DNA of 64,000 bases from Wenjunlia vitaminophila DSM 41686. GTDB lineage: Bacteria; Actinomycetota; Actinomycetes; Streptomycetales; Streptomycetaceae. Positions 1 through 64,000 of this stretch are shown piece by piece. Each line of letters opens with the position of its first letter. Position 1 is the stretch's first letter. The position numbers were made by a program, and so were the translations under genes. The stretch is taken from NCBI RefSeq assembly GCF_000380165.1, contig NZ_KB904724.1:144324-208323 (forward strand). Direction: 5' to 3'. Below the pieces are notes generated by a model. That model saw only the letters and a program-made list of their open reading frames with translations. It was not told where the DNA came from and did no database searches.

Positions 1-575
1 CGCTGGATGCCTCGCGGGCCTACGCCCGGGAGGTCGGTGCGGTGGAGTCCCACGCCTACGACCACACCCTGGTCGCCGCCGGAGCCGGGACGCTCCTTCC
101 GGAGATCGTCGCCGCGGTGCCGGACCTGGACACCGTCGTGGTCGCGGTCGGTGGGGGCGGGCTCTTCGCCGGCGTGACCGCCGCGGCGGACCACCACGGC
201 GTCCGGGTCGTGGCGGTGGAGCCGGCCACCTGCCGGGCGTTGCACGCGGCACTCGAAGCCGGCCGCGTCATCGACGTCCCCGTGGACTCGGTCGCCGCCG
301 ACTCACTCGGCGCGCGCCGCGCCTCGGCCGCCGCCCTGGACTGGGCCAGGACCGCGGACGTCCGCTCGGTGCTGGTCGCGGACGACGCCATCGTCCGAGC
401 CCGCCACCTGCTGTGGGACCAGCACCGCCTGGCCGTGGAGCACGCCGCGGCCACCGCGCTCGCGGCGCTCACCACCGGCGCCTACCGCCCCGCCGTCGGC
501 GAGCGGGTCGCCGTGGTGCTGTGCGGCGCCAACACCGACCCGGCGGACCTCGTCACCCGCGGCCCCGGAGGGTGA
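1..575 (+). CDS. PLP-dependent serine/threonine dehydratase-type enzyme, C-terminal part
   Basis: The gene enters from the left edge; the reading frame is open from base 3 and stops at 573-575, giving about 190 residues. The Gly-rich VVVAVGGGGLFAG stretch is the phosphate-cradling loop of fold-type II PLP enzymes (threonine/serine dehydratase family), and the following VRVVAVEP strand also fits that fold. The family eliminates water and ammonia from serine or threonine, or carries out related beta-replacements. The catalytic lysine lies outside the window, so the exact substrate cannot be told. It looks like a core-genome gene unrelated to the biosynthetic cluster further right. Confidence 0.75.
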   Translation, partial: LDASRAYAREVGAVESHAYDHTLVAAGAGTLLPEIVAAVPDLDTVVVAVGGGGLFAGVTAAADHHGVRVVAVEPATCRALHAALEAGRVIDVPVDSVAADSLGARRASAAALDWARTADVRSVLVADDAIVRARHLLWDQHRLAVEHAAATALAALTTGAYRPAVGERVAVVLCGANTDPADLVTRGPGG

Positions 576-591
576 GGTCCGGGCCCCTCCC

Positions 592-912
592 TCAGCTCCC
601 GGTGCCCTCCGCCTCCGCCGGCGTCGGGGTCGGCGTCGGCGTCGGGGTGGCACCGGCCGCCCTGGGGTACCGCGGTGGCCGTGCCCAGCCGAGCAGCACC
701 CCGGCCAGCTTCCGTAACCAGTCCCAGCCGATCCGGCCCGCGGCCTCCTCAAGCAGCCGGAACACCGCGTAGTACGCGGCGGTCAGTGCGGCGGTGACCG
801 CCGCGGTGGCGGTCTCGCCGTCCAGGTCGAAACCGGCCCTCGCGGCCAGGCCCAGCAGCAGGCCGACCACGATGGGCACCACGGTGCGCATGAAGCTGGC
901 GAAAAGGTCCAC
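592..912 (-). CDS. Small membrane protein with Thr-Pro repeat tail
   Basis: About 106 residues from a GTG start (912), with an AAGGA-like site about 13 nt upstream; an ATG seven codons later (891) is an alternative start. The N-terminal part has a hydrophobic helix (TVVPIVVGLLLGL) and a second Ala-rich helix, followed by a basic amphipathic stretch and a C-terminal run of Thr-Pro repeats. The arrangement resembles small two-helix membrane proteins of unknown role found in streptomycetes, some of which are compared to holins. No function can be assigned. It converges on the dehydratase gene. Confidence 0.5.
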   Translation of the reverse strand: MDLFASFMRTVVPIVVGLLLGLAARAGFDLDGETATAAVTAALTAAYYAVFRLLEEAAGRIGWDWLRKLAGVLLGWARPPRYPRAAGATPTPTPTPTPAEAEGTGS

Positions 913-1152
913 TTCAGGATCACGTCCTTCGGATGGGGTGCGCGCGACCGGCGCCCACGGCACGCTGATCACCCGGGTCGGACGGTCCACCTGTCCGGAC
1001 GTCAGGGACCGTGGAGAAGTCTTCAGGGGTTTCATTCCCCGCCGGGCGTCGCCCGCACCGTCGTTGCCCGCACCGTCGGCGGATGCGCCGGCCACCACCC
1101 AGGGACCGCGGGGCTGCCACCGGATCGGGGCGGGACTGGCTACCCTGGTGCG

Positions 1153-1545
1153 GTGACCGCTTCCCCGAGCGTTTTCGACCAGTTGGCCTCGGCCCGGTAC
1201 ATGCTGCTGACCACGTTCCGCCGGGACGGCAGGGCGGTGGCCACCCCGGTGTGGGTGATGCGTGACGGCGACGCCCTCGCGGTGTGGACCAACGCCGACT
1301 CCGGCAAGGTCAAGCGCATCCGCAACGACGGTCGCGTCACCGTCGTCCCCTGCACCATGCGGGGCCGCCCCCGGGGCAGGGCCGTGCCGGCCGTCGCCGA
1401 GATCCCGGGCCCCGAGCAGACGGCGCACTTCACCGAGCTGATGCAGCGCAAGTACGGCGTCCAGGCCCGGTTGGCCCTGCTGGGCAGCCGCCTGCGCGCC
1501 GGCGGGAGCAACACCGTGGGCCTCCGCGTCCGACTGACCGACTGA
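1153..1545 (+). CDS. PPOX-class (split beta-barrel) flavin/F420-dependent oxidoreductase
   Basis: 130 residues from a GTG start. The sequence follows the pyridoxamine-5-phosphate oxidase-like split barrel used by F420-dependent PPOX proteins of actinobacteria: an N-terminal helix, then a TPVWVMRDGD strand pair, the TNADSGKVKRIRNDGRV segment that lines the cofactor site, and a C-terminal barrel strand. Family members bind FMN or F420 and reduce small organic substrates. It is the usual length for the family. A link to the azoxy pathway is not indicated; it is too far away and appears to be a core gene. Confidence 0.75.
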   Translation: MTASPSVFDQLASARYMLLTTFRRDGRAVATPVWVMRDGDALAVWTNADSGKVKRIRNDGRVTVVPCTMRGRPRGRAVPAVAEIPGPEQTAHFTELMQRKYGVQARLALLGSRLRAGGSNTVGLRVRLTD

Positions 1546-1963
1546 CCGGCTCACGGGGGCCGAGGAACAGCGGGTGCTGGAGGAACGGGAGTTCGCCGAG
1601 GCGAAGGCCGAGCTGCGGGCGTGGGGGCGCCCCGGAGGTACGGGCCGCGCAGCGGCGGATCGTCAGCACCATCAACGCGTCCGGCAGGCTGAACGGAGAC
1701 GGGCTCGCCATCAGCCTCGGGGGACATCGGTACAGCGGTTGTCGGTGAGTGCGAAGACGGTCCGGCCGACCGCTCCGTGTCCTCCTCGACGAACCCGGAC
1801 CGGGCGAGCATCTATGCGTGGATTTCTTCTCAATGTCCTTTCGTGGCAAGCTTTTTGAATCCGTTTGGTGACAGAACCAGGGCCTCGCGTACCCCCAGGG
1901 CTACCAGAATCTTCTGTGGCGTCACTCGCCGGACCCACCCACAGGCATCCTCGGGGGAATCAC
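1546..1963. other. Intergenic region, no gene recognised
   Basis: 418 bp without a convincing gene. The first 80 bases can be read in the plus direction as EEQRVLEEREFAEAKAELRA, which resembles the end of a SHOCT-type helical hairpin, possibly a gene remnant. From about 1800 the base composition becomes markedly more AT-rich than the surroundings (a T-rich stretch near 1820-1870), consistent with the promoter of the lipoprotein gene that starts at 1964. Confidence 0.35.
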
Positions 1964-2617
1964 ATGCACCGTTCCATCGCGTCCGTGGCCGCAGCCATCG
2001 TGCTCGCCGCCACCCTTACTGCGTGCGGCGGCTCGGACGGAAACAGCGCCGACTCCGATCACCCGAAGATGCCGGGCATCAGTTTCCCGCCGGGCGTGGA
2101 CCAGACCCCGGACGACGCGTCCAGCGACACTCCGGTCACGGACCCCACCACCACCCGGCCCACCTCCGGCAAGATCGGCGACACCCTCGTCCTAGAGGGA
2201 TCGCCCGGGACCACCGCCGGCACCGTCCTGGTCGACATCACCCTGGACACGTACGAGGACCACGCCCAGCCCACCCTCGACGTCTTCGCGGCTGCCACCG
2301 GAAAGCGCCTGGTCGCGGCGCAGTTCACGATCGCCTCCAAGGGCGACACCGCCTACGTGGACAGCACCGGGGTCCTGGGCGCGAAGGTCGTCGACGACCA
2401 GGGCCAGGCGTACCGCGCCAAGCCCGGCCAGGTCACCTCGGGCAGCTCCTTCCCGCTCATCCTGAGCGTCCAGCCGGGCCAGAAGGCCACCGGCTGGGTG
2501 GTCTTCGACGTCCCCCAGGACGCGAAGATCACGGGCGTCCAGTACAGCATGGACCCGATCGGGGACAGCTTCGGGGACAGCAAGCCGGAGGGCCACGGCA
2601 GGTGGAGCCTCAACTGA
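1964..2617 (+). CDS. Secreted lipoprotein, DUF4352-like
   Basis: 217 residues. The ATG at 1964 begins a classical lipoprotein signal peptide with a lipobox (TLTAC, Cys near residue 23), followed by a disordered Ser/Asp/Thr-rich linker. The C-terminal domain (about residues 70-215) contains beta-strand patterns such as LVDITLDTY and GWVVFDVPQDAKITGVQY, the layout of the immunoglobulin-like DUF4352 domain of actinobacterial lipoproteins. It is expected to be tethered to the outer face of the membrane. Function unknown. A start further upstream at 1865 would add non-signal sequence and is unlikely. Confidence 0.75.
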   Translation: MHRSIASVAAAIVLAATLTACGGSDGNSADSDHPKMPGISFPPGVDQTPDDASSDTPVTDPTTTRPTSGKIGDTLVLEGSPGTTAGTVLVDITLDTYEDHAQPTLDVFAAATGKRLVAAQFTIASKGDTAYVDSTGVLGAKVVDDQGQAYRAKPGQVTSGSSFPLILSVQPGQKATGWVVFDVPQDAKITGVQYSMDPIGDSFGDSKPEGHGRWSLN

Positions 2618-3062
2618 TTTCCAGCACGTGGCAGTCAGCGGCGCCGACACCCGTCCGGCGGGATCGCGGCGCCGCCCGCCACCGCTGCGTCACGGCTCGC
2701 GCAGACGCGCCGCGTCCCCGAACGCGACCAGGCGCATCCGGGTTCCGTCGCCGTCTCAGCGGGACACCGAGGCGTTGGGCACCGGCTCCGGCCTCGGACC
2801 GGGCGCGCCAACTCCCCGCCAGCACCTGACGTACCACCAGTACCACGGCATCGTGCGCGATGAGCAGGACATGCGCCCGGGTGGCGCCGGATCACCCGTC
2901 CCCGCGGCCCGTGCGTACACGAGGTTCGCCGTGCACTCCCCTGGTGGTGCGTGGAGCGGCGCAGCGCGATCAGATCGCGGTCGACGTCGTCCAGGAAGAA
3001 GAACCGCTCCAGCTCGCGGGGCGGGTCGGCCCGAGGCACCTGCCGTCGGCTGAATGAACCTG
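2618..3062. other. Junction region between core genes and biosynthetic cluster
   Basis: About 445 bp with no intact gene. It holds a short transposase-like remnant on the minus strand (listed separately) and otherwise only uninterrupted frames of high-GC DNA with no recognisable protein. It is the most likely place where the cluster to the right was joined to the conserved chromosome. Confidence 0.4.
2930..3057 (-). pseudogene. Remnant of Tn3-family transposase N-terminus (DUF4158-like)
   Basis: Reading the minus strand from about 3057 to 2930 gives PRELERFFFLDDVDRDLIA followed by LRRSTHHQG. The pattern xELERFFFLDDxDRxLIAxRR is typical of the DUF4158 N-terminal domain of Tn3-family transposases in actinobacteria (recognised from memory, not searched). 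The similarity ends abruptly after about 35 residues and no catalytic domain follows, so this is a fragment. It marks past transposition at the left edge of the cluster. Confidence 0.45.
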
Positions 3063-3419
3063 CTACTCCGCAGGAAGGGGACTCAGCGGAATCTGCATCA
3101 ACGCCCAGCGCGTGAAGGTGAGCAGGGCTTCGCCGGCGATGTCCTCAAGCCGGTCGAAGTCCTCCGGCAGCACGTCGAGCAGGAAGTGCTCGACTTCCCC
3201 GTCGGCTCGCTTGATCAGGACGAGGGAGCGGTAACAGACCTTAGGGGGATGCTCAAGAAGGATCGCTCGCAGAGACCCCGTCGCATCGTCGGCCAGGTGC
3301 TGAGCAAGCCACCCAGGCTCACGTCCCCTGCCGAGGCGAAGCCGCTCGCCCTTCGTACTCAGTCCTACCAGATCTTGCTTGCTCACGCGCTTGATCGCTC
3401 TGGGCACCTTCTCCGGCAT
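3063..3419 (-). CDS. Small hypothetical protein
   Basis: 118 residues, ATG at 3419. Composition is balanced rather than Arg/Ala/Gly-skewed like the shadow frames, and the DNA is less GC-rich than its neighbours, supporting a real and possibly acquired gene. It contains KQDLVGLSTKGERLRL near the N-terminus and VEHFLLDVLPEDFDRLEDIA in the second half; no known family is recognised. The first 25 codons lie in a 62-bp sequence repeated at 3654-3715. Role unknown. Confidence 0.45.
   Translation of the reverse strand: MPEKVPRAIKRVSKQDLVGLSTKGERLRLGRGREPGWLAQHLADDATGSLRAILLEHPPKVCYRSLVLIKRADGEVEHFLLDVLPEDFDRLEDIAGEALLTFTRWALMQIPLSPLPAE
3325..3386. repeat. 62-bp direct repeat, copy 1
   Basis: Bases 3325-3386 are identical to 3654-3715; four further bases after a single mismatch also agree. 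This copy covers codons near the start of the small hypothetical gene on the minus strand (reading SKQDLVGLSTKGERLRLGRG). The two copies are 329 bp apart. Confidence 0.9.
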
Positions 3420-3907
3420 GGGAGCAGATTAGCCATCGACGGCCAGACCGCGATTTGCCGCACGGAACAGTCCATGCTCCTGCGACACCCCAGCACACAC
3501 AGTGACTCCAACGACCGCTTGGGCAGCAGTACTCGCGACAGTTGAATACGCGAGTCCACCAGTATCAACCCCGCTCACCGACCCACCGGCCAGCCGCCGC
3601 CCCCAGCCCGCACGGCTCCCGGCCGGCAGCGTCGCCCCGCCGCGCCGTGGACGCCCCTGCCGAGGCGAAGCCGCTCGCCCTTCGTACTCAGTCCTACCAG
3701 ATCTTGCTTGCTCACACGCTGGCCACCGTGCCGCACCGGTCGGACCCCCGTGACCAGCACGAACACCCGCTCCCCAGCGCTGCCGCCGCGCCGTCACCGG
3801 TCCCGCGCCGGACTGAGGTGGTGATCTCAGTGCCGTGTCAGCGGACTCTGCCAGAGTGGTGCTCGCAAGGACGGGGACGACGGTGACGGAGCCCCCGCCC
3901 GACGCGA
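3420..3907. other. Non-coding stretch upstream of the tRNA-like gene
   Basis: About 490 bp with no convincing gene. It contains the second copy of the 62-bp repeat. The minus-strand frame across that copy again reads SKQDLVGLSTKGERLRLGRG but then runs into low-complexity sequence, so it looks like a truncated duplicate of the start of the neighbouring hypothetical gene. No clear promoter for the tRNA-like gene could be picked out by eye. Confidence 0.4.
3654..3715. repeat. 62-bp direct repeat, copy 2
   Basis: Perfect copy of 3325-3386 in the same orientation. Here it is not followed by an intact reading frame. It lies 192 bp before the tRNA-Ser-like gene and together with copy 1 could be a scar of duplication or excision. 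Confidence 0.9.
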
Positions 3908-3999
3908 GGAGAGATTCCCGTAGCGGCCCAACGGGGACCGGGAGGCAACTTCCGGTCTAGGTCTCACGGCCTTCGCAGGTTCGAATCCTGCTCTCTCCG
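3908..3999 (+). tRNA. tRNA-Ser-like gene lacking a normal anticodon loop
   Basis: 92 nt fold as a class II tRNA. Acceptor stem GGAGAGA (3908-3914) pairs with TCTCTCC (3992-3998). T8 is present. The D stem is CCCG (3917-3920) with CGGG (3932-3935), and its loop carries the conserved GG. The T arm is 3975-3991, stem GCAGG/CCTGC and loop TTCGAAT. The long variable arm is AGGTC (3959-3963), loop TCAC, GGCCT (3968-3972). The discriminator at 3999 is G, as in bacterial serine tRNAs. The anticodon arm is abnormal: stem ACCGG (3937-3941)/CCGGT (3952-3956) encloses ten bases, GAGGCAACTT, with no T33 and no CTNNNAA pattern. It folds better as an 8-bp stem closed by a GCAA tetraloop. It therefore should not decode, yet it keeps what SerRS reads. 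The VlmJ-like gene starts 74 nt downstream. A decayed tRNA gene is the alternative, though every other stem is intact. Confidence 0.75.
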
Positions 4000-4072
4000 C
4001 AACCTGTCGCCTGTGGACCCGCGCGACCACGTTCGATCCCCAGGCCCGACGACAACAGGCAGGGAGAGTGCC

Positions 4073-5035
4073 ATGCCCCAAGGCCGTTGGGCAGGTTTCG
4101 CGCTGCTCATCGCCAACCCGGCCGCCGGCGGTCGGAGTCCTGAGCTCATCGACGCGGTGGCGGCGCACTGCGCGGAGCGGGTCTCCGTCCTGGACGTGGT
4201 GCGCACCGGCTATCCGGGGCACGCCTCGGAGATCGCCGCCAAGGCCATGGACGAACGGGTGGACCTGGTCATCTCCTTCGGCGGTGACGGGACCACCCGG
4301 GAGGTGGCGTCCGGTCTCGCCCGTGCCGCGCAGGCCCGTCCCGGCCTCGCGGTGCCGCCGCTGCTGCACCTGCCGGGCGGCACCGGCAACTCCTTCTACC
4401 GGGAGGTCTGGTCCGACCAGCCGTGGCAGCGGACGGTGGACGCGGCGCTCCTCGCCGACCGGCCGTCGCTGCGTCGGGTGGACCTGGCGCACATCGTGGA
4501 CGCGGACGACTTCGCCCTGCTCGGCGCCGGTTCCGGACTGATCGCCGAGGCCCTGGTGACCGCGGCCAGGATCGCCGGGGAGAGCCACGGTCGGGACCGC
4601 TACCAGCAGAGCGTCGCGCTGACCCTGCGTGACTTCGCCCCTTACCCGGGCCGGGTGAGCGTGGACGGGCGCACGGTGCACGAGGGCACCGTCATCCTCG
4701 CCAACGTCGGCGGGGGCCGCTACCGGGGTGGCCAGTTCAAGGTGCTGCCGCACTCGGTGCTCGACGACGGCCTGCTCGACGTGTGCGTCATCGGTGGGGA
4801 ACTGAGCCTGCGTGACCTGCCGGGCCTCACCCGCGACGGGAGCCATGTGCACCGTCCCGAGGTGGTCTACGCGCGGGGACGCAGCATCGTGCTCGAGCGC
4901 ACCGACGGCAACCCGCTGACCTTCGAGTACGACGGGGAGCTGCAGACCGGTTCGGCGCAGCGGCACACCGTCGAGGTCATGCCGGGCGTCCTCCCCGTGC
5001 TCGCCCCGCCGGCCGCGCGGCCGGGCGGGGAGTGA
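4073..5035 (+). CDS. Diacylglycerol-kinase-family kinase, VlmJ-like
   Basis: 320 residues from ATG 4073 (AGGGAGAG site 6-12 nt upstream); an ATG at 4013 would abut the tRNA-like gene and is less likely. The N-terminal DAGK catalytic domain shows ANPAAGG, the nucleotide-binding FGGDGTTREV and PGGTGN. In valanimycin biosynthesis a DAGK-family enzyme, VlmJ, phosphorylates the serine-derived hydroxyl of valanimycin hydrate so that VlmK can eliminate it. Here the gene heads an operon with a di-iron oxygenase and an MmgE/PrpD protein, the VlmK family, which makes a VlmJ-type role more likely than lipid phosphorylation. Substrate identity is inferred, not shown. Confidence 0.8.
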   Translation: MPQGRWAGFALLIANPAAGGRSPELIDAVAAHCAERVSVLDVVRTGYPGHASEIAAKAMDERVDLVISFGGDGTTREVASGLARAAQARPGLAVPPLLHLPGGTGNSFYREVWSDQPWQRTVDAALLADRPSLRRVDLAHIVDADDFALLGAGSGLIAEALVTAARIAGESHGRDRYQQSVALTLRDFAPYPGRVSVDGRTVHEGTVILANVGGGRYRGGQFKVLPHSVLDDGLLDVCVIGGELSLRDLPGLTRDGSHVHRPEVVYARGRSIVLERTDGNPLTFEYDGELQTGSAQRHTVEVMPGVLPVLAPPAARPGGE

Positions 5036-5085
5036 GGGTCGCCGGGCGGGGACATCGACCGCATCAGTCACGAGGGAGAGCCCTG

Positions 5086-6219
5086 ATGAACGGCCCTGAA
5101 GCGAAGACGACCACGGCCAGCGGCGGGGACAGGAACTGGACCTTCCCCATGGCCGGCGAGAACTTCTTCACCTGGGAGTACGGCAACGGCAGGGAGCGGC
5201 TGCTCAACCTGTACCAGAAGGGCAAGGACAAGCAGTGGGACAGCACCACGCGGATCGACTGGGACATCGAGGTGGACCCGTTCGACGCGCTGGGCACCCC
5301 GGAGAACACCCTCGCCCTGTACGGCTCCAAACAGTACGACAAGCTGAACACCCGTGAGCGGCAGGAGATGCGCCAGCACATGGCGTCCTGGGAGTTCAGC
5401 CAGTTCCTGCACGGCGAGCAGGGGGCGATGATCTGCTCGGCGCGGATCGTGCAGTCCGTCCCCGACCTCGACTCGAAGTTCTACGCCGCCACCCAGGTGA
5501 TGGACGAGGCCCGGCACGCCGAGATCTTCTCCCGGTTCCTGGACGAGAAGATCGGCATGCAGTACAAGATCAACCCCAATCTCCAGGCCCTGCTGGGCGA
5601 CGCGCTCAACGACTCCCGCTGGGACATGCCGTACCTGGGCATGCAGGTGCTGATCGAGGGCCTGGCGCTGGCCGCGTTCGGCATCCTGCGGGACAAGACC
5701 AACAAGCCGCTGCCCAAGCAGATCCTGGCCTACGTGATGCAGGACGAGGCGCGGCACGTGGCGTTCGGCCGGCTGGCGCTCCGGGACTACTACGCCCAGT
5801 TGTCGGCGAAGGAGATCGCCGAGCGCGAGGAGTTCGTGGTCGAGGGCTGCTACCTCATGCGGGATCGTTTCCGCATGCAGGAGGTCTGGGAGAACCTCGG
5901 CTTCGACATGGACGAGTGCATGGAGTACATGAACCGCGGCCCGCGGATGCGGGCGTTCAGGTCGTTGCTCTTCACCCGGATCGTGCCCTGTGTGCGGGAC
6001 ATCGGCCTGTGGGGGCCCAAGGTGAAGCAGGCGTACGAGGACATGGGCGTCCTGGAGATGGCCAACAGCGACCTGATCAAGCTCATGCAGTCCGACGAGG
6101 CCCAGGCGGAACTGCTGGACCGGGAACGGGCCGAGGCGGCGCGCCGGCAGGAGGCGCAGGAAATCGCCGACCGGGTGGCCGAGGTGGACCAGGCCATCAC
6201 GGCCGGCGCCGCGGAGTGA
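5086..6219 (+). CDS. Ferritin-like non-heme di-iron oxygenase (first of two)
   Basis: 377 residues; ATG 5086 follows GAGGGAGAG and is preferred over 5032. The four-helix di-iron ligand set is visible: Glu111 (HGEQG), Glu141 and His144 (MDEARH), Glu191 (LIEGL), Glu221 and His224 (QDEARH). Such proteins activate O2 for N-oxygenation, desaturation or hydroxylation. In the valanimycin pathway the di-iron enzyme VlmB performs the four-electron oxidation that installs the azoxy group. This gene lies between VlmJ- and VlmK-like genes, 50 nt after the former and overlapping the latter by four bases, so it acts in the same pathway. The cluster has a second di-iron protein (21778-22737); which one forms the azoxy group is undecided. 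Confidence 0.8.
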   Translation: MNGPEAKTTTASGGDRNWTFPMAGENFFTWEYGNGRERLLNLYQKGKDKQWDSTTRIDWDIEVDPFDALGTPENTLALYGSKQYDKLNTRERQEMRQHMASWEFSQFLHGEQGAMICSARIVQSVPDLDSKFYAATQVMDEARHAEIFSRFLDEKIGMQYKINPNLQALLGDALNDSRWDMPYLGMQVLIEGLALAAFGILRDKTNKPLPKQILAYVMQDEARHVAFGRLALRDYYAQLSAKEIAEREEFVVEGCYLMRDRFRMQEVWENLGFDMDECMEYMNRGPRMRAFRSLLFTRIVPCVRDIGLWGPKVKQAYEDMGVLEMANSDLIKLMQSDEAQAELLDRERAEAARRQEAQEIADRVAEVDQAITAGAAE

Positions 6220-7733
6220 CCTCGGCGGCGGAGGAGCCGACGGCCTCCGGGAGCACCACCGCGGTTGACTCGCTCACCCGGCGGCTGGCCCGCTGGACCG
6301 CCGGGCTGCGCCTCGACGACGTTCCCGAACGGGTGATCCCGGTCGCGGTGAGCCAGGTGATCTCCCACCTGGCCACCGTCCGGGCCTCGGTGGCCCACCC
6401 GATGGGCCGCAGGCTGCTCACCGCGTTCGGCCAACCCGACCCCGCCGACCCCGCGCGCACCGCCCACCTGCTCGCCGCGCTGTCCTCCTGCCTGTACCTG
6501 GAGGACACCATGTACGCCGGGCACGTGGCGCACGCCGGAGTCGGGGTGCCGGTCGCCCACCAGGAACGGCAACGCCTGGACGGACGTGGTCTCCTGGCCG
6601 CGGTCATCGCCGCCAACGAGTCCGCGGCCAGGGTCACCGCGGCGGCCACCCTGGGACCGTTCCGCGGCCAGCAGGCCTCCCACACCCACCTGGTGGCCGC
6701 GGTCGCCGCCCGGCTGCACGGTGCCGGCGCCGACCACGACGCCCTGCTCAACGCGTGGGGACTGGCCCTGGCCGCGCCGCCGCTGTGGCTGCGCCCCTCG
6801 TTCCTCGGCAGCGACGCCAAGGTGCTCTCCGCGGCCGTCCCGGTGCGCATCGCCATGGACGCCTGCGACGCCGCGGCGGCCGGCCTGACCGGCCGGGACG
6901 ACCTGCTGGAGCACCCCGACGGGGTGCTGGCCAAGTTCGCCCACGCCCCCGTCCCCGAGGCCGTGGTCGCCGGCCTCGGGGAGCGCTGGCACACCGAGAC
7001 GCTGTCGTTCAAGCTCTTCCCCGGCGCGGTCCACCTCGACGCGCTGGTGGAGTGCGCCGCGGAGCTGCACCGCCGGCTCCGTCCACGCGGGGCGGACGAC
7101 GTCGAGGCGGTGGAGATGCACGTGCCGCGGATGACCATGGTGATGAGCCGGCACGCCGGGCGCTACACCCGCGGGCCCGACTCACCCCTGGTCGCGGTCA
7201 ACATGTGGGCCGGCTACAACGTGGCCACCGCCCTGCTCACCGGCGGCCTCGGGGTCGCGGACCTGGCGGAACCACTGGTGCGTGACCCGGACCGCTGGGC
7301 ACTCGCCGGGAAGCTCACCATGATCCCCGACGAGACGCTGAGCCAGGAGGGCATCGCCGGGACCGCACCGGTCGGTGAGGCGCTGCGCCAGGCCGGGCCG
7401 CGGGCGCTGGACTGGAGGACCGAGCTGCCCGGCAAGCCCCTGGAACAGCTCCTCGAGGAACTCGGCCCGCCGAGCCCCACGTTCGAGCACGCCACCAAGA
7501 AGCTGGGCTGCCGGATGGTGGTGCGGATGGCGGACGGGCGCCGGGACAGCTACGCCATGGACGCCGGCACCGGCTCGGTGGGTTCGCCCTCCTGGTCCGC
7601 CCACCCCGAGCTGGTTCGCGACAAGCTGCTGGCCACCGGGGCGGACAAGGAGACCGCGCGGACCCTCGCCCGGCTCCCCGAACTGTCCGTGGACGAGCTG
7701 TCCCGGGTGCTGCGCCAGGTCCTCACCTGGTAG
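6216..7733 (+). CDS. MmgE/PrpD-family lyase, VlmK-like
   Basis: 505 residues. The GTG start at 6216 overlaps the stop of the di-iron gene (GTGA), giving translational coupling. The sequence matches the MmgE/PrpD superfamily along its whole length: an N-terminal all-helical domain (about 20-270) and a C-terminal domain beginning near the SFKLFPG motif, where many relatives have a Lys-x-x-Pro pattern. Members include 2-methylcitrate dehydratase. VlmK, of the same family, eliminates phosphate from phosphorylated valanimycin hydrate to give the acrylate. The adjacent VlmJ-like kinase supports the same phosphorylate-then-eliminate chemistry on the serine-derived half of the product. Confidence 0.8.
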   Translation: MTSAAEEPTASGSTTAVDSLTRRLARWTAGLRLDDVPERVIPVAVSQVISHLATVRASVAHPMGRRLLTAFGQPDPADPARTAHLLAALSSCLYLEDTMYAGHVAHAGVGVPVAHQERQRLDGRGLLAAVIAANESAARVTAAATLGPFRGQQASHTHLVAAVAARLHGAGADHDALLNAWGLALAAPPLWLRPSFLGSDAKVLSAAVPVRIAMDACDAAAAGLTGRDDLLEHPDGVLAKFAHAPVPEAVVAGLGERWHTETLSFKLFPGAVHLDALVECAAELHRRLRPRGADDVEAVEMHVPRMTMVMSRHAGRYTRGPDSPLVAVNMWAGYNVATALLTGGLGVADLAEPLVRDPDRWALAGKLTMIPDETLSQEGIAGTAPVGEALRQAGPRALDWRTELPGKPLEQLLEELGPPSPTFEHATKKLGCRMVVRMADGRRDSYAMDAGTGSVGSPSWSAHPELVRDKLLATGADKETARTLARLPELSVDELSRVLRQVLTW

Positions 7734-7811
7734 GGCGCCGCGGTGAACGGCCGCAGGAACAACGTCGGTCCCTCGTCGTGCGCATCGCGTGCGGACAACG
7801 GTCCTGCGGCC

Positions 7812-8699
7812 TCACCGGCGTGCCTCAGGGGCCCGGACGACCACGACCGGGCAGTGCGCGTGATGCAGCACGGCCTGGCTGACCGAGCCCAGCAGCAGGC
7901 CCGTGAACCCGCCGCGGCCCCGGGCACCGACGACGAGGAGTTCGGCGTTCCGGCTCGCCTCGATGAGCGCCTCACGGGCACCACCCCGCACCACCTCGTA
8001 CTCGACCGCGACGCCGGGGTACCTCTCCCGGCGCCCGGCCACCGCCTCGGCCAGCAGACGTTCCTCACCGTCCGCGAGCATCCCCGGCTCGTACGCATAG
8101 GGCATCGAGGGGTCCTGCGGTGGGGGCACGTCCACGTTCCACGGGGTCCACGCGTGCAGGGCGGCGATGTCAGTGCCGCGGAGGGCCGCCTCCGCGAAGG
8201 CGAACCCCACCGCGGCGTCGCCGGCCGGTGAGCCATCGACCCCCAGCACGATCCGGTTGCCGGGACCAGGCCGTTCGCGCACCACCATGACCGGACAGTG
8301 GGCGTGCGCGGCCATGTGCACGGCCGTCGATCCCAGCAGCAGCCCGGTGAAGCCCCCCAGCCCCCGGCTGCCGACCACGACCAGCTCCGCCCTGCGCGAC
8401 TGGGCCTCCAGCACCGTCAGCGGCTCACCGGTGACCACGGCCTCGGTGACCTCCACGTCCGGCGCCACCGAACGGGCACGCTCCACCGCCTCGGCCACCA
8501 TCCGATCCACCATGTTGCGCAGCCCGCCCCCGCTCGGCCCCAGCGGCGACGGGCCGAGCGGTACGTGCATGACCGGCCAGAGGAACGCGTGCACCACCCT
8601 CAGCCCACACCCGCGCAGCCGCGCCTCACGGGCCGCGAGGTCGACCGCGTCCAGACTCGACGACGAACCGTCCACACCCACCACGACCGGGAGGCTCAC
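7812..8699 (-). CDS. Universal stress protein, tandem UspA domains
   Basis: 295 residues from GTG 8699 with a GGAGG site just upstream; 8735 is a possible longer start without such a site. Two UspA domains are present, beginning VVVGVDGS and IVLGVDGS, and each ends in the nucleotide-binding pattern G-2x-G-9x-G-S (GSRGLGGFTGLLLGS and GARGRGGFTGLLLGS). ATP-binding USPs of this double form are common in actinobacteria and respond to hypoxia, starvation or redox stress. It is transcribed against the azoxy operon and is probably unrelated to it. Confidence 0.9.
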   Translation of the reverse strand: MSLPVVVGVDGSSSSLDAVDLAAREARLRGCGLRVVHAFLWPVMHVPLGPSPLGPSGGGLRNMVDRMVAEAVERARSVAPDVEVTEAVVTGEPLTVLEAQSRRAELVVVGSRGLGGFTGLLLGSTAVHMAAHAHCPVMVVRERPGPGNRIVLGVDGSPAGDAAVGFAFAEAALRGTDIAALHAWTPWNVDVPPPQDPSMPYAYEPGMLADGEERLLAEAVAGRRERYPGVAVEYEVVRGGAREALIEASRNAELLVVGARGRGGFTGLLLGSVSQAVLHHAHCPVVVVRAPEARR

Positions 8700-9073
8700 C
8701 GTGGTCCTCCGATCCCCGGGCGCGTCGCAGGCCACCGGTCACCGCTGACCAGCCCCTGGCCGGGCCCAGCGCCGGGGTGCCACCACAGGGATCCGCGCGG
8801 CCACACCGTCATCACCCGCTCAGCCTCCTCACACCAGCCCCGCGCCACCTGGCCCGCCTCACCAACCGGCCGAACGGCCAGCCCCGGGACCACCGGTTCC
8901 CTGCCGGCGCCCTGCCCCACTCTCGTACCACGGGGAAGCCGACCGGTAACTCACCGCGGAGGTGTATACGCCGCGGCGGAGAACCCGGGGTATCGGTCGA
9001 ACTGGCGAGCGCCGTGGCGGGGCGGGGTGCGGCGGCCTGGTGCGGGCCCGGCGCCCGCCCCGCACGGCCCGGG
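8700..9073. other. Intergenic region
   Basis: 374 bp between the universal stress protein gene and the response regulator, both on the minus strand. No gene is recognised. It must hold the promoter of the stress protein gene and the end of the two-component operon. An AT-richer patch near 8960-8990 is the only compositional break seen. Confidence 0.4.
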
Positions 9074-9769
9074 CTACCGGCCCGCGGCCCGCGCCCCGCG
9101 GTCACCCGGCCTGACCAGCCCGGTCTCGTACGCGAGCACCACGGCCTGGGCGCGGTCACGCAGGGCGAGCTTGGCGAAGATCCGGGCCACGTGGGACTTC
9201 ACCGTGGCCTCGCTCAGGGTCAGCTCCGCGGCGAGCTCCGCGTTCGACAGACCGCGGCCCAGGAGCGTCAGGACCTCCAGCTCTCGGGGTGTCAGGGCGG
9301 CGAGGTCACCGTGCACGGCCGGCGGGCCGGCCGCGTCCGAGGCGAAGCGCTCCACCAGCCGACGCGTGATCGACGGGGCCAGCAGGGCGTCACCCGTGTT
9401 GACCAGCCGCACGGCCGCCGCCAGGTGCTCCGAGGTGACGTCCTTCAGGAGGAACCCGCTGGCCCCGACCGCCAGCGCGGCGTACACGTAGCGGTCCAGG
9501 TCGAAGGTGGTCAGCATGAGCACCCGGCAGCCGGGGACGTGCTCCAGGACCTGGCGGGCGGCCTCGAGGCCGTCCATGTTCGGCATGCGGATGTCCATCA
9601 GCACGACGTCCGGCCGGAGTTCGCGCGCCGCCGCCACCGCCTCCCAGCCGTCGGCCGCCTCACCCACCACGTCGATGCCCCGAGCGGCAAGGATCAACCG
9701 GAAGCCCGTCCTGATCAGGGTCTGGTCGTCGGCGATGAGGACCCGGGGCGCCGGCTCGGCCCCGGTCAC
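9074..9769 (-). CDS. NarL/LuxR-family response regulator
   Basis: 231 residues. The N-terminal receiver domain has the acidic pair of IADDQ, the phosphoacceptor Asp59 in LMDIRMPN, and the TTFD and LLKD motifs. The C-terminal helix-turn-helix is of LuxR type (LTPREXEVL, then LSNAELAAELTLSEATVKSH). The start overlaps the end of the histidine kinase gene by four bases (ATGA), so the two are co-translated. Neighbouring ABC transporter genes on the opposite strand are the likely target, a common layout for efflux or envelope-stress modules. Confidence 0.92.
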   Translation of the reverse strand: MTGAEPAPRVLIADDQTLIRTGFRLILAARGIDVVGEAADGWEAVAAARELRPDVVLMDIRMPNMDGLEAARQVLEHVPGCRVLMLTTFDLDRYVYAALAVGASGFLLKDVTSEHLAAAVRLVNTGDALLAPSITRRLVERFASDAAGPPAVHGDLAALTPRELEVLTLLGRGLSNAELAAELTLSEATVKSHVARIFAKLALRDRAQAVVLAYETGLVRPGDRGARAAGR

Positions 9770-10656
9770 GGGCGGTCCAGCGGGATGCGCGCCCGGACCC
9801 GGTAGCCGCCGCCGAGGCGGCGCCGGGCGTCCAGGTCCCCGCCGTACACCGCGACCCGCTCCCGCAGCCCCAGCAGTCCACGGCCCGCGCCCTCCCGGTA
9901 CCGCGGGACGGCCCGTGCGGGCGCCGGTCGCTCCGCGACGTCGCCGGTCAGCGCGCTCCGACCGGTGCTCAGCACCTCCACGCGCAGCGCGTGGTCCGCG
10001 TACCGCACGATCACCTCGGCCCTGCCGCCATCACCGTGCTTGAGCGCGTTGGTCAGCCCCTCCTGGACGATCCGGTACGCGGTGGCGTCGATCCCCTGCG
10101 GCAGCGGGCGCGGCTCACCGGAGATCCGCACCTCCACCGGAAGGCCGGCGAACGATATTCGGTCCACGAGCTGGCCGAGCCGGTCCAGGCCGGGCTGCGG
10201 TGCCAGCGCCGCCGCGCCGCCGTCCCGGTCCGCGTCGCCGTGGGGGCCCTCGCCCGTGTCGTCGCCGTCCTGCGCCGGCGCCAACAGCCCCAGGAGGTGC
10301 CGCAGGTCGGTCATCGCGCCGCGCCCCGCGTCCTCGACCGCCCGAAGGGCCCGCGCGGCCTCGTCCGGCATCGTGTCCAGCACCTCGCGGGCCGCCCCCG
10401 CCTGGACCACCATGAGGCTGACGTTGTGGCTGACGATGTCGTGGAGCTCCCGGGCGATGCGGTCCCGCTCGGCGGCGACCGCGGCGTGCGCGGCGCTCTC
10501 CCGTTCCCGCTCCAGCAGCCAACCGCGTTCCCCCACGGCCTTCTGCCACCGGCGCCGCGTGCGCGCCAGGGCAACCGCCAGCCACCCGGCGGCCACACAC
10601 GCCACCCCAAGCGCCGCCACCAGCACGTTCGCCTCCCACTCCCACACGGCGTTCAC
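9766..10656 (-). CDS. Two-component sensor histidine kinase (HisKA_3)
   Basis: 296 residues. One N-terminal membrane segment (about 8-30) with almost no extracytoplasmic sensor domain is followed by a coiled-coil linker, the HisKA_3 dimerisation box with His72 (ARELHDIVSHN), and a HATPase domain with N-box EGLTNALKHG and G-box GRGLLGLRERV. The absence of an external sensor suggests it senses within the membrane or through the adjacent transporter. It is translationally coupled to the response regulator and divergent from the ABC transporter genes. Confidence 0.9.
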   Translation of the reverse strand: MNAVWEWEANVLVAALGVACVAAGWLAVALARTRRRWQKAVGERGWLLERERESAAHAAVAAERDRIARELHDIVSHNVSLMVVQAGAAREVLDTMPDEAARALRAVEDAGRGAMTDLRHLLGLLAPAQDGDDTGEGPHGDADRDGGAAALAPQPGLDRLGQLVDRISFAGLPVEVRISGEPRPLPQGIDATAYRIVQEGLTNALKHGDGGRAEVIVRYADHALRVEVLSTGRSALTGDVAERPAPARAVPRYREGAGRGLLGLRERVAVYGGDLDARRRLGGGYRVRARIPLDRP

Positions 10657-10786
10657 GGTCGCACATCGTCACCGGCGCCGCATCACCCTGTGGAAGCAGG
10701 GAGCTGCATCCACAGGATGAGGAGCGGGGCCCATTGCCATCCGGGGGCGGATGTGCGGGTTCCGGTCCCCGTCTAGCGTCCTGTGC
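10657..10786. promoter_or_regulatory. Divergent promoter region, sensor kinase and ABC transporter
   Basis: 130 bp separating the minus-strand kinase gene from the plus-strand ABC operon. It contains an imperfect inverted repeat around 10687-10722 (CCTGTGGA with TCCACAGG) that could be the response-regulator site. No confident -35/-10 boxes were assigned. Confidence 0.4.
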
Positions 10787-11494
10787 ATGGTCACTGAGAA
10801 CGACGGGGGAGAGGCGGTCGTCCGCCTCGCCGACGTGCGCAAGGAGTACGGCGAGACGACGGCGCTCGCCGGCGTGTCGCTGGAGGTCCGCGCCGGCGAG
10901 GCGGTCGCGGTGATGGGCCCCTCCGGCTGCGGCAAGTCCACGCTCCTCAACATGATCGCCGGTCTGGACCGTCCGACGGGCGGCACGATCACGGTGCACG
11001 GCGAGGACGTGGGGGAGCTCAGCGAGAAGGGCCTCGCCCTGTACCGGCGGCGGCGCATAGGCATGATCTTCCAGTTCTTCAACCTCATCGACGACCTGTC
11101 GGCGATCGACAACGTGGCCCTGGCCGCGCAGCTCACCGGCACCCCCGCCCGGCAGGCCCGCCGCCGTGCCCTGGAGCTCCTCGACGAACTCGGCATCGCC
11201 GACCGCCGGAACGCCTACCCGGCGGTGCTCAGCGGAGGCGAGCGGCAACGCGTCGCCGTGGCCCGGGCGCTGATGAACCGCCCCGCCCTGCTGCTGGCCG
11301 ACGAGCCGACCGGCGCCCTGGACAGCCGTGCCGGGGAACAGGTGACGGACCTGCTGCTCGACCTCAACCAGATCGGGCAGACGCTGATCCTGGTCACACA
11401 CGACGAACACCTCGCGAGGCGCTGCGCCAGCCGGCTGGTCCGGTTCGCCGACGGCCGGGTCACCGCCGAGCACACCCTGGAGCCGTCCGCGTGA
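10787..11494 (+). CDS. ABC transporter ATP-binding protein (MacB/LolD type)
   Basis: 235 residues; ATG 10787 is preferred over 10751. It has Walker A GPSGCGKST, Q-loop FQFFNL, signature LSGGERQR, Walker B LLLADEPT and the switch His in LVTHD, and is the usual length for the LolD/MacB/FtsE group that pairs with FtsX-like permeases. The end overlaps the permease start (GTGA). With the two-component system beside it, this is probably a regulated efflux or envelope-stress transporter; a self-resistance role for the nearby cluster is possible but unproven. Confidence 0.92.
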   Translation: MVTENDGGEAVVRLADVRKEYGETTALAGVSLEVRAGEAVAVMGPSGCGKSTLLNMIAGLDRPTGGTITVHGEDVGELSEKGLALYRRRRIGMIFQFFNLIDDLSAIDNVALAAQLTGTPARQARRRALELLDELGIADRRNAYPAVLSGGERQRVAVARALMNRPALLLADEPTGALDSRAGEQVTDLLLDLNQIGQTLILVTHDEHLARRCASRLVRFADGRVTAEHTLEPSA

Positions 11495-13803
11495 GGGCCG
11501 TGTGGGGGGTGGCCCGGGCGGCCATGCTGCGGCGCGGGCTCCAGACACTGGTCATCGGGCTGGTCACGCTCACCTCGACCGTGGCGATGGTGGTCGCGCT
11601 CGGCCTGGTGGACGCGGCCTCCGCCCCGTTCGACCGGGCCTTCGGCCAGCAGCGCGGGCCGCACGTCATCGCCGCGTTCGATCCCGCAGTGATCTCCGAC
11701 GCGCAACTCGCGCGCGCCGCCCGGCGACCCGGTGTCGAGGCCGCCGCCGGGCCCTTCGCGCAGGCCACGGTGGAGATACCGGAGGGCGCGCACAACTTCG
11801 GCCTGGGCGACGAGATCACGGTCGTGGGCCGCCCCGGCCCCGGAGGCCCGGTGGACCGGCTGGACCTGTGGGCCGGCCACTGGGCCACCCGACCGGGCGA
11901 GGTCGTCCTGAACCGGCAGTCCGACTGGACCGCCGACGACCTGGGCAAGCAGATCCGGCTGCCCTCGGGCCCCACCCTCACCGTCGTCGGGTTCGCCTTC
12001 GACCTGAGCCGTACGGCGGACGCCTGGGTCGCCCCCGACCAGATCACGGCCCTGCACCCCCACACCACCCAGATGCTCCTCCGCTTCACCGGCGCCTCGT
12101 CGGGGGCCGAGCTCCGCTCGGGGCTGGCCACGGTGACCGAGGGGCTTCCCGACCAGGCACTCACCGGCTCCCAGTCGTACCTCACCCTCAAGCACCAGAT
12201 CGGGAGCAGCGCGCGGGCCTACGCCCCCTACCTGCTGGCCTTCGGCATCCTCGGCGTCGTGGTGTCGGTGCTCATCGTCGCCAACGTGGTCAGCGGTGCC
12301 GTGATCTCGGGCTTCCGGCACATCGGCATCCTCAAGGCCATCGGGTTCACCCCGGGGCAGGTGGTCGTCGTCTACCTCGCGATGACCTCCGTCCCCGCGA
12401 TCCTCGGCTGTGCGCTCGGCACCGTCGTCGGCAACCTGGCGGCGCGCCCCCTCTTCCAGTTCGTGTTCACCGGGCCCGACGCCGGGGTGTTCCACGACAC
12501 CGCGGGCATACCCGCCTGGGTGAACCTCCTTGCCCTGCTCGGCATGCCGCTCGTCTGCGCCCTCGCCGCGCTCGTCCCCGCGGCGCGCGCCCACCGGCTG
12601 TCCGCGGCGCGGGCGATCAGCGCGGGCACCGCCCCCCGCGCCGGACGGGCGCTCGGCGCGCAGCGCAGGCTCGCCGGCAGCGGGCTGCCGCGGTCCATGA
12701 GCCTGGGGTTGGGCCTGCCGCTGGCCCGCCCGGGGCGCAGCGCCCTCACGCTTGCGGCCGTGGTCCTGGGGGTGACGTCCGTGACGTTCGCGACCGGCCT
12801 GGCCACCACGATGACCAGGTTCGGGGACGCGGGGCGGGACGCCTACCAGGTCACCGTCTACGCCGGCACGATCAAGCACGGCAGGGAGATCGAGCCGGTC
12901 CACGGCGACCTCGAACTCCAGTCGCTGCTGCGTTCCCTGCCCGGCGCCAGCCAGGTCACCGCCAGGGCCGACATGGAGGTCCGGATCGCCGGCTCCGGGC
13001 GCAAGGCGATGCTCGAGGGCCGTCGCGGCGACCTGCCCCGGTTGGACAGCGTCCTCACCGAGGGCCGGTGGACGCGTCGCCCCGGCGAGGTCGTGGCCGG
13101 ATCGGCCTTCCTGCGCCAGAACGGCCTGCGGGTCGGCGACCACCTCCGTCTGGAGAATGGCGACCGTCAGCGGGAGATGACCATCGTCGGTGAGTACATG
13201 GAGAGCAACGGCAGGATGGTCGTCACCGACTGGGCGACGGTGACGGCCATGTCCCCGCGCGAGAAGCCCATCGCCTACCACGTCAAGCTCCGCGAAGGAG
13301 CGGACCCGGCCGCCTACGCGCGGGCAGCGCGGGCCGCCGACGCCGGGACCAACCCGGTGCCGAGGGGCCCCAACACCACCACCCAGACCATCGTCGGCTC
13401 CGCGTCCGTGCTCACCCTGCTGCTCGCCGTGGTCGCGTCGCTCGGCGTCTTCAACACCGTCCTGCTCAACACCCGCGACCGCCGCCGCGACCTGGGCATG
13501 CTCAAGTCCATCGGCATGACGCCCCGGCAGGTCACGGTGATGATGGTGACGTCGATGGCGGTGCTCGGAGCGGCCGGCTCGTTGCTCGGCATCCCGCTGG
13601 GCATGCTGGCGTACGAGCTGGTGGTGCCGCGGATGGCCGGCGCGGTGGACATGACGCTGCCCGGGTACATGACGGACGTCTGGCAGGGCCCGGCCCTGGC
13701 CGGCCTCGCCCTGGCGGGCCTGGTGATCGGAGTCCTCGGGGCGGCGGTCCCGGCCCGGCGGGCGGCGCGGCTGACGGTCGCCCAGGTGCTGCACAACGAG
13801 TGA
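11491..13803 (+). CDS. ABC transporter permease, FtsX/MacB-like
   Basis: 770 residues from a GTG start at 11491 overlapping the ATPase stop. There are two FtsX-like repeats: an N-terminal membrane anchor, a large extracytoplasmic domain (about 40-240), three membrane helices (about 245-360), then a second anchor near 410-430, another external domain and three more helices (about 630-765). The end of each repeat carries the usual GILKAIGFTPGQV and GMLKSIGMTPRQV segments that contact the ATPase. The architecture is that of lipid or antimicrobial-peptide exporters that move cargo mechanically rather than through a channel. Confidence 0.9.
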   Translation: MRAVWGVARAAMLRRGLQTLVIGLVTLTSTVAMVVALGLVDAASAPFDRAFGQQRGPHVIAAFDPAVISDAQLARAARRPGVEAAAGPFAQATVEIPEGAHNFGLGDEITVVGRPGPGGPVDRLDLWAGHWATRPGEVVLNRQSDWTADDLGKQIRLPSGPTLTVVGFAFDLSRTADAWVAPDQITALHPHTTQMLLRFTGASSGAELRSGLATVTEGLPDQALTGSQSYLTLKHQIGSSARAYAPYLLAFGILGVVVSVLIVANVVSGAVISGFRHIGILKAIGFTPGQVVVVYLAMTSVPAILGCALGTVVGNLAARPLFQFVFTGPDAGVFHDTAGIPAWVNLLALLGMPLVCALAALVPAARAHRLSAARAISAGTAPRAGRALGAQRRLAGSGLPRSMSLGLGLPLARPGRSALTLAAVVLGVTSVTFATGLATTMTRFGDAGRDAYQVTVYAGTIKHGREIEPVHGDLELQSLLRSLPGASQVTARADMEVRIAGSGRKAMLEGRRGDLPRLDSVLTEGRWTRRPGEVVAGSAFLRQNGLRVGDHLRLENGDRQREMTIVGEYMESNGRMVVTDWATVTAMSPREKPIAYHVKLREGADPAAYARAARAADAGTNPVPRGPNTTTQTIVGSASVLTLLLAVVASLGVFNTVLLNTRDRRRDLGMLKSIGMTPRQVTVMMVTSMAVLGAAGSLLGIPLGMLAYELVVPRMAGAVDMTLPGYMTDVWQGPALAGLALAGLVIGVLGAAVPARRAARLTVAQVLHNE

Positions 13804-13854
13804 GCGGGGGGCCGGCCCCCGGCGGGCCACCGCCGCGGAGACCACGCAGCAGAA

Positions 13855-14074
13855 GGGAGCAGGGGAGATGCAGGTACAGGGAACGGGATGGTTCAAGAGC
13901 AGCCGCAGCGCTCAGAACGGTGACTGTGTCGAGGTTTCGACCAGCCAACCCGGTGTGGTCCCGGTCCGGGACTCCAAGGACCCTGCAGGGTCGGTGCTGG
14001 TCTTCACGGCTGAGGTGTGGTCCTCGTCCGTCTCCGCGGTGAAGCGGGGGGAGCTGCCCGCCTGACCGACGTCG
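13855..14074. repeat. 220-bp near-identical direct repeat, copy A (DUF397 gene)
   Basis: Covers the ribosome-binding site, the entire DUF397 gene and 9 bases beyond its stop. Aligns without gaps to 17800-18019. The longest identical block runs through the gene's centre and differences are scattered. Confidence 0.9.
13868..14065 (+). CDS. DUF397 protein (copy A)
   Basis: 65 residues, ATG preceded by GGAGCAGGGGAG. Carries the DUF397 hallmark WFKSSRS near the N-terminus, CVEV, and VRDSKDP. DUF397 proteins are abundant in Streptomyces and usually sit beside XRE regulators, as here; they are thought to act with them like antitoxin or signalling partners, though the mechanism is not settled. It is about 85% identical to the copy at 17813-18010. 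The XRE/ATPase/methyltransferase genes between the two copies run on the opposite strand. Confidence 0.9.
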   Translation: MQVQGTGWFKSSRSAQNGDCVEVSTSQPGVVPVRDSKDPAGSVLVFTAEVWSSSVSAVKRGELPA

Positions 14075-14108
14075 GGGCCTGCCCGGGCAGCATGGCCCGG
14101 GCAGGCCC
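14075..14108. terminator. Strong hairpin between convergent genes
   Basis: A 14-bp perfect stem, GGGCCTGCCCGGGC (14075-14088) with its complement (14095-14108), around a 6-nt loop. No T-run follows, as is common in Streptomyces. It lies just past the DUF397 stop and can also serve the minus-strand ATP-binding gene. Confidence 0.7.
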
Positions 14109-14175
14109 TGGTGCTTCGCTGGGCTACCGGAAGAGTGGGCGGCGCTGGGCGTCCCGCTACCGAGCCGGTCGTTAC

Positions 14176-14685
14176 TCAACGTGGACGTCCGGCGCATCCG
14201 CCGGTGGGCTGTGCCCACGGTTCGCGCTGGTTCTCCTCGGTGACCAGTTCGGCCCACACCCGTTTGCCCCGGCGAAGGAGGTCGGTGCCCGCGTCCGCGG
14301 CAAGGCTGGCGACGACGAGGAGTCCCCGCCCGTGCTCGTCCTCGTCGGACGGGGTTCCGGGCGTGGGTACCTGGCTGCTGGTGTCGGTGACCGCGATACG
14401 CACCCGACCCGGAGCGGGGCGGCTGACGGTGACGCGGATGCTGGGGCAGGCGGTGTGTTCCACCGCGTTTGCCACGAGTTCCGAGACGATCAGGTTGCCT
14501 GCGTCCTCCAGCTCGCTCAGTCCCCATGCGCTGAGGGCGGCCACGGTCAGGCGACGGCCGCGGGACGCGCTCTCCGGCCTCCGGGGAAGGGTCTCGGTGT
14601 AGACGGGCGGGCTGATGGCCGCTGCCCGGGAGACCGTGATGGCCGTCGTGCCCGCCGTCGGGGTGGGTGCGCCCAGCCCGCTCAC
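14176..14685 (-). CDS. RsbW-like ATP-binding protein (anti-sigma-factor-type HATPase)
   Basis: 169 residues. Contains the N-box LIVSELVANAVEHT, then RIAVTDTS and the G-box DEHGRGLLVV, the pattern of HATPase_c domains of the RsbW/SpoIIAB-like class without a histidine phosphoacceptor. Such proteins are numerous in streptomycetes and typically bind or phosphorylate partner regulators. It starts inside the stop of a small upstream gene (ATGA overlap) and lies downstream of the XRE regulator region on the same strand, a common regulator trio with DUF397. Confidence 0.85.
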   Translation of the reverse strand: MSGLGAPTPTAGTTAITVSRAAAISPPVYTETLPRRPESASRGRRLTVAALSAWGLSELEDAGNLIVSELVANAVEHTACPSIRVTVSRPAPGRVRIAVTDTSSQVPTPGTPSDEDEHGRGLLVVASLAADAGTDLLRRGKRVWAELVTEENQREPWAQPTGGCAGRPR

Positions 14686-14861
14686 AGCGCACGCTCCGGG
14701 CGTGCGTCCCGGGCCTCGGCTGAGAGCCGATCCAGTGGCTTCTCCGGCTTGCTCACACTGGCGGTGGGCGCGTGCGACACCAGGGGCCTACTGGCGAAAC
14801 CCGCCGCCGCCTCGGCGAGATGGCAGTGGCGGAGGGCGTCCTGGGCGGTTCTGCGGGTCAT
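14682..14861 (-). CDS. Small hypothetical protein coupled to the RsbW-like gene
   Basis: 59 residues from the ATG at 14861, preceded by GAAGGAACC; a longer start at 14906 lacks such a site. The sequence begins TRRTAQDALRHCHLAEAA and is otherwise unremarkable; no family is recognised. Its stop overlaps the start of the ATP-binding gene, so the two are translated together. Confidence 0.5.
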   Translation of the reverse strand: MTRRTAQDALRHCHLAEAAAGFASRPLVSHAPTASVSKPEKPLDRLSAEARDARPERAL

Positions 14862-15018
14862 GATGGTTCCTTCCTCACGGTTGCTCAATCGTGAGGAAGA
14901 ACGCACAGACAGTGAATGAGCGGCCCGTGGGACTCCCGGAACCCGGCGGGGTGGACTCCCACAGAAGGTCAGAGCAGGCCGGACTGAGACCTCTGGCTCC
15001 CATGCGACGTGGGAGACG

Positions 15019-16221
15019 TCAGCGCATGGACACCGACACCCCCAGGATGCGCGACAGTTTCCGGACCCGAGCCGTGGAAGCGTCGCCCACCCGCTGCACG
15101 ATCACGCCGGGGAGAGCCTGGTGTCTGGCCCACTCCGGTGCCGTGGTGCAGACGTCCAGCAGCGTGTCCAGACTGGCGTCCCACATCCTCGCGTCGCACT
15201 GCGCCAACGCGACATTGAGTTGGTGCCGGTACCGTGCCGCCTTCGGCAGGCCGGACAGGTCACGCAGCCCGTCAATCAGGCGCAGTGCCTTGCCGGTCTC
15301 GCCCAGCGCCAGGTTGATGCCCACGGCCTCGGCGGTCGCCGTGGCAGGACCGAACACCGCCCCGTGACAGTGCTGATCGCGACCCATCCGTGCCCCGGCT
15401 GCCTGGGCCTGCGACATGAAGTCACCCGACCGTACGGAATCGCCTCGGCGGGACGCGGCCACCGCCGCGGACACCATCAGGTTGCCGTACACGGTGAGCT
15501 GGTCGGCGTGGTTGTCCGAGTAGCGCGGCTCCACCGAGAGCGCGGCCTTCTCGGCGATGCGTTCCGCCTGTTCCAGTCGGGCGTCCCTCAGGTACACCCA
15601 GGACCGGGCCGAGTCGACCCGGGCGACACGCAGCGGGTCCTCCGCCAGTTCGGCGGCCGCCCGTGCGTGCCCCACGGCCGCGTACGCCAGGTCCCGGGCG
15701 CCCAGCAGGTTGGCCACGCAGCCGGCAATCTGGTAAGCGTCCGAGAGCACGCCGCGAACCACACCTCGGGGATCACTTGGCGACTGCCGCAGAGTGGCCG
15801 CGGCGGCCTGGGTGAGTCGCGGTAGGAGGCTGCCCAACTCCACGTACAGTCCCGCCCAGTACAGCGACCACGACCGCTCGGCGATGCGGCGCAGCTCATC
15901 ACCGTCAGCAGGGAGCGAGTCCGCGTGCAGGAGGCCGGAAGCCGTGTCGTGGACCGCGGACGCGATGCGTCGCAGGGACGTGCGTTCGTCCTGGCCCATG
16001 GAACGCCGTGGAGCCTGTTGGCCGAGGATCACGGACACGTCCGTGCCCAGTCCGTCGGCCAGACACATGAGAGTGGGCAGAGAAACCGTGCCGCCCTGCT
16101 CGGCCTTCTGCACCGTCTTGACGGAGAGGCCGGTTCTTTCGGCCAGTTGGGCCTGTGTCAGGTCCTTGCCCCGGAGGATCTTCAGCCGTTCACCGGTGGT
16201 GTAGTCGGACCACTGCGCCAC
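15019..16221 (-). CDS. XRE-family transcriptional regulator with TPR-like C-terminal domain
   Basis: 400 residues using the GTG at 16221, with a GAGGTG site 8 nt upstream; the frame continues further upstream, but that sequence does not look coding. N-terminal helix-turn-helix (LTQAQLAERTGLSVKTVQKAE), then about 300 residues of helical repeats of the kind found in Streptomyces XRE/TPR regulators that pair with DUF397 and RsbW-like proteins. The C-terminal part may sense a peptide or small-molecule signal. A hairpin at 16297-16327 isolates it from the methyltransferase gene upstream. Confidence 0.85.
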   Translation of the reverse strand: MAQWSDYTTGERLKILRGKDLTQAQLAERTGLSVKTVQKAEQGGTVSLPTLMCLADGLGTDVSVILGQQAPRRSMGQDERTSLRRIASAVHDTASGLLHADSLPADGDELRRIAERSWSLYWAGLYVELGSLLPRLTQAAAATLRQSPSDPRGVVRGVLSDAYQIAGCVANLLGARDLAYAAVGHARAAAELAEDPLRVARVDSARSWVYLRDARLEQAERIAEKAALSVEPRYSDNHADQLTVYGNLMVSAAVAASRRGDSVRSGDFMSQAQAAGARMGRDQHCHGAVFGPATATAEAVGINLALGETGKALRLIDGLRDLSGLPKAARYRHQLNVALAQCDARMWDASLDTLLDVCTTAPEWARHQALPGVIVQRVGDASTARVRKLSRILGVSVSMR

Positions 16222-16296
16222 GTTCGGAACACCTCGATTCCCGTACAGCCGCCTACGGGAACGGTACCCGCGTGCCACCCAACGGCGATGACAAAC

Positions 16297-16327
16297 GGCC
16301 CGCCCGAGCACACTGCCCGGGCGGGCC
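16297..16327. terminator. Hairpin terminator downstream of methyltransferase gene
   Basis: Stem GGCCCGCCCG (16297-16306) pairs with CGGGCGGGCC (16318-16327) around an 11-nt loop. Positioned between the minus-strand methyltransferase and XRE genes, so it most likely ends the former's transcript. Confidence 0.6.
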
Positions 16328-16458
16328 TCGGTGCGCCTCGCCAGGTGTTCCGCCGCGGGGCCGGCCATCACTCGAAGTGGTGGATCGGGTTCGCGCGGTC
16401 AAGAGCACCGCGCGAACCCGGTGCCGATGTGCCCCCGGCGCTGGCCCGCCCGTGCTCG

Positions 16459-17592
16459 TCAGGTCGGCAGGCGCCACTTCGGGCCGTCCGCGGAGCCGAG
16501 CCACACGACCTGGTCCCAGTCGGTGACGGTCATGCCGAATGCCGCCTGATCCGGCGAGCCCGCCTCCAGCCAGACCGTCAGGGCCTCCTCCACCTGGTCC
16601 CACAGGCGCAGCGGGCCATCCTGGTGGACCATCCACCCCTCGCTCGTGCGCTCCGTCCACGCTTGGGACCCGGTAGCGACGTCCACCAGGGCGACTCCGT
16701 CGCTGGTTCCCACCAGTTCCGCGGAGGGCGCGGCGAGTTGGGAGACGAAGCACCCCGTCCAGTCCTCGAGCAGGTCGGGATTCACCTGTGACGGCCGGGT
16801 ATCGCCCTCATGGCGGTAGAACATCGGCCGCGGCGGGCGGTCGTGCGGTCTGGCGAGCATGTACGCCACCTGGTCGCCGGTGAAGCGGCCGATGGCCGTG
16901 CCGTCCTCTTCGATGGTCAGCCGGATCATGCCGGACGCGAGCATCCACCCGCTGATCGTCGCGGTGATGCTCCCACCGCCGCGTAGCTGCCACAGCCACG
17001 ACGGGGGAATGCTGCGGACCGCGCACGTGGAGATCACGGCGTCGTAGTCGGCGCCAGCCTGGTACCCGAGCAGTCCGTCCCCCGTGACCAGCGTCGGGGC
17101 GTATCCCGCCGCGGCCAGGTGCTCGGCTGCCTCAGCGGCCAGAGCGGCGTCATACTCGACCGACACCACACCGGCGTCCCCAAGACGGTGGCACAGGAGC
17201 GCGGTGGAGTAGCCGGTGCCTGTGCCGATCTCCAGCACCCGGTCGCCCTTCCCGATGTCGGCGACCTCCATGGTGCGCACCACCAGGGACGGCAGCGTGG
17301 AGGACGATGTGGGGGCACCGGACACCGGGCCGGGCGCGTCGGCCGCGTGGACGCCGTTGACCTGCGTGACCCACGTGGTGTCGGAGTAGGCCATGCGCAG
17401 CCACTCGTCCTCGCTGGTGTCGGAGACGTGGACGGGCTCCCACATCGTTCCTGCCGGCCGGTAGAGGTGCTGGCCGAGGAACACCTCGCGGGGAACGGCC
17501 GCGACCGCCTGCCAGGCCGGGTCCGTCGCTTTCGCCCCACCGGTGACCCGGTTGGCCAGTGCGCGGCGGAGAGCAGTGGAGTCAGGGCTCAT
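16459..17592 (-). CDS. SAM-dependent methyltransferase, protein-isoaspartate-type (PCMT) fold
   Basis: 377 residues. The SAM-binding motif DRVLEIGTGTGYSTALL lies near residue 138, preceded by the PSLVVRTME helix typical of PCMT-like enzymes, and acidic VSVEYD follows. The C-terminal 150 residues are an extra domain seen in actinobacterial PCMT homologues that sit with XRE regulators. These relatives are often associated with peptide maturation or regulation, but no precursor peptide gene was recognised here. Direct involvement in the azoxy pathway is not indicated. Confidence 0.8.
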   Translation of the reverse strand: MSPDSTALRRALANRVTGGAKATDPAWQAVAAVPREVFLGQHLYRPAGTMWEPVHVSDTSEDEWLRMAYSDTTWVTQVNGVHAADAPGPVSGAPTSSSTLPSLVVRTMEVADIGKGDRVLEIGTGTGYSTALLCHRLGDAGVVSVEYDAALAAEAAEHLAAAGYAPTLVTGDGLLGYQAGADYDAVISTCAVRSIPPSWLWQLRGGGSITATISGWMLASGMIRLTIEEDGTAIGRFTGDQVAYMLARPHDRPPRPMFYRHEGDTRPSQVNPDLLEDWTGCFVSQLAAPSAELVGTSDGVALVDVATGSQAWTERTSEGWMVHQDGPLRLWDQVEEALTVWLEAGSPDQAAFGMTVTDWDQVVWLGSADGPKWRLPT

Positions 17593-17799
17593 GGGGGTGT
17601 CCTGGGGTTGCTACCAGTTGACGACTCCTGACCACCGTAGTGGGCAGATGATGGCAAATGACCGTCAGAACACCGGATGTGTGGTGTCATCCGGGTGCGC
17701 GGTCGAGGTCCGCCGCGCGGCCGGCAAGGCCCGCGGACGTGTTGTCCGCAGGGACAGCACGGAGTTCGTCAAAGCTGTCGCCACAGAAACTACCCGCAA

Positions 17800-18019
17800 G
17801 GGAGCAGGGGAGATGCAGGCATACACGTCCGGATGGTTCAAAAGCAGCCGCAGCGCTCAGAACGGTGAGTGTGTCGAGGTTTCGACCAGCCAACCCGGTG
17901 TGGTCCCGGTCCGGGACTCCAAGGACCCCGCAGGGCCGGCGTTGGTCTTCACGGCTGAGGCGTGGTCCTCGTTCGTCTCCGCGGTGAAGCAGGGGGAGCT
18001 GCCCGCCTGACCGACGTCG
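17800..18019. repeat. 220-bp near-identical direct repeat, copy B (DUF397 gene)
   Basis: Gap-free counterpart of 13855-14074, 3.9 kb away in the same orientation. Recombination between the copies would delete the RsbW-like/XRE/methyltransferase block. Confidence 0.9.
17813..18010 (+). CDS. DUF397 protein (copy B)
   Basis: 65 residues, ATG 17813 behind GGAGCAGGGGAG. Same WFKSSRS, CVEV and VRDSKDP motifs as copy A; ten residues differ, mostly at positions 3-6 and in the last third. It is divergent from the methyltransferase gene and convergent with the KAS II gene of the biosynthetic operon, from which a hairpin separates it. Confidence 0.9.
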   Translation: MQAYTSGWFKSSRSAQNGECVEVSTSQPGVVPVRDSKDPAGPALVFTAEAWSSFVSAVKQGELPA

Positions 18020-18020
18020 A

Positions 18021-18051
18021 AGCCCGCCCGGGCGCACTGGCCGGGCGGGCT
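18021..18051. terminator. Bidirectional hairpin at end of the biosynthetic operon
   Basis: An 11-bp stem, AGCCCGCCCGG (18021-18031) with CCGGGCGGGCT (18041-18051), 9-nt loop. It sits between the convergent DUF397 gene and the last gene of the ten-gene minus-strand operon. Confidence 0.7.
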
Positions 18052-18087
18052 CCGACGCGTCCGGCGCGGCCCCTTCGCCGGGCGCGC

Positions 18088-19332
18088 CTAAGCGGACGTC
18101 AGCACCAGGACCGCGTTCTGCCCACCGAAGCCGAACGAGTTGCTGACCGCCACCTCCACCCGGGTCTGTCGCGGGGCCTTGGCCACCACGTCCAGTTCCA
18201 CCGCCGGGTCCTGGCTCTCCAGGTTGGCCGTCGGCGGGATCAGCCCGTGCTGGACGGTCAGTGCGGTGGTCACCGCCTCGATCGCGCCGGCCGCCCCGAG
18301 GGCGTGCCCGACCACGCCCTTGACGGAGTTCACCGCGGGGCGGTCGCCCAGCACCCGGCGGATCATCCGGGCCTCGGAGACGTCGTTGAGCGGGGTGGAG
18401 GTCCCGTGGGCGTTGACGTGGTCCACCGCGTCCGGGGGCAGGCAGGCGTCCCGCAGGGCGGCGCGCACCGCTCGTTCGGCGCCCTGGCCCTCGGGGTCGG
18501 GCGCCGTCGCGTGGTGGGCGTCGGCGGAGGCCCCGTACCCGCTGACCATGGCGTGGATCTCCGCCCCCCGGGCCCGGGCGTGCTCGACCCGTTCCAGCAC
18601 CAGGACCGCGGCGCCCTCGGCGGGGACGAAGCCGTCGCGGTCCACGTCGAACGGCCGGGAGGCGGACGCAAGGTCCGTCTTCCGCTCGGTCAGCGCTCCC
18701 ATCTGGCTGAAGCCCGTGACGATCGACGGGACCAGCGGGGCCTCGGTCCCGCCGGTGATCACCACGTCGCACTGGCCGGAGCGGAGCAGCTCGCGGGCCA
18801 TCCCCACCGCCGTGGTGCCCGAGGCGCAGGCGGTGGCGGTGACGAAGTTCGGCCCCTTCGCGCCGCACTCGATGGCCACGTAGCCGGCGGACATGTTGAC
18901 CGACAGCATGGGGATGAGCAGCGCGGACACCCGTTCCGGGCCGAGCTCCGGGTCCAGCAGGGTCCGGTGCTGCTTCTCCCAGGTGGCGGCGCCGCCGATG
19001 CCGTTGCCCAGGACCACGCCGACCCGGGCGCCGTCCCAGGTGGCCGGGTCGAGTCCGGAGTCGGCCAGGGCCTCGGCCGCGGCGGCGATGGCGAACTGGT
19101 TGCAGCGGTCGAGGCGCCACGCCTTCTTGCGCCCGACCGCCTTCGCGCCGTTGAAGTCGGGGACCCAGCACGCGAAGTCGGCGGGCATGCCCGCCAGGGC
19201 CGGCACCCGGGAGGCCGCGGTGCCCGTTCCCGCGCTGACGCGCTCCCAGGCGGCGGACACCCCGATCCCGGCCGAGGTCACCAGGCCGACTCCGGTGATC
19301 GCGGCGTGGAACGGAGTGCGGTCGGGCTCCAT
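18088..19332 (-). CDS. Beta-ketoacyl-ACP synthase II (KAS II), cluster-specific
   Basis: 414 residues. Thiolase-fold condensing enzyme with the full Cys-His-His set: TACASG, NAHGTST and GHALGAAG. It elongates an acyl-ACP with malonyl-ACP. The start shares one base with the stop of the ACP gene (TGATG), so the pair is translated together. A separate primary fabF lies at 42599-43855, so this copy is a dedicated synthase, presumably setting chain length or providing a special acyl-ACP. Last gene of the operon that begins at 28027. Confidence 0.9.
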   Translation of the reverse strand: MEPDRTPFHAAITGVGLVTSAGIGVSAAWERVSAGTGTAASRVPALAGMPADFACWVPDFNGAKAVGRKKAWRLDRCNQFAIAAAAEALADSGLDPATWDGARVGVVLGNGIGGAATWEKQHRTLLDPELGPERVSALLIPMLSVNMSAGYVAIECGAKGPNFVTATACASGTTAVGMARELLRSGQCDVVITGGTEAPLVPSIVTGFSQMGALTERKTDLASASRPFDVDRDGFVPAEGAAVLVLERVEHARARGAEIHAMVSGYGASADAHHATAPDPEGQGAERAVRAALRDACLPPDAVDHVNAHGTSTPLNDVSEARMIRRVLGDRPAVNSVKGVVGHALGAAGAIEAVTTALTVQHGLIPPTANLESQDPAVELDVVAKAPRQTRVEVAVSNSFGFGGQNAVLVLTSA

Positions 19333-19583
19333 CAGGCGGCGCCCTGCGACGCGCCGATCTTGCTCTCGATGATCTGGGCGGCACGCTCGATGGAGTCGTC
19401 GGGCCCGAGGTCGTCGTCGCCTATCTTCACGCCCAGGTCGGCGGAGACCGCCATGGTCAGCTCCACCAGGGCCAGCGAGTCCAGTTCCAGGTCGTTGAAC
19501 GTGTCCTCGGGCTTGATCTCGTCGGCCTCGAAGCCGAACTCGGCGGTCATCAGTTCCACCAGGCGGTTGTAGACGTCGCTCAT
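19332..19583 (-). CDS. Acyl carrier protein, cluster-specific
   Basis: 83 residues, acidic, with the phosphopantetheine attachment Ser36 in LDSLAL. It carries the growing acyl chain for the adjacent KAS II and KAS III, and probably for the desaturase and the ALDH-type reductase. There is a 105-bp gap to the KAS III stop upstream, the largest in the lower part of the operon, so an internal promoter is possible. Distinct from the primary AcpP at 43970-44236, which has DSLSM at this site. Confidence 0.92.
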   Translation of the reverse strand: MSDVYNRLVELMTAEFGFEADEIKPEDTFNDLELDSLALVELTMAVSADLGVKIGDDDLGPDDSIERAAQIIESKIGASQGAA

Positions 19584-19688
19584 GTCAGGCTCCTGAAGAG
19601 GGTGTTGGGGGATCGGGTTGTGGGGCGGGCGCGGGGGAGTGGGACGGCCGCCCTGGGAACGGGGCCCCGCGGGTCACCCCGGGACGGG

Positions 19689-20702
19689 TTACCCGGGGGT
19701 CACCGCGGGCCAGCGCATGGTGCAGGACCCCCAGGCCAGGCCGCCGCCGAACGCGGTCATCAGCAGCCGGTGCCCCGGTCGCAGCAGTCCGCTGAGCGTG
19801 GCGTCGGCCAGGGCCAGGGGGATGGAGGCGGCGGCGGTGTTGCCGACCCGGTCGAGGTTGACGGCGCAGGCGTCCCTGGCGATGCCGACGCGGTCCGCGA
19901 CCGCGTGCAGGATGCGCAGGTTCGCCTGGTGCGCCACGAGCACGTCGGGGGGCGTGGACCAGCCCACGTCGGTCATGGTCTTGCGGGCCGAGGCAGTCAT
20001 CCGTTCCACCGCGTTGCGGAACACGGACTTGCCGGCCATCCGGAAGTACGGGTCCGCGTCTCCCTCCGCCGGCCGGTCCGGGTCCCTGCGGGGGTCCCGG
20101 GAACCGCCGGACGGGATCACGATGAGTTCGCTGCCGGTGCCGTCGCTGCCGAGGTCGAACGCGCCCAGGGCGCCGTCCTCGTCCGGCTGGCCGGCGCGGA
20201 GCACCACCGCCCCCGCCCCGTCCCCGAAGATCGCCCTGGTGGAGCGGTCGTGGGGGTCCAGGATGGTGGAGAAGGTGTCCGCGCCGATCACCAGCACCCG
20301 TTCGGCGCCGCCGGTGGCGATCATTCCGGCGCCGGTGGCGAGCCCGTACAGGAAGCCGGTGCAGACCGCCACCACGTCGAACGCCGCGACCGTGCCGAGG
20401 CCCAGGCGGGAGGCGACCAGCGGCGCGGTGGCCGGGCAGGGCCGGTCCGGGGTGGTGGTGGCCAGGACCACCGCGTCCACGGAGTCCACCTCGGCCGACT
20501 TCATGGCCCGTCCGCCGGCCTCCACGGCCAGGTCCGAGGTGGCCATGGTGGGGTCGGCGACGTGGCGCTGGCCGATCCCGGTGCGGCTGCGGATCCACTC
20601 GTCGCTGGTGTCCAGGACCTGCGACAGGTCGTCGTTGGTGACCACCCGCGGGGGCAGCCAGGTACCGAGGCCGCAGACCACGGCGGCCCGGCCGGCGCTC
20701 AC
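19689..20702 (-). CDS. Beta-ketoacyl-ACP synthase III (KAS III), cluster-specific
   Basis: 337 residues from a GTG at 20702 that overlaps the desaturase stop (GTGA). The catalytic triad is visible: Cys in VAVCTGF, His in AHQANLR, Asn in VGNTAAAS. KAS III enzymes start chains by condensing an acyl-CoA primer with malonyl-ACP. A second, primary FabH is at 44293-45300; the duplicate suggests that the cluster chooses its own starter unit. The fold also covers KAS III-like acyl transferases, but the complete triad argues for condensation. Confidence 0.9.
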   Translation of the reverse strand: MSAGRAAVVCGLGTWLPPRVVTNDDLSQVLDTSDEWIRSRTGIGQRHVADPTMATSDLAVEAGGRAMKSAEVDSVDAVVLATTTPDRPCPATAPLVASRLGLGTVAAFDVVAVCTGFLYGLATGAGMIATGGAERVLVIGADTFSTILDPHDRSTRAIFGDGAGAVVLRAGQPDEDGALGAFDLGSDGTGSELIVIPSGGSRDPRRDPDRPAEGDADPYFRMAGKSVFRNAVERMTASARKTMTDVGWSTPPDVLVAHQANLRILHAVADRVGIARDACAVNLDRVGNTAAASIPLALADATLSGLLRPGHRLLMTAFGGGLAWGSCTMRWPAVTPG

Positions 20703-21781
20703 TGCGCGCCCTGCGCGGCGACCCGCGGGTTCTCCAGCCGGCGCACGTCCTCGCTGACCTCGGCGAGGTAGTCGGAGACCTCGAGGTACGACTTGAGCAT
20801 GGTGCACTCGACGTAGGGCAGGCCGTTGCGCAGGCAGTAGTCCTTCACCAGCGGGTGGGCCCGGCGCAGGTTGCTGCGCGGCATCGACGGGAACAGGTGG
20901 TGCTCGATCTGGTAGTTGAGCCCGCCGTAGAGGAAGTGGGTGATCCGGTTGGGCATGAGGTTGCGGGAGGTGACGACCTGCCGGGTCAGCCAGTCCCACT
21001 CCTCCTTGTCCCCGTCCCGCACCGGCAGCCCCTTGTGGTTGGGGGCGAACAGCAGGCCCATGTAGAGGCCGAAGAGGGCCTGGTGGATGAGGATGAACAG
21101 CACGCCCTTGACCGGGGACATCACCCAGAAGACGGCGACGAGGTACACCGCGAGGTGCAGGGTGAGGACGGTCAGCTCGGTCTTCTTGTAGCGCTTGAGG
21201 GCGCCCCGGCGGGCCGCGATGAACCCGGACAGGTGCAGCCGCAGGCCCTCCATCATGATGGTGATGTAGAACATCCACGCCTGGTGCCGCACGATGAACC
21301 TGGCCAGGGCCCCGGTGCGCCGGTCGCGGTGCTTGGCGGTGAAGATGACCTGACGGCGCAGGATGTCCGGGTCCTTGGACAGGTGGTTGGGGTAGTTGTG
21401 GTGCTGCGTGTGGTGGCCCACCCACCAGCCGAAGCTCACCCCGGACAGCACGTTGCCGTGGATGTAGCCGACCACCTCGTTGCCGCGCTTGGTGCGGAAG
21501 AGCTGCCGGTGGCCGGCGTCGTGCCCGATCAGGTCGGTCTGGGTGGTGACGAACGCCAGCAGGACCGCGACGGCCATCTGCCACCACGAGTCGCCCACCA
21601 CCACGAACAGCGCCCAGGAGCCGATGAGCAGCAGCGCGTTAACCGTGATCTTGTACGTGTAGTAGCCGGGCCGGACATCCATCAGCCCCGCGTCCCGCAC
21701 CAGCTTGGAGATCTCCTCGAAACTGCCGGTGTGGGACAGCGTCCCGCTGTTGGCCGCCGCCGGGCGCTCGACATCGGTCAC
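20699..21781 (-). CDS. Membrane fatty acid desaturase
   Basis: 360 residues from GTG 21781, overlapping the upstream di-iron gene stop. Three histidine clusters of integral-membrane desaturases are seen: HDAGH, HHTQHH and QIEHH, with paired membrane helices between them (about 55-95 and 175-225). The family inserts double bonds into acyl-lipid, acyl-CoA or acyl-ACP chains. In this operon it probably makes an unsaturated chain, which would fit alkenyl azoxy products, or it may act late on the alkyl-azoxy intermediate. Substrate is inferred. Confidence 0.88.
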   Translation of the reverse strand: MTDVERPAAANSGTLSHTGSFEEISKLVRDAGLMDVRPGYYTYKITVNALLLIGSWALFVVVGDSWWQMAVAVLLAFVTTQTDLIGHDAGHRQLFRTKRGNEVVGYIHGNVLSGVSFGWWVGHHTQHHNYPNHLSKDPDILRRQVIFTAKHRDRRTGALARFIVRHQAWMFYITIMMEGLRLHLSGFIAARRGALKRYKKTELTVLTLHLAVYLVAVFWVMSPVKGVLFILIHQALFGLYMGLLFAPNHKGLPVRDGDKEEWDWLTRQVVTSRNLMPNRITHFLYGGLNYQIEHHLFPSMPRSNLRRAHPLVKDYCLRNGLPYVECTMLKSYLEVSDYLAEVSEDVRRLENPRVAAQGAQ

Positions 21782-22737
21782 AGCGCTTCCTCCAGGCCCA
21801 TGTACACCAGTCGCTGCTGCTGCATGCGGTCGGCCCACTCGTGCGCGGTGGCGATGCGCTCGTCCGGGGTGGTGTCCACCAGGCGTCGGCCCGGCCACAC
21901 CTCGTAGTCCCCGAGCAGGTGCCCGTGCTCCTCGATGCCCTGCTGGAACAGGCCCTCGCGGCGCTCCATCATCGCCTGGGCCGGCAGGTCCTTCCACAGG
22001 TGCCGGCCGCTGTTGATCAGCTCGAGGATGCGGTCCTTCTCCTCGGGGTGCTTCAGCAGGTACTCGCGGGCGATGGAGCTGCCGACGGTGAGGTGCCGGA
22101 TCTCGTCGATCGCTGCCCCGCGCTCGATCTCGGACGCCGCCGGATCGAAGATCTTCCACTTGCGCTCGCTCAGTTCGGCGGCGGGTGCGAGCACGCCCTC
22201 GACGAGGATGGTGAGCACCACGACCCCGCCGATGAAGTCGCTCTCGTCGCGCAGCACCCGCAGGCCCAGGTCCTCGAGCGGCACCAGGATGCCGTCCTTG
22301 TCCTCGCGGGCCAGCCGTTCGATGGACTGCCACAGCTCGGCCTGGGGGATGCCCAGGTCCAGCAGGTGGCTGCGGAAGACCATGGCGTGCCGGGCCTCGT
22401 CCATGAGCTGGGTGGCGTAGAACTCCATGGAGTCGTTGTCGGGGGCGAGCGCCACCAGGTAGGAGATGGCCCGGGTGGCCTTCTCCTCGGCGATCGACCG
22501 GAACGCCAGCTCCTGGGTGAGCGCGTCGTTCAACGGCCCGGGCCGGCTGGTGATCTCCGGGGTGCCGACGTCGTCGGCGTGGCCCAGCACATTGCCGCGC
22601 AACGTTCCCTGGGGGACCGCGCGGAGCCAGTACTGGAGGTTGCAGGAGGCCGCGGTCAGCTCAAGGCTCATGGCCCCGTCGACCAGCGAGGGGGCGTTCT
22701 CCCAGTCGGCCTCGGCAGGGATCTTCTGGTCGGTCAA
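21778..22737 (-). CDS. Ferritin-like non-heme di-iron oxygenase (second of two), VlmB candidate
   Basis: 319 residues. Di-iron ligands: Glu84/Glu85 region (IAEEKATR), Glu114 and His117 (MDEARH), Glu180 (LVEGVL), Glu212 and His215 (DEIRH). It starts 3 nt after the small membrane-protein gene proposed as VlmO-like. In valanimycin biosynthesis VlmB acts directly after VlmO, oxidising the N-N bonded hydrazine to the azoxy compound, so this one is the better VlmB candidate by position. The first di-iron protein (5086-6219) would then perform another oxidation, such as desaturation or hydroxylation. The assignment could be the other way round. Confidence 0.8.
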   Translation of the reverse strand: MTDQKIPAEADWENAPSLVDGAMSLELTAASCNLQYWLRAVPQGTLRGNVLGHADDVGTPEITSRPGPLNDALTQELAFRSIAEEKATRAISYLVALAPDNDSMEFYATQLMDEARHAMVFRSHLLDLGIPQAELWQSIERLAREDKDGILVPLEDLGLRVLRDESDFIGGVVVLTILVEGVLAPAAELSERKWKIFDPAASEIERGAAIDEIRHLTVGSSIAREYLLKHPEEKDRILELINSGRHLWKDLPAQAMMERREGLFQQGIEEHGHLLGDYEVWPGRRLVDTTPDERIATAHEWADRMQQQRLVYMGLEEAL

Positions 22738-22740
22738 CGG

Positions 22741-23229
22741 TCAACTCCTCGTATCGACCTGCTCGACGAGCAGGGCGCGGTCGGTGCTTGCTGCCTCGAA
22801 CTCGCTGCGGAACCGCAGGTAGGCGGGGTGGGCGACCGGTTCGAAGTGCAGGGCGAAGGGCTTCAGGAAGTTCCCGAACAGCGCACGGTCACCGCACAGG
22901 TGGATGGGCAGGGCCAGCAGCGCCCACTCCGGACCCCACAGCCAGATCCACAGCAGCGTGACCAGACCCTGGGTGACCAGACTGTGCATGGTGTTGTAGA
23001 GGACGTAGTAGACCTTGGAGATCTGCTTGTCCTTGCTCCGGTGGTAGACGATCGCCCCCGGGATGTACCCGATGAGGTCGATGTAGACGAAGAGCCCGGC
23101 GAAGGCCCACCAGTTGATGTCCCCCAGGTGGACGAAGAACAGGGTGCTGGCCACGACCAGGCCGAGCCCGTACTCCGCCCGCAGCAACCGGTAGGTGGTG
23201 GGGGTCTCGAAGTGGTTCTTCCCGTCCAT
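22741..23229 (-). CDS. Small integral membrane protein, VlmO-like N-N bond-forming candidate
   Basis: 162 residues with about four membrane helices (roughly 18-36, 40-62, 82-99, 100-116). Polar residues lie in or near the membrane: His34, Asp51, His63, His82, His110, Asp114. VlmO, a membrane protein of the valanimycin pathway, converts O-seryl-alkylhydroxylamine to the N-N bonded hydrazine acid. Size, topology and neighbours (di-iron oxygenase 3 nt downstream, N-hydroxylase upstream) fit that role. No sequence comparison could be run, so homology to VlmO is inferred from context and general character only. Confidence 0.6.
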   Translation of the reverse strand: MDGKNHFETPTTYRLLRAEYGLGLVVASTLFFVHLGDINWWAFAGLFVYIDLIGYIPGAIVYHRSKDKQISKVYYVLYNTMHSLVTQGLVTLLWIWLWGPEWALLALPIHLCGDRALFGNFLKPFALHFEPVAHPAYLRFRSEFEAASTDRALLVEQVDTRS

Positions 23230-23230
23230 G

Positions 23231-23728
23231 TCAGCGCCCCCCGGCGGCCACGGGCGCGGCGGCGACCGCGCGGGCGAGGGTGTCGTCTCCGACCACGGCC
23301 GCCGTCTCGAAGAGGCTGACCACCACCCGGGCGATGGTCTCCTTCAGCACCCGTTCGGCGACCGGGTCCAGGATTCCGGCGAGGCTGGGGATGCCGAAGT
23401 CGAACTCGGCGGTGAACGCCACCAGGCAGCCGTCGGCGTCCGGGGTGATCTGCCACGTCCCGGAGAAGTCCGCGAAGTCGCCGTCCAACTGGCTGAAGGA
23501 GATCCGCAGCGCGTCCCGGTCGAAGCGGTCCGCCTCGCTCCAGGTGAGGATTCCGTTGCGGAAGTACACCTCCCAGTCGCTGCTCTCCTCGTCGTCGGTC
23601 ACCTCGTGGACGGTGACCGAGCGCACCACATCGCTGAGTTCCGGATAGCGCGAGAAGTCCTTGATCCGGTCGAAGGCGGTACCCGGATCGATGTCGTCGA
23701 CGCGAACGGTCAGGTGTGCGCTGCGCAT
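23231..23728 (-). CDS. SRPBCC (START-like) protein
   Basis: 165 residues. Pattern of polyketide-cyclase/COQ10-like lipid-binding domains: FDRIKDFSRYPEL near the start, an alternating strand region with WEVYFRNGILTW and FSGTWQITPDADGCLVAF, and a long C-terminal helix. The fold makes a deep hydrophobic pocket. It is one base away from the membrane-protein gene and 5 bases from the aminotransferase gene. It may present or protect a lipophilic intermediate such as the alkylhydroxylamine, or catalyse a step itself. Which one cannot be told from the sequence. Confidence 0.75.
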   Translation of the reverse strand: MRSAHLTVRVDDIDPGTAFDRIKDFSRYPELSDVVRSVTVHEVTDDEESSDWEVYFRNGILTWSEADRFDRDALRISFSQLDGDFADFSGTWQITPDADGCLVAFTAEFDFGIPSLAGILDPVAERVLKETIARVVVSLFETAAVVGDDTLARAVAAAPVAAGGR

Positions 23729-23733
23729 GGGTT

Positions 23734-25050
23734 TCAGCCACCTTCTGATGTGGGTGCGTACCGGGCTGCCTGCATCTGGCAGGCGCGGTCAACTGCCGCG
23801 TAGAGGAAGTCCACGTCGTCCCTGGTCAGGACCGCGGGCGGGGTGAGCCGCAGGACCAGGTGGGAGTTGAGCGAGTGGTTGGCGACCACGCCCTGCAGGG
23901 CGAGCTCGATCAACAGGTCCCCGGCGGGTCCCGGCTCGGCGAACTCGATGCCCAGCAGCAGTCCGCGCCCGCGCACCTCGCGGACCGCGTCGCCGAAGTG
24001 GCCGCGGACGATGGCGCCGAGGTTCGGCAGCAGTTCGTCACCGAGTTCCCTGGCCCGCTCCACCAGCCCGTCCTCGCGCATCGCGGCGATGGACCCGCGG
24101 GCCGCGGCCATCGCGAGCGGCACCTGGGAGAACGTCGAGGTGTGCAGGTAGGGGTCCTTGTCGAAGACGGAGAACGCCTCGCGGGTGGCCACTGCGGCCG
24201 AGACCGGGACCACCCCGCCGCTGAGGCCCTTGCCGACCAGCAGCACGTCGGGGGTGACGTCCTCGAAGTCCGCTCCCCACCAGGAGCCGAGCCGGCCCAT
24301 GCCGGTCTGGATCTCGTCGAGCACGAAGAACGCGTCGTACTGGCGGCACAGCTCCTGCACGGCGCGCAGGTAGCCGTCCGGTGGGATGACCACACCGGCC
24401 TCGCCCTGGACCGGTTCGACCACCACGCACGCCTCGCCCCCCGAGTCGGCCAACACCGCGCGCAGCGCCCCGGTGTCACCGAACGGCACGTGGGTGGTCA
24501 GGGACAGCAGGGGCCGGAACGGCTCCTGGAAGACGTCCTTGCCGGTGAGGCTGAGCGCGCCCATGGTCTTGCCGTGGTAGCCGTCGCGCATGGCGACCAG
24601 CCGGCGCTTGCCGTGGGTGCGGGCCATCTTGATCGCGGTCTCCACGGCCTCCGCGCCGGACAGCGCGAAGTGCACGCGTTCCAGGCCGGGCGGGCAGATC
24701 GAGACCAGGTCGTCGGCGGCGAGCGCGGCCTGCGGCTCGAGGAAGATCCTGGTGGCCACGGGGTGCCGGCCGAGCTGCTCGGTCACGTACCGCAGCACCG
24801 TGGGGTGCCGGGCGCCGGTGAGCAGCACGCCGTAGCCACCGCAGTTGAGGAATCGTTTACCCTCGCTCGTGGTGACCCAGGCACCCTCGGAAGCCACCTC
24901 GATGTGGCCGCCGAACATCTCGCCGAGCACGGCGCGGCCCTTGTTGAGCCGGGTGCGGTACAGCCGTCCCAGCTCCTCACGGCCCGGGACGTCGGCGGTG
25001 GCTGGTGACGCGGCCCCGGACGCGGGCCGCGTGGTCGGCGTGATACTCAT
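23734..25050 (-). CDS. Class III PLP aminotransferase (fatty aldehyde to alkylamine)
   Basis: 438 residues. Class III signature FFVLDEIQTGMGRLG, and the PLP lysine in LLVGKGLSGG, about 30 residues later; SGAEAVETAIKMAR is the phosphate-binding helix. The family includes ornithine and long-chain omega-amino transaminases. With an acyl reductase two genes upstream and an amine N-hydroxylase between them, it most likely transaminates a fatty aldehyde to a primary alkylamine. That would replace the valine decarboxylase route that makes isobutylamine for valanimycin. Only 9 bases separate it from the N-hydroxylase gene. Confidence 0.88.
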   Translation of the reverse strand: MSITPTTRPASGAASPATADVPGREELGRLYRTRLNKGRAVLGEMFGGHIEVASEGAWVTTSEGKRFLNCGGYGVLLTGARHPTVLRYVTEQLGRHPVATRIFLEPQAALAADDLVSICPPGLERVHFALSGAEAVETAIKMARTHGKRRLVAMRDGYHGKTMGALSLTGKDVFQEPFRPLLSLTTHVPFGDTGALRAVLADSGGEACVVVEPVQGEAGVVIPPDGYLRAVQELCRQYDAFFVLDEIQTGMGRLGSWWGADFEDVTPDVLLVGKGLSGGVVPVSAAVATREAFSVFDKDPYLHTSTFSQVPLAMAAARGSIAAMREDGLVERARELGDELLPNLGAIVRGHFGDAVREVRGRGLLLGIEFAEPGPAGDLLIELALQGVVANHSLNSHLVLRLTPPAVLTRDDVDFLYAAVDRACQMQAARYAPTSEGG

Positions 25051-25059
25051 GTTTCTCCC

Positions 25060-26196
25060 TCAGGTCAGACGGAGCGGCCGGCCCGCGACGTGGTCCAGGA
25101 ACGGCCCGGTGAAGCTGTCCCGGGACGGCGGGTGGAAGGAGAGCCCGTGGGAGGCGGCGGCGAGGTACGACACCTCGTCCGAGCCGATGAACGCCATACC
25201 GCCGAGCAGTTCCACCGCGCGGTTGCGGGCGTCCCCCAGCGCGTCCTGGGCCGCGTACCTGGCGACCAGCGACTTGGCGAGGCCGGCGTTGTCGGCCTCG
25301 CCGTCCCTGATCATGCGGGCGGTGCCCTCGAGCAGGAGCTGCGCGGTCTCCAGCCGGGCCACCAACCGCGCCCGGTCCGAGTCGCTGCCCCGGCCCCGGA
25401 CCAGCACCCTCTCCACCAGGGTGCTGACCATGCCCAGGTAGCAGGCGGAGATCAGCAGCTCGAACCAGATGAAGCCCACGGTCTGGAGCTGGTCCAGCTC
25501 CCCGGCCTCGCCGAGCTCGGTGCGCATCAGCAGTTGCTCGTCGACGAAGACGTTCTCCAGCCGCACCTCGTCGCTCTCCGCACCGGCCAGGGTCCTGGTC
25601 CCCCAGAACGGGTGGACACTGATCCCCTCGGTCTCCCGGGGCACCAGCAGCACGGCCATCTGCTCACCGCCGTCGTCGGTGGGCAGCGACACGCTCGCGG
25701 TGAGCAGGCTCATCGAGTGGGCCAGGCTGCACGGCTTCTTGGCGCCGTTGATCAGGAAACCGCCCTCGGCCTTGCTCGCGGTCATGGTGGGGGTCAGGAT
25801 GCCCCGGCCCGGCTGGCCCTCGGCGAACCCCGAGGCGACCAGCAGCCCCTGCTCGGCGATCCCCTCGAGCAGCGCCCATTCCATGCCGCTGCTCTGGATG
25901 CTGTCGGCGAGGGTGAACAGGGTCGCGACGGAGAAGTGGTGCATGGTGGTGCCGACGGCCAGCGACGGCGCCCGCGAGGCCAGGGCGCGGGTCACCGCGA
26001 GCGCCTGGACCGGGTCGGCCCCACCCCCCTTGTACTCCTTGGGGATCACCAGACCCGGTCCGCCACGGGCACGGAAGCGGTCCATGGCGGGACTCTTCGG
26101 GGCTTCCAACTCGGCGAGCGGGATCGCGGCGAGGTCGTCGAGCAGTCCGGGCAGGAACGATTCGCAGACATCCTTGGCGGCTTCCAACGAGCGCAT
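25060..26196 (-). CDS. Acyl-CoA-dehydrogenase-fold flavoprotein, VlmH-like alkylamine N-hydroxylase
   Basis: 378 residues; ATG 26196 follows GAGGAAAG. It has the ACAD layout: a helical N-domain, a central beta-domain and a C-terminal helical bundle with a GGMAFIG-type segment. The N-terminal part is divergent. VlmH (isobutylamine N-hydroxylase) belongs to this class of flavin monooxygenases and works with a flavin reductase, VlmR. Here the gene directly precedes the amine-forming aminotransferase, favouring N-hydroxylation over acyl-CoA oxidation. No flavin reductase gene is recognised in the window, so reduced flavin would come from elsewhere. Confidence 0.8.
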   Translation of the reverse strand: MRSLEAAKDVCESFLPGLLDDLAAIPLAELEAPKSPAMDRFRARGGPGLVIPKEYKGGGADPVQALAVTRALASRAPSLAVGTTMHHFSVATLFTLADSIQSSGMEWALLEGIAEQGLLVASGFAEGQPGRGILTPTMTASKAEGGFLINGAKKPCSLAHSMSLLTASVSLPTDDGGEQMAVLLVPRETEGISVHPFWGTRTLAGAESDEVRLENVFVDEQLLMRTELGEAGELDQLQTVGFIWFELLISACYLGMVSTLVERVLVRGRGSDSDRARLVARLETAQLLLEGTARMIRDGEADNAGLAKSLVARYAAQDALGDARNRAVELLGGMAFIGSDEVSYLAAASHGLSFHPPSRDSFTGPFLDHVAGRPLRLT

Positions 26197-26326
26197 GGGC
26201 TTTCCTCGGTTCCTGGAGGGGTGGGCGGGCGTGACCCGGGTGCCGCCGGCGGCCGGGGAGCGCGCCGGTGCCCCGGGGGTGCGGTCGAACGGCCCGGTGG
26301 CGTGGCCCGTCGGGCCGGTCGCGCGG
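26197..26326. other. 130-bp gap inside the minus-strand operon
   Basis: The only sizeable gap in the upper half of the operon, between the ALDH-type gene and the N-hydroxylase gene. Very GC-rich with several short inverted repeats and no gene. It may hold an internal promoter or an attenuating hairpin. Confidence 0.3.
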
Positions 26327-28027
26327 TCAGCGGCTGCCGTTGCGCATCGCGTGCCAGGCGCCGAAGACGGAGTCCCGGGGGCGGGTGCCGGGGGCGGCCA
26401 CCGCCACGCCCTGGACGTGCGAGGTGCGCAGGATGGGGTAGTTGGCCTCGCCGAAGACACCGCCGGTCAGGCCGGTGCCGCCGTGCGTGGGCAGGTAGGA
26501 CAGGAAGCCGATGTGCGAGTCGTTCACCTTCAACAGGCCACCGGTGGTGACCCGGGACACGAACCGGTCCACCACCTGCGGGTCCCGCGCCCACAGCGAG
26601 TTCCGCAACCCGTACTCGTTGCTGTTGACGTAGTCGATGAACCGCTCCAGCAGGACGTCGTCGTCGGCCGGCTCCGCCGCGATCACCGGGAGCAGTGGGA
26701 AGAACGTCTCGTGGCGGACCGCCTTGACCTCGCGGGCCCCCGCCAGGCCGCGCACCAGGACCACCGTCGGCTCCAGGAAGATGCCGGCGGTGTCCCGGGT
26801 CTCGTCCATCTGCATGGCGTGCCCGCCGCACACCAACTCGGCGCCCCTGGCCAGCGCGTCGTCCAGACAGTCGAAGAACTTCTCGTTCCGCAGCACCGGC
26901 GTCAGCAGCACGTCCTCCTCCCCGGGGTGTCCGGGGCGGATGTGGCCGACCTTCCGGGCCAGCAGGGCAACCAGCTCATCGACGACGTCCGGGTGCGCCA
27001 CCACCTGGTTGGGGATCATGCAGAGCTGACCCGAACCGTAGAAACTCTCGGTCAGCGCCTCCGCGGCCAGCTCCAGGTCGGCGTCCTTCCAGACCACCAC
27101 CGCGTCGTTGCCGGCCAGCTCCAGGATGGGCTTCTTGCCGGCGGCGACGCAGCGCTCCTGGAACTTCATGCCGTTCTCGCTGTTGCCGAAGTACATGATG
27201 TCGTCCACCGCGGGGCTCTCCAGCCAGGCGGTGAGCATCGGGGCCGGGTCGCCGCAGACCACGTTGAGCGTGCCGGGCGGGGCACCGACCTCCTCCAGCA
27301 CCGGGGCCACCACCTCGTGCAGCACGTACATCACCCCGAGCGGGCCGCTGCGCGGGGCGCGGACCACCAGCGCGTTGCCGGCCATCACCGCGTTCACCCC
27401 GAGCAGGGCGCTGGACAACGGCGCGTTCTGCGGCGGGTTCAGGCACACCACCCCGTCCGGCTGCCGGCGCACCACGATCCGCCGCCCGTCGTGCCGGAAC
27501 TCCTGGTGCATCTGCGACCGGTAGAAGCCGAGCGACTCCGGGCCGAAGCACTCGAGCATGCCCGAGACCTGCCAGCGGGCCAGGGCCAGCGGGTGCCCCT
27601 CCTGGACCAGGATCTCGGTGATCTCCTCCGCCTTCTCCGCGAGCCTGCGGTGGATGCCCGCGCCGACCGCGGTCAACCGGGTCTCCAGGGGGAAGGCCGC
27701 CCACTGCGGGGCCGCCCGGGAGGCCGCCTCCACCGCGAGCTGCACCGTGGCCCGGTCCGCCTTGGCGACCCGGCCCACGATGCTGGCGGGCAGGTCCTGG
27801 GCGGGAACCCGTCCCTGTTCCAGCTTCCGCTTCAGGGTCAGGCTCGAGAACGCGTCCTCAAGCAGAGCCGCAGCGTCCACGACGTACACCCAGTCGGTGC
27901 TCGGCACCCCCTTGCCGTCGATGTAGGAGAGGTAGGTGCGAACGTCCTGACCGGCCCGGCGGGGCGGGGCGGACGCGGCGGGATCCCGTCGGCGTGACAC
28001 CGGTGCCGACAACTCGAGGCTGCTCAC
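26327..28027 (-). CDS. Aldehyde-dehydrogenase-superfamily protein, candidate acyl-ACP/CoA reductase
   Basis: 566 residues from a GTG at 28027 with a strong AGCGGAGGAAAG site. ALDH-superfamily domain from about residue 80. The catalytic Cys lies in GSGQLCMIPN and the Glu in LELAGND, and the C-terminal RTSHVQG segment closes the fold. The N-terminal 70 residues are an extension. Being first in an operon with ACP, aminotransferase and amine oxidase genes, it more likely reduces acyl-thioester to fatty aldehyde than oxidises an aldehyde. The retained Glu is also compatible with ordinary dehydrogenase activity, so the direction is inference. Confidence 0.75.
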   Translation of the reverse strand: MSSLELSAPVSRRRDPAASAPPRRAGQDVRTYLSYIDGKGVPSTDWVYVVDAAALLEDAFSSLTLKRKLEQGRVPAQDLPASIVGRVAKADRATVQLAVEAASRAAPQWAAFPLETRLTAVGAGIHRRLAEKAEEITEILVQEGHPLALARWQVSGMLECFGPESLGFYRSQMHQEFRHDGRRIVVRRQPDGVVCLNPPQNAPLSSALLGVNAVMAGNALVVRAPRSGPLGVMYVLHEVVAPVLEEVGAPPGTLNVVCGDPAPMLTAWLESPAVDDIMYFGNSENGMKFQERCVAAGKKPILELAGNDAVVVWKDADLELAAEALTESFYGSGQLCMIPNQVVAHPDVVDELVALLARKVGHIRPGHPGEEDVLLTPVLRNEKFFDCLDDALARGAELVCGGHAMQMDETRDTAGIFLEPTVVLVRGLAGAREVKAVRHETFFPLLPVIAAEPADDDVLLERFIDYVNSNEYGLRNSLWARDPQVVDRFVSRVTTGGLLKVNDSHIGFLSYLPTHGGTGLTGGVFGEANYPILRTSHVQGVAVAAPGTRPRDSVFGAWHAMRNGSR

Positions 28028-28307
28028 GCTTTCCTCCGCTTTCTCCTGCCCTTGCGAGCGGCACGGGCATATGCGACATGCGGTGCGTCGGCGAGAACTC
28101 TCTCAGCAGCACCTGAAAACCTTCGGAGACCGCACTGAGACCGCCCCGTCAGCGGGGTGCAAGAGCGAAGGAGGAGCGTGGTCGTCCGGGCGGACGGCAC
28201 CGCGGCCCGGGGCCGGCCGGCCTGGCGAGCTGCACCGGAGCCCCCGGCGGTTCCAGCGGGCACCGGTAGGCCTCACCGGCGTCGGCGCGACGGCAGGAGG
28301 AGCGAAC
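28028..28307. promoter_or_regulatory. Divergent promoter region of the main operon and the DUF2156 gene
   Basis: 280 bp between the heads of the ten-gene minus-strand operon and the plus-strand aminoacyl-transferase gene. It is the natural control point for the pathway. The part next to the minus-strand operon (28060-28140) is less GC-rich. Repeats suitable for a SARP were looked for but not clearly found. Confidence 0.5.
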
Positions 28308-29306
28308 ATGACCACTGTGGACGAGGGCACCAGCTTCGACGCGGTTCTCAACTGCCTGCGGGCACACGGTGAGAACCCGAGTGCCTTCCTGGCGCTGAAC
28401 ACCGGCAACGAGTACTTCACCACCCGGGCCGTGGACGGAGTGGTGGCCTATCGCCGAGCCGGACGTTACCTGATCCAGTTCGGCGGCCCGTTCGCGGCCC
28501 CCGAGGACCAGGCGGCGCTGCTGACCGCGTTCCTCGACTTCGCCGGGGAACAGCGGCGGCGGGTGGTGGCGATCCAGCTCCAGCGCTCCGACGCGGAGCT
28601 GTACGCGGAGTCCGGCTTCACGGTCAACCAGGTGGGCGGTTCCTACTCGGTGCACCTGCCCGAGTTCACCCTGCGCGGCACCCGCTTCATGAAGCTGCGG
28701 AACAAGATATCCCGCGCCAGGCGGAGCGGGCTCGAGGTCAGTGAGGTGCCCCTGGAGAAGTGCCAGCAGGACATCGAGACGATCGACCGCCAGTGGCTGC
28801 GCGGCAAGGGCCGCCACGTCAAGGAGATCGAGTTCCTGGTGGGACAGTGCGGCGGGCCGGCCCAACGGGAGCGCCGCCTGCTCCTCGGCCGGGTCGAGGG
28901 GGTTCCGGTGGCGTACATCTCCTACTCACCGGCGTACGGCTCCCGTCCGGGATGGCTCCACGACCTGAGCCGGCGCGTCCCCAGCGTCGCCCCCGGGGTG
29001 ATGGAGGCGATCAACCTCCAGGCCATGGAGACGTTCAAGAACGAGGGGGCCGAATGGCTGCACTTCGGCTTCACCCCGTTCACCAGCCTCTCACCGGACC
29101 ACGAGGTCTCCTCGGCGAGCCGGGGCACCGCGAGGTTCATGCGGTTCCTCGCCGACCACGGGGAGAAGGTGTACCCGGCGGCGAGCCAGCTCGCCTACAA
29201 GGAGAAGTGGAACCCGCACCTGGTGCTCCCCGAGTACCTCGCCTTCCACGGCCGGGCCAGGTTCGGGGCGATCTGGCAGGTGCTGAGGGTGACCAAGTCC
29301 GTGTAG
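28308..29306 (+). CDS. DUF2156 (LPG-synthase C-terminal-like) aminoacyl-tRNA transferase, VlmA-like
   Basis: 332 residues; ATG 28308 after GGCAGGAGGAG. A soluble version of the MprF/lysyl-phosphatidylglycerol synthase catalytic domain: two GNAT-like halves, with FMKLRNKISRARRSGLEV in the linker region and EWLHFGFTPF and LAYKEKWNP near the end. MprF-type membrane helices are absent. Enzymes of this family take an amino acid from aminoacyl-tRNA. VlmA of the valanimycin pathway moves serine from Ser-tRNA onto isobutylhydroxylamine, and I recall it as a relative of these synthases. Here the acceptor would be a long-chain alkylhydroxylamine. It is divergent from the operon that would supply that acceptor. 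Confidence 0.8.
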   Translation: MTTVDEGTSFDAVLNCLRAHGENPSAFLALNTGNEYFTTRAVDGVVAYRRAGRYLIQFGGPFAAPEDQAALLTAFLDFAGEQRRRVVAIQLQRSDAELYAESGFTVNQVGGSYSVHLPEFTLRGTRFMKLRNKISRARRSGLEVSEVPLEKCQQDIETIDRQWLRGKGRHVKEIEFLVGQCGGPAQRERRLLLGRVEGVPVAYISYSPAYGSRPGWLHDLSRRVPSVAPGVMEAINLQAMETFKNEGAEWLHFGFTPFTSLSPDHEVSSASRGTARFMRFLADHGEKVYPAASQLAYKEKWNPHLVLPEYLAFHGRARFGAIWQVLRVTKSV

Positions 29307-29313
29307 GGGCGCT

Positions 29314-29343
29314 GCGGTCCGGACCGTCCCGGGTCCGGACCGC
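29314..29343. terminator. Bidirectional hairpin terminator
   Basis: A 12-bp perfect stem, GCGGTCCGGACC (29314-29325) with GGTCCGGACCGC (29332-29343), 6-nt loop, between the convergent DUF2156 and SARP genes. Confidence 0.75.
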
Positions 29344-29379
29344 GGTGGTCCCCGGGGCTCCCGCCGTGCCGGGGGAGCG

Positions 29380-30141
29380 TCACAGCAGGGCGGGGTCCTG
29401 GCGCAGGATCTCGTGGAACTTGGCCCGCAGCGCCTGGCCGGGTTCGAGGCCCAGGTCCTGGGCGAGACGCTGCCGGGTGCGGTGGTAGGCGTCCAGGGCG
29501 TCGGCCTGCCGGCCGGACCGGTACAGCGCGGTCATCAACTGCTCGCAGAACCGCTCACGCAGCGGGTACTGCGCGTGGAGCTGTTCGAGTTCGGTGATGA
29601 CGGAACGGTGCATGTCCAGCTTGAGCTTGGCGTCGAAGAGCTGTTCGCGGGCGGTGAGCCGGGTCTCGGCGAGCCGGGCGTAGGCCATCCGGCAGATCAT
29701 GCCGTGGCCGGCGTCCAGCAGCGCCGGTCCGCGCCACAGCCGCAGCGCCTCGGTGAGCAGCACCACGGTGCGCCGGGGATGCTCCTCGTGCACGGTCTCC
29801 GCGTGCAGCACGAGGTCGTAGAAGCGGAGGGCGTCCACGTCATGGGTGGGAATGGCAAGGGTGTAGCCGGAGTAGGACGTCTGGATGATGGAGCGCAGAC
29901 TTTCCCGACCGGTGCGTTCGGCGAGGATTCTGCGGAGTCTGGCGATGTGCCCCTGGAGGGAGTTCTCCGCGTTGCGGGGAGGTTCCTCCGCCCACAGCTC
30001 GTCTATGAGATCATCGCGGGACACGGGGCTGCCGGGGGTGAGCGCCAGGACGGCGAGGATGGCCCGGAGCTTCTCACCCGGGATGCTGAGCGAGATGCCC
30101 TCGTCCACCACTTCCAGCGACCCGAGAATGTTGACCTGCAT
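29380..30141 (-). CDS. SARP-family pathway regulator
   Basis: 253 residues, the short SARP form. OmpR-type winged helix at the N-terminus (about 10-95, with VSRDDLIDELWAEEPPRNAENSLQGHIARLRR) and a bacterial transcriptional activation domain (about 97-245, with DVDALRFYDLVLHAE). SARPs activate antibiotic clusters in Streptomyces by binding direct repeats near the -35 region. Its position between the aminoacyl transferase and tailoring genes makes it the probable activator of this cluster. It converges on the DUF2156 gene and diverges from the SGNH-like gene. Confidence 0.92.
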   Translation of the reverse strand: MQVNILGSLEVVDEGISLSIPGEKLRAILAVLALTPGSPVSRDDLIDELWAEEPPRNAENSLQGHIARLRRILAERTGRESLRSIIQTSYSGYTLAIPTHDVDALRFYDLVLHAETVHEEHPRRTVVLLTEALRLWRGPALLDAGHGMICRMAYARLAETRLTAREQLFDAKLKLDMHRSVITELEQLHAQYPLRERFCEQLMTALYRSGRQADALDAYHRTRQRLAQDLGLEPGQALRAKFHEILRQDPALL

Positions 30142-30583
30142 ATCGTGTTCCGCCCCTTTCGGCAGCGCGACCGGCGAGTGACCGGCCCGATCGGCGGTAC
30201 GGCGTTGGTGCGGCCCGAAAGGCGGACCGCCCGCCCGGCGTGGGAGCAGCGGGGGTACGCGTCGGCATCCTCCAAGCCACGGTGGCAGCGGGTCTTACAG
30301 GGTGGATCGACACTGCGTCAGGTCCGAGTGGACAGGGGACTGCCTCATCATCCATCTCCCCCTGTAAGCGGCCTCGAGTCGTGATCGACCGACCCTTGGG
30401 TTCCGCTTGCGTCGGCCGGAGTGCTGGCGCGTCAAGAGGGATCGTCCCTCGCGACGCGGAGTGCAGTCAAAGGCGTGTTCGATACGGCCTAGGCTCGGGT
30501 CGGTCGCCGGGCGGGGCGCCCGGCCCGGCGCGGTGGAGACGCCCGTCGCGCCGGTACCAGCACTCTTCGTGGAGGAGACGGCG
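30142..30583. promoter_or_regulatory. Divergent control region between SARP and SGNH-like genes
   Basis: 442 bp with no gene. Contains a 9-bp perfect inverted repeat, CTTACAGGG (30294-30302) and CCCTGTAAG (30360-30368), 57 nt apart, in a patch less GC-rich than its surroundings. The arms could be regulator sites or parts of opposing promoters. A GGAGGAG ribosome site precedes the ATG at 30584. Confidence 0.5.
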
Positions 30584-31282
30584 ATGGCGACGAGGCCAAG
30601 CACGGGGCACCAGGTGGACCCCCACGGTCTGCGGGCGGGCGAGGCGGGGCGGCTGCTCGCCGGTGCCGGGTGGCGCCGGTTCGTGGTCCTGGGTGACGGT
30701 GGCGCGACGGTGGCGCGGCGTGGGGTCCGGGGAGGCGCCCTGACGTCGTGGACGGAGCGGGTCGCCGGGACGTTACGAGCCGTCCGACCGGACCTGGCCC
30801 ACCTCAACCTGGCCAAGCGTGGAGTGGTCGTCGCCCAGGTGCGGTCGCAGCAGCTCGCCGCCGCACTGGACTTCACCTGTGACCTGGCGGCCGTGTTCTG
30901 CGGTACGGACGACGTCCGTCGCCGCTCGTTCGACGCCGACGCCTTCGAGATGGAGCTGAGCCGGATCGTGGCGCCGCTGCGGGACGTCGGCTGCGAGGTG
31001 CTGACGGTGTCGCCGTTCGACGTCACCCGCACGGACGTCGTGCCGGTCGAGGAGCGGAACCGCCTGCGCGACCGGCTGCGGCTGCTGGTCGAACGCACCG
31101 CGGTGGTGTCGCTGCGGCACGGCGCGCTCCACGTTGACCTGGCGGGTCACCCGGCGGGTGCCGAGGCGGACGTCTACGACGGGGACGGGCGGCAGTGGAG
31201 CGGCCGGGGGCACGCCGTCGCGGCGGCCGAGGTGGTCCGCCGGCTGGGGGCCCACGTGACCCTGGGCCGAAGAAGTCATTGA
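30584..31282 (+). CDS. SGNH-hydrolase-like protein lacking the catalytic residues
   Basis: 232 residues, alignable end to end with the intact SGNH hydrolase at 34249-34950: RRFVVLGDG here against QRYVVLGDS there. Every catalytic block is changed. The nucleophile block GDS is GDG, the oxyanion GGND is CGTDD, and DGLH is DGRQ, so Ser, Asn and His are all missing. It therefore should not hydrolyse esters. The fold and length are kept and no frameshift is seen, so it is probably a maintained pseudoenzyme, such as a binding or partner subunit, rather than debris. It follows the SARP control region and precedes the TetR gene. Confidence 0.8.
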   Translation: MATRPSTGHQVDPHGLRAGEAGRLLAGAGWRRFVVLGDGGATVARRGVRGGALTSWTERVAGTLRAVRPDLAHLNLAKRGVVVAQVRSQQLAAALDFTCDLAAVFCGTDDVRRRSFDADAFEMELSRIVAPLRDVGCEVLTVSPFDVTRTDVVPVEERNRLRDRLRLLVERTAVVSLRHGALHVDLAGHPAGAEADVYDGDGRQWSGRGHAVAAAEVVRRLGAHVTLGRRSH

Positions 31283-31323
31283 GTGATGAACTCGTTGACT
31301 CGCCGAGTACGGGAACCGTAAAA

Positions 31324-31340
31324 TCCGAACGTCGGTATGT
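31324..31340. promoter_or_regulatory. Probable TetR operator upstream of the tetR gene
   Basis: TCCGA-N3-TCGG followed by TATGT, 128 bp before the TetR start. The same core and the same TATGT flank recur at 32598-32614 in front of the MFS pump gene, which implies one regulator controlling both. Imperfect palindrome centred on the N3 spacer. Confidence 0.65.
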
Positions 31341-31467
31341 TATGCGGCCGGTGTGCCCGGATCGCGACACGGGCCTGACGGGCCACGGGCGTCGGGCACG
31401 GCCAGATCGCGGTGGCGAGCCGGTCACGCTGTTCACTGGTCGTCTGCAGGCGAGGAGAATCGTATAC

Positions 31468-32112
31468 ATGACCGTCTCCCGCCACCCTCGCATTCCCCGC
31501 AGGACCCAGCGGGAGCGCAGTGAAGCCACAGCCGCCGACCTGGTCAACGCCGCCAGGGAGCTGTTCGCGCAGGACGGGTACGCCGCCACCTCCCTGGAAG
31601 CCGTGTGCGAACGGGCCCGGGTGAGCAAGGGCGCCCTCTACCACCACTTCAAGAACAAGGAAGAGCTCTTCCGGGTGGTCTGCGCGGGAGAACAGGAGCG
31701 GATCGCCGCCGCGGTGGCCGCCGCCTACCGGGCGAGCCAGGACGACTCCTGGTCGGCGGTGTTCGAGGGCTGCCGCGCGTTCCTCGAGGTGTCCATGGAC
31801 CCGGCGGTCCAGCAGATCACCCAGCTCGACGCGCCGAGCGCGCTGGGCTGGTTGGTGCTGCGGGAGATCCGCTCCGGCTGCTTCGACCTGGTCCGGGCGG
31901 CGGTCGCCCGGGCGATGGACGAGGGTCGCATCGCGGCCCGTCCGGTCGATCCGCTGGCCACCATCCTGTACGGCTCCATCTGCGAGTCCGCGATGGCCCT
32001 GGCCCGGTGTGAGGAGGACCAGCAGGACCGCCTGCACCGGGAGACCCTCGAGGAGCTGCGCCTGCTGTTCACCGCCCTGTCGGTGGACGGCTCCCTGGTC
32101 AACCAGGGCTGA
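31468..32112 (+). CDS. TetR-family repressor of the cluster
   Basis: 214 residues; ATG 31468 follows GAGGAGA. N-terminal TetR helix-turn-helix (SLEAVCERARVSKGALYHHFKNKEEL), then a ligand-binding helical domain of the TetR_C type. The gene lies 0.5 kb before an MFS pump gene, and matching palindromes occur in front of both, so it probably represses itself and the pump until an effector, likely the product, binds. Confidence 0.9.
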   Translation: MTVSRHPRIPRRTQRERSEATAADLVNAARELFAQDGYAATSLEAVCERARVSKGALYHHFKNKEELFRVVCAGEQERIAAAVAAAYRASQDDSWSAVFEGCRAFLEVSMDPAVQQITQLDAPSALGWLVLREIRSGCFDLVRAAVARAMDEGRIAARPVDPLATILYGSICESAMALARCEEDQQDRLHRETLEELRLLFTALSVDGSLVNQG

Positions 32113-32141
32113 CTCCCGGGGCCGCCCGGAGCACCCCAGCC

Positions 32142-32169
32142 CCCCGCCCCGACCCCCGACGGGGCGGGG
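32142..32169. terminator. Hairpin terminator after tetR
   Basis: Stem CCCCGCCCC (32142-32150) pairs with GGGGCGGGG (32161-32169), 10-nt loop, 30 bases past the TetR stop. Confidence 0.65.
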
Positions 32170-32591
32170 TCCTCCTCGGTGCGGGCCCGTTGGGCTCGTC
32201 CTCGACCACCGCGGCGACGGCGCCCGGGCTGACCGCGCCGGAGCGGACGGAGGCTGACCGCGCCGCGCGTCCCCGCCGCTGCCTGGCGGAGGCGGAGAAC
32301 GGTGTTTGACCGTTCGTCCAGGGCACTGCGAGAGCCCGGTCACTACCGTCAACGCCCGTGAGTCGGCTACCCGGTACGCCTCCCCCGGGTAGTCGGCGAG
32401 CCCCCTGACGCCCACCTCGAACCGGGCGGGGCGCCACCGTCCGCGCACGAGGCCCGACCGCCGCGCTCCGCCCCCCGTGCCAGCCGCCGCGCCCCGGCCC
32501 GCCCCGGCCGTCGTTCTCCCCGTGCCGCCCCGGCCCTGCTCCGGCAACCCCCCGCGCGCCGTGGGCCGTTGACGTGCCCGCGCCGTACGCA

Positions 32592-32614
32592 ATACATTCC
32601 GACCATCGGTATGT
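32592..32614. promoter_or_regulatory. Probable TetR operator at the MFS pump promoter
   Basis: Palindrome with arms ACATTCCGA (32594-32602) and TCGGTATGT (32606-32614) and a CCA centre; one mismatch per arm. The right arm ends where the ribosome-binding site TAGGAGG begins, so bound repressor would block transcription or its start. Shares CCGA-N3-TCGGTATGT with 31325-31340. Confidence 0.7.
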
Positions 32615-32621
32615 AGGAGGC

Positions 32622-34079
32622 ATGATGAGTCAACCGTCCCCCGGCACAGCGGAGGCCGCGCGGCGCGGCTACCTTCCGCTGCTGCTGCTCGCATCCGGCG
32701 CGACGTTCCTGGCCGTCCTCGACGTCACCATCGTCAACCTGGCGATACCCGACCTCGCCGAGGACTTCGAGGACGCGGCCTTAGCGGACCTGTCATGGGT
32801 GATCACCATCTACGCGACCCTGTTCGCCGCGCTGCTGGCGCCGGCCGGCCGCGTCGCCGACGTGGTCGGCAGGAGGTCGCTGTTCATCGGCGGCATGAGC
32901 TGCTTCACCCTGATGTCGTTGCTGTGTGCGCTCGCCCCCAACCTGCCCCTGCTGCTCACCGCCCGAGCCCTCCAGGGCGCCGGTGCCGCGGCGATGATTC
33001 CGGCCTCCCTCGCCATCGTCCTCGTCGACACCCCGCCGGAACGCCGCCGGGCCGCGATCGGCCAGTGGAGCGCCGCCTCCGCCCTCGCCGCCGCGGTGGG
33101 GCCCTCGCTCGGCGGCGTGATGGTGGACGCGTTCGGCTGGCGCTCGCTGTTCCTGATCAACGTTCCGCTCGGCCTCGGCCTGCTGCTCTGCGCCGGCATC
33201 ATCCCCCGGACCACCCGTCCCGAGGGGAGCAGGCTGCCCGACGTGGTGGGCACCGTGCTGCTCGGCACCGCCGTCGGCCTGCTGTGCCTGGGCATCTCCA
33301 AGGGCAGCGACTGGGACTGGGGCAACGCCAGGACCTGGCTGTGCATCGGCGGCGGCGCCCTGGCCCTGGGCCTGACCCTGTGGCGCTCCTCCCGCCACGC
33401 GGTCCCGGCCGTGGAGACCTCGTTGTGGCGCAGCCGCACCTTCGCCCTGTCCAACGTGGCCTCGTTCTTCTACGGCGCCTGCCTGTACGCCTGGCTCCTG
33501 GTCGGCGTGCTGTACGTGACCTCGGCATGGGAGTGGTCCGAGCTCAAGGCCGGCCTGGCGATGACACCGGGGGCGATCGCCGCCACCCTCACCGCGCTGT
33601 ACGTGGGCAAGCTCCAGACCAAGTACGGGGTGCGCGTGGTGGTGATGGCCGGCTCCGTGCTGCTGGGCGCGACCGGTCTGTTCCTGGCGTTCACCCTCCC
33701 CGAGGACTCGATGTTCCTGGCGTACTGGCTGCCGCTGGGCACCCTGGCCGGCATCGCCATGGGCGCCGTCACCACCGGGACCTCGACGGCGGCGGCCCTG
33801 TCGGTCTCCCCGCTGCGCTTCGCCGGGGCCACGGGGCTGAACCAGACGGCGCGGCAGATCGGTGGCGCGATCGGCATCGCGTCCATGGCGACCATGCTCA
33901 GTGGGAAGGCGATCAGCGTCGATGACTTCGGCACGGTCTACGCCTTCTGCGGGATCGCCGCGCTGCTGACCGGTGTGGCCGCGATCGGTCTGGTCTTCCA
34001 GGCCGCACCGGCCCCCGCCGGAAACGGCGGGGACAAGACCGGCGCCCAGGGGGCGTCGCAGCAGGCCCCGGCCCGCTGA
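32622..34079 (+). CDS. MFS drug/proton antiporter, 14-helix DHA2 type
   Basis: 485 residues; ATG 32622, with a second ATG immediately after, behind TAGGAGGC. Motif LDVTIVNLAIPDL in the first helix, which is characteristic of DHA2 exporters, and GRVADVVGRRSLF in the loop between helices 2 and 3; hydrophobic segments add up to about 14. Expected to export the cluster product. Codon 54 (32781-32783) is TTA, which in Streptomyces makes translation depend on the bldA tRNA. Under apparent control of the upstream TetR. Confidence 0.92.
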   Translation: MMSQPSPGTAEAARRGYLPLLLLASGATFLAVLDVTIVNLAIPDLAEDFEDAALADLSWVITIYATLFAALLAPAGRVADVVGRRSLFIGGMSCFTLMSLLCALAPNLPLLLTARALQGAGAAAMIPASLAIVLVDTPPERRRAAIGQWSAASALAAAVGPSLGGVMVDAFGWRSLFLINVPLGLGLLLCAGIIPRTTRPEGSRLPDVVGTVLLGTAVGLLCLGISKGSDWDWGNARTWLCIGGGALALGLTLWRSSRHAVPAVETSLWRSRTFALSNVASFFYGACLYAWLLVGVLYVTSAWEWSELKAGLAMTPGAIAATLTALYVGKLQTKYGVRVVVMAGSVLLGATGLFLAFTLPEDSMFLAYWLPLGTLAGIAMGAVTTGTSTAAALSVSPLRFAGATGLNQTARQIGGAIGIASMATMLSGKAISVDDFGTVYAFCGIAALLTGVAAIGLVFQAAPAPAGNGGDKTGAQGASQQAPAR

Positions 34080-34248
34080 GCGACCGGTGCTGCCGGCCGC
34101 GGGGGGCGGGGCCCGGCACGCCGTATACCCAGGGAGTCCAGCAACTCCGCACGATCCGAGGCCGGGGTACCCACGCTCCCCGGTGCCTGCGCGCCCGGTC
34201 CCCCCGGAGTACCCCGAGGCCCGGGACCTGACGAGGAGAGGGAACGAC

Positions 34249-34950
34249 ATGACGAGCACCCAGCCGGAACCCGTTGACATCGCGTTGGAACTGGCCGACC
34301 CGCACTGTCTGACCGAGGAGGCCATGGACAGCCTGCTGGCGAAGGCCCCGTGGCAGCGGTACGTGGTGTTGGGGGACAGCATCGCCGAGGGGGTCCGGGA
34401 GGCGATACCGGGCTACCGGGACGCCAGTTGGGCCGACCGCCTGGCCACGGCGCTCAGGCGGATCCAACCCGACCTGGAGTACCGCAACCTGGGCGTCCGG
34501 GACCTGGTCGCGTCCAAGGTCAGGTCCACCCAGCTCGACCCCGCACTGGAGTTCCGACCGGACCTGGCCGTGGTGCTGGCCGGCGGCAACGACATCCTGG
34601 GCCGCACCTTCGACCCGGACGCGGTGCAGACCGAGCTGGCCCGGATGATCTCCTCGCTGCGCAGCACGGGCTGCACGGTGGTCACCATGGGGCTGTTCGA
34701 CATCACCAGCTCGCCGCACGTGCCGGAGAAGTACCGGGCGGTCATGAAGGAGCGGCTCGCGGTGCTGGCCGAGCACACCAGGGCGGTCTCCTTCCGCATG
34801 GGCTGCCTCTACGTCGACCTGCCCAGCCACCCGTGCGGCACGGAGGACATCTACGCCCGCGACGGGCTGCACCTGAACACCAGGGGCCACGCCATCGTCG
34901 CCACCGAGACGGTCCGCCGGCTCGCGGAGTACCTCGACACCAAGGACTGA
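34249..34950 (+). CDS. SGNH/GDSL hydrolase (catalytic residues intact)
   Basis: 233 residues; ATG 34249 after GACGAGGAGAGGG. SGNH blocks present: GDSIAEG with the nucleophilic Ser, a conserved Gly region, GGND, and DGLHLNTRGH with the catalytic Asp/His. No signal peptide, so cytoplasmic. Family members hydrolyse or transfer acyl groups on small molecules. A homologue with all three catalytic residues replaced lies at 30584-31282. It probably acts on an ester or acyl intermediate of the azoxy product, for instance as a deacylase or an acyltransferase. Confidence 0.9.
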   Translation: MTSTQPEPVDIALELADPHCLTEEAMDSLLAKAPWQRYVVLGDSIAEGVREAIPGYRDASWADRLATALRRIQPDLEYRNLGVRDLVASKVRSTQLDPALEFRPDLAVVLAGGNDILGRTFDPDAVQTELARMISSLRSTGCTVVTMGLFDITSSPHVPEKYRAVMKERLAVLAEHTRAVSFRMGCLYVDLPSHPCGTEDIYARDGLHLNTRGHAIVATETVRRLAEYLDTKD

Positions 34951-35252
34951 CCGACGTTCCTCCCCTCCCGGGCGCCCATCACCTCGAAGGGCGCCCGGAG
35001 GCGTTTCCTGAGCCGCCGCTGAGATCGCCCTGACACGGGTGTGTCAGGGGCGTGTCGTCGATTCCGGACAGACTGGCCTTGCCGCGCCGCCGCCGGCGGC
35101 GGTCCCCGGCCCGCCGCGCCGCCGTGGCACCGTCCTGTCCCGCGCCCCCTGCCCGCCCTCCGGCCGCCCGCCCACACGGCCAGGTCCCACGGCTCCGTAC
35201 CCCGCACCCCGGTCAGGTCACCCGTTCATCCGTCCCGTCGGAAGGCATTGAC
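34951..35252. other. Intergenic region upstream of the P450 gene
   Basis: 302 bp without a recognisable gene. Contains two close GTGTCAGG/CGTGTC elements near 35035-35055 that may be promoter-associated, then a long C/G-rich tract. A GGAAGG site precedes the P450 ATG. Confidence 0.35.
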
Positions 35253-36461
35253 ATGACAGGCACCGCCACCCCGCACGACCCGCAGTACCGCTACCCGATC
35301 CCCCGCACCTCCCCCCACGAGCCGCCGTGCGAGTACGCCAAGCTCCGCACTGAACAGCCGGTCTGCCCCATCGCCCTGCCGACGGGGCATCCGGCCTGGC
35401 TCATCACCCGTTACGAGGACGTCAAGACGGTGCTGTCGGACCACCGGTTCAGCCGGGAGGCGCTGTTCCGTGAGGGCGCGCCGCGCGCGCAACTGGTCGA
35501 GCCCGACTCCAACAGCGTGATCAGCATGGACCCGCCGCGGCACACCACGATCCGGAACCTGATCAACCGGACGTTCACCCCGCGGCGCTCGGAGAAGCTG
35601 CGGCCGACCATCAACCGCGTGGTGACCGACTTGCTGGACGCCATGGAGGTGGCGCCCAAGCCGGTGGACCTCAACGCCGCCCTGGCCCGGCCCATGGCGC
35701 TGCGGATCATCTGCGAGCTGCTCGGCATCCCGATCGAGGACCACCCCAAGTTCGGTAGCTGGTGCGACCACTTCATGTCGCTGACCAAGTACACCGCCGA
35801 GGAGATCATCCGCTCCAACCAGGAGATGCGGGCGTACTTCGGCAGGCTGATCGACATCAAGCGGGAGGAACCGGGTGAGGACCTGCTCACCCAGCTCGTC
35901 CAGGCGATGGACGAGGAGGAGAAGATCACCCGTGAGGAGCTGATCAGCACCGGCGTCATGCTGCTGATCGCCGGGCACGACACCACGGTGACCGTCACCG
36001 GTGGCGGCGCGATCATGCTGATGACCCACCCCGATCAGATGGCGCTGATCAAGGAGGACCCGACCCGGCTGAACCCCGCCATCGAGGAGATCATCCGCAT
36101 GGTGACCCCGGGCGACGGGACCTTCATCCGGATCACTCTGGAAGACGTCGAACTCAGCGGCACCACCATCCCCGCCGGTTCCGCGGTGATCGCTCCGATC
36201 AGCTCCGCCAACCGCGACGCGGAGGTCTTCCAGGACCCCGACACCATGGACATCCTCCGCGAGGACAACAAGCACATCGGTTTCGCCCACGGGACGCACT
36301 TCTGCGTGGGGTCCGCGCTCGCCCGGGCCGAACTCCAGATCGGCCTCGGCATGCTGTTCGAACGTTTCCCCGGACTGCGGCTGGCCGTGCCCGCGGAGGA
36401 GCTGCGCTGGCGCAGCACCGCGGCCCTCGGCGGCTACGAGGAGATCCCCGTCACCTGGTGA
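35253..36461 (+). CDS. Cytochrome P450
   Basis: 402 residues, the usual size for soluble Streptomyces P450s. I-helix AGHDTT, the ExxR helix (EEIIR), and the heme-binding loop FAHGTHFCVG with the axial Cys. Acts with a ferredoxin and ferredoxin reductase; none is encoded alongside. A 44-bp gap links it to the molybdopterin oxidoreductase gene, so the two are probably co-transcribed. Likely hydroxylates the alkyl chain or another position of the azoxy product; the site cannot be predicted. Confidence 0.93.
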   Translation: MTGTATPHDPQYRYPIPRTSPHEPPCEYAKLRTEQPVCPIALPTGHPAWLITRYEDVKTVLSDHRFSREALFREGAPRAQLVEPDSNSVISMDPPRHTTIRNLINRTFTPRRSEKLRPTINRVVTDLLDAMEVAPKPVDLNAALARPMALRIICELLGIPIEDHPKFGSWCDHFMSLTKYTAEEIIRSNQEMRAYFGRLIDIKREEPGEDLLTQLVQAMDEEEKITREELISTGVMLLIAGHDTTVTVTGGGAIMLMTHPDQMALIKEDPTRLNPAIEEIIRMVTPGDGTFIRITLEDVELSGTTIPAGSAVIAPISSANRDAEVFQDPDTMDILREDNKHIGFAHGTHFCVGSALARAELQIGLGMLFERFPGLRLAVPAEELRWRSTAALGGYEEIPVTW

Positions 36462-36505
36462 CCACCGGGGTCTTCCGCGGGCGGCCACGAACGGAGAGGA
36501 ACCCC

Positions 36506-38749
36506 ATGACCAGGACCGCTCACCGCATCTGCCCCTTGTGCGAGGCCAGTTGCGGCCTGACCATCGAACTGGACGGAGACCGGGCGACCCGGGTCCGTGG
36601 GAACGCGGCGGACGTCTTCAGCAAGGGGTACGTGTGCCCCAAGGGGATCGCCCTGGGAGACCTCGACCAGGACCCCGACCGGCTCCGGACACCGCTGCTG
36701 CGCCAACCGGACGGCAGCCTGGCCGCGGTGAGCTGGGACGAGGCGTTCGCCGCGGTGGAGACCGGCCTCAACCGGGTCATCGCCGAGCACGGCAGGGACG
36801 CGGTGGCGTACTTCTACGGGAACCCGATCGTCCACACCATCGCCCTGCCGCTGTACAGCCGGGTGCTGCGGGAGATGCTGGGCAGCCGCAACGTCTTCGG
36901 GGCCAGCACCATCGACCAGATGCCGAAGAACGTCTCCTGCGGGCTGATGTTCGGGGACCCGTGGGCCGTTCCCGTCCCCGACATCGACCGCACCAGCCAC
37001 CTGCTGGTGATCGGCGCCAACCCGATGGTGTCCCACGGCAGCATGTGGACGGTGCCCGACCTGCCGGGCCGTCTGCGGGCGCTGCGGGCCCGCGGCGGCC
37101 GACTGGTGGTGGTGGACCCGCGGCGCACCAGGACCGCGGAGGTCGCCGACGAGTACGTGCCGGCGCGCCCGGGAACCGACGTCCACCTGCTCTTCGCCAT
37201 GGTGCACACCCTCTTCGCTGAGGGCCTGGCGGTCGAGCTCGACGAGGCCGGGTTCGCCGGGCTCGACCAGCTCCGCCAGGCCGCCGGGGACTTCACCCCG
37301 GAGGCGGTGTCCGAGGTGTGCGGGATCGCCCCCGGAACCATCAGGAAGCTGGCCAGGGACCTCGCCGCGGCCCCGACCGCCGCCGTCTACGCCCGGTTCG
37401 GCGCGTGCACCACCGAGTTCGGCACCCTGACCAACTACCTGGTGGACGTGCTCAACGTGCTGACCGGCAACCTGGACCGGCCGGGCGGCGTGATGTTCGG
37501 CGAGGCCCAGCACAACGCGCTGGTCGCCACGGAACCGCTGGTGCTCGGCCGCTGGCACAGCCGGGTGCGCGGCCTGCCCGAGGTCGTCGGGGAGTTCCCG
37601 GTGGCCACCCTGGCCGACGAGATCGACACCCCGGGCGACGGCCAGGTCAGGGCCGTGCTGATGGTGGCGAGCAACCCCGTGCTCGGCGCGCCCAACGGGG
37701 AGCGGCTCGACCGTTCGCTCGCCGGTCTGGACTTCATGGTCGCCGTGGACTGCTACCTCAACGAGACCACCCGGCACGCCGACGTGATCCTGCCGCCGCC
37801 CCGGCTGCTGCAGACCGGCCACTTCGACATCGTGCTGTCCCGGATGGCGGTGCGGCGGGTGGCCAGGTACTCCCCGCCCGCGCTGCCGCTGGAGCCCGGG
37901 CAGCCGAGCGAGTCCGCGATCCTGGCCAAGCTGGCGCTGATCGCGGGCGGCTTCGGCGCCGGGGCCGACCCGGCGGCACTGGACGAGATGATCATCGACA
38001 GGACGCTCCAGGCGGTGCTCGCCGCCCCCGGGTCCCCGTTCGCCGGCCGGGACCCGGCCGAGCTGAAGGCGATGCTCACCGGGGCGGACAGCGTCGAGCG
38101 GCGCCTGGACCTGATGATCAGGCTGTCCACCCTCGGGGACGCCTTCGGGCTCCGCCCGGACGGACTCAACCTGGCCGCCCTGGTCGCCCACCCACAGGGC
38201 ATCGATGTCGGTGCCCTACGGCCCCGACTGAACGAGGTGCTGGTCACCGCGTCCGGCAAGGTGGAGCTGTACCCGGAGCCGGTCGGCAGCGATGTGCAGC
38301 GGCTGGCCAAGCGGCTCCTGCGTGGGGAGGTCCCGGGGCGGGACGCCGCCGACGGCGGTCTGCTGCTGATCGGCCGGCGCAACCTGCGGTCGGCCAACGG
38401 CTGGACCCACAACGTGCCCGCGCTCTCCGGGGGCAGCAACCGCTGCACACTGGAGATCAACCCGGCCGACGCCGGGCGCCTGCACATCAGCCCCGGCCAA
38501 CCGGTCACGGTGCGCAGCAGGGCGGGCAGCATCGAGGTCACAGCCGACGTCACCGACCGGGTGGCACCGGGCGTGGTCAGCCTCCCGCACGGCTGGGGCC
38601 ACGGCCGCGACGGGGCGCGGCTGCGGCACGCCGCGAAGGACCCGGGGGCCAGCGCCAACGCCCTCACCGACGAACTGGTGGTGGACCGGCTCTCCGGCAC
38701 CGCGGTGTTCAACGCGGTCCCCGTGCGGGTGACCCCCGCGGTGGCCTAG
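36506..38749 (+). CDS. Molybdopterin (bis-MGD) oxidoreductase with 4Fe-4S site
   Basis: 747 residues; ATG 36506 follows GGAGAGGA. N-terminal iron-sulfur motif CPLCEASC...GYVCPKG, then the DMSO-reductase-family catalytic domains, with VDPRRTRTAEVAD in the MGD-binding part, and a C-terminal dinucleotide-binding barrel (GRRNLRSANGWTHNVP). No Tat signal and no partner subunits are encoded nearby, so it is a single-subunit cytoplasmic enzyme like NasC or formate-dehydrogenase-like proteins. Such enzymes are unusual in biosynthetic clusters. It could reduce an N-oxide or oxidise an intermediate, or it may be a resident gene at the cluster's edge. Confidence 0.88.
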   Translation: MTRTAHRICPLCEASCGLTIELDGDRATRVRGNAADVFSKGYVCPKGIALGDLDQDPDRLRTPLLRQPDGSLAAVSWDEAFAAVETGLNRVIAEHGRDAVAYFYGNPIVHTIALPLYSRVLREMLGSRNVFGASTIDQMPKNVSCGLMFGDPWAVPVPDIDRTSHLLVIGANPMVSHGSMWTVPDLPGRLRALRARGGRLVVVDPRRTRTAEVADEYVPARPGTDVHLLFAMVHTLFAEGLAVELDEAGFAGLDQLRQAAGDFTPEAVSEVCGIAPGTIRKLARDLAAAPTAAVYARFGACTTEFGTLTNYLVDVLNVLTGNLDRPGGVMFGEAQHNALVATEPLVLGRWHSRVRGLPEVVGEFPVATLADEIDTPGDGQVRAVLMVASNPVLGAPNGERLDRSLAGLDFMVAVDCYLNETTRHADVILPPPRLLQTGHFDIVLSRMAVRRVARYSPPALPLEPGQPSESAILAKLALIAGGFGAGADPAALDEMIIDRTLQAVLAAPGSPFAGRDPAELKAMLTGADSVERRLDLMIRLSTLGDAFGLRPDGLNLAALVAHPQGIDVGALRPRLNEVLVTASGKVELYPEPVGSDVQRLAKRLLRGEVPGRDAADGGLLLIGRRNLRSANGWTHNVPALSGGSNRCTLEINPADAGRLHISPGQPVTVRSRAGSIEVTADVTDRVAPGVVSLPHGWGHGRDGARLRHAAKDPGASANALTDELVVDRLSGTAVFNAVPVRVTPAVA

Positions 38750-38769
38750 CCCCCCGGATCACCGTGCGC

Positions 38770-38803
38770 CCGGTGGTCGGCGCGGCCCCGCCCCGACCAC
38801 CGG
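38770..38803. terminator. Hairpin terminator after the molybdopterin oxidoreductase gene
   Basis: An 11-bp stem, CCGGTGGTCGG (38770-38780) with CCGACCACCGG (38793-38803), 12-nt loop, 20 bases after the stop codon. Confidence 0.7.
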
Positions 38804-38889
38804 TGCCGCCGGGTAGCCCCGGACGGCGGTTAGTGAGCGGGCGGGGACGGTACACATGACAGGACGTCCGGAAGGAGAGCCGACCCGTC

Positions 38890-39924
38890 ATGACCGCTAC
38901 CCACGTCACCAGCCGCGAGGTACGTCTCGTCGCCCGACCGAGCGGCTGGCCGCAGCCGGAGGACTTCGAGGTCGCCGAGGTGCCCGTCACCGAACCCCCG
39001 CCCGGCCACGTCCTGGTGCGCAACCTCCACCTCTCCGTGGACCCCTACATGCGCGGCCGGATGAACGACCAGGACTCCTACGTGCCGCCGTTCGAGCTGG
39101 ACCAGCCGATGGAGGGCGGCGCCGTCGGCCGGGTGGTGTCCTCCCGCGCCCCCGAGCTGCCCGAGGGCACCCATGTGCTGCACCCGCTGGGCTGGCGGGA
39201 GTACGCCGTGCTCGACGCCCGCCAGGCCACCCCGGTTCCCACCAGGTTCGACAACGGGCAGACCGTCCCGTTGAGCACGTACCTGGGAGTGCTGGGGATG
39301 ACCGGGCTCACCGCCTACGCCGCCCTGGTCGAGGTGGCCCGCCTCCGGGAGGGTGACGTGGTGTTCGTCTCCGCCGCGGCCGGGGCGGTGGGGAGCGCGG
39401 CCGGGCAGATCGCCCGTCTGCGGGGGGCGTCCCGGGTCATCGGCAGTGCCGGCACCCCGGAGAAGGTCCGACTCCTCCTGGACGAGTACGGGTTCGACGC
39501 CGCGTTCGACTACCGGGCGGGGTCGGTGGTCGAACAGTTGCGGAGCGCCGCCCCGGAGGGCATCGACGTCTACCTCGACAACGTCGGGGGTGACCACCTC
39601 GAGGCCGCCATCGACGTGCTGCGGGTCCACGGACGCGTCGCCATGTGCGGCATGATCTCGCAGTACAACACCACCGAGGCGACCGCGGCGCCGCACAACC
39701 TGGCCAAGGTGATCGGCAAGCGGCTGACCCTGCGCGGGATGCTGGTGCGCGACCACTCCGACCTCCGCGAGCAGTTCTTCCACGAGGTGGGCGGTTGGGT
39801 GCGGACCGGCGCGCTGAAGTACCAGGAGACGGTGGTGGAGGGGATCGACAACGCGGTGGAGGCGTTCATCGGCATGCTCCGCGGGGAGAACGTCGGCAAG
39901 ATGGTGGTCTCGCTCCCGGAGTGA
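38890..39924 (+). CDS. Zinc-independent MDR oxidoreductase (leukotriene-B4-dehydrogenase/CurA type)
   Basis: 344 residues. Features of the NADP-dependent alkenal/one reductase branch of the MDR superfamily: VDPYMRGRMN near residue 55, the nucleotide-binding AAAGAVGS, and the CGMISQYN segment around 255. These enzymes reduce activated C=C bonds and have no structural or catalytic zinc. It could reduce an unsaturated or vinyl-azoxy intermediate, or detoxify electrophilic lipids. It is the last gene but one before the core chromosome resumes, so cluster membership is uncertain. Confidence 0.88.
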   Translation: MTATHVTSREVRLVARPSGWPQPEDFEVAEVPVTEPPPGHVLVRNLHLSVDPYMRGRMNDQDSYVPPFELDQPMEGGAVGRVVSSRAPELPEGTHVLHPLGWREYAVLDARQATPVPTRFDNGQTVPLSTYLGVLGMTGLTAYAALVEVARLREGDVVFVSAAAGAVGSAAGQIARLRGASRVIGSAGTPEKVRLLLDEYGFDAAFDYRAGSVVEQLRSAAPEGIDVYLDNVGGDHLEAAIDVLRVHGRVAMCGMISQYNTTEATAAPHNLAKVIGKRLTLRGMLVRDHSDLREQFFHEVGGWVRTGALKYQETVVEGIDNAVEAFIGMLRGENVGKMVVSLPE

Positions 39925-40018
39925 GCGGGCCCCCGGCCCACCGTGGGCGATGAGTCGCGGCCCGTCCAGCGGTCTGAACGAGCGGCACCTTTCCCACCAC
40001 GGAGGGACACACACCACC

Positions 40019-40543
40019 ATGACCGTCGAGCCGACGAGCGCCGGACCGAGGGTGGAGATCCGCAGTGAGCAGCCGTGCGTCGCGATCTCCGTCACCACGA
40101 CCCCCAGCGAGTGGGGCGGGGTGGGGACGCTGGTCATCGAGGCCCTGGAGTGGCTGGCCGCCAGGGGGCTGACCCCGGCGGGAGCGCCGTTCCTGCGCCA
40201 CCGGTTGGTGGGTGACGGCGGGCGCCCGTTCCGCCTCGAGATCGGCTGGCCGGTCGAGGCCCCCGTCGAGGGGGCCGGTCGGGTGGTCGCCGGTGTCATA
40301 CCCGCCGGCCGGTACGCGGTGCTGGTCCACGCAGGTCACCCCGACCGGCTCCCGGAGTCCTGCAAGGCCCTCGAGCTCTGGGGCGCCGACCGGGGGCTGG
40401 AGTGGGACGTCCACCGGGACGGCGCGGAGGAGGTGTGGGGCGGCCGGTTCGAGTTCTACCTCACCGATCCGGCCGAGCGCCCAGACCCGGAGGAGTGGCT
40501 GACCGAGATCGCCTACCGGGTCAGGGACGAACCCGCCGGGTGA
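40019..40543 (+). CDS. GyrI-like small-molecule-binding protein
   Basis: 174 residues; ATG 40019 after GGAGGG. Two SHS2-like repeats of the GyrI/AraC effector-binding fold. Visible motifs are GTLVIEALEWLAARGLTPAGAPF, GWPVEAP with VVAGVIPAGRYAVLVHAG, and a C-terminal RFEFYLTDP, the strand that often carries the functional Glu. There is no DNA-binding domain. Stand-alone GyrI-like proteins bind drugs and some hydrolyse cytotoxic cyclopropane compounds. A protective role for the cluster product is possible, but family membership alone does not prove it. Confidence 0.75.
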   Translation: MTVEPTSAGPRVEIRSEQPCVAISVTTTPSEWGGVGTLVIEALEWLAARGLTPAGAPFLRHRLVGDGGRPFRLEIGWPVEAPVEGAGRVVAGVIPAGRYAVLVHAGHPDRLPESCKALELWGADRGLEWDVHRDGAEEVWGGRFEFYLTDPAERPDPEEWLTEIAYRVRDEPAG

Positions 40544-40598
40544 GCCGTTCGTCGGGGGCCGGTGGCCCGGGCCCCGGCGCCGTCACCAGTCCCGGTCC

Positions 40599-41534
40599 TC
40601 ACCAGTCCCGGTCCTCGGTCCCGAAGGCCGCCCGGTACAGGATTCTGGCCAGCTCGGCCTGGCCGTCCACGCTGGGGTGGAACCAGTCCCAGGGGCTCAA
40701 CTGCTCGGTGGTGAAACGGAACCGGTGCACCGCGCCGCCGTCCCAGATGCAGGTGGGGGTCGCGGCGCAGGTCTGCTCCAGCACCTCGTTGTACGCGTCC
40801 ACCCTGGCGGAGACCGCGGACCGGCGTTCCCGGTCGGCCGGCGCCGTGGAGCCGGCGTTGCTCAGCATCGACGGGCAGATCCCCAGTTGCCAGACCTGCT
40901 TGGCGAGCCGGTGCTCGCGGCCCACCCGCCAGAGCTGTTCCAGGTCCGGGATGCTGCCGACCAGCACCCGCGCCTCGGGGGCCGTGCGGTGCAGGACGGC
41001 CAGGGCCGCCTCGAAGTCCGCGCGGAAGTCGGCGACCGGGGTCATCCGGTCGACGGTGGGCCGGCAGGCGTCGTTCGCCCCGATGAGGACGGCCACCAGG
41101 TCGGGGTCACGGGCCGCGGCCTGACGCATCTGCCCCGGCAGCTCGGCCATGCTGGCGCCGCTGCGTGCCAGGTTCCAGCTCCCGCGGACCGTGCTGTCGG
41201 CGGAGTCCGACGAGCTCCGCGCGCCGGTGGGCCGCCCGAGCAGCCGGGCGGCCAGGCTGTCCACGCGCTCGTCGGTGCCGGTCACCCAGGAGACCTCCGG
41301 GCAGTCCGACAACAACGAGCAGGCGTCGAACCCACGGGTGATGGAGTCCCCGACGGCGGCGACCGACCGGGGGCGTTCCGGCCAGGCCGGGGCGCGCTGG
41401 GGTGGTGCGGTGGCCGGGGCGGAAGCCTCCGGGTCCTTCGAGGTGTCGGACGCCGTGCAGCCGGCGAGCAGCAGCGTCGCCGTGGTCAGCGCGGTGAGCG
41501 GGGTGATCGCCTTTCGTAGGGCTGACAGGCGCAT
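40599..41534 (-). CDS. Lipoprotein SGNH/GDSL hydrolase
   Basis: 311 residues from ATG 41534; an upstream start at 41606 would disrupt the signal peptide. Lipobox LLAGC, so the protein is secreted and lipid-anchored. SGNH blocks: VGDSITRG with the nucleophile, GAND for the oxyanion, and WFHPSVDGQ with the catalytic His. Cysteine pairs in the mature part probably form disulfides. Resembles the secreted SGNH lipoproteins conserved in Streptomyces near the fab locus, so likely core rather than cluster. Less related to the two cytoplasmic SGNH proteins of the cluster. Confidence 0.85.
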   Translation of the reverse strand: MRLSALRKAITPLTALTTATLLLAGCTASDTSKDPEASAPATAPPQRAPAWPERPRSVAAVGDSITRGFDACSLLSDCPEVSWVTGTDERVDSLAARLLGRPTGARSSSDSADSTVRGSWNLARSGASMAELPGQMRQAAARDPDLVAVLIGANDACRPTVDRMTPVADFRADFEAALAVLHRTAPEARVLVGSIPDLEQLWRVGREHRLAKQVWQLGICPSMLSNAGSTAPADRERRSAVSARVDAYNEVLEQTCAATPTCIWDGGAVHRFRFTTEQLSPWDWFHPSVDGQAELARILYRAAFGTEDRDW

Positions 41535-41872
41535 TGCGCTCCCTGGGACGAGTGGGTGATATCCCGACGGGCCCGACGGTACGTCACTGCGGCGGTGGTC
41601 AGGCACGGTAGCGTTTTCCCTGGGTGTTGGCAGGACACCTCGGTACGAGCCGAGGGAAGATCATGGAGTGGTGGGGTGGTTCGAGTTTACGCTTAGTCAG
41701 CTACTGTCCCATTTGTGAGTTTTGTCTGTAGGTAACGTTTACCGAAAGTCACTTCGGGAACTGGTATGACAGTGACCAATGGGGCAGAATATCTGTCCTC
41801 GCCCGGGCTCCCGCAGGCACGGGAACGAGGCCGCTGGGGAAGGCGACCCTCGTCCACAGCCTGGAGGTCCCG

Positions 41873-42367
41873 GTGACGACACGTGGAGTTCTCTATGTGC
41901 ACTCCGCGCCGCGCGCGCTGTGCCCGCACGTCGAGTGGGCCGTTGCGGGCGTGCTCGGTGTGCGCGTCAGTCTTGACTGGATCCGGCAGCCGGCGTCCCC
42001 GGGCACCTGGCGGGCCGAGTTCTCCTGGCAGGGCGAGCCCGGCACGGCGTCGAAGCTCGCCTCCGCGCTGCGCGGGTGGCACCTGCTGCGGTTCGAGGTG
42101 ACCGCGGAACCGTGCCCCACCGCGGAGGGGGAGCGCTACAGCAGCACTCCCGAGCTGGGCATCTTCCACGCGGTCACCGGCATGCACGGCGACATCCTGA
42201 TCCCCGAGGACCGGCTGCGCGCCGCCCTGATCAGGTCGAGGAACGGCGAAGCGGACCTGGAGACGGAGATCTCCAAGCTGCTCGGCAAGCCCTGGGACGA
42301 CGAGCTGGAGCCGTTCCGTTACGCCGGTGAGGGCGCCCCGGTGCGCTGGCTCCACCAGGTGGTCTGA
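41873..42367 (+). CDS. DUF3145 protein
   Basis: 164 residues from a GTG at 41873. Matches the DUF3145 family, found almost only in actinobacteria and typically next to the fatty-acid synthase genes, as here. The N-terminus (RGVLYVHSAPRALCPHVEWAV) and the GWHLLRFEVT segment are typical. Function unknown. It converges on fabF across two strong hairpins. Confidence 0.88.
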   Translation: MTTRGVLYVHSAPRALCPHVEWAVAGVLGVRVSLDWIRQPASPGTWRAEFSWQGEPGTASKLASALRGWHLLRFEVTAEPCPTAEGERYSSTPELGIFHAVTGMHGDILIPEDRLRAALIRSRNGEADLETEISKLLGKPWDDELEPFRYAGEGAPVRWLHQVV

Positions 42368-42380
42368 CCGACCGGGCGAC

Positions 42381-42408
42381 GGCCGGGGCGACGACCGTCG
42401 CCCCGGCC
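42381..42408. terminator. Strong hairpin after the DUF3145 gene
   Basis: A 12-bp perfect stem, GGCCGGGGCGAC (42381-42392) and its complement (42397-42408), with a GACC loop, 13 bases past the DUF3145 stop. Confidence 0.8.
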
Positions 42409-42505
42409 CGCCGTGGACCGGTGGTGGACCCCCCTCTTTCGGGTGATTGCGCCGGCCCGCGTCCGGCCCCGACCAGGACGGCCCCGCCGCACACGCACAG
42501 GCGTG

Positions 42506-42541
42506 CCGCAGCCCGGGTGCGGTGGAGCACCCGGGCTGCGG
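42506..42541. terminator. Strong hairpin at end of the fab operon
   Basis: A 15-bp perfect stem, CCGCAGCCCGGGTGC (42506-42520) and its complement (42527-42541), with a 6-nt loop, 58 bases beyond the fabF stop on the minus strand. Confidence 0.8.
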
Positions 42542-42598
42542 TGGGACGTGCGGCCGTGTGTGGCTCAGCGGGCCGTCGTGGCGGCGGGACCGCCCGCC

Positions 42599-43855
42599 CT
42601 ACCGGCGGAACGCGAGGACGACGTTGGCGCCGCCGAACCCGAACGAGTCGTTCAGGGCGGCGACGGTGCCCTCCGGCAACGGCCGGGGCTTGTCCACGAT
42701 GATGTCCGCCTTGATCTCCTCGTCGAGGACGTCGACGTTGATGGTGGGCGGTGCCGTCCGGTGGTACAGCGCGAGCACCGTGGCCACCGTCTCCAGACCC
42801 CCGGCGCCGCCGAGCAGGTGACCGGTCATCGACTTGGTCGAGGAGATGGCCATGTGGTCCAGGTCGTCCCCGAAGACCCGGCGCAGCGCGTTGATCTCGG
42901 CGGAGTCGCCCTGCGGGGTCGAGGTCGCGTGGGCGTTGATGTACGCCACCTCCGCGGGCTTCAGGTCGCTGGTGTCCAGGAGGTTCTGCAGGGCGGCGGC
43001 GATCCCGCGGCCGTTCGGCTCCGGCTGGGCGATGTGGTGGCTGTCCGCGGAGAGGCCCTGGCCGACCATCTCGCAGTACACGCGCGCCCCGCGCGCCGCG
43101 GCGTGCTCGGCCGACTCCAGCACGACCACGCCCGAGCCCTCACCGAGCACGAAGCCGTCCCGGCCCTTGTCGAAGGGCCGGGAGACCCTGGTCGGGTCAT
43201 CGGTGTTCTTGGACAGCGCCATCATGTTGGCGAACGCGGCGACCGGCAGTGGGTGGATCGCGGCCTCAGTGCCGCCGGCCACCACCACGTCGGCCCGGCC
43301 GGTGCGGATCATCTCCGAGGCGTAGCCGATCGCCTCCCCACCGGAGGCGCAGGCGCTGACGGGGGTGTGCACCCCGGCCTGGGCGTTGACCTCGAGCCCC
43401 ACGTTGGCCGCGGAGCCGTTCGGCATCAGCATCGGCACGGTGTGCGGGGACACCTTGCGGAAGCCCCGCTCGCGCAGGATGTCGTACTGCTCGAGGAGCG
43501 TGGTCACCCCGCCGATCCCGGAGGCGATCACGGCACCGAGGCGCCCCGGTGCGACCTGGGTCCCGTCGGCGGGGCCGGTGAACCCGGCGTCCGCCCACGC
43601 CTCCTTGGCGGCGATCAGGGCGAACTGGGCCGAGCGGTCCAGCTTGCGCGCCTGGGGGCGGGGGAGAACCGTGAGGGGCTCCACGGCCACCTGCGCGGCG
43701 ATGCGCACCGGTAGGTCCGCGGCCCACTCGTGCTCCAGGAGGGACACCCCGGAGCGGCCCGTGAGCAGGCCGTCCCAGGTCGATGCGGCGTCGCCACCCA
43801 GGGGCGTGGTGGCACCGATACCGGTGACGACCACGGTGCGGTTGGTCGCGTTCAC
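42599..43855 (-). CDS. fabF: Beta-ketoacyl-ACP synthase II, primary fatty acid synthesis
   Basis: 418 residues from GTG 43855 with GGAG nine bases upstream; the ATG at 43870 would add five residues. Catalytic Cys in SACASGGEA, His in NAHATSTPQ and His in GHLLGGAG. Elongates acyl-ACP in primary lipid synthesis. Last gene of the conserved fabD-fabH-acpP-fabF operon. It differs clearly from the cluster KAS II at 18088-19332. Confidence 0.95.
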   Translation of the reverse strand: MNATNRTVVVTGIGATTPLGGDAASTWDGLLTGRSGVSLLEHEWAADLPVRIAAQVAVEPLTVLPRPQARKLDRSAQFALIAAKEAWADAGFTGPADGTQVAPGRLGAVIASGIGGVTTLLEQYDILRERGFRKVSPHTVPMLMPNGSAANVGLEVNAQAGVHTPVSACASGGEAIGYASEMIRTGRADVVVAGGTEAAIHPLPVAAFANMMALSKNTDDPTRVSRPFDKGRDGFVLGEGSGVVVLESAEHAAARGARVYCEMVGQGLSADSHHIAQPEPNGRGIAAALQNLLDTSDLKPAEVAYINAHATSTPQGDSAEINALRRVFGDDLDHMAISSTKSMTGHLLGGAGGLETVATVLALYHRTAPPTINVDVLDEEIKADIIVDKPRPLPEGTVAALNDSFGFGGANVVLAFRR

Positions 43856-43969
43856 AGGGCAAGTCTCCACGTGGTTGGTGCGGACGGCGTGCTGCCGGGG
43901 AGGGACACGACAGCGCGCGCCGCCCGGACGAGGCTCGCCCGGCCGAAGCCGGGCGACGCGGCGGTCAGC

Positions 43970-44236
43970 TTATGACTGGGTGCTGAGCTGGGCGTTGAGG
44001 ATGTAGTCGGCAGCGTCGCCCACGGTCCTCAGGCCCTTGACGTCGTCGTCCGGGATCTTGACCTCGAACCGCTCCTCGGCCGCGACGACGACCTCCACCA
44101 TGGAGAGCGAGTCGACGTCGAGGTCGTCGGTGAACGACTTGTCCAGCTCGACCTCCTCGGCCGGGATGCCGGCGATCTCGTTGACGATCTCAGCGAGACC
44201 CTCGAGGATCGCATCCTTGTCATTGATGGCGGCCAT
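43970..44236 (-). CDS. acpP: Acyl carrier protein, primary fatty acid synthesis
   Basis: 88 residues from ATG 44236. Phosphopantetheine site Ser43 in DVDSLSM, acidic throughout, and very close to other Streptomyces AcpP sequences. Carries the chain between FabD, FabH and FabF. Encoded between fabH (56 bp away) and fabF. Confidence 0.96.
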   Translation of the reverse strand: MAAINDKDAILEGLAEIVNEIAGIPAEEVELDKSFTDDLDVDSLSMVEVVVAAEERFEVKIPDDDVKGLRTVGDAADYILNAQLSTQS

Positions 44237-44292
44237 CAGGCGCACTCCATTTCCTATGTTGCGAGTTGTCACGAACCACGGGGTGCAGTCCG

Positions 44293-45300
44293 CTACGGCA
44301 GGGTAACGACCGTTGCGGCATAGGTCAGACCCGCCCCGAATCCGATGCACAGGGCGAGGTCGCCGCTCTTGGCCTGGCCGGTGGCCAGCAGCCGCTCCAT
44401 CGCGAGGGGGATGGAGGCGGCGGAGGTGTTGCCGGTGGTCTCCACGTCACGGGCGATCGCGACGTGCTCCGGCAGCTTGAGGGTCTTCACCATCGAGTCC
44501 ACGATCCGCATGTTGGCCTGGTGCGGGATGAAGACGTCCAGGTCGGCCGCGGTGATCCCGGCGGCGTCCAGCGCCCGCTGGGCCACCTTGGCCATCTCGA
44601 ACACCGCCCAGCGGAAGACCGCCTGGCCCTCCTGGCGCAGCGCCGGGAAACGGACGCCCTCGCCGCCGTTCCGGTACGCCTCCCAGGAGACCGTCTGAGA
44701 GATCACGTCGGACTTGTCGCCCTCCGAGCCCCACACCACAGGGCCCATCGCGGGCTTGTCGGAGGGGCCCACGACGACCGCGCCCGCGCCGTCACCGAAC
44801 AGGAAGGCCGTGGACCGGTCCTCCAGGTCGGTGAGGTCGGAGAGCCGCTCCGCGCCGATGACGAGCACGTGGCGCGCGCTACCCCCGGTCACCATGTCCT
44901 TGGCCAGGTTCAACGCGTAGGTGAAACCGGCGCAGCCCGCGTTGACGTCGAACGCCGCCGGACGGCCGGCGCCGACCCGGTGGGCGATCTCGGTGGCGAC
45001 CGCCGGGGTCTGCTTGAAGTGCGAGACGGTGGCGACCAGGACGCCGTCGATGTCCTCGGGGGCCACGCCGGCGTCCGCGATGGCCTTGCCGCCGGCGATC
45101 ACCGCCATCTCGGCGACGGTCTCGTCCGGCCCCGCCCAGTGCCGGGTGACGATGCCGGAACGGGAACGGATCCACTCGTCGCTGGAGTCGATGTGCTTGA
45201 GGATCTCCTCGTTGGGGACCACGCGGGTCGGCCGGTACCCACCGACCCCGAGGATGCGGGCGTGACGGGCACCGAGAGCCGGGGTGATCGTGGCAGTCAT
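44293..45300 (-). CDS. fabH: Beta-ketoacyl-ACP synthase III, primary fatty acid synthesis
   Basis: 335 residues. Catalytic Cys in NAGCAGF, His in IPHQANMR, Asn in TTGNTSAAS. Starts fatty acids from branched or straight acyl-CoA primers and malonyl-ACP; streptomycete FabH favours branched primers. Located between fabD and acpP in the standard order. It has a counterpart in the biosynthetic cluster (19689-20702). Confidence 0.96.
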   Translation of the reverse strand: MTATITPALGARHARILGVGGYRPTRVVPNEEILKHIDSSDEWIRSRSGIVTRHWAGPDETVAEMAVIAGGKAIADAGVAPEDIDGVLVATVSHFKQTPAVATEIAHRVGAGRPAAFDVNAGCAGFTYALNLAKDMVTGGSARHVLVIGAERLSDLTDLEDRSTAFLFGDGAGAVVVGPSDKPAMGPVVWGSEGDKSDVISQTVSWEAYRNGGEGVRFPALRQEGQAVFRWAVFEMAKVAQRALDAAGITAADLDVFIPHQANMRIVDSMVKTLKLPEHVAIARDVETTGNTSAASIPLAMERLLATGQAKSGDLALCIGFGAGLTYAATVVTLP

Positions 45301-45366
45301 GCGTGACGTCCCTTCCTGGGGCGGCTACTGGGGGAGATCGAAGGCCGTGCGCCGGCTGGGGCCGGC

Positions 45367-46347
45367 CTACTCCGCGGGCGCCTCGCGGTCGAGCGGGAAC
45401 AGCGGGTTGGCGTCCGGGTCGCCGTGCTCAGCGACCAGTTCGCGGGCGGCGTCCAGGTCGTCCGGGGTCTTCAGGGCCAGGGTCCGCACCCCGGGCAGGG
45501 CCCGCTTCGCCAGGCCGACCAGGGTGCCCGCGGGGGCCACCTCGATGATCGCCGTGGCGCCGAGGTCCCGGATGGTCTCCATGCACAGGTCCCAGCGGAC
45601 CGGGTTCGACACCTGGGTGACGATCCGGGCCAGCACCTCCTGGCCGCTGGGCACCACCCGTCCGTCGGCGTTGGACAGGTAACGGGTGCGCGGGTCGCGC
45701 ACGGTGATCCCGGGGACCAGCTCCCTGAGTGTGGAGACGGCCGGGGCCATGTGGTGGGTGTGGAACGCGCCGGCCACCTTCAGCGGGCGGACCCTGGCCC
45801 CCTCGGGCCGGTCCTCGGCCAGCGCGGCGAGCTGCTCGGTGGTTCCCGCGGCGACGATCTGCCCCGCGCCGTTGTGGTTGGCCGGGGTCAGTCCGTGCTC
45901 GGCCAGCTTGGCCAGCACCACCTCGGGGTCGCCGCCGAGCACCGCGGACATCCCGGTCTCGGTGACCCCGGCGGCCCGGGCCATGGCCAGTCCGCGCTGG
46001 CGGACCAGGGCCATCGCGGACTCCGCGCTGATCACGCCGGAGCCGGCCGCGGCGGTGATCTCGCCCACGCTGTGCCCCGCCGTGGCTGCCACCAGGCGGT
46101 GACCCTCCAGCGGGCGGGGGAACAGGGCGAGGGCGGACACCAGGCCCGCGGCGACCAGCAGCGGCTGCGCCACGGCGGTGTCGCGGATCTCCTCCGCGTC
46201 CGCCTTGGTGCCGTAGTGGACGAGGTCGAGCCCGGCCACCGCCGACCACCACTGGAGACGTTCGGTGACACCGGGGACGTCAAGCCAGGGGCCGAGGAAG
46301 CCGGGGGTCTGGGCACCCTGTCCGGGAGCAACGAGTACGAGCACCAT
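45367..46347 (-). CDS. fabD: Malonyl-CoA:ACP transacylase
   Basis: 326 residues using ATG 46347; GTG codons on either side are alternatives. Nucleophile elbow GHSVGE, the substrate Arg in VRQRGLAMA, and the catalytic His in AFHTHHM. Supplies malonyl-ACP for the primary synthase and probably also for the cluster's ACP, since no second transacylase is seen in the window. First gene of the fab operon, behind the regulator gene. Confidence 0.95.
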   Translation of the reverse strand: MVLVLVAPGQGAQTPGFLGPWLDVPGVTERLQWWSAVAGLDLVHYGTKADAEEIRDTAVAQPLLVAAGLVSALALFPRPLEGHRLVAATAGHSVGEITAAAGSGVISAESAMALVRQRGLAMARAAGVTETGMSAVLGGDPEVVLAKLAEHGLTPANHNGAGQIVAAGTTEQLAALAEDRPEGARVRPLKVAGAFHTHHMAPAVSTLRELVPGITVRDPRTRYLSNADGRVVPSGQEVLARIVTQVSNPVRWDLCMETIRDLGATAIIEVAPAGTLVGLAKRALPGVRTLALKTPDDLDAARELVAEHGDPDANPLFPLDREAPAE

Positions 46348-46433
46348 CACACTGTCCCTTGTCCGAGGGGTTCAGTGCGCGTACGGACAGGGACGAAGAA
46401 CTCACAAGCGATTTGTGGACCTTCTACAAATGA

Positions 46434-47636
46434 CTAGATCTGTTGCTCGCTGCCCGCCAATCTGCCGAGGATGAGCGCGGTGTGCAGGGTGAATGCCGAA
46501 CGTACGTCTGATGGTGACCAACCGGTGATGTCCGTCACACGTCGCAGCCGGTAGCGAACGGTGTTCGGATGGACGAACAGCATCCGCGCTGCTCCCTCCA
46601 GCGATGACGCCTGTTCCAGGTAGACCGAGAGGGTCTCCAACAGCGCCGAGCCCGCGGCCTCCAGCGGTCTGTAGATCTCCTCCACCAACTGGTCGCGGGC
46701 CGTGGAGTCTCCCGCCATCGCCCGCTCCGGCAGGAGATCATCGGCGAGAACCGGCCGCGGCGCGTCCGGCCAGGCGGCGCACGCCCGGAGGCCGGCCGCC
46801 GCCGACTGCGCCGAGCGCGTGGCCGCCAGCAGGTCCGGCACCACCGGTCCCACCACCACGGGACCGGCGGCGAACGGCCCGATCAGCGCCCTGGCCGTGT
46901 GCAGCGGATCGTCGCTGCCACCTGCGATCACCGCGAGCCGGTCGCCGAACACGCCGGTCATCACGTGGAGCTTCGCGTGCCGCGCCGACCTGCGGATGGC
47001 GTCCACGGTCAACTCGCTGTCCCCGTCCGGGGCCGTCCCCAACACCACGAGCACCCGGTCCGGCGTGCTCCAGCCCAACGCCGCCGCACGGGACAGCAGG
47101 CCCTCATCGGCCTCCCCCGACAGCACCGCGTTGACCACCAGCGACTCCAGCCTGGCGTCCCACGCCCCCCGGGCCTCCGCCGCCTGGGCGTAGACCTGGG
47201 CGGTGGCGAAGGCGATCTCCCGGGCGTAGACCAGCAGCGCCTCGCGCAGCAGCGCCTCGTCCCCCGGGGCCGCCACCTCCTCGATGGCCTCCTCGACCAC
47301 CTCGATGGTGGTGCGGACCATCTCCACGGTCTGCCGCAGCGTGACCGCTCGGGTCAGCTCCCGCGGCGCGGTGCCGAACACGTCGGTGCTGATCGCCTGG
47401 GGCGCCTCAGGATGCCGGAACCACTCGGTGAACGCGGCGATGCCGGCCTGGGCGACCAGGCCGATCCACGAGCGGTTCTCCGGCGGCATCGCCCGGTACC
47501 ACGGCAGGGACTCGTCCATCCTGGTGATGGCCGCGGCGGCGAGCCGGGCCGCGGACTTCTCCAGCCGGCGCAGGGTCTCCGCGTGGCCGCTGGGGACGAC
47601 ACGGTCACTGGGCGAGGAGGGGGAGGTGTCAGACAC
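46434..47636 (-). CDS. fasR: PucR/CdaR-type transcriptional regulator of fatty acid synthesis (FasR-like)
   Basis: 400 residues from GTG 47636. Middle GGDEF-like PucR domain and C-terminal PucR helix-turn-helix (SSLEGAARMLFVHPNTVRYRLRRVTDITG). In Streptomyces the regulator immediately upstream of fabD, FasR, activates this operon; position, length and domain content agree. It is read in the same direction as fabD, 86 bp upstream. Confidence 0.88.
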   Translation of the reverse strand: MSDTSPSSPSDRVVPSGHAETLRRLEKSAARLAAAAITRMDESLPWYRAMPPENRSWIGLVAQAGIAAFTEWFRHPEAPQAISTDVFGTAPRELTRAVTLRQTVEMVRTTIEVVEEAIEEVAAPGDEALLREALLVYAREIAFATAQVYAQAAEARGAWDARLESLVVNAVLSGEADEGLLSRAAALGWSTPDRVLVVLGTAPDGDSELTVDAIRRSARHAKLHVMTGVFGDRLAVIAGGSDDPLHTARALIGPFAAGPVVVGPVVPDLLAATRSAQSAAAGLRACAAWPDAPRPVLADDLLPERAMAGDSTARDQLVEEIYRPLEAAGSALLETLSVYLEQASSLEGAARMLFVHPNTVRYRLRRVTDITGWSPSDVRSAFTLHTALILGRLAGSEQQI

Positions 47637-47712
47637 GCTCCAAGCGTGCCCTACCCGGGACGGTATCCGGGAACCAGGTGGGGGAGGATGGTGCGCGCGG
47701 AGGTGAGGTCGC

Positions 47713-48579
47713 ATGACAGTCCCCGTGCCCACCGGGGTCGTCCTGACCCGGGCCGAGCAGCGGTACACCGGGGGAGAGCCGGGCATCGAGTCCCGGTACG
47801 CCTTCTCGTTCGGCGACCACTACGACCCGCGGAACATCCACTTCGGGCCGCTGCTCGCGGTCAACGAGGAACGGCTCGAGCCCGGCGCGGGCTTCGCGCC
47901 CCACCGGCACCGGGACACCGAGATCGTCACCTGGGTCCTGGAGGGAGCCCTGGAACACCGGGACTCCGAAGGGAACCAGGGGGTGCTGCGGCCGGGCACC
48001 GCCCAGGTGATGAGCGCGGGCGCCGGGGTGGAGCACACCGAGCGCAACGCCGGCCCCACGCCGGTGCGGTTCGTGCAGACGTGGCTCCAGCCGGACGCCT
48101 GGGAGCCGCCCCCCGCGGGCGCCGACCACCCTCACGCCCCGGGGCCGGACGCCCCCGGAGGCGTTCCGCGCTACGCCCGGCGAACGGTGCCGCCCGAGCT
48201 GCGGCACGCGGTGCTGGCCGCCGGCCCGGAACCCCCCGCCGGCCCAGGGCCCCCATCCGGTGCCGCGCCGCTGCGCCGGCGGGATGCCGAGCTCCACCTG
48301 GTGCGCCGAGCGGCCCTCGACACCGACGGGGCCTCGGAGCCGGGGGAACCGGGGCCGCAGGAGCTGACCGAGCTGCCCCGGGCACCGTTCCTCTACGTCC
48401 ACGTGGTCCGCGGTGAACTGCGCTGCGCGGCGGACACCGGCCGGGGTGAGACGGACCACCGGCTCCTGCCGGGGGACGCGCTGCGGGTGCGGGACAACGC
48501 CTGGGCCCGGCCCCGTGCCGGCGAGCACGGGGTGGAGCTGCTGGTCTGGGCGATGCACAGCGACCTGCGCCGCGGCTGA
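47713..48579 (+). CDS. Pirin-family bicupin
   Basis: 288 residues. N-terminal pirin cupin with FGDHYDPRNIHFGPL, then HRHRDTEIVTWVLEGALEHRDSEGN and the metal ligands His and Glu, and TAQVMSAGAGVEHTERN. The middle linker (about 135-190) is long and rich in Pro/Gly/Ala, and the C-terminal cupin is degenerate. Pirins are iron proteins with quercetinase or regulatory activity in other organisms. Divergent from the fasR gene. Confidence 0.88.
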   Translation: MTVPVPTGVVLTRAEQRYTGGEPGIESRYAFSFGDHYDPRNIHFGPLLAVNEERLEPGAGFAPHRHRDTEIVTWVLEGALEHRDSEGNQGVLRPGTAQVMSAGAGVEHTERNAGPTPVRFVQTWLQPDAWEPPPAGADHPHAPGPDAPGGVPRYARRTVPPELRHAVLAAGPEPPAGPGPPSGAAPLRRRDAELHLVRRAALDTDGASEPGEPGPQELTELPRAPFLYVHVVRGELRCAADTGRGETDHRLLPGDALRVRDNAWARPRAGEHGVELLVWAMHSDLRRG

Positions 48580-48731
48580 CCGTAGACCTGCGCCGCGGCT
48601 GACCGTGCCCGCGGGGGGGCCGCCGCCCCGTGCCCACGCCGCCCGTGCCCACCGGGCTCCCGGCGGACGGCCCAGCACTCCGGTTGTCACCCGCAAGCGT
48701 CCTTGACCAGCAGACGGAGTGCAGCGGGGGG

Positions 48732-49559
48732 TCAGAGCTGAGCGGCCAGTTCCGCAAGGACCGCGTCGGTCAGCGCGGGCCACACCTCGACCGCCCAGGG
48801 CCCGAAGTTCCGGTCGGTCAGGCAGACACAGGCGGCGCCGGCCACCGGGTCCACCCACAGGAACGTCCCCGACTGACCGAAGTGCCCGAAGGTCCTCGGT
48901 GAGGACGTCGCGCCGGTCCAGTGCGGACTCTTGCCGTCGCGGATCTCGAAGCCGAGTCCCCAGTCGTTGGGGCGTTGGTGGCCGTATCCGGGGAGCACCC
49001 CGCTGAGACCGGGGAAGGCCACCTCGGTGGCGGCGGCCAGGGTCGAGGGATCGAGCAGTCGCGGCGCCTGGAGTTCCGCGGCGAACTTGACCAGGTCGTC
49101 CACGGTGGAGACGCCGCCCGCCCCGGCGCTGCCCGGCAGGTCGCTGCCGGACATGTCCAACGGCTCGAACACCGCCTGCCGCAGGTACTCGGCGAACGGT
49201 ATCTGTGTGGCCTTGGTCACGGTGTCGGCCAGCACCTCGAAGCCGGCGTTCGAGTACAGCCGGCGGTTCCCGGGCTCCGCCATCGCCCGGTGGTCGTCGA
49301 AGGCGAGTCCCGAGCAGTGGGCGAGCAGGTGCCGCACCGTCGAGCCGGGCGGTCCTGCCGGCTCGTCCAGCTCCACCGCTCCCTCCTCCACGGCGACCAG
49401 CGTGGCGTACGCGGTCAGCGGCTTGGTCACCGAGGCGAGGGGGAACGGGCGCGCCGTGTCGCCGTGCACCCCGCGTACCGTTCCGTTCCGGGTGACGACC
49501 GCGGCGGCGGCGTTGTCGACCGGCCAGGTGTCGATCACCCGCAGGCTCTCCATCTCCAT
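48732..49559 (-). CDS. Serine beta-lactamase-like hydrolase (class C/esterase type)
   Basis: 275 residues from ATG 49559; a second in-frame ATG lies two codons on. Nucleophile motif SVTK (SxxK), YSN as the second element, and FGHFGQSG near the KTG position, the pattern of small class C-like esterases and peptidases rather than true beta-lactamases. No signal peptide, so cytoplasmic. Substrate unknown. Confidence 0.85.
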   Translation of the reverse strand: MEMESLRVIDTWPVDNAAAAVVTRNGTVRGVHGDTARPFPLASVTKPLTAYATLVAVEEGAVELDEPAGPPGSTVRHLLAHCSGLAFDDHRAMAEPGNRRLYSNAGFEVLADTVTKATQIPFAEYLRQAVFEPLDMSGSDLPGSAGAGGVSTVDDLVKFAAELQAPRLLDPSTLAAATEVAFPGLSGVLPGYGHQRPNDWGLGFEIRDGKSPHWTGATSSPRTFGHFGQSGTFLWVDPVAGAACVCLTDRNFGPWAVEVWPALTDAVLAELAAQL

Positions 49560-49778
49560 GCACGTGAGGGTACTGGCGAGGGAGGCGCGGTCCCGAACCC
49601 CGGGGCCCGGTGGCGCCCCCTCGGCCCCCGCCGGGCTCCCGCTCCGGTTCCCCTTTCCCCCGGTGGGCCCGACCCTCGGGGCCGCAGGTCGTCGGGGCCT
49701 GCGGTCCTTGCCTAGAGCGGACTCGAAGTCGGTAACGTGGGGCCGCCCCAGCGGTTCAGAGGAGGGAGCGATCCGCGC

Positions 49779-50363
49779 ATGACGTTGCCGAGGACCAGGG
49801 GAGCCGCCTCCGCTCCCGCACCGGCCCGGCGTCCCCTCCCCGGGAGGTCCGCCTCCGGGCGGACGGCGTCCCCCACCGACGCGCCAGCGACCGGCACCGG
49901 GCCCGTCGGGCCCCGGCCGGTCCCCGCGACGTGCACCGAGGTTCCCCCCGCCGACGCGGCCCCGGGCATCCGCCGACCGCACGGCACGGACGGCTACCTG
50001 ATCAGCGAGGTCGTCGCCCTCACCGGGCTCAGTGCGCACACGCTGCGCTGGTACGAGCGCATCGGGCTGACGCCGCACATCGACCGCTCGCACACCGGGC
50101 AGCGCCGGTACCGCGACCACGACCTGTCGTGGCTGCACTTCCTCAACAAACTCCGCCTGACCGGGATGCCGGTGGCCGACATGGTGCGCTACGCCGAGCT
50201 GGCCCGGGCCGGTGACCACACCCGGGACCAGCGCCGGGAGTTGCTGGAGGCGCACCGGGAGAACGTGCGGCGGCAGCTCGACGACCTCAGGGACAGCCTG
50301 ACGGTGCTGGACCACAAGATCGCGTTCTATGCGGGGCCCTGCGGCTCGCGGGAGACGGCCTGA
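49779..50363 (+). CDS. MerR-family regulator
   Basis: 194 residues from ATG 49779 behind GAGGAGGGAG. An unstructured Pro/Ala-rich N-terminal 65 residues precede the MerR winged helix (LISEVVALTGLSAHTLRWYERIGL) and a dimerisation coiled coil ending in LDDLRDSLTVLDHKIAFYAG. No metal-binding Cys cluster is apparent. Resembles the MerR regulators that control oxidoreductase genes, but no obvious target lies adjacent. The true start could be inside the N-terminal tail. Confidence 0.85.
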   Translation: MTLPRTRGAASAPAPARRPLPGRSASGRTASPTDAPATGTGPVGPRPVPATCTEVPPADAAPGIRRPHGTDGYLISEVVALTGLSAHTLRWYERIGLTPHIDRSHTGQRRYRDHDLSWLHFLNKLRLTGMPVADMVRYAELARAGDHTRDQRRELLEAHRENVRRQLDDLRDSLTVLDHKIAFYAGPCGSRETA

Positions 50364-50480
50364 CGGCCACTGACGCTCCCGCGTTGGCCTGACGTCCGAC
50401 GGTCGGGGGCCTGACGGGAGGGGGGCCGACGGGACGGGACAGGGTGGCCGGACCCGGCGCGGTGGGTGGCGCGCCGGGGT

Positions 50481-51764
50481 TCAGGTCAGACCTATGGCGC
50501 ACAGCGGGTCCTGGTCAGCACAGGCCACCGCGTCGTACGCGCCGACGGCCAGGGAGCCGAAGTTCCGCAGGCTGGTGGTCCCCGGCTTCAGGTACCCGTT
50601 GTGGCCGTGGGCGTTGTCCGCGCTCAGCACCCGGGCGCCGAAGTCGTCGGAGACCGGGTCGGCCCCGTGCCCGAGCCCGGCGAACTCCAGGTGGGGCACG
50701 TTCCTGATCCAGTCGCTGGAGTCCCGCGCCGCCCACACCCGCGCATCGGTGTTCAGGTCCTCCGCCCGGTCGGCGCGCACCCCGGGGCTGCCGAACACGG
50801 CTATGTCCACCACCTTCCCCTTGGGGAGCCGGGAGGCGGCGAGCCCGCACACGACCGAGCCGTAGCTGTGGCAGAACAGCGAGGTGCTGGTGCGTTCCGG
50901 CAGGCCGTCCACCATCCGCAACAGCCGGTCGGCGCCGTCCGCGGCGAGACCGCCGGTCGCGGCGTCGAAGTCGATGCCGGACGGGGTCGTGTAGTCGGCC
51001 CAGGCCACCACCGCCAGCTTGGCGGTGGGGTCCTGGTGGCGCCCCGTCGCGTACAGGGCGCGAGCCATGCCGACCGGCGCCTCCCGCTCCTGCTCGGTGC
51101 GTTCGAAGGAGAGGAGGTCCGTGTCCGCGCCGGGGACCACCACCGACACCCGCTCGGCAGTGGCGAGGTCACCGAACACCTCGGCGGCCCGGCCGCGGCC
51201 CGTCGGGTCGAAGGAGAGGATCTGCCGGCCGTCCTCCAGCAGGGAGCGGTACCGGTGCACCAGCCGCAGGGAGTTCTGGCGGCCGTGCTCGGTGAGGTCC
51301 GATGACAGGCGGCGGCGGTTCTCCGCGCGGATCGCCCTGCCCAGGGACGTCCGGTTGGCTCGGTAACGCAGGTTCAGCGGGGCGCCGTCGAGGTTCCCCA
51401 CCACCAGCGGGTGGCGTTCGGCGAGCTGCTGTTGCTGGCGCGCCGTCAGCGACGTGAAGAACCGGGCTACGGCCCCGGGCGAGGAGTCGGGGCGGGGCAG
51501 CCGTCGCTGGTCGATCGACCCGTGCAGCCACGCCTCCAGTGCCGCGGCGCGCGGGTCGCTGTCCCACCGGCGGGCGTGGCGGTTGGCCGTCCAACCGGTG
51601 GTCACCAGCAACACCAGGACGACGAACACCGCCAGCACCGCCCGCCCCGGAGACGTCAGCTCCTGGGCGAGGGCGCGTACCCAGTAGCAGCCGAGGGTGC
51701 GCGAACAGACGGTGTCGGACGCGGGGATGGCCAAGGGCTCGTCAAGAGAGTGCAGAACGTTCAC
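50481..51764 (-). CDS. Membrane-anchored alpha/beta hydrolase (DUF1023)
   Basis: 427 residues from a GTG at 51764; the ribosome site is weak, so the start is tentative. One membrane helix near 40-57 (AVLAVFVVLVLLVTTG), then a helical region and a C-terminal DUF1023 alpha/beta-hydrolase domain with nucleophile FCHSYGS. DUF1023 proteins are common in actinobacteria; substrates are unknown. The catalytic domain is predicted to face outward. Confidence 0.82.
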   Translation of the reverse strand: MNVLHSLDEPLAIPASDTVCSRTLGCYWVRALAQELTSPGRAVLAVFVVLVLLVTTGWTANRHARRWDSDPRAAALEAWLHGSIDQRRLPRPDSSPGAVARFFTSLTARQQQQLAERHPLVVGNLDGAPLNLRYRANRTSLGRAIRAENRRRLSSDLTEHGRQNSLRLVHRYRSLLEDGRQILSFDPTGRGRAAEVFGDLATAERVSVVVPGADTDLLSFERTEQEREAPVGMARALYATGRHQDPTAKLAVVAWADYTTPSGIDFDAATGGLAADGADRLLRMVDGLPERTSTSLFCHSYGSVVCGLAASRLPKGKVVDIAVFGSPGVRADRAEDLNTDARVWAARDSSDWIRNVPHLEFAGLGHGADPVSDDFGARVLSADNAHGHNGYLKPGTTSLRNFGSLAVGAYDAVACADQDPLCAIGLT

Positions 51765-51849
51765 CGCGCCCCACGATAGGAGAGCGGCGGCACCCCGCGC
51801 AGGGCGAGTGGGGTAGGTCACGTGTGGAGTTGGCAGAAACCGGGCAGGA

Positions 51850-52590
51850 TCACTCTTCTGACGTAGTGTCGGCCCGCGTTGCCGGCGTCCCTGGCGCGCT
51901 GCTGGCGGGGGGCTCCTCCAGGGCCCCGGCGCGGCGGCCCCAGTCGCCGGCGAGCGCCGGCTGCAACTGGTCCAGGTGTCGTTCGATGAGCTGGACCATG
52001 GCGTCGAGGCTGGGGACCCCCTCGCTGTTCCAGACGCGGTTGGCGGCGCGGCAGGCCGCGGTGAAGACGGCGGTGACCAGGCGGGGGCGCAGGTCCGCGG
52101 ACAGGTCGACCCCCTCGCGCCGGGCCAACTCGGCGGCCACCCGCTCCTCGAGCTCCTCGGCACGGCGCAGGTGGGCGGCGAGCAGGGAGGGCGTGGACTC
52201 GATCAGCCGCACCACGCTCAGGTGCAGGCCCGAATCCACGGTCGTCGACGTGGTGTTGCGCATCTCCTCGTGGACCACGCGTGCCGCCCGGCGCAGCGCG
52301 GTGAGGGGGGACTCCTGCGGAGGGCGCCGGCACAGCTCCTCGTAGAAGAGCTCCTCAGCGACGATCACCGCCCCGAAGGCCAGGTCCTCCTTGGTCGCGA
52401 AGTACCGGAAGAAGGTGCGCTGCGAGACCTCGACCGCGGCGGCGATCTGGTCCACGGTGGTCTGCTCGTAGCCCTGCTCGAGGAAGAGTCGAATCCCGGC
52501 CTCGACCAGGTCCTCGCGGGTGCGCTGCTTCTTGCGCTGACGCAGCCCCGTCCTCGGTGCCGTGGCCGGCGCCTCCATGTACTGGGTCAC
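51850..52590 (-). CDS. TetR-family regulator of the adjacent DHA2 pump
   Basis: 246 residues from GTG 52590, with GAGGGGGG upstream. Helix-turn-helix in TTVDQIAAAVEVSQRTFFRYFATKEDLAFG. Divergent from an MFS exporter gene across a 150-bp region containing a perfect 7-1-7 palindrome, the classic layout of a local repressor of an efflux pump. Confidence 0.9.
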   Translation of the reverse strand: MTQYMEAPATAPRTGLRQRKKQRTREDLVEAGIRLFLEQGYEQTTVDQIAAAVEVSQRTFFRYFATKEDLAFGAVIVAEELFYEELCRRPPQESPLTALRRAARVVHEEMRNTTSTTVDSGLHLSVVRLIESTPSLLAAHLRRAEELEERVAAELARREGVDLSADLRPRLVTAVFTAACRAANRVWNSEGVPSLDAMVQLIERHLDQLQPALAGDWGRRAGALEEPPASSAPGTPATRADTTSEE

Positions 52591-52677
52591 TCCAGGTCAC
52601 CCCCCTCGTGCATATGCGCGGTTCTCGCACACATGATAGGAGCTGTCAGTTACTTACGCTTGAGATTGTTTGTCAAC

Positions 52678-52692
52678 TGTCAGTGACTGACA
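52678..52692. promoter_or_regulatory. Palindromic operator between tetR and DHA2 pump genes
   Basis: TGTCAGT-G-ACTGACA is a perfect 15-bp palindrome, 52 bp before the pump start. A related half-site, TGTCAGT, is at 52644-52650, with ACTTA downstream matching the other arm loosely. Expected target of the divergent TetR protein. Confidence 0.75.
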
Positions 52693-52743
52693 TAGCCTCA
52701 CATCATGAGCATCCCACGTTCGAGTGAGTCGGGGGGACAGGCC

Positions 52744-54330
52744 ATGACCCAGGCGGTAGCCGATCAGACGCCGAAGGACGTCGTCACCGGACGGTCCAGG
52801 GTCCGTGGCCATCCCTGGTTCACCCTGCTCACCGTCGCCATAGGCGTGATGATGGTCGCCCTCGACGGCACCATCGTGGTCGTGGCCAATCCGGCCATCC
52901 AGACCGACCTGAAGGCCTCCCTGGCCGATGTGCAGTGGATCACCAATGGTTACCTGCTCTCCCTCGCCGTCTTCCTGATCACCGCGGGGAAGGTCGGGGA
53001 CAGGTTCGGCCACCGGCAGACCTTCATGGTGGGCGTGACCGGCTTCGCCCTCGCCTCCGGGGCCATCGGCCTGTCCAACGGGGTCAGCATGGTGGTCACC
53101 TTCCGGGTGCTCCAGGGCCTGTTCGGCGCCATGCTGCAGCCCGCAGCGCTCGGGCTGCTCCGGGCCGCCTTCCCGGCCGAGAGGCTCAACATGGCCATCG
53201 GCATATGGGCAGCGGTCATCGGGACCTCCACCGCGGCCGGCCCGATCGTCGGTGGCCTGCTGGTGGAACACGTGAGCTGGGAGTCGGTGTTCTTCATCAA
53301 CGTCCCGGTGGGCGCCGTGGCCCTGGTGATGGGCCTGGTCGTGCTCCGGGACGTGCGGGCGGAGAACGCCCCCCGGTCGTTCGACATCCCGGGTATCGGG
53401 TTGCTCACCGGCGCGATGTTCTGCCTGATCTGGGGGCTCATCAAGGCCCCCGAGTGGGGCTGGAGCAGCGGGCGCACCCTGCTGTTCCTCGGGCTGGCGG
53501 TGCTCGGCTTCCTCGCCTTCGCGATATGGGAGAGCAGGGCCCGGGAACCCCTCCTCCCGCTGCGGCTGTTCCGCTCGGCGCCACTGACCGCAGGCACCGG
53601 ACTCATCGTCCTCATGTCCTTCGCGATGATCGGTGGGATCTTCTTCACGACGTTCTACCTCCAGAACGTGCACGGCATGGGGGCCGTGGACAGCGGCGTG
53701 CACCTGCTCCCGCTCACCGGGATGATGATCGTCAGCTCACCGATCGCGGGAGCGCTCATCACCAAGATCGGACCGCGGATTCCCATGTTGGCCGGCATGC
53801 TGTTCACCAGCACGGCGATGTTCGGGATGACCACGTTGGGCACGGAAACGGGCACGCTGCCGATGTCGCTGTGGTTCGCGACGCTCGGCCTCGGCCTGAG
53901 CCCCGTCATGGTCGGTGCCACCGAGGTCATCGTGGGCAACGCCCCACTGGAGCTCTCCGGGGTCGCGGCCGGCCTCCAGGCGTCCGCGATGCAGGTGGGC
54001 GGCAGCCTCGGCACCGCGGTGCTCGGCGCGCTGATGGCGGCCCGCGTCGAGAACGTCCTGCCGGACAAGTGGGCCGACGCGGGACTTCCCAAGACGTCAC
54101 CGGAACAGATGGATCAGTTGTCCGAAGCTGCCTCCGTCGGTAAGGCCGTGGTGCCGCGGGGCACCTCCGAACAGGCCGCGCAGACGATGACTGACGTCGC
54201 CCACTCGTCCTTCCTCAGCGGGATGGAGCTGTCGTTCCTGGTGGCCGGTGTCATGGGGCTGGGAGCGGCGGTCCTGGCCCTGTTCACCAAGCGCGGCAGC
54301 CACCAGGCAGGTCCATCCGCACACGTCTGA
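52744..54330 (+). CDS. MFS exporter, DHA2 family
   Basis: 528 residues from ATG 52744, behind GGGGGGA; an in-frame ATG at 52705 lacks a ribosome site. About 14 hydrophobic segments; LDGTIVVVANPAIQ in helix 1 and GKVGDRFGHRQTF in the loop after helix 2 are DHA2 motifs. Likely an efflux pump induced by a drug through the divergent TetR. It is not obviously part of the azoxy cluster, lying beyond the fab locus. Confidence 0.92.
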   Translation: MTQAVADQTPKDVVTGRSRVRGHPWFTLLTVAIGVMMVALDGTIVVVANPAIQTDLKASLADVQWITNGYLLSLAVFLITAGKVGDRFGHRQTFMVGVTGFALASGAIGLSNGVSMVVTFRVLQGLFGAMLQPAALGLLRAAFPAERLNMAIGIWAAVIGTSTAAGPIVGGLLVEHVSWESVFFINVPVGAVALVMGLVVLRDVRAENAPRSFDIPGIGLLTGAMFCLIWGLIKAPEWGWSSGRTLLFLGLAVLGFLAFAIWESRAREPLLPLRLFRSAPLTAGTGLIVLMSFAMIGGIFFTTFYLQNVHGMGAVDSGVHLLPLTGMMIVSSPIAGALITKIGPRIPMLAGMLFTSTAMFGMTTLGTETGTLPMSLWFATLGLGLSPVMVGATEVIVGNAPLELSGVAAGLQASAMQVGGSLGTAVLGALMAARVENVLPDKWADAGLPKTSPEQMDQLSEAASVGKAVVPRGTSEQAAQTMTDVAHSSFLSGMELSFLVAGVMGLGAAVLALFTKRGSHQAGPSAHV

Positions 54331-54371
54331 GTGTCCCCCATGAGCGGCTGCGCTTCCGGGTTATCCACAGG

Positions 54372-54403
54372 GGGCGGGCTCGATCACTCGATCGAGCCCG
54401 CCC
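54372..54403. terminator. Hairpin terminator after the DHA2 pump gene
   Basis: A 14-bp perfect stem, GGGCGGGCTCGATC (54372-54385) with GATCGAGCCCGCCC (54390-54403), ACTC loop, followed by a short T-containing stretch. Confidence 0.8.
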
Positions 54404-54548
54404 TGACGTTTCTGCACAGCCTTTCCGCGTCCTTCCGACACACGTCCGAGTGGACCCGCCCTGTGGGCCTTGGCAGAGGCGGTGGGACCGCCCGACGCTG
54501 CTGTTCAGCGCCGGGGAGGTAACCGGTGCCCAACGGGGGGAGTTGGTC

Positions 54549-54950
54549 ATGCGCGCCATCACGCTCGCCGTCGCCGGAATCCTGGTCGCCGCGGTGCCGA
54601 CGACCGCGGCCGGCCACGCCGGGCCGCCCACCGCCGCGTCCGCAGGCGCCCCGATCACCGCTCGCGCCGTGGACGGGTGTGACCGGGGGGAGTTCTGTGT
54701 GTGGACCGGGGCCCGGCACACCGGGCGCCGCCACACCTGGAACCTCGCCGGTGCCGGAGTGCAGAGTTGTGTCCCACTGCCCTCCGGTGACGTGGGCAGG
54801 TCCTTCGCCAACCGGATGTCCCGGCCGGTGACGGTCTACGAGGACCGGGAGTGTGCCACGGAGGGACAGTTCGACACCTACCCCGGAGGCGGGACCTGGG
54901 TCCCCGAGGCGCCCTTCGTGGTGCGGGCCCTGCAGGTCTGGGAGAGCTGA
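54549..54950 (+). CDS. Secreted peptidase-inhibitor-like protein (I36 family)
   Basis: 133 residues. Signal peptide in the first 27 residues (AITLAVAGILVAAVP, then an Ala-x-Ala-like site). The mature part has the I36/SMI-like crystallin fold pattern, CDRGEFCVW near its start and two further cysteines. Small secreted proteins of this family inhibit metalloproteases in some streptomycetes, but most are uncharacterised. Confidence 0.75.
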   Translation: MRAITLAVAGILVAAVPTTAAGHAGPPTAASAGAPITARAVDGCDRGEFCVWTGARHTGRRHTWNLAGAGVQSCVPLPSGDVGRSFANRMSRPVTVYEDRECATEGQFDTYPGGGTWVPEAPFVVRALQVWES

Positions 54951-55235
54951 GGCATGGTTCGTTCCGTCCAGGCAGCCGGCCCCTCCAGGCCCCCGTGGCG
55001 CCTCCGGTGGCGAGGCCCACGCCGACTCCGATGGCTCTCGCGCTGGCGGTTTCCGCGCCCCGGCGCCGGGCGCCGTCGGCCCCCGACGGGGTGCCACGGT
55101 CCTCTCCTCGGGCACGTCGGGCGCCGGGCCGGCGTCGCGGACGCCCGATCAGGGCACGAAAAGGGGCGGTGGCGCCCGCACGAACTGCCGGCACGCCACC
55201 GCCCCGGGCCGGGAGCAGGCCCCCGACCCGATGTG
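54951..55235. other. Intergenic region before aceE (convergent)
   Basis: 285 bp between the convergent I36-type gene and aceE. GC-rich, no gene recognised; presumably both terminators, though no outstanding hairpin was seen. Confidence 0.4.
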
Positions 55236-57983
55236 TCAGGCCTCGCCGCCCGCCGAGCCCGGGTGGGCCGCGGAAACGTCGAGGAGCTGGTAACGGTCGA
55301 TCGCCGCCTTCAGCGCGGAGCGGTCGATCCTGCCCTCCCGGGCCAGCTCGGTGAGCACCGCCACGACCACCGACTGCGCGTCGATGTGGAAGAAGCGCCG
55401 CGCCGCCCCCCGGGTGTCGGCGAAGCCGAAACCATCCGCTCCGAGCGACTGCCAGGTGCCCGGTACCCAGCGCGCGATCTGGTCCGGGACGGCCCGCATC
55501 CAGTCGGACACGCCGACGAACGGGCCCTGCGCCCCCTGGAGTTTGCGCGTCACGTAGGGCACCTGCTGCTCCTCCTCCGGGTGCAGGAGGTTGTGCCGCT
55601 CGGCCTCCACCGCGTCGCGCCGGAGCTCGTTCCACGAGGTCGCGGACCAGACGTCGGCCCGCACGTCCCACTCCTCCGCGAGGATCCGCTGCGCCTCCAG
55701 TGCCCACGGCATGGCGACGCCGGAGGCGAGGATCTGAGCGGGGATGGAGCCGGATTCCCCGGCCTGGTAGCGGTACAGGCCCTTGAGGATGCCCTCGACG
55801 TCCACGCCCTCAGGCTCGGCCGGCATCTTGATCGGCTCGTTGTAGACGGTCAGGTAGTAGAAGACGTCCTCGCCCTGCGGGTGCTCGGGCGAAGAGCCGT
55901 ACATCCTGCGCAACCCGTCCTTGACGATGTGCGCGATCTCGAAACCGTAGGCCGGGTCGTAGGCGACGCATCCCGGGTTGGTCGAGGCCAGGAGCTGCGA
56001 GTGGCCGTCCGCGTGCTGGAGGCCCTCACCGGTCAGCGTGGTGCGGCCGGCGGTGGCGCCGAGCACGAAGCCACGGGCGAGCTGGTCGGCCATCTGCCAG
56101 AACTGGTCGCCGGTGCGCTGGAAGCCGAACATCGAGTAGAAGACGTAGACCGGGATCAGCGGCTCACCATGGGTGGCGTAGGCGGAGCCGGCCGCGATCA
56201 GGGACGAGGTGCACCCCGCCTCGGAGATGCCGTCGTGCAGCATCTGTCCCGTGGTGGACTCCTTGTACGCCAGGAGCAGCTCACGGTCCACGGACTCGTA
56301 GGTCTGGCCCGCAGGGGAGTAGATCTTGGCCGAGGGGAAGAGCGAGTCCATGCCGAAGGTGCGGTACTCGTCGGGCGCGATCGGCACGAAGCGCTTGCCG
56401 ATCTCCTTGTCCCGCATGAGGTCCTTCAACAACCGGACGAACGCCATGGTGCTGGCGATCTGCTGGTTGCCGGAGCCCTTCTTCAGCGCCGCGTAGGCCT
56501 TGTCGTCCGGCAGGCTCAGCGGCTTGTGCCGCACGACCCGGGTCGGCACGTAGCCGCCCAGCGCCTTGCGGCGGTCGTGCATGTACTGGATCTCTTCGCT
56601 GTCCCGCCCGGGGTGGTAGTACGGGGGCAGTCCGGACTCCAGCTCCCGGTCGCTGATCGGGATGTGCAGCCGGTCCCGGAAGCGCTTGAGGTCCTCGACC
56701 GTGAGCTTCTTCATCTGGTGCGTGGCGTTGCGGCCCTCGAAGTTCGGGCCGAGGGTCCAGCCCTTCACGGTCTGGGCCAGGATCACGGTGGGCTGGCCCT
56801 TGTGCTCCTTGGCCGCCTTGAACGCCGCGTAGATCTTGCGGTGGTCGTGGCCACCGCGGCCGAGGTGGAGGATCTGCTCGTCGGTGAGGCCCTCGACCAT
56901 CTTCCGGAGCCGGTGGTCGTCACCGAAGAAGTGCTCGCGGATGTAGGCGCCGGTCTCGGTGGCGTAGGTCTGGAACTGTCCGTCCGGGGTGTTGTTCAGC
57001 TTGTTCAGCAGCACACCGTCCACGTCCTGGGCGAGCAGCGGGTCCCAGGTGCGGTCCCAGACGAGCTTGATCACGTTCCAGCCGGCGCCACGGAAGTACC
57101 CTTCGAGCTCCTGGATGATCTTGCCGTTGCCGCGTACCGGGCCGTCGAGGCGCTGGAGGTTGCAGTTGATCACGAAGGTCAGGTTGTCCAGACCCTCGCG
57201 CGCCGCGAGGCCGAGCTGACCGAGCGACTCGGGCTCGTCCATTTCGCCGTCACCGAGGAAGGCCCACACGTGCGAGGCGGAGGTGTCCGCGATGTTCCGG
57301 GCGTGCATGTACCGGTTCATCCGAGCCTGGAAGATCGCTGCCAGGGGGCCGAGCCCCATGGACACGGTCGGGAACTCCCAGAAGTCGGGCATGGACCGGG
57401 GGTGGGGGTAGCTGGACAGCCCGTGAGGAGCCTTGGACTTCTCCTGGCGGAAGGCGTCGAGCTGTTGTTCGGTGAGACGGTCGAGGAGGAAGGCCCGGGC
57501 GTAGATGCCTGGCGAGGCATGGCCCTGGAAGAAGATCTGGTCGCCGCCGTCGCCTCGGTCCTTACCCCGGAAGAAGTGGTTGAAGCCCACGTCATACAAG
57601 GAGGCCGACGAGGCGAACGTGGCGATGTGCCCGCCGACGCCGATACCCGGCCGCTGGGCCCGGGAGACCATGATCGCCGCGTTCCACCGGGTGGCGGCGA
57701 GGACCTTGCGCTCGATCTCCTCGTTGCCCGGGAAGAAGGGCTCGCTCTCGGTGGGGATGGTGTTGATGTAGTCGGTGCTGAGCAGCCCGAGCCCGCCGAT
57801 TTGCTGCTCTCGGGCCCGCTCCAGCAGCCGCAGCATGAGGTAGCGGGCACGCTCACGGCCGCGAACGTTCGCGACGGCGTCGAGCGACTCCATCCACTCG
57901 CCGGTCTCTTCCGGGTCGATGTCCGGGACCTGGCTGGGCATGCCGCCGATGATGATCGGGTTGCGATCGGATCCGGAAGCCAC
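55236..57983 (-). CDS. aceE: Pyruvate dehydrogenase E1 component, homodimeric type
   Basis: 915 residues, the normal length for homodimeric E1. Thiamine-diphosphate motif around [13 protein letters not shown]; the N-terminal half carries [24 protein letters not shown], and the C-terminal domain has the transketolase-like [19 protein letters not shown]. Decarboxylates pyruvate and transfers the acetyl group to the E2 lipoyl domain, feeding acetyl-CoA. It is a core gene; its neighbours DUF3052 and AhpE are the same in other streptomycetes as far as I recall. Confidence 0.96.
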
Positions 57984-58461
57984 GCTGTTCCTTCACTGTT
58001 CGGTCTGACTCTCGATGGGTCGCACCGCCTCCATCGTGTACCGCGCGCACAGATACGTCATCTCTACTATGCGGTAATCGCCACGCTGTGAGACGAAGGC
58101 CGCAAGGAGCCCTCACGGCCAAGCTGGCCAAATACCCACCCTACGCCGTGGGGGTCGACGCCTGGGACACGGTGGCTGGAGCACGAACGGGCCCAGAGAG
58201 TCGTACGACCGTTCGGGTGTGTGCCGTATCCGGGCGACAGGGAACGACACCCGGGTACAAAGTGGGAAGAATCCGGGAAGAGGACGTGCAGTGGCCTGTG
58301 ATCCGAGTCACTGGAGGCTGTGTGGGTTGGGGCGACACGTCAATGTTTGGGTGGGATCGCCCTCAGGGTACTTGCGCGATCCGCCCGGCCCGTGTGGACT
58401 ACGGCCACGACCCCGGGCGGAGGCCGGGACCGAAGAACGCACCGAAGACAGGAGGCAATCC
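57984..58461. promoter_or_regulatory. Divergent promoter region of aceE and the DUF3052 gene
   Basis: 478 bp with no confident gene. The half nearest aceE (57990-58140) has AT-richer patches suited to a promoter; GGAGG at 58451-58455 serves the GTG of the DUF3052 gene. No riboswitch-like fold was recognised. Confidence 0.5.
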
Positions 58462-58896
58462 GTGAGCGCGACCGCGGGCCACGCGGAGTCCAACCCGGCG
58501 ACCCGGTTGGGACTCCAGCCCGGACAGGTGGTCCAGGAGCTTGGTTACGACGACGACTGCGACCAAGACCTCCGAGAGAGTATCGAGGAGCTCACGGGCG
58601 CGGAGCTCGCCGACGAGGACTACGACGACGTTCCCGACGCCGTGCTGCTGTGGTTCCGGGAGGACGACGGCGACCTCACGGACGCCCTGGTGGACGCCAC
58701 GTCCGTCGTGGAGAACGGCGCCCCCATTCTGCTGCTGACCCCGAAGACCGGCCGCGCCGGCTATGTGGAGCCGAGTGACATCGGTGAGGCAGCGACCACC
58801 GCGGGCCTGGCCCAGACCAGCAGCTTCAACGCCGCCAAGGACTGGTCGGGCAGCCGGCTGGTGACCCCCAAGGCCGCGCGGACCGGGAAGCGCTGA
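58462..58896 (+). CDS. DUF3052 protein
   Basis: 144 residues from GTG 58462 with GGAGG at a good distance. Matches the DUF3052 family found in actinobacteria, with LGLQPGQVVQELGYDDDCDQ at the start and VLLWFREDDGDLTDALVD in the middle. Strongly acidic. Function unknown; the gene is conserved between aceE and a peroxiredoxin in Streptomyces (from memory). Confidence 0.88.
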   Translation: MSATAGHAESNPATRLGLQPGQVVQELGYDDDCDQDLRESIEELTGAELADEDYDDVPDAVLLWFREDDGDLTDALVDATSVVENGAPILLLTPKTGRAGYVEPSDIGEAATTAGLAQTSSFNAAKDWSGSRLVTPKAARTGKR

Positions 58897-59674
58897 CCGC
58901 ACGGCGTCGCGGGCCCCGGGTCGCGACGTCCGTGCCCCCGACGTCCCGCGTCCCGGCACCTGGTGCCCGGGACTCCCCGGTGTTCCCGACGCCGAGCGGT
59001 CCTGGGTCCGTGCCTGGACACCCGTGTCGCGGCACGCCCTGCCTGGACACCGTGCCCCCGGGACGCGCCCCTCGTGTCCTGACGAGGCCCCGCCCATCGC
59101 CGGCGGGGTTCTCGTGTGCGCTGGCGCCTCCACCCACCGGGCCGTCCCGCCCACCCCATGCCACCCAGTGCCAGCGCCCCCCGCGTGCCGGACTCCCCGC
59201 GCCGGAGTCCTCCGAGGGCCGGGCACCCGCGTGCCGCCCCGGGCCGGGAAGGTCCCCGGCCCACCGCCGTGCCCCGCCTCCAAGCGCCGCTGGGCCTCCG
59301 CCGCCCCGACGGCCTCCCCCATGGTTCGAGCAGCCTCCACGGGCCCCGCCCAGCAGCCGGTCCCGACGGGCCGTGGCACCGGCACCCCGCCGCCCGACCC
59401 TGTAACGGCGCCGCTCCCCTCCGCACCTGGCCGTCATCCGCCTTTCCCACCCCGCCCGCCCCACCCCGCCTCCCGCGACCCGGCCGGGTCCGGTCCACCC
59501 GGGTTTCCCGGGACCCGCCTCGCGCCCCGGTGGCCGGGGAACTGCCTGGCCCGGTTCCCGCGTCATTACCTGGCAAGGGTCGGTCGGCCATCACTGCTCG
59601 AGTCAGGAATGCAAGACTGTCCGTGCCGTTCGATACCAATGTCGTGCGGGGAAGAGCAGGAAGGGATTGCGCCC
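58897..59674. other. 778-bp intergenic stretch without a recognised gene
   Basis: Extremely C-rich on the plus strand (repeated CCCG, CCGTG and CCTGGACA-like words, notably around 59010-59060). Long open frames exist on the minus strand but have skewed Gly/Arg composition and no recognisable domain. It ends with a less GC-rich region from about 59580 that should carry the peroxiredoxin promoter. Confidence 0.5.
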
Positions 59675-60133
59675 ATGGCGATCGAGGTCGGCACGAAGGC
59701 TCCGGACTTCGAGCTGAAGAACCAGCACGGCGAGCTGGTTCGTCTGTCGGACTTCCACGGCAGCAAGAACGTGGTGCTGCTGTTCTACCCGTTCGCCTTC
59801 ACCGGGGTGTGCACGGGCGAGCTGTGCGCGGTCAGGGATGAGCTCCCACGGTTCGTCAACGACGACGTGCAGCTTCTCGCCGTCTCCAACGACTCGCCAT
59901 TCACCCTCCGGGTGTTCGCCGAGAAGGAGGGCCTGGAGTACCCGTTGCTGTCCGACTTCTGGCCGCACGGTGCGGCGTCCCGCGCCTACGGGGTGTTCGA
60001 CGAGGAGAAGGGGTGCGCGCTGCGTGGCACCTTCATCATCGACAAGGAAGGTGTGGTGCGTTGGACGGTGGTCAACGGACTGCCCGACGCCCGTGACCTG
60101 AACGACTACGTCGAGGCGTTGAAGACGCTCTGA
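59675..60133 (+). CDS. Peroxiredoxin, AhpE type
   Basis: 152 residues, ATG 59675 after GAAGGG. Peroxidatic Cys46 in FTGVCTGE, a second cysteine at 51, and the conserved Arg further on in the SRAYGVFDEEKG region. Length and spacing match AhpE of mycobacteria, a 1-Cys peroxiredoxin reducing peroxides and peroxynitrite with mycothiol systems. Encoded before the TerD genes, whose products are also linked to stress tolerance. Confidence 0.92.
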   Translation: MAIEVGTKAPDFELKNQHGELVRLSDFHGSKNVVLLFYPFAFTGVCTGELCAVRDELPRFVNDDVQLLAVSNDSPFTLRVFAEKEGLEYPLLSDFWPHGAASRAYGVFDEEKGCALRGTFIIDKEGVVRWTVVNGLPDARDLNDYVEALKTL

Positions 60134-60247
60134 CGTCCGGAGAACCGGGTGCCCAGTCAACGAGCTGAGCACTAGGATCGACCCGATTGATCCAACGCAT
60201 TGCACGACGGGGGCGCGTGATGTGCTCCCCGACTTACGGGAGGACTC

Positions 60248-60823
60248 GTGGGAGTCAGCCTCAGCAAAGGCGGCAACGTCTCGCTGACCAAGGCCGCACC
60301 GAACCTGACGGCGGTGGTCGTCGGTCTGGGGTGGGACGCTCGTACCACCACCGGCACCGACTTCGACCTTGACGCCAGCGCCCTGCTGACGAACGCGGAC
60401 GGCAAGGTTGTCTCGGACAGCCACTTTGTGTTCTTCAACAACCTCAAGAGCCCCGACGGCTCGGTCGAGCACACCGGTGACAACCTCACCGGTGAGGGCG
60501 ACGGCGACGACGAGGTGATCAAGGTCAACCTGGCGACGGTCCCGCAGGATGTTGCCAAGATCGTGTTCCCGGTCTCGATCTACGAGGCCGAGGCCCGCCA
60601 GCAGAGCTTCGGGCAGGTGCGCAACGCCTACATCCGCGTGGTGAACCAGGCCGACAACAACGAGCTGGCCCGGTACGACCTCACCGAGGACGCCTCGACC
60701 GAGACGGCCATGGTCTTCGGTGAGCTGTACCGGCACGGGGCCGAGTGGAAGTTCCGCGCCATCGGCCAGGGCTACGCGTCCGGGCTGCGGGGGATCGCGC
60801 AGGACTTCGGCGTCAACGTCTGA
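60248..60823 (+). CDS. TerD-family stress protein (first copy)
   Basis: 191 residues from GTG 60248, after ACGGGAGGAC. Complete TerD domain: [21 protein letters not shown], and the calcium-binding acidic region [10 protein letters not shown] with DGDDEVI further on. Binds calcium and is thought to take part in membrane-linked stress complexes that give tellurite and oxidative-stress tolerance. Closely similar to the next gene, separated from it by 188 bp with a strong hairpin. Confidence 0.95.
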
Positions 60824-60852
60824 ACCGTGGCGACACCGTCATGAGCGGCAGT

Positions 60853-60886
60853 GCGGCGCCGCACGCCCTCGGGCGTGCGGCGCCGC
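60853..60886. terminator. Strong hairpin between terD copies
   Basis: A 15-bp perfect stem, GCGGCGCCGCACGCC (60853-60867) and its complement (60872-60886), with a 4-nt loop. Confidence 0.8.
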
Positions 60887-61011
60887 CTGTTCAGGGGGTG
60901 GGAACGCCCCGGGCGGTCCGGCCGCCGAACGGTGTTCCCGGATGGCGGCGGGATCGTTCCCGCACCCCCATCCACGGTCATGTCTCCACCAAATGGGGAG
61001 GAAAGCGGCAA

Positions 61012-61587
61012 ATGAGTGTGACCCTCGCAAAGGGGGGCAATGTCTCCCTCACCAAGGCGGCTCCGAATCTGACCAAGGTGATGGTCGGGCTGGGGTGGGA
61101 GGCCCGCTCCACCACGGGCGCGCCCTTCGACCTGGACGCCAGCGCGCTGCTCTGCAGGGGTGGCCGGGTCCTCGGTGACCAGTACTTCGTGTTCTACAAC
61201 AACCTCAAGAGCCCCGAGGGGTCAGTCGAGCACACCGGAGACGAACTGGTGGGCGGCACCGGCGGTGACGACGAGACCGTCCTGGTGAATCTCCCCGATG
61301 TCCCGGAGACCGTGGACAAGATCGTTTTCCCGGTGTCCATCTATGACGCCGACGCCCGTCGTCAGAGCTTCGGCCAGGTCACCAACGCCTACATCCGCGT
61401 GGTGAACCAACTCGACGGGATGGAACTCGCCCGCTACGACCTCAGTGAAGACGCTTCGAACGAGACGGCGATGATCTTCGGTGAGCTGTACCGCTATGGC
61501 GGAGAGTGGAAGTTCCGGGCCGTTGGTCAGGGGTATGCCTCAGGTCTGCGTGGTATCGCTCTAGACTTCGGGGTCAACGTCTCGTAA
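61012..61587 (+). CDS. TerD-family stress protein (second copy)
   Basis: 191 residues from ATG 61012 after GGGGAGGAAAG. Same architecture as the first copy, with [10 protein letters not shown] and TGGDDETV as the acidic calcium-binding segments. The two proteins are near-paralogues, and the tandem arrangement before terC is usual in Streptomyces. Expected in the cytoplasm, at the membrane with TerC. Confidence 0.95.
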   Translation: MSVTLAKGGNVSLTKAAPNLTKVMVGLGWEARSTTGAPFDLDASALLCRGGRVLGDQYFVFYNNLKSPEGSVEHTGDELVGGTGGDDETVLVNLPDVPETVDKIVFPVSIYDADARRQSFGQVTNAYIRVVNQLDGMELARYDLSEDASNETAMIFGELYRYGGEWKFRAVGQGYASGLRGIALDFGVNVS

Positions 61588-61700
61588 AAAAGCTGCGGAC
61601 AGTGCGGGGGATCCTCATGTTCAGGCCAGTCAAGCCGGCGTCCCCTCCTGGCGCGGACACATCGCCCGGATAGATACCGACCTGATTAAGGAACTATGCA

Positions 61701-62825
61701 GTGATCCTCCGAACCTTTGGCTGGTCGTTCGGCGTCACCGTCGCCGGACTGGTCTTCGCCGCCTGGATGTGGGGATGGGAAGCCTTCGCCATCGTGGGCA
61801 TCCTCTCCATCCTCGAGATCTCGTTGTCCTTCGACAACGCGGTCGTCAACGCCGGCGTGCTGAAGAAGATGAACGCCTTCTGGCAGAAGATCTTCCTGAG
61901 CGTCGGCGTCCTGATCGCCGTCTTCGGCATGCGGTTGGTCTTCCCGGTGGCGGTCGTCGCGATCAGCGCCAAGCTCGGCCCGATCGAGGCGCTCGACCTC
62001 GCCATCAACGATGAGGACAAGTACGAGAAGTACGTCACCGAGGCCCACCCGGCGATCGCCGCCTTCGGTGGGATGTTCCTCCTCATGATCTTCCTCGACT
62101 TCCTCTTCGACGAGCGTGAGGAGCACTGGCTCGGCTGGCTGGAGCGGCCGTTGGCCAAGCTCGGCAAGGTGGACATGCTCTCGGTGGCCGTCGCGCTGAT
62201 CACCCTGCTGGTCGCCGGGATGACCCTGGCCACCAGCGTGGCGCACCACGGCGGGGACAAGACGGCCACCGTGATGCTGGCCGGGGTCGCCGGTCTGATC
62301 ACCTACCTCATCGTCGGTGGCCTGTCCGGGCACTTCGAGGACAAGCTCGAGGAGGAAGAGGAGGCCGAGGCGGAGGCCGAGGAGCAGGCAGCCGCGGAGG
62401 GCCGCCAGGTCAGCGCGATGGGCGTCGCCGGCAAGGCCGCGTTCTTCTTGTTCCTGTACCTGGAGGTCCTGGACGCGTCCTTCTCCTTCGACGGGGTCAT
62501 CGGTGCCTTCGCCATCACCAACAAGATCTTCTGGATGGCCCTGGGTCTGGGCATCGGCGCCATGTACGTCCGGTCGCTCACCGTCTACCTCGTCCGCAAG
62601 GGCACCCTGGACGACTACATCTACCTGGAGCACGGCGCCCACTACGCGATCGGCGCCCTGGCGGTCGTCCTGTTGGTGACGATCAAGTACGAGATCCACG
62701 AGGTGATCACCGGCCTGATCGGCGTCTCCCTCATCCTGGCCTCCTTCTACTCGTCGGTCCTGCACAACCGGCGACAAGCGGAGAGCGGGGAGAGCGAGGA
62801 GGAGAAGACCGAAGTCAAGGTGTGA
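61701..62825 (+). CDS. TerC-family integral membrane protein
   Basis: 374 residues from GTG 61701. About nine membrane helices. The paired acidic motifs of the family are present in FDNAVVNAG (helix 2) and FDGVIGAF in the second half. A long charged, Glu/Ala-rich cytoplasmic loop lies near 215-235. TerC proteins work with TerD in tellurite resistance and in metal loading of exported enzymes. Confidence 0.93.
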   Translation: MILRTFGWSFGVTVAGLVFAAWMWGWEAFAIVGILSILEISLSFDNAVVNAGVLKKMNAFWQKIFLSVGVLIAVFGMRLVFPVAVVAISAKLGPIEALDLAINDEDKYEKYVTEAHPAIAAFGGMFLLMIFLDFLFDEREEHWLGWLERPLAKLGKVDMLSVAVALITLLVAGMTLATSVAHHGGDKTATVMLAGVAGLITYLIVGGLSGHFEDKLEEEEEAEAEAEEQAAAEGRQVSAMGVAGKAAFFLFLYLEVLDASFSFDGVIGAFAITNKIFWMALGLGIGAMYVRSLTVYLVRKGTLDDYIYLEHGAHYAIGALAVVLLVTIKYEIHEVITGLIGVSLILASFYSSVLHNRRQAESGESEEEKTEVKV

Positions 62826-62923
62826 CCGAACGCCGATTGCGGAACGCTTCTTGCGGGGCGGCCTGGGACAGCAGCTCACGGCCGCCCCGCTGTCGTGTGC
62901 CCGGACGATGAGGGGGGCAACCC

Positions 62924-63664
62924 ATGTGGGATCTGTTCCAGCGCGCCAGGATGGCGACCGTGGACAGCGGCAGTCCCTACAAGGTGACGCTGACCAAGTC
63001 GACGCCGTTGGTCTCGCTCACCGAGCAGGGCTCTGCCAGTGGCCACCTGCGGATCAACCTGACCTGGTCGATGCGCCCGACCGAGCTCAACCAGCCCCGG
63101 CAGCGCAGCAGCCTGCTCCGTCGCCCCCTGAGCCTGTTCGAGCCGCAGGTGGTGCAGGCCCAGGGCCCGGCCATGGTCAACGTGGACCTCGACCTGGGCT
63201 GCATGTACGAGTTGAAGGACGGCACCAAGGGCGTGGTGCAGCCGCTCGGCAAGCTCTTCGGTGACCTGCACAAGCCGCCCTACGTGGAGACCAGCGGCGA
63301 CGACCGGTTCGGTGCGCCGTCGGGGGAGACGCTGTACGTCAACCTGGACAAGAAGGACGAGTTCAAGCGGCTGCTGGTGTTCGTCTACATCTACGACGGC
63401 ACGCCCGCGTTCAGCCGCACCCAGGCGCTGGTCACCCTGTTCCCCAGCATGGGGCCGAGGATCGAGATCAAACTGGACGAGCGCGCCCCGGAGGCCCGGT
63501 CCTGCGCGGTGCTGCTGCTGGAGAACCGCAAGGGCCACTTCCTGGTGCGCCGCGAGGTGAAGTACGTGTACGGGTTCCAGTCCGAACTGGACGGGCTGTA
63601 CGGGTGGGGCATGCAGTGGGCCCGCGGCTACAAGGGGGAGGACGCCTCCGGCGGCGACGCCTGA
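62924..63664 (+). CDS. TerA-like (TerD-related) protein
   Basis: 246 residues. TerD-related strands, VNVDLDLGCMYELKDG in the acidic site region and RLLVFVYIYDGTPAFSRTQA, with ENRKGHFLVRREVKYVYGFQ near the end, as in TerA-type proteins. N-terminal 35 residues are an extension. Follows terC with 98 bp between, probably one stress operon. Confidence 0.85.
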   Translation: MWDLFQRARMATVDSGSPYKVTLTKSTPLVSLTEQGSASGHLRINLTWSMRPTELNQPRQRSSLLRRPLSLFEPQVVQAQGPAMVNVDLDLGCMYELKDGTKGVVQPLGKLFGDLHKPPYVETSGDDRFGAPSGETLYVNLDKKDEFKRLLVFVYIYDGTPAFSRTQALVTLFPSMGPRIEIKLDERAPEARSCAVLLLENRKGHFLVRREVKYVYGFQSELDGLYGWGMQWARGYKGEDASGGDA

Positions 63665-63692
63665 TCTCCGGCCGGCCCCGGGAGCGCTCCGC

Positions 63693-63718
63693 GGCGGTCC
63701 GGGTGCTGCCGGACCGCC
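63693..63718. terminator. Hairpin terminator after the terA-like gene
   Basis: Stem GGCGGTCCGG (63693-63702) with CCGGACCGCC (63709-63718), 6-nt loop, ending three bases before the MITE-like element. Confidence 0.75.
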
Positions 63719-63720
63719 CC

Positions 63721-63897
63721 AGGGCCTGTCTGATGAATCCCGCCTGGGTCGTGACGCCTGGCACGCGCGCTCGCTGCGTTGTCGGGATCGTCCATGTACG
63801 CCCAGTACGAGGACGACCCTCCGCCTTGCGATCGCACGCACCAGACGCCGCGACCCCCGCCCTCCGGGCGGACGGCGCTACTCATCAGACAGCCCCT
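63721..63897. mobile_element. MITE-like element, 177 bp with 16-bp terminal inverted repeats
   Basis: Left end AGGGCCTGTCTGATGA (63721-63736) and right end TCATCAGACAGCCCCT (63882-63897) are inverted copies with one mismatch. No transposase is encoded. The internal sequence looks like a short repeat element I recall from many Streptomyces genomes, mobilised by transposases in trans. It sits exactly between two convergent genes. Its right end overlaps the stop codon of the minus-strand gene that enters from the edge. Confidence 0.65.
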
Positions 63898-64000
63898 AAC
63901 GGTGTCCGGAGCGGCTGGGCTGGAACTGAGGTCCCTGTGGGGGCAGGGTGAAGCCGCCGTTGCCCGGCTGCGGCTGGACCGGCGGGGGGACCGGCGCCGG
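63896..64000 (-). CDS. C-terminus of a Pro/Gln-rich protein (partial)
   Basis: The last 34 codons of a gene running in from the right edge, ending in TAG at 63896-63898. The tail reads PVQPQPGNGGFTLPPQGPQF and then SRSGHR. Such Pro/Gln-rich ends occur on TerD-domain and related stress proteins of Streptomyces, but the domain itself is outside the window. The stop codon lies partly in the right inverted repeat of the MITE-like element. Confidence 0.5.
   Translation of the reverse strand, partial: PAPVPPPVQPQPGNGGFTLPPQGPQFQPSRSGHR

What the first reader, a model, noticed from the sequence alone, without database searches (positions are those of the whole stretch)
3908..3999. Serine tRNA-like gene without an anticodon loop, next to a seryl-tRNA-consuming pathway
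Seen: a 92-nt class II cloverleaf with intact acceptor, D, T and long variable arms, T8, a TTCGAAT T loop and G at the discriminator. The anticodon arm has 20 bases instead of 17 and folds as an 8-bp stem with a GCAA tetraloop, so no decoding is expected. Known: SerRS recognises the variable arm and acceptor, not the anticodon; VlmA-type enzymes take serine from Ser-tRNA. Inference: this is a tRNA set aside for biosynthesis, charged by SerRS and used by the DUF2156 enzyme at 28308-29306, sparing the ribosomal Ser-tRNA pool. It starts 165 bp upstream of the VlmJ-like gene. I know of no described anticodon-free tRNA in an azoxy cluster.
Basis: partly seen in the sequence, partly recalled or inferred. 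Interest (0 to 1): 0.95.

Follow-up and report, generated by a model that had tools for sequence, protein, structure and literature searches.

The report
Anticodon-free serine carrier RNAs
Gene clusters for azoxy antibiotics in Streptomyces and relatives carry a conserved family of serine-tRNA-shaped RNAs that have no anticodon loop; they likely never decode and would instead be charged with serine and hand it to a biosynthetic enzyme rather than to the ribosome.

Summary
Window 3908-3999 is a class II, tRNA-Ser-like cloverleaf whose anticodon arm is a closed hairpin (GCAA loop). A sister species has two tandem copies. A covariance search finds strong relatives in 41 of 394 genomes of the family. 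All 107 different sequences collected keep three tRNA-Ser-type acceptor pairs and G73; the bottom arm varies, pairs by compensation, and in no predicted fold has a 7-nt loop. Presence matches one VlmA-type transferase group: 41 of 41 genomes (one by a partial VlmA match), 0 of 353 others, 23 of which have other VlmA relatives. The best 22 hits of a paralogous SerRS all lie in element genomes. 85 of 89 upstream regions carry SARP-type boxes, also found before core azoxy operons. Kitasatospora setae's valanimycin-type cluster has two copies just before vlmJ. Best reading: a dedicated, non-decoding serine carrier for azoxy biosynthesis. Expression, charging and use by VlmA are inferred, not shown; the role of copies far from the cluster is open. 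Nine searches of an open-licence paper library found no description.

The parts
3825..3860 (+). SARP-type boxes at 11-bp pitch (TCTCAG, TGTCAG, TCTGCCA) and presumed promoter of the element
   Evidence: same arrangement upstream of 85 of 89 first copies
3908..3999 (+). anticodon-free tRNA-Ser-like RNA gene (acceptor, D, closed bottom hairpin with GCAA, long variable arm, T arm, G73)
   Evidence: family
4073..5035 (+). VlmJ-like kinase (DAGK_cat / YegS_C)
   Evidence: PF19279 is the VlmJ-type family named in PMC9379638
5032..6219 (+). AurF-like diiron protein
6216..7733 (+). VlmK-like MmgE/PrpD protein
18088..19332 (-). beta-ketoacyl-ACP synthase of the core operon
19332..19583 (-). acyl carrier protein (same protein cluster as L092:13199-13438, PP-binding)
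19689..20702 (-). ketoacyl-ACP synthase III-like
20699..21781 (-). fatty acid desaturase
21778..22737 (-). weak R2-like oxidase match; VlmB-like by inference
   Evidence: (E 1.1e-4), no Pfam match
22741..23229 (-). VlmO-like membrane protein (weak DUF4260 match, below the curated cut-off)
   Evidence: DUF4260 link from PMC9379638
23231..23728 (-). polyketide cyclase/dehydrase-like (same protein cluster as L105:5385-5876)
23734..25050 (-). class III aminotransferase
25060..26196 (-). acyl-CoA-dehydrogenase-like, VlmH-like by inference (N-hydroxylase)
26327..28027 (-). aldehyde dehydrogenase, first gene of the core operon
28094..28142 (-). degenerate SARP-type boxes at 11-bp pitch before the core operon
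   Evidence: the strict pattern is not met here
28308..29306 (+). VlmA-type aminoacyl-tRNA-dependent transferase (LPG_synthase_C, formerly DUF2156), predicted user of the seryl-RNA
29380..30141 (-). SARP activator (BTAD + Trans_reg_C)

Best explanation
The element belongs to a conserved family of tRNA-Ser-shaped RNAs without an anticodon loop, likely dedicated serine carriers that would be charged by seryl-tRNA synthetase and used by the VlmA-type transferase to make azoxy compounds, not by the ribosome. Shown by sequence: a near-invariant upper half with a tRNA-Ser-type acceptor, a covarying closed bottom arm, exact genome-level co-occurrence with one VlmA group, co-occurrence with a paralogous SerRS in 21 genomes, and SARP-type boxes like those before the biosynthetic operon. 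Inferred: the pathway activator (SARP) switches the RNA on with the pathway; RNase P and the CCA-adding enzyme mature it; a housekeeping or VlmL-like SerRS, which reads acceptor and long variable arm and not the anticodon (established knowledge, recalled), adds serine; VlmA moves the seryl group onto the alkylhydroxylamine; and the RNA cannot be drawn into decoding, so antibiotic synthesis need not compete with translation for Ser-tRNA. Tandem and dispersed extra copies would raise carrier supply.
For: Family and constraint: two tandem copies in the sister species; strong matches in 41 of 394 family genomes; 107 of 107 different sequences keep G1-C72, G2-C71, A3-U70, C11-G24, T8 and G73; bottom arm with both-side changes at 7 of 7 modelled pairs and no 7-nt loop in 107 minimum-energy folds. 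Association: 41 of 41 genomes with the VlmA group have the element, 0 of 353 others, including 23 with other VlmA relatives (Fisher 1e-56); of 43 such VlmA genes 24 have an element within 500 nt, 30 within 5 kb, 39 within 25 kb. Outside the family: Kutzneria and Nocardia beside vlmA and G652. SerRS paralog: best 22 rows in 21 genomes, all element genomes. Promoter: 85 of 89 versus 20 of 1780 random windows, with boxes also before cluster operons. Biochemistry from papers: VlmA makes O-seryl-isobutylhydroxylamine from seryl-tRNA and VlmL is an extra SerRS (passages of PMC9379638, PMC12945691, PMC11705231).
Against: No RNA, charging or transfer data. The VlmA and SerRS profiles were built from proteins near elements, and genomes are related, so the Fisher value overstates independence. 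For 4 of 43 VlmA genes no listed element lies within 25 kb (G194, G172, G196:C3, G011 on another contig), and many copies lie far from any azoxy gene, so some may serve something else. 20 of 41 element genomes lack the SerRS paralog at the cut used. 4 of 89 upstream regions miss the boxes, among them one of the K. setae cluster, and the window's core operon has only a degenerate set. In 63 of 80 arrays the next gene is on the same strand, which a leader role would also predict.
Confidence: 0.8

Rival explanations
1. A cis-acting tRNA-like leader: the structure sits in the 5' region of the vlmJ operon and senses SerRS or serine charging to tune the genes behind it.
For: In the window and in K. 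setae it lies directly before vlmJ; in 63 of 80 arrays the next gene is on the same strand.
Against: In 17 of 80 arrays the next gene is on the opposite strand; tandem arrays of 2-6 copies; dispersed copies with unrelated flanks beyond about 85 nt of promoter; in Kutzneria and Nocardia it follows the vlmA stop codon; acceptor, T arm and G73 are kept in all 107, which a leader need not keep.
Confidence: 0.06
2. A trans-acting regulator or decoy: the RNA binds SerRS, EF-Tu or another tRNA-binding protein to slow translation or signal serine supply during antibiotic production, without donating serine.
For: SARP-type promoters and many dispersed copies would fit a regulon-wide RNA; bottom arms vary freely.
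Against: Exact link to one VlmA group and absence with other VlmA relatives, plus a paralogous SerRS in 21 genomes, fit a substrate better than a general decoy.
Confidence: 0.08
3. A serine carrier used mainly by another aminoacyl-tRNA-dependent enzyme, with VlmA drawing on ordinary tRNA-Ser.
For: Many copies lie away from VlmA, in unrelated surroundings and on plasmids.
Against: No element in any of the 353 family genomes without the VlmA group; no other transferase family recurred beside the dispersed copies in the regions looked at (not searched exhaustively).
Confidence: 0.05
4. A decayed tRNA-Ser gene or a mobile-element attachment site.
For: No anticodon loop; tRNA genes are common integration sites (recalled).
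Against: Upper half 93% identical on average, compensatory changes in the lower arm, conserved promoter boxes and exact gene association.
Confidence: 0.01

Closest known systems
Canonical bacterial tRNA-Ser (SerRS substrate)
   Same: 7-bp acceptor, T arm, class II long variable arm, G73, G1-C72, G2-C71, A3-U70, C11-G24, 19-nt D arm as in the host tRNA-Ser(GGA)
   Different: anticodon arm replaced by a closed helix with mostly 3-6-nt loops; own SARP-type promoter; often tandem or dispersed
Valanimycin seryl-tRNA route (VlmA, VlmL)
   Same: VlmA-type transferase, SerRS paralog, VlmJ/VlmK, SARP in the same clusters
   Different: the papers seen speak of seryl-tRNA only; the passages read name no dedicated RNA gene
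tmRNA tRNA-like domain (recalled)
   Same: aminoacylatable tRNA-like RNA without an anticodon
   Different: no mRNA-like part, no link to ribosome rescue; ARAGORN finds no tmRNA here
Non-proteogenic staphylococcal tRNA-Gly for peptidoglycan (recalled)
   Same: tRNA set aside for non-ribosomal synthesis
   Different: keeps an anticodon, carries glycine, serves Fem enzymes
Bacillus cereus pseudo-tRNA 'tRNAOther' (PMC3399842, start of abstract seen)
   Same: tRNA-like gene that does not function in translation
   Different: flanks a genomic island; no link to a biosynthetic transferase in what I saw
Selenocysteine tRNA (RF01852)
   Same: best Rfam match, class II-like shape
   Different: scores 30.7 of 47 bits; 7/5 acceptor/T stems, no UCA anticodon

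Membership tests
Canonical tRNA-Ser | 7-bp acceptor, 5-bp T stem, T loop, T8, G18G19, long variable arm | tested here: met
Canonical tRNA-Ser | 5-bp anticodon stem with a 7-nt loop and serine anticodon | tested here: not met
   20-nt closed hairpin in the window; 0 of 107 sequences with a 7-nt first loop in the minimum-energy fold
Canonical tRNA-Ser | passes the Rfam tRNA model (RF00005) | tested here: not met
   no gathering-score match; not among 57 genome matches
SerRS substrate | sequence identity set G1-C72, G2-C71, A3-U70, C11-G24, G73 and long variable arm (set recalled) | tested here: met
   107 of 107 for the pairs and G73; a second hairpin in the variable-arm position in 107 of 107 folds
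SerRS substrate | is charged with serine | not testable with these tools
   needs aminoacylation assay
tRNA-Sec | 8/5 acceptor/T stems, long D stem, UCA anticodon (recalled), Rfam score 47 | tested here: not met
tmRNA | mRNA-like tag-coding part | tested here: not met
   ARAGORN tmRNA scan of the window; element is 92 nt
Allo-tRNA with 8/4 or 9/3 branch (recalled) | 8-9-bp acceptor with 3-4-bp T stem | tested here: not met
   7/5 in the window element; acceptor and T-stem pairs as
Non-proteogenic staphylococcal tRNA-Gly (recalled) | glycine tRNA retaining an anticodon | tested here: not met
   no anticodon; serine-type acceptor
VlmA (partner gene, window 28308-29306) | LPG_synthase_C/DUF2156 domain beside VlmH-, VlmJ-, VlmK-, VlmO-like genes | tested here: met
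VlmA (partner gene, window 28308-29306) | transfers serine from seryl-RNA to a hydroxylamine | not testable with these tools
   known for VlmA from PMC9379638 and PMC12945691 (passages)
SARP operator | short direct repeats at 11-bp pitch (recalled) with a SARP gene in the cluster | tested here: met
   85 of 89 versus 20 of 1780; SARP at 29380-30141. Binding itself not tested

The most novel reading that the evidence does not exclude
A new class of non-decoding aminoacyl carrier RNA: anticodon-free seryl-RNAs, switched on by the pathway activator, charged by a housekeeping or dedicated SerRS and consumed by VlmA-type transferases, amplified in some genomes to 14-15 or more dispersed copies and also present on plasmids: a private aminoacyl-RNA supply line for a secondary metabolite, separate from translation.
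Probability: 0.8. Interest if true: 0.97.

Novelty: categorically new. Interest (0 to 1): 0.94.

Why it matters
Natural products made from aminoacyl-tRNA are thought to draw on the tRNA pool of translation. A whole family of tRNAs that kept the charging end and lost the decoding end suggests that some bacteria separated the two pools genetically. It gives an RNA marker for one group of azoxy clusters, a reason why many of them carry an own SerRS, and natural non-decoding carriers for engineering. It makes a standing question (how antibiotic synthesis avoids competing with the ribosome for Ser-tRNA) directly testable. It also shows a blind spot of gene finders: ARAGORN reads these genes as tRNA-???, with nonsense anticodons of other amino acids, or misses them.

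Tried and rejected
Pseudogene or attachment-site remnant: rejected by conservation, covariation and promoter boxes. tRNA-Sec: rejected. Chance fold: rejected. Model R1 had a wrongly placed structure and was not used; R2 replaced it. Eight genomes with only weak R2 matches (G010, G013, G015, G034, G040, G045, G060, G069; E 7e-9 to 3e-7) fell below the 1e-10 cut with R3 and were dropped as probable ordinary tRNAs; I did not inspect them. In the VlmA tree the G073 row is a partial with a very long branch and says nothing on clade; 21 named rows identical to genome rows were merged, and the tree used only the 71 rows of known genome-wide status. The cut between the two VlmA sets (514.2 against 503.4 bits) and the SerRS cut (22 best rows, 701.6 bits and above) were set after seeing the lists; the next SerRS rows (665-683 bits) lie in G158, G072, G188 and G150 without the element and G196 with it, so the paralog lineage is not sharply bounded by score. 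The second SerRS of the window's genome (C90:139917-141167) is 38% identical to a VlmL-like one and sits with SHMT, radical SAM and carbamoyltransferase genes, so I did not count it as a dedicated charger. Gene calls in fetched loci come from my own GC3-based caller; starts are approximate. The genome search scored at most 11 candidates per genome with the RNA models, and its match lists were cut, so copy numbers are lower bounds. The 141 copies and the 102 arrays include some loci fetched twice; the 107 different sequences do not. The genome-contig scan kept 80 of 218 confirmed loci. No protein fold was predicted and no homologous-protein search was run. Literature: nine searches bear on prior description and a tenth on genome identity; none showed this RNA, but only open-licence papers are held, I read passages and listings and no whole paper, and PMC2373340 on seryl-tRNA in valanimycin synthesis is not held.

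Full report
What is there. Window 3908-3999 (+) holds a 92-nt class II cloverleaf: acceptor GGAGAGA/TCTCTCC, T8, 19-nt D arm, long variable arm, T arm GCAGG-TTCGAAT-CCTGC, G73. Where a tRNA has a 17-nt anticodon arm with a 7-nt loop, it has a 20-nt hairpin closed by GCAA. ARAGORN reports 'tRNA-???'. Rfam's tRNA model does not list it; tRNA-Sec scores 30.7 of 47 bits. The genome (6.43 Mb, 111 contigs) has four normal tRNA-Ser genes, TGA, GCT, CGA and GGA, and no second close copy of the element.

It is conserved. A covariance model found matches in 49 of 394 family genomes at E<=1e-6; a model rebuilt from 75 matches found strong ones (E<=1e-10) in 41 of 394. In 384 genomes drawn from the class, 4 matched, one of them (G652) in another family. 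From fetched loci I collected 141 copies, some fetched twice, with 107 different sequences. All 107 keep G1-C72, G2-C71, A3-U70, C11-G24, T8 and G73; the T loop is TTCGAAT in 102 and TTCAAAT in 5. The upper half averages 93% pairwise identity (105 of 107 of equal length), the lower half 65% (1500 sampled pairs). Yet the lower arm pairs: 7 of 7 modelled pairs show changes on both sides; over the whole structure 95.1% of cells are paired and the covariation score is 0.237 against 0.106 in shuffles, 0 of 500 (the alignment was fitted to the structure). In minimum-energy folds of the lower part the first loop has 3-6 nt in 103, 8 nt in 3, 10 nt in 1 and 7 nt in 0 of 107. The anticodon arm has been replaced by a closed helix of free sequence, and the helix is maintained.

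What it goes with. In 44 regions (window, three from G001, 40 fetched around elements) the recurrent gene families are those of azoxy clusters: VlmA-like LPG_synthase_C in 21 (median 226 nt from an element), SARP in 18, VlmJ-like kinase in 13 (median 67 nt), VlmK-, VlmH- and DUF4260/VlmO-like proteins, flavin reductase, aminotransferase, aldehyde dehydrogenase, and SerRS in 8. I searched the same 394 genomes with a VlmA profile: 64 have a match at E<=1e-70. Forty have a VlmA of 514 bits or more; these and G073, whose VlmA match is a 170-residue partial close to an element, are exactly the 41 element genomes. The other 23 VlmA genomes (503 bits or less) and the 330 without a match have no element (Fisher p about 1e-56; genomes are related, and the profile came from VlmA proteins of element clusters). 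A tree of 71 VlmA rows shows two all-element groups (10 rows including the window, and 33 rows) and two others (16 and 11 rows) that hold all 23 element-free genomes plus second paralogs of four element genomes (G059, G241, G378, G020). Of the 43 VlmA genes in the element groups, 24 have an element within 500 nt, 30 within 5 kb, 39 within 25 kb; the window's own distance is 24 kb, and for G194, G172, G011 and one of two in G196 no listed copy is that near. One element-free cluster carries an LCM methyltransferase, the mark of azodyrecin clusters, whose donor is proposed to be alanyl-tRNA (PMC9379638, passages). That fits as a negative control, but the alanine donor is itself a proposal.

A paralogous SerRS. 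With a profile of eight SerRS proteins found near elements, the best 22 matches lie in 21 genomes, all element genomes; 20 element genomes lack one at that cut. VlmL, an extra SerRS of the valanimycin cluster, is described as supplying seryl-tRNA (PMC9379638, passages). The window's genome lacks this group; it has a housekeeping SerRS and another one about 3.2 kb left of the window in what looks like a different cluster.

How it is switched on. Upstream of 89 first copies, 85 have GTCA or TCAG boxes at 11- or 22-bp spacing, against 20 of 1780 random windows from the same loci. The misses are the Kutzneria and Nocardia copies and two Kitasatospora ones, L140 and the K. setae pair before vlmJ (L118). 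The pattern is that of SARP operators (recalled), and a SARP gene is in the cluster (29380-30141). Of 104 two-box sites in 53 partly overlapping loci, 61 lie within 200 nt upstream of an element; of the other 43, 29 precede a recurrent cluster gene, 9 of them the aldehyde dehydrogenase that starts the core operon. A strict form of the boxes lies upstream of 42 of 69 such aldehyde dehydrogenase genes (some loci counted twice). In the window the boxes lie at 3825-3860 before the element; before the core operon there is a degenerate set at 28094-28142 (-) that fails the strict pattern. Kutzneria and Nocardia copies instead start 14 and 9 nt past the end of vlmA.

Copies. Of 102 arrays in the loci held, 82 are single and 20 have 2-6 copies. 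Some genomes have many dispersed copies (exact pattern: G206 15, G162 14, G272 8, G168 7). Around nine dispersed copies of G162 the shared unit is mostly about 85-100 nt of upstream sequence plus the element, one pair longer (329 nt), with unrelated flanks beyond. Twelve of the 40 regions show few or none of the azoxy genes. Six Streptomyces plasmid records match; the one I looked at has the boxes and a closed bottom arm beside replication genes.

Known clusters. K. setae has two VlmA loci: one with a PLP decarboxylase, VlmA, SerRS, SARP, VlmK and VlmJ, with two elements ending about 18 nt before vlmJ, and one with five tandem elements beside VlmA. PMC11705231 (passages) lists K. setae as a source of characterised valanimycin enzymes; which locus holds the cited VlmA I did not check. 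S. avermitilis has four tandem copies beside VlmA. The S. atratus JCM 3386 locus L191 has an element beside vlmA; another strain of that species is listed there for elaiomycin.

Reading. The simplest account is a dedicated serine carrier: acceptor and variable arm kept for SerRS and the transferase, decoding arm discarded, promoter taken over by the pathway. Shown: structure, conservation, association, promoter boxes. Inferred: expression, maturation, serylation, use by VlmA, benefit to translation. The role of copies far from the cluster is the main open point.

Novelty. It fails the defining feature of a tRNA (a decoding arm), is not tmRNA or tRNA-Sec, and differs from the staphylococcal tRNA-Gly and the B. 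cereus pseudo-tRNA. Nine searches of an open-licence library found no description; subscription papers are not covered.

Noticed in passing
L053:1-8247 (own contig C90:134324-142570, just left of the window): Carbamoyltransferase, radical SAM, a second SerRS and an SHMT-like gene side by side; recalls an albomycin-type SerRS-inhibitor cluster with a self-resistance SerRS, next to a pathway predicted to consume seryl-RNA.
   Followed up: partly
G162, G206, G272, G178, G194: Many dispersed element copies, in G162 several near both chromosome ends and some in mirrored pairs; a unit of promoter plus element seems to spread without a larger shared element.
   Followed up: partly
NZ_CP107797.1 (L286:5850-6120) and five other Streptomyces plasmid records: Element copies on plasmids; the one inspected lies beside replication and partition genes, with SARP-type boxes.
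   Followed up: partly
window 35035 (-): A further set of TCAG boxes at 11-bp pitch between a gene ending at 34950 and the P450 gene at 35052, pointing away from the P450 gene.
   Followed up: no
elements of L102, L211, L267, L268 and others: Many bottom arms start GACC and end GGTC around an internal loop or bulge; a recurrent internal motif may be a protein-binding site.
   Followed up: no
VlmA rows of element-free genomes (L226-L252): VlmA relatives without the element; their amino-acid donor, and whether they have a carrier RNA of another amino acid, are open.
   Followed up: no
L117 and L118 (K. setae by length): Two separate VlmA/SerRS loci in one genome, each with its own element array of different sequence.
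   Followed up: partly
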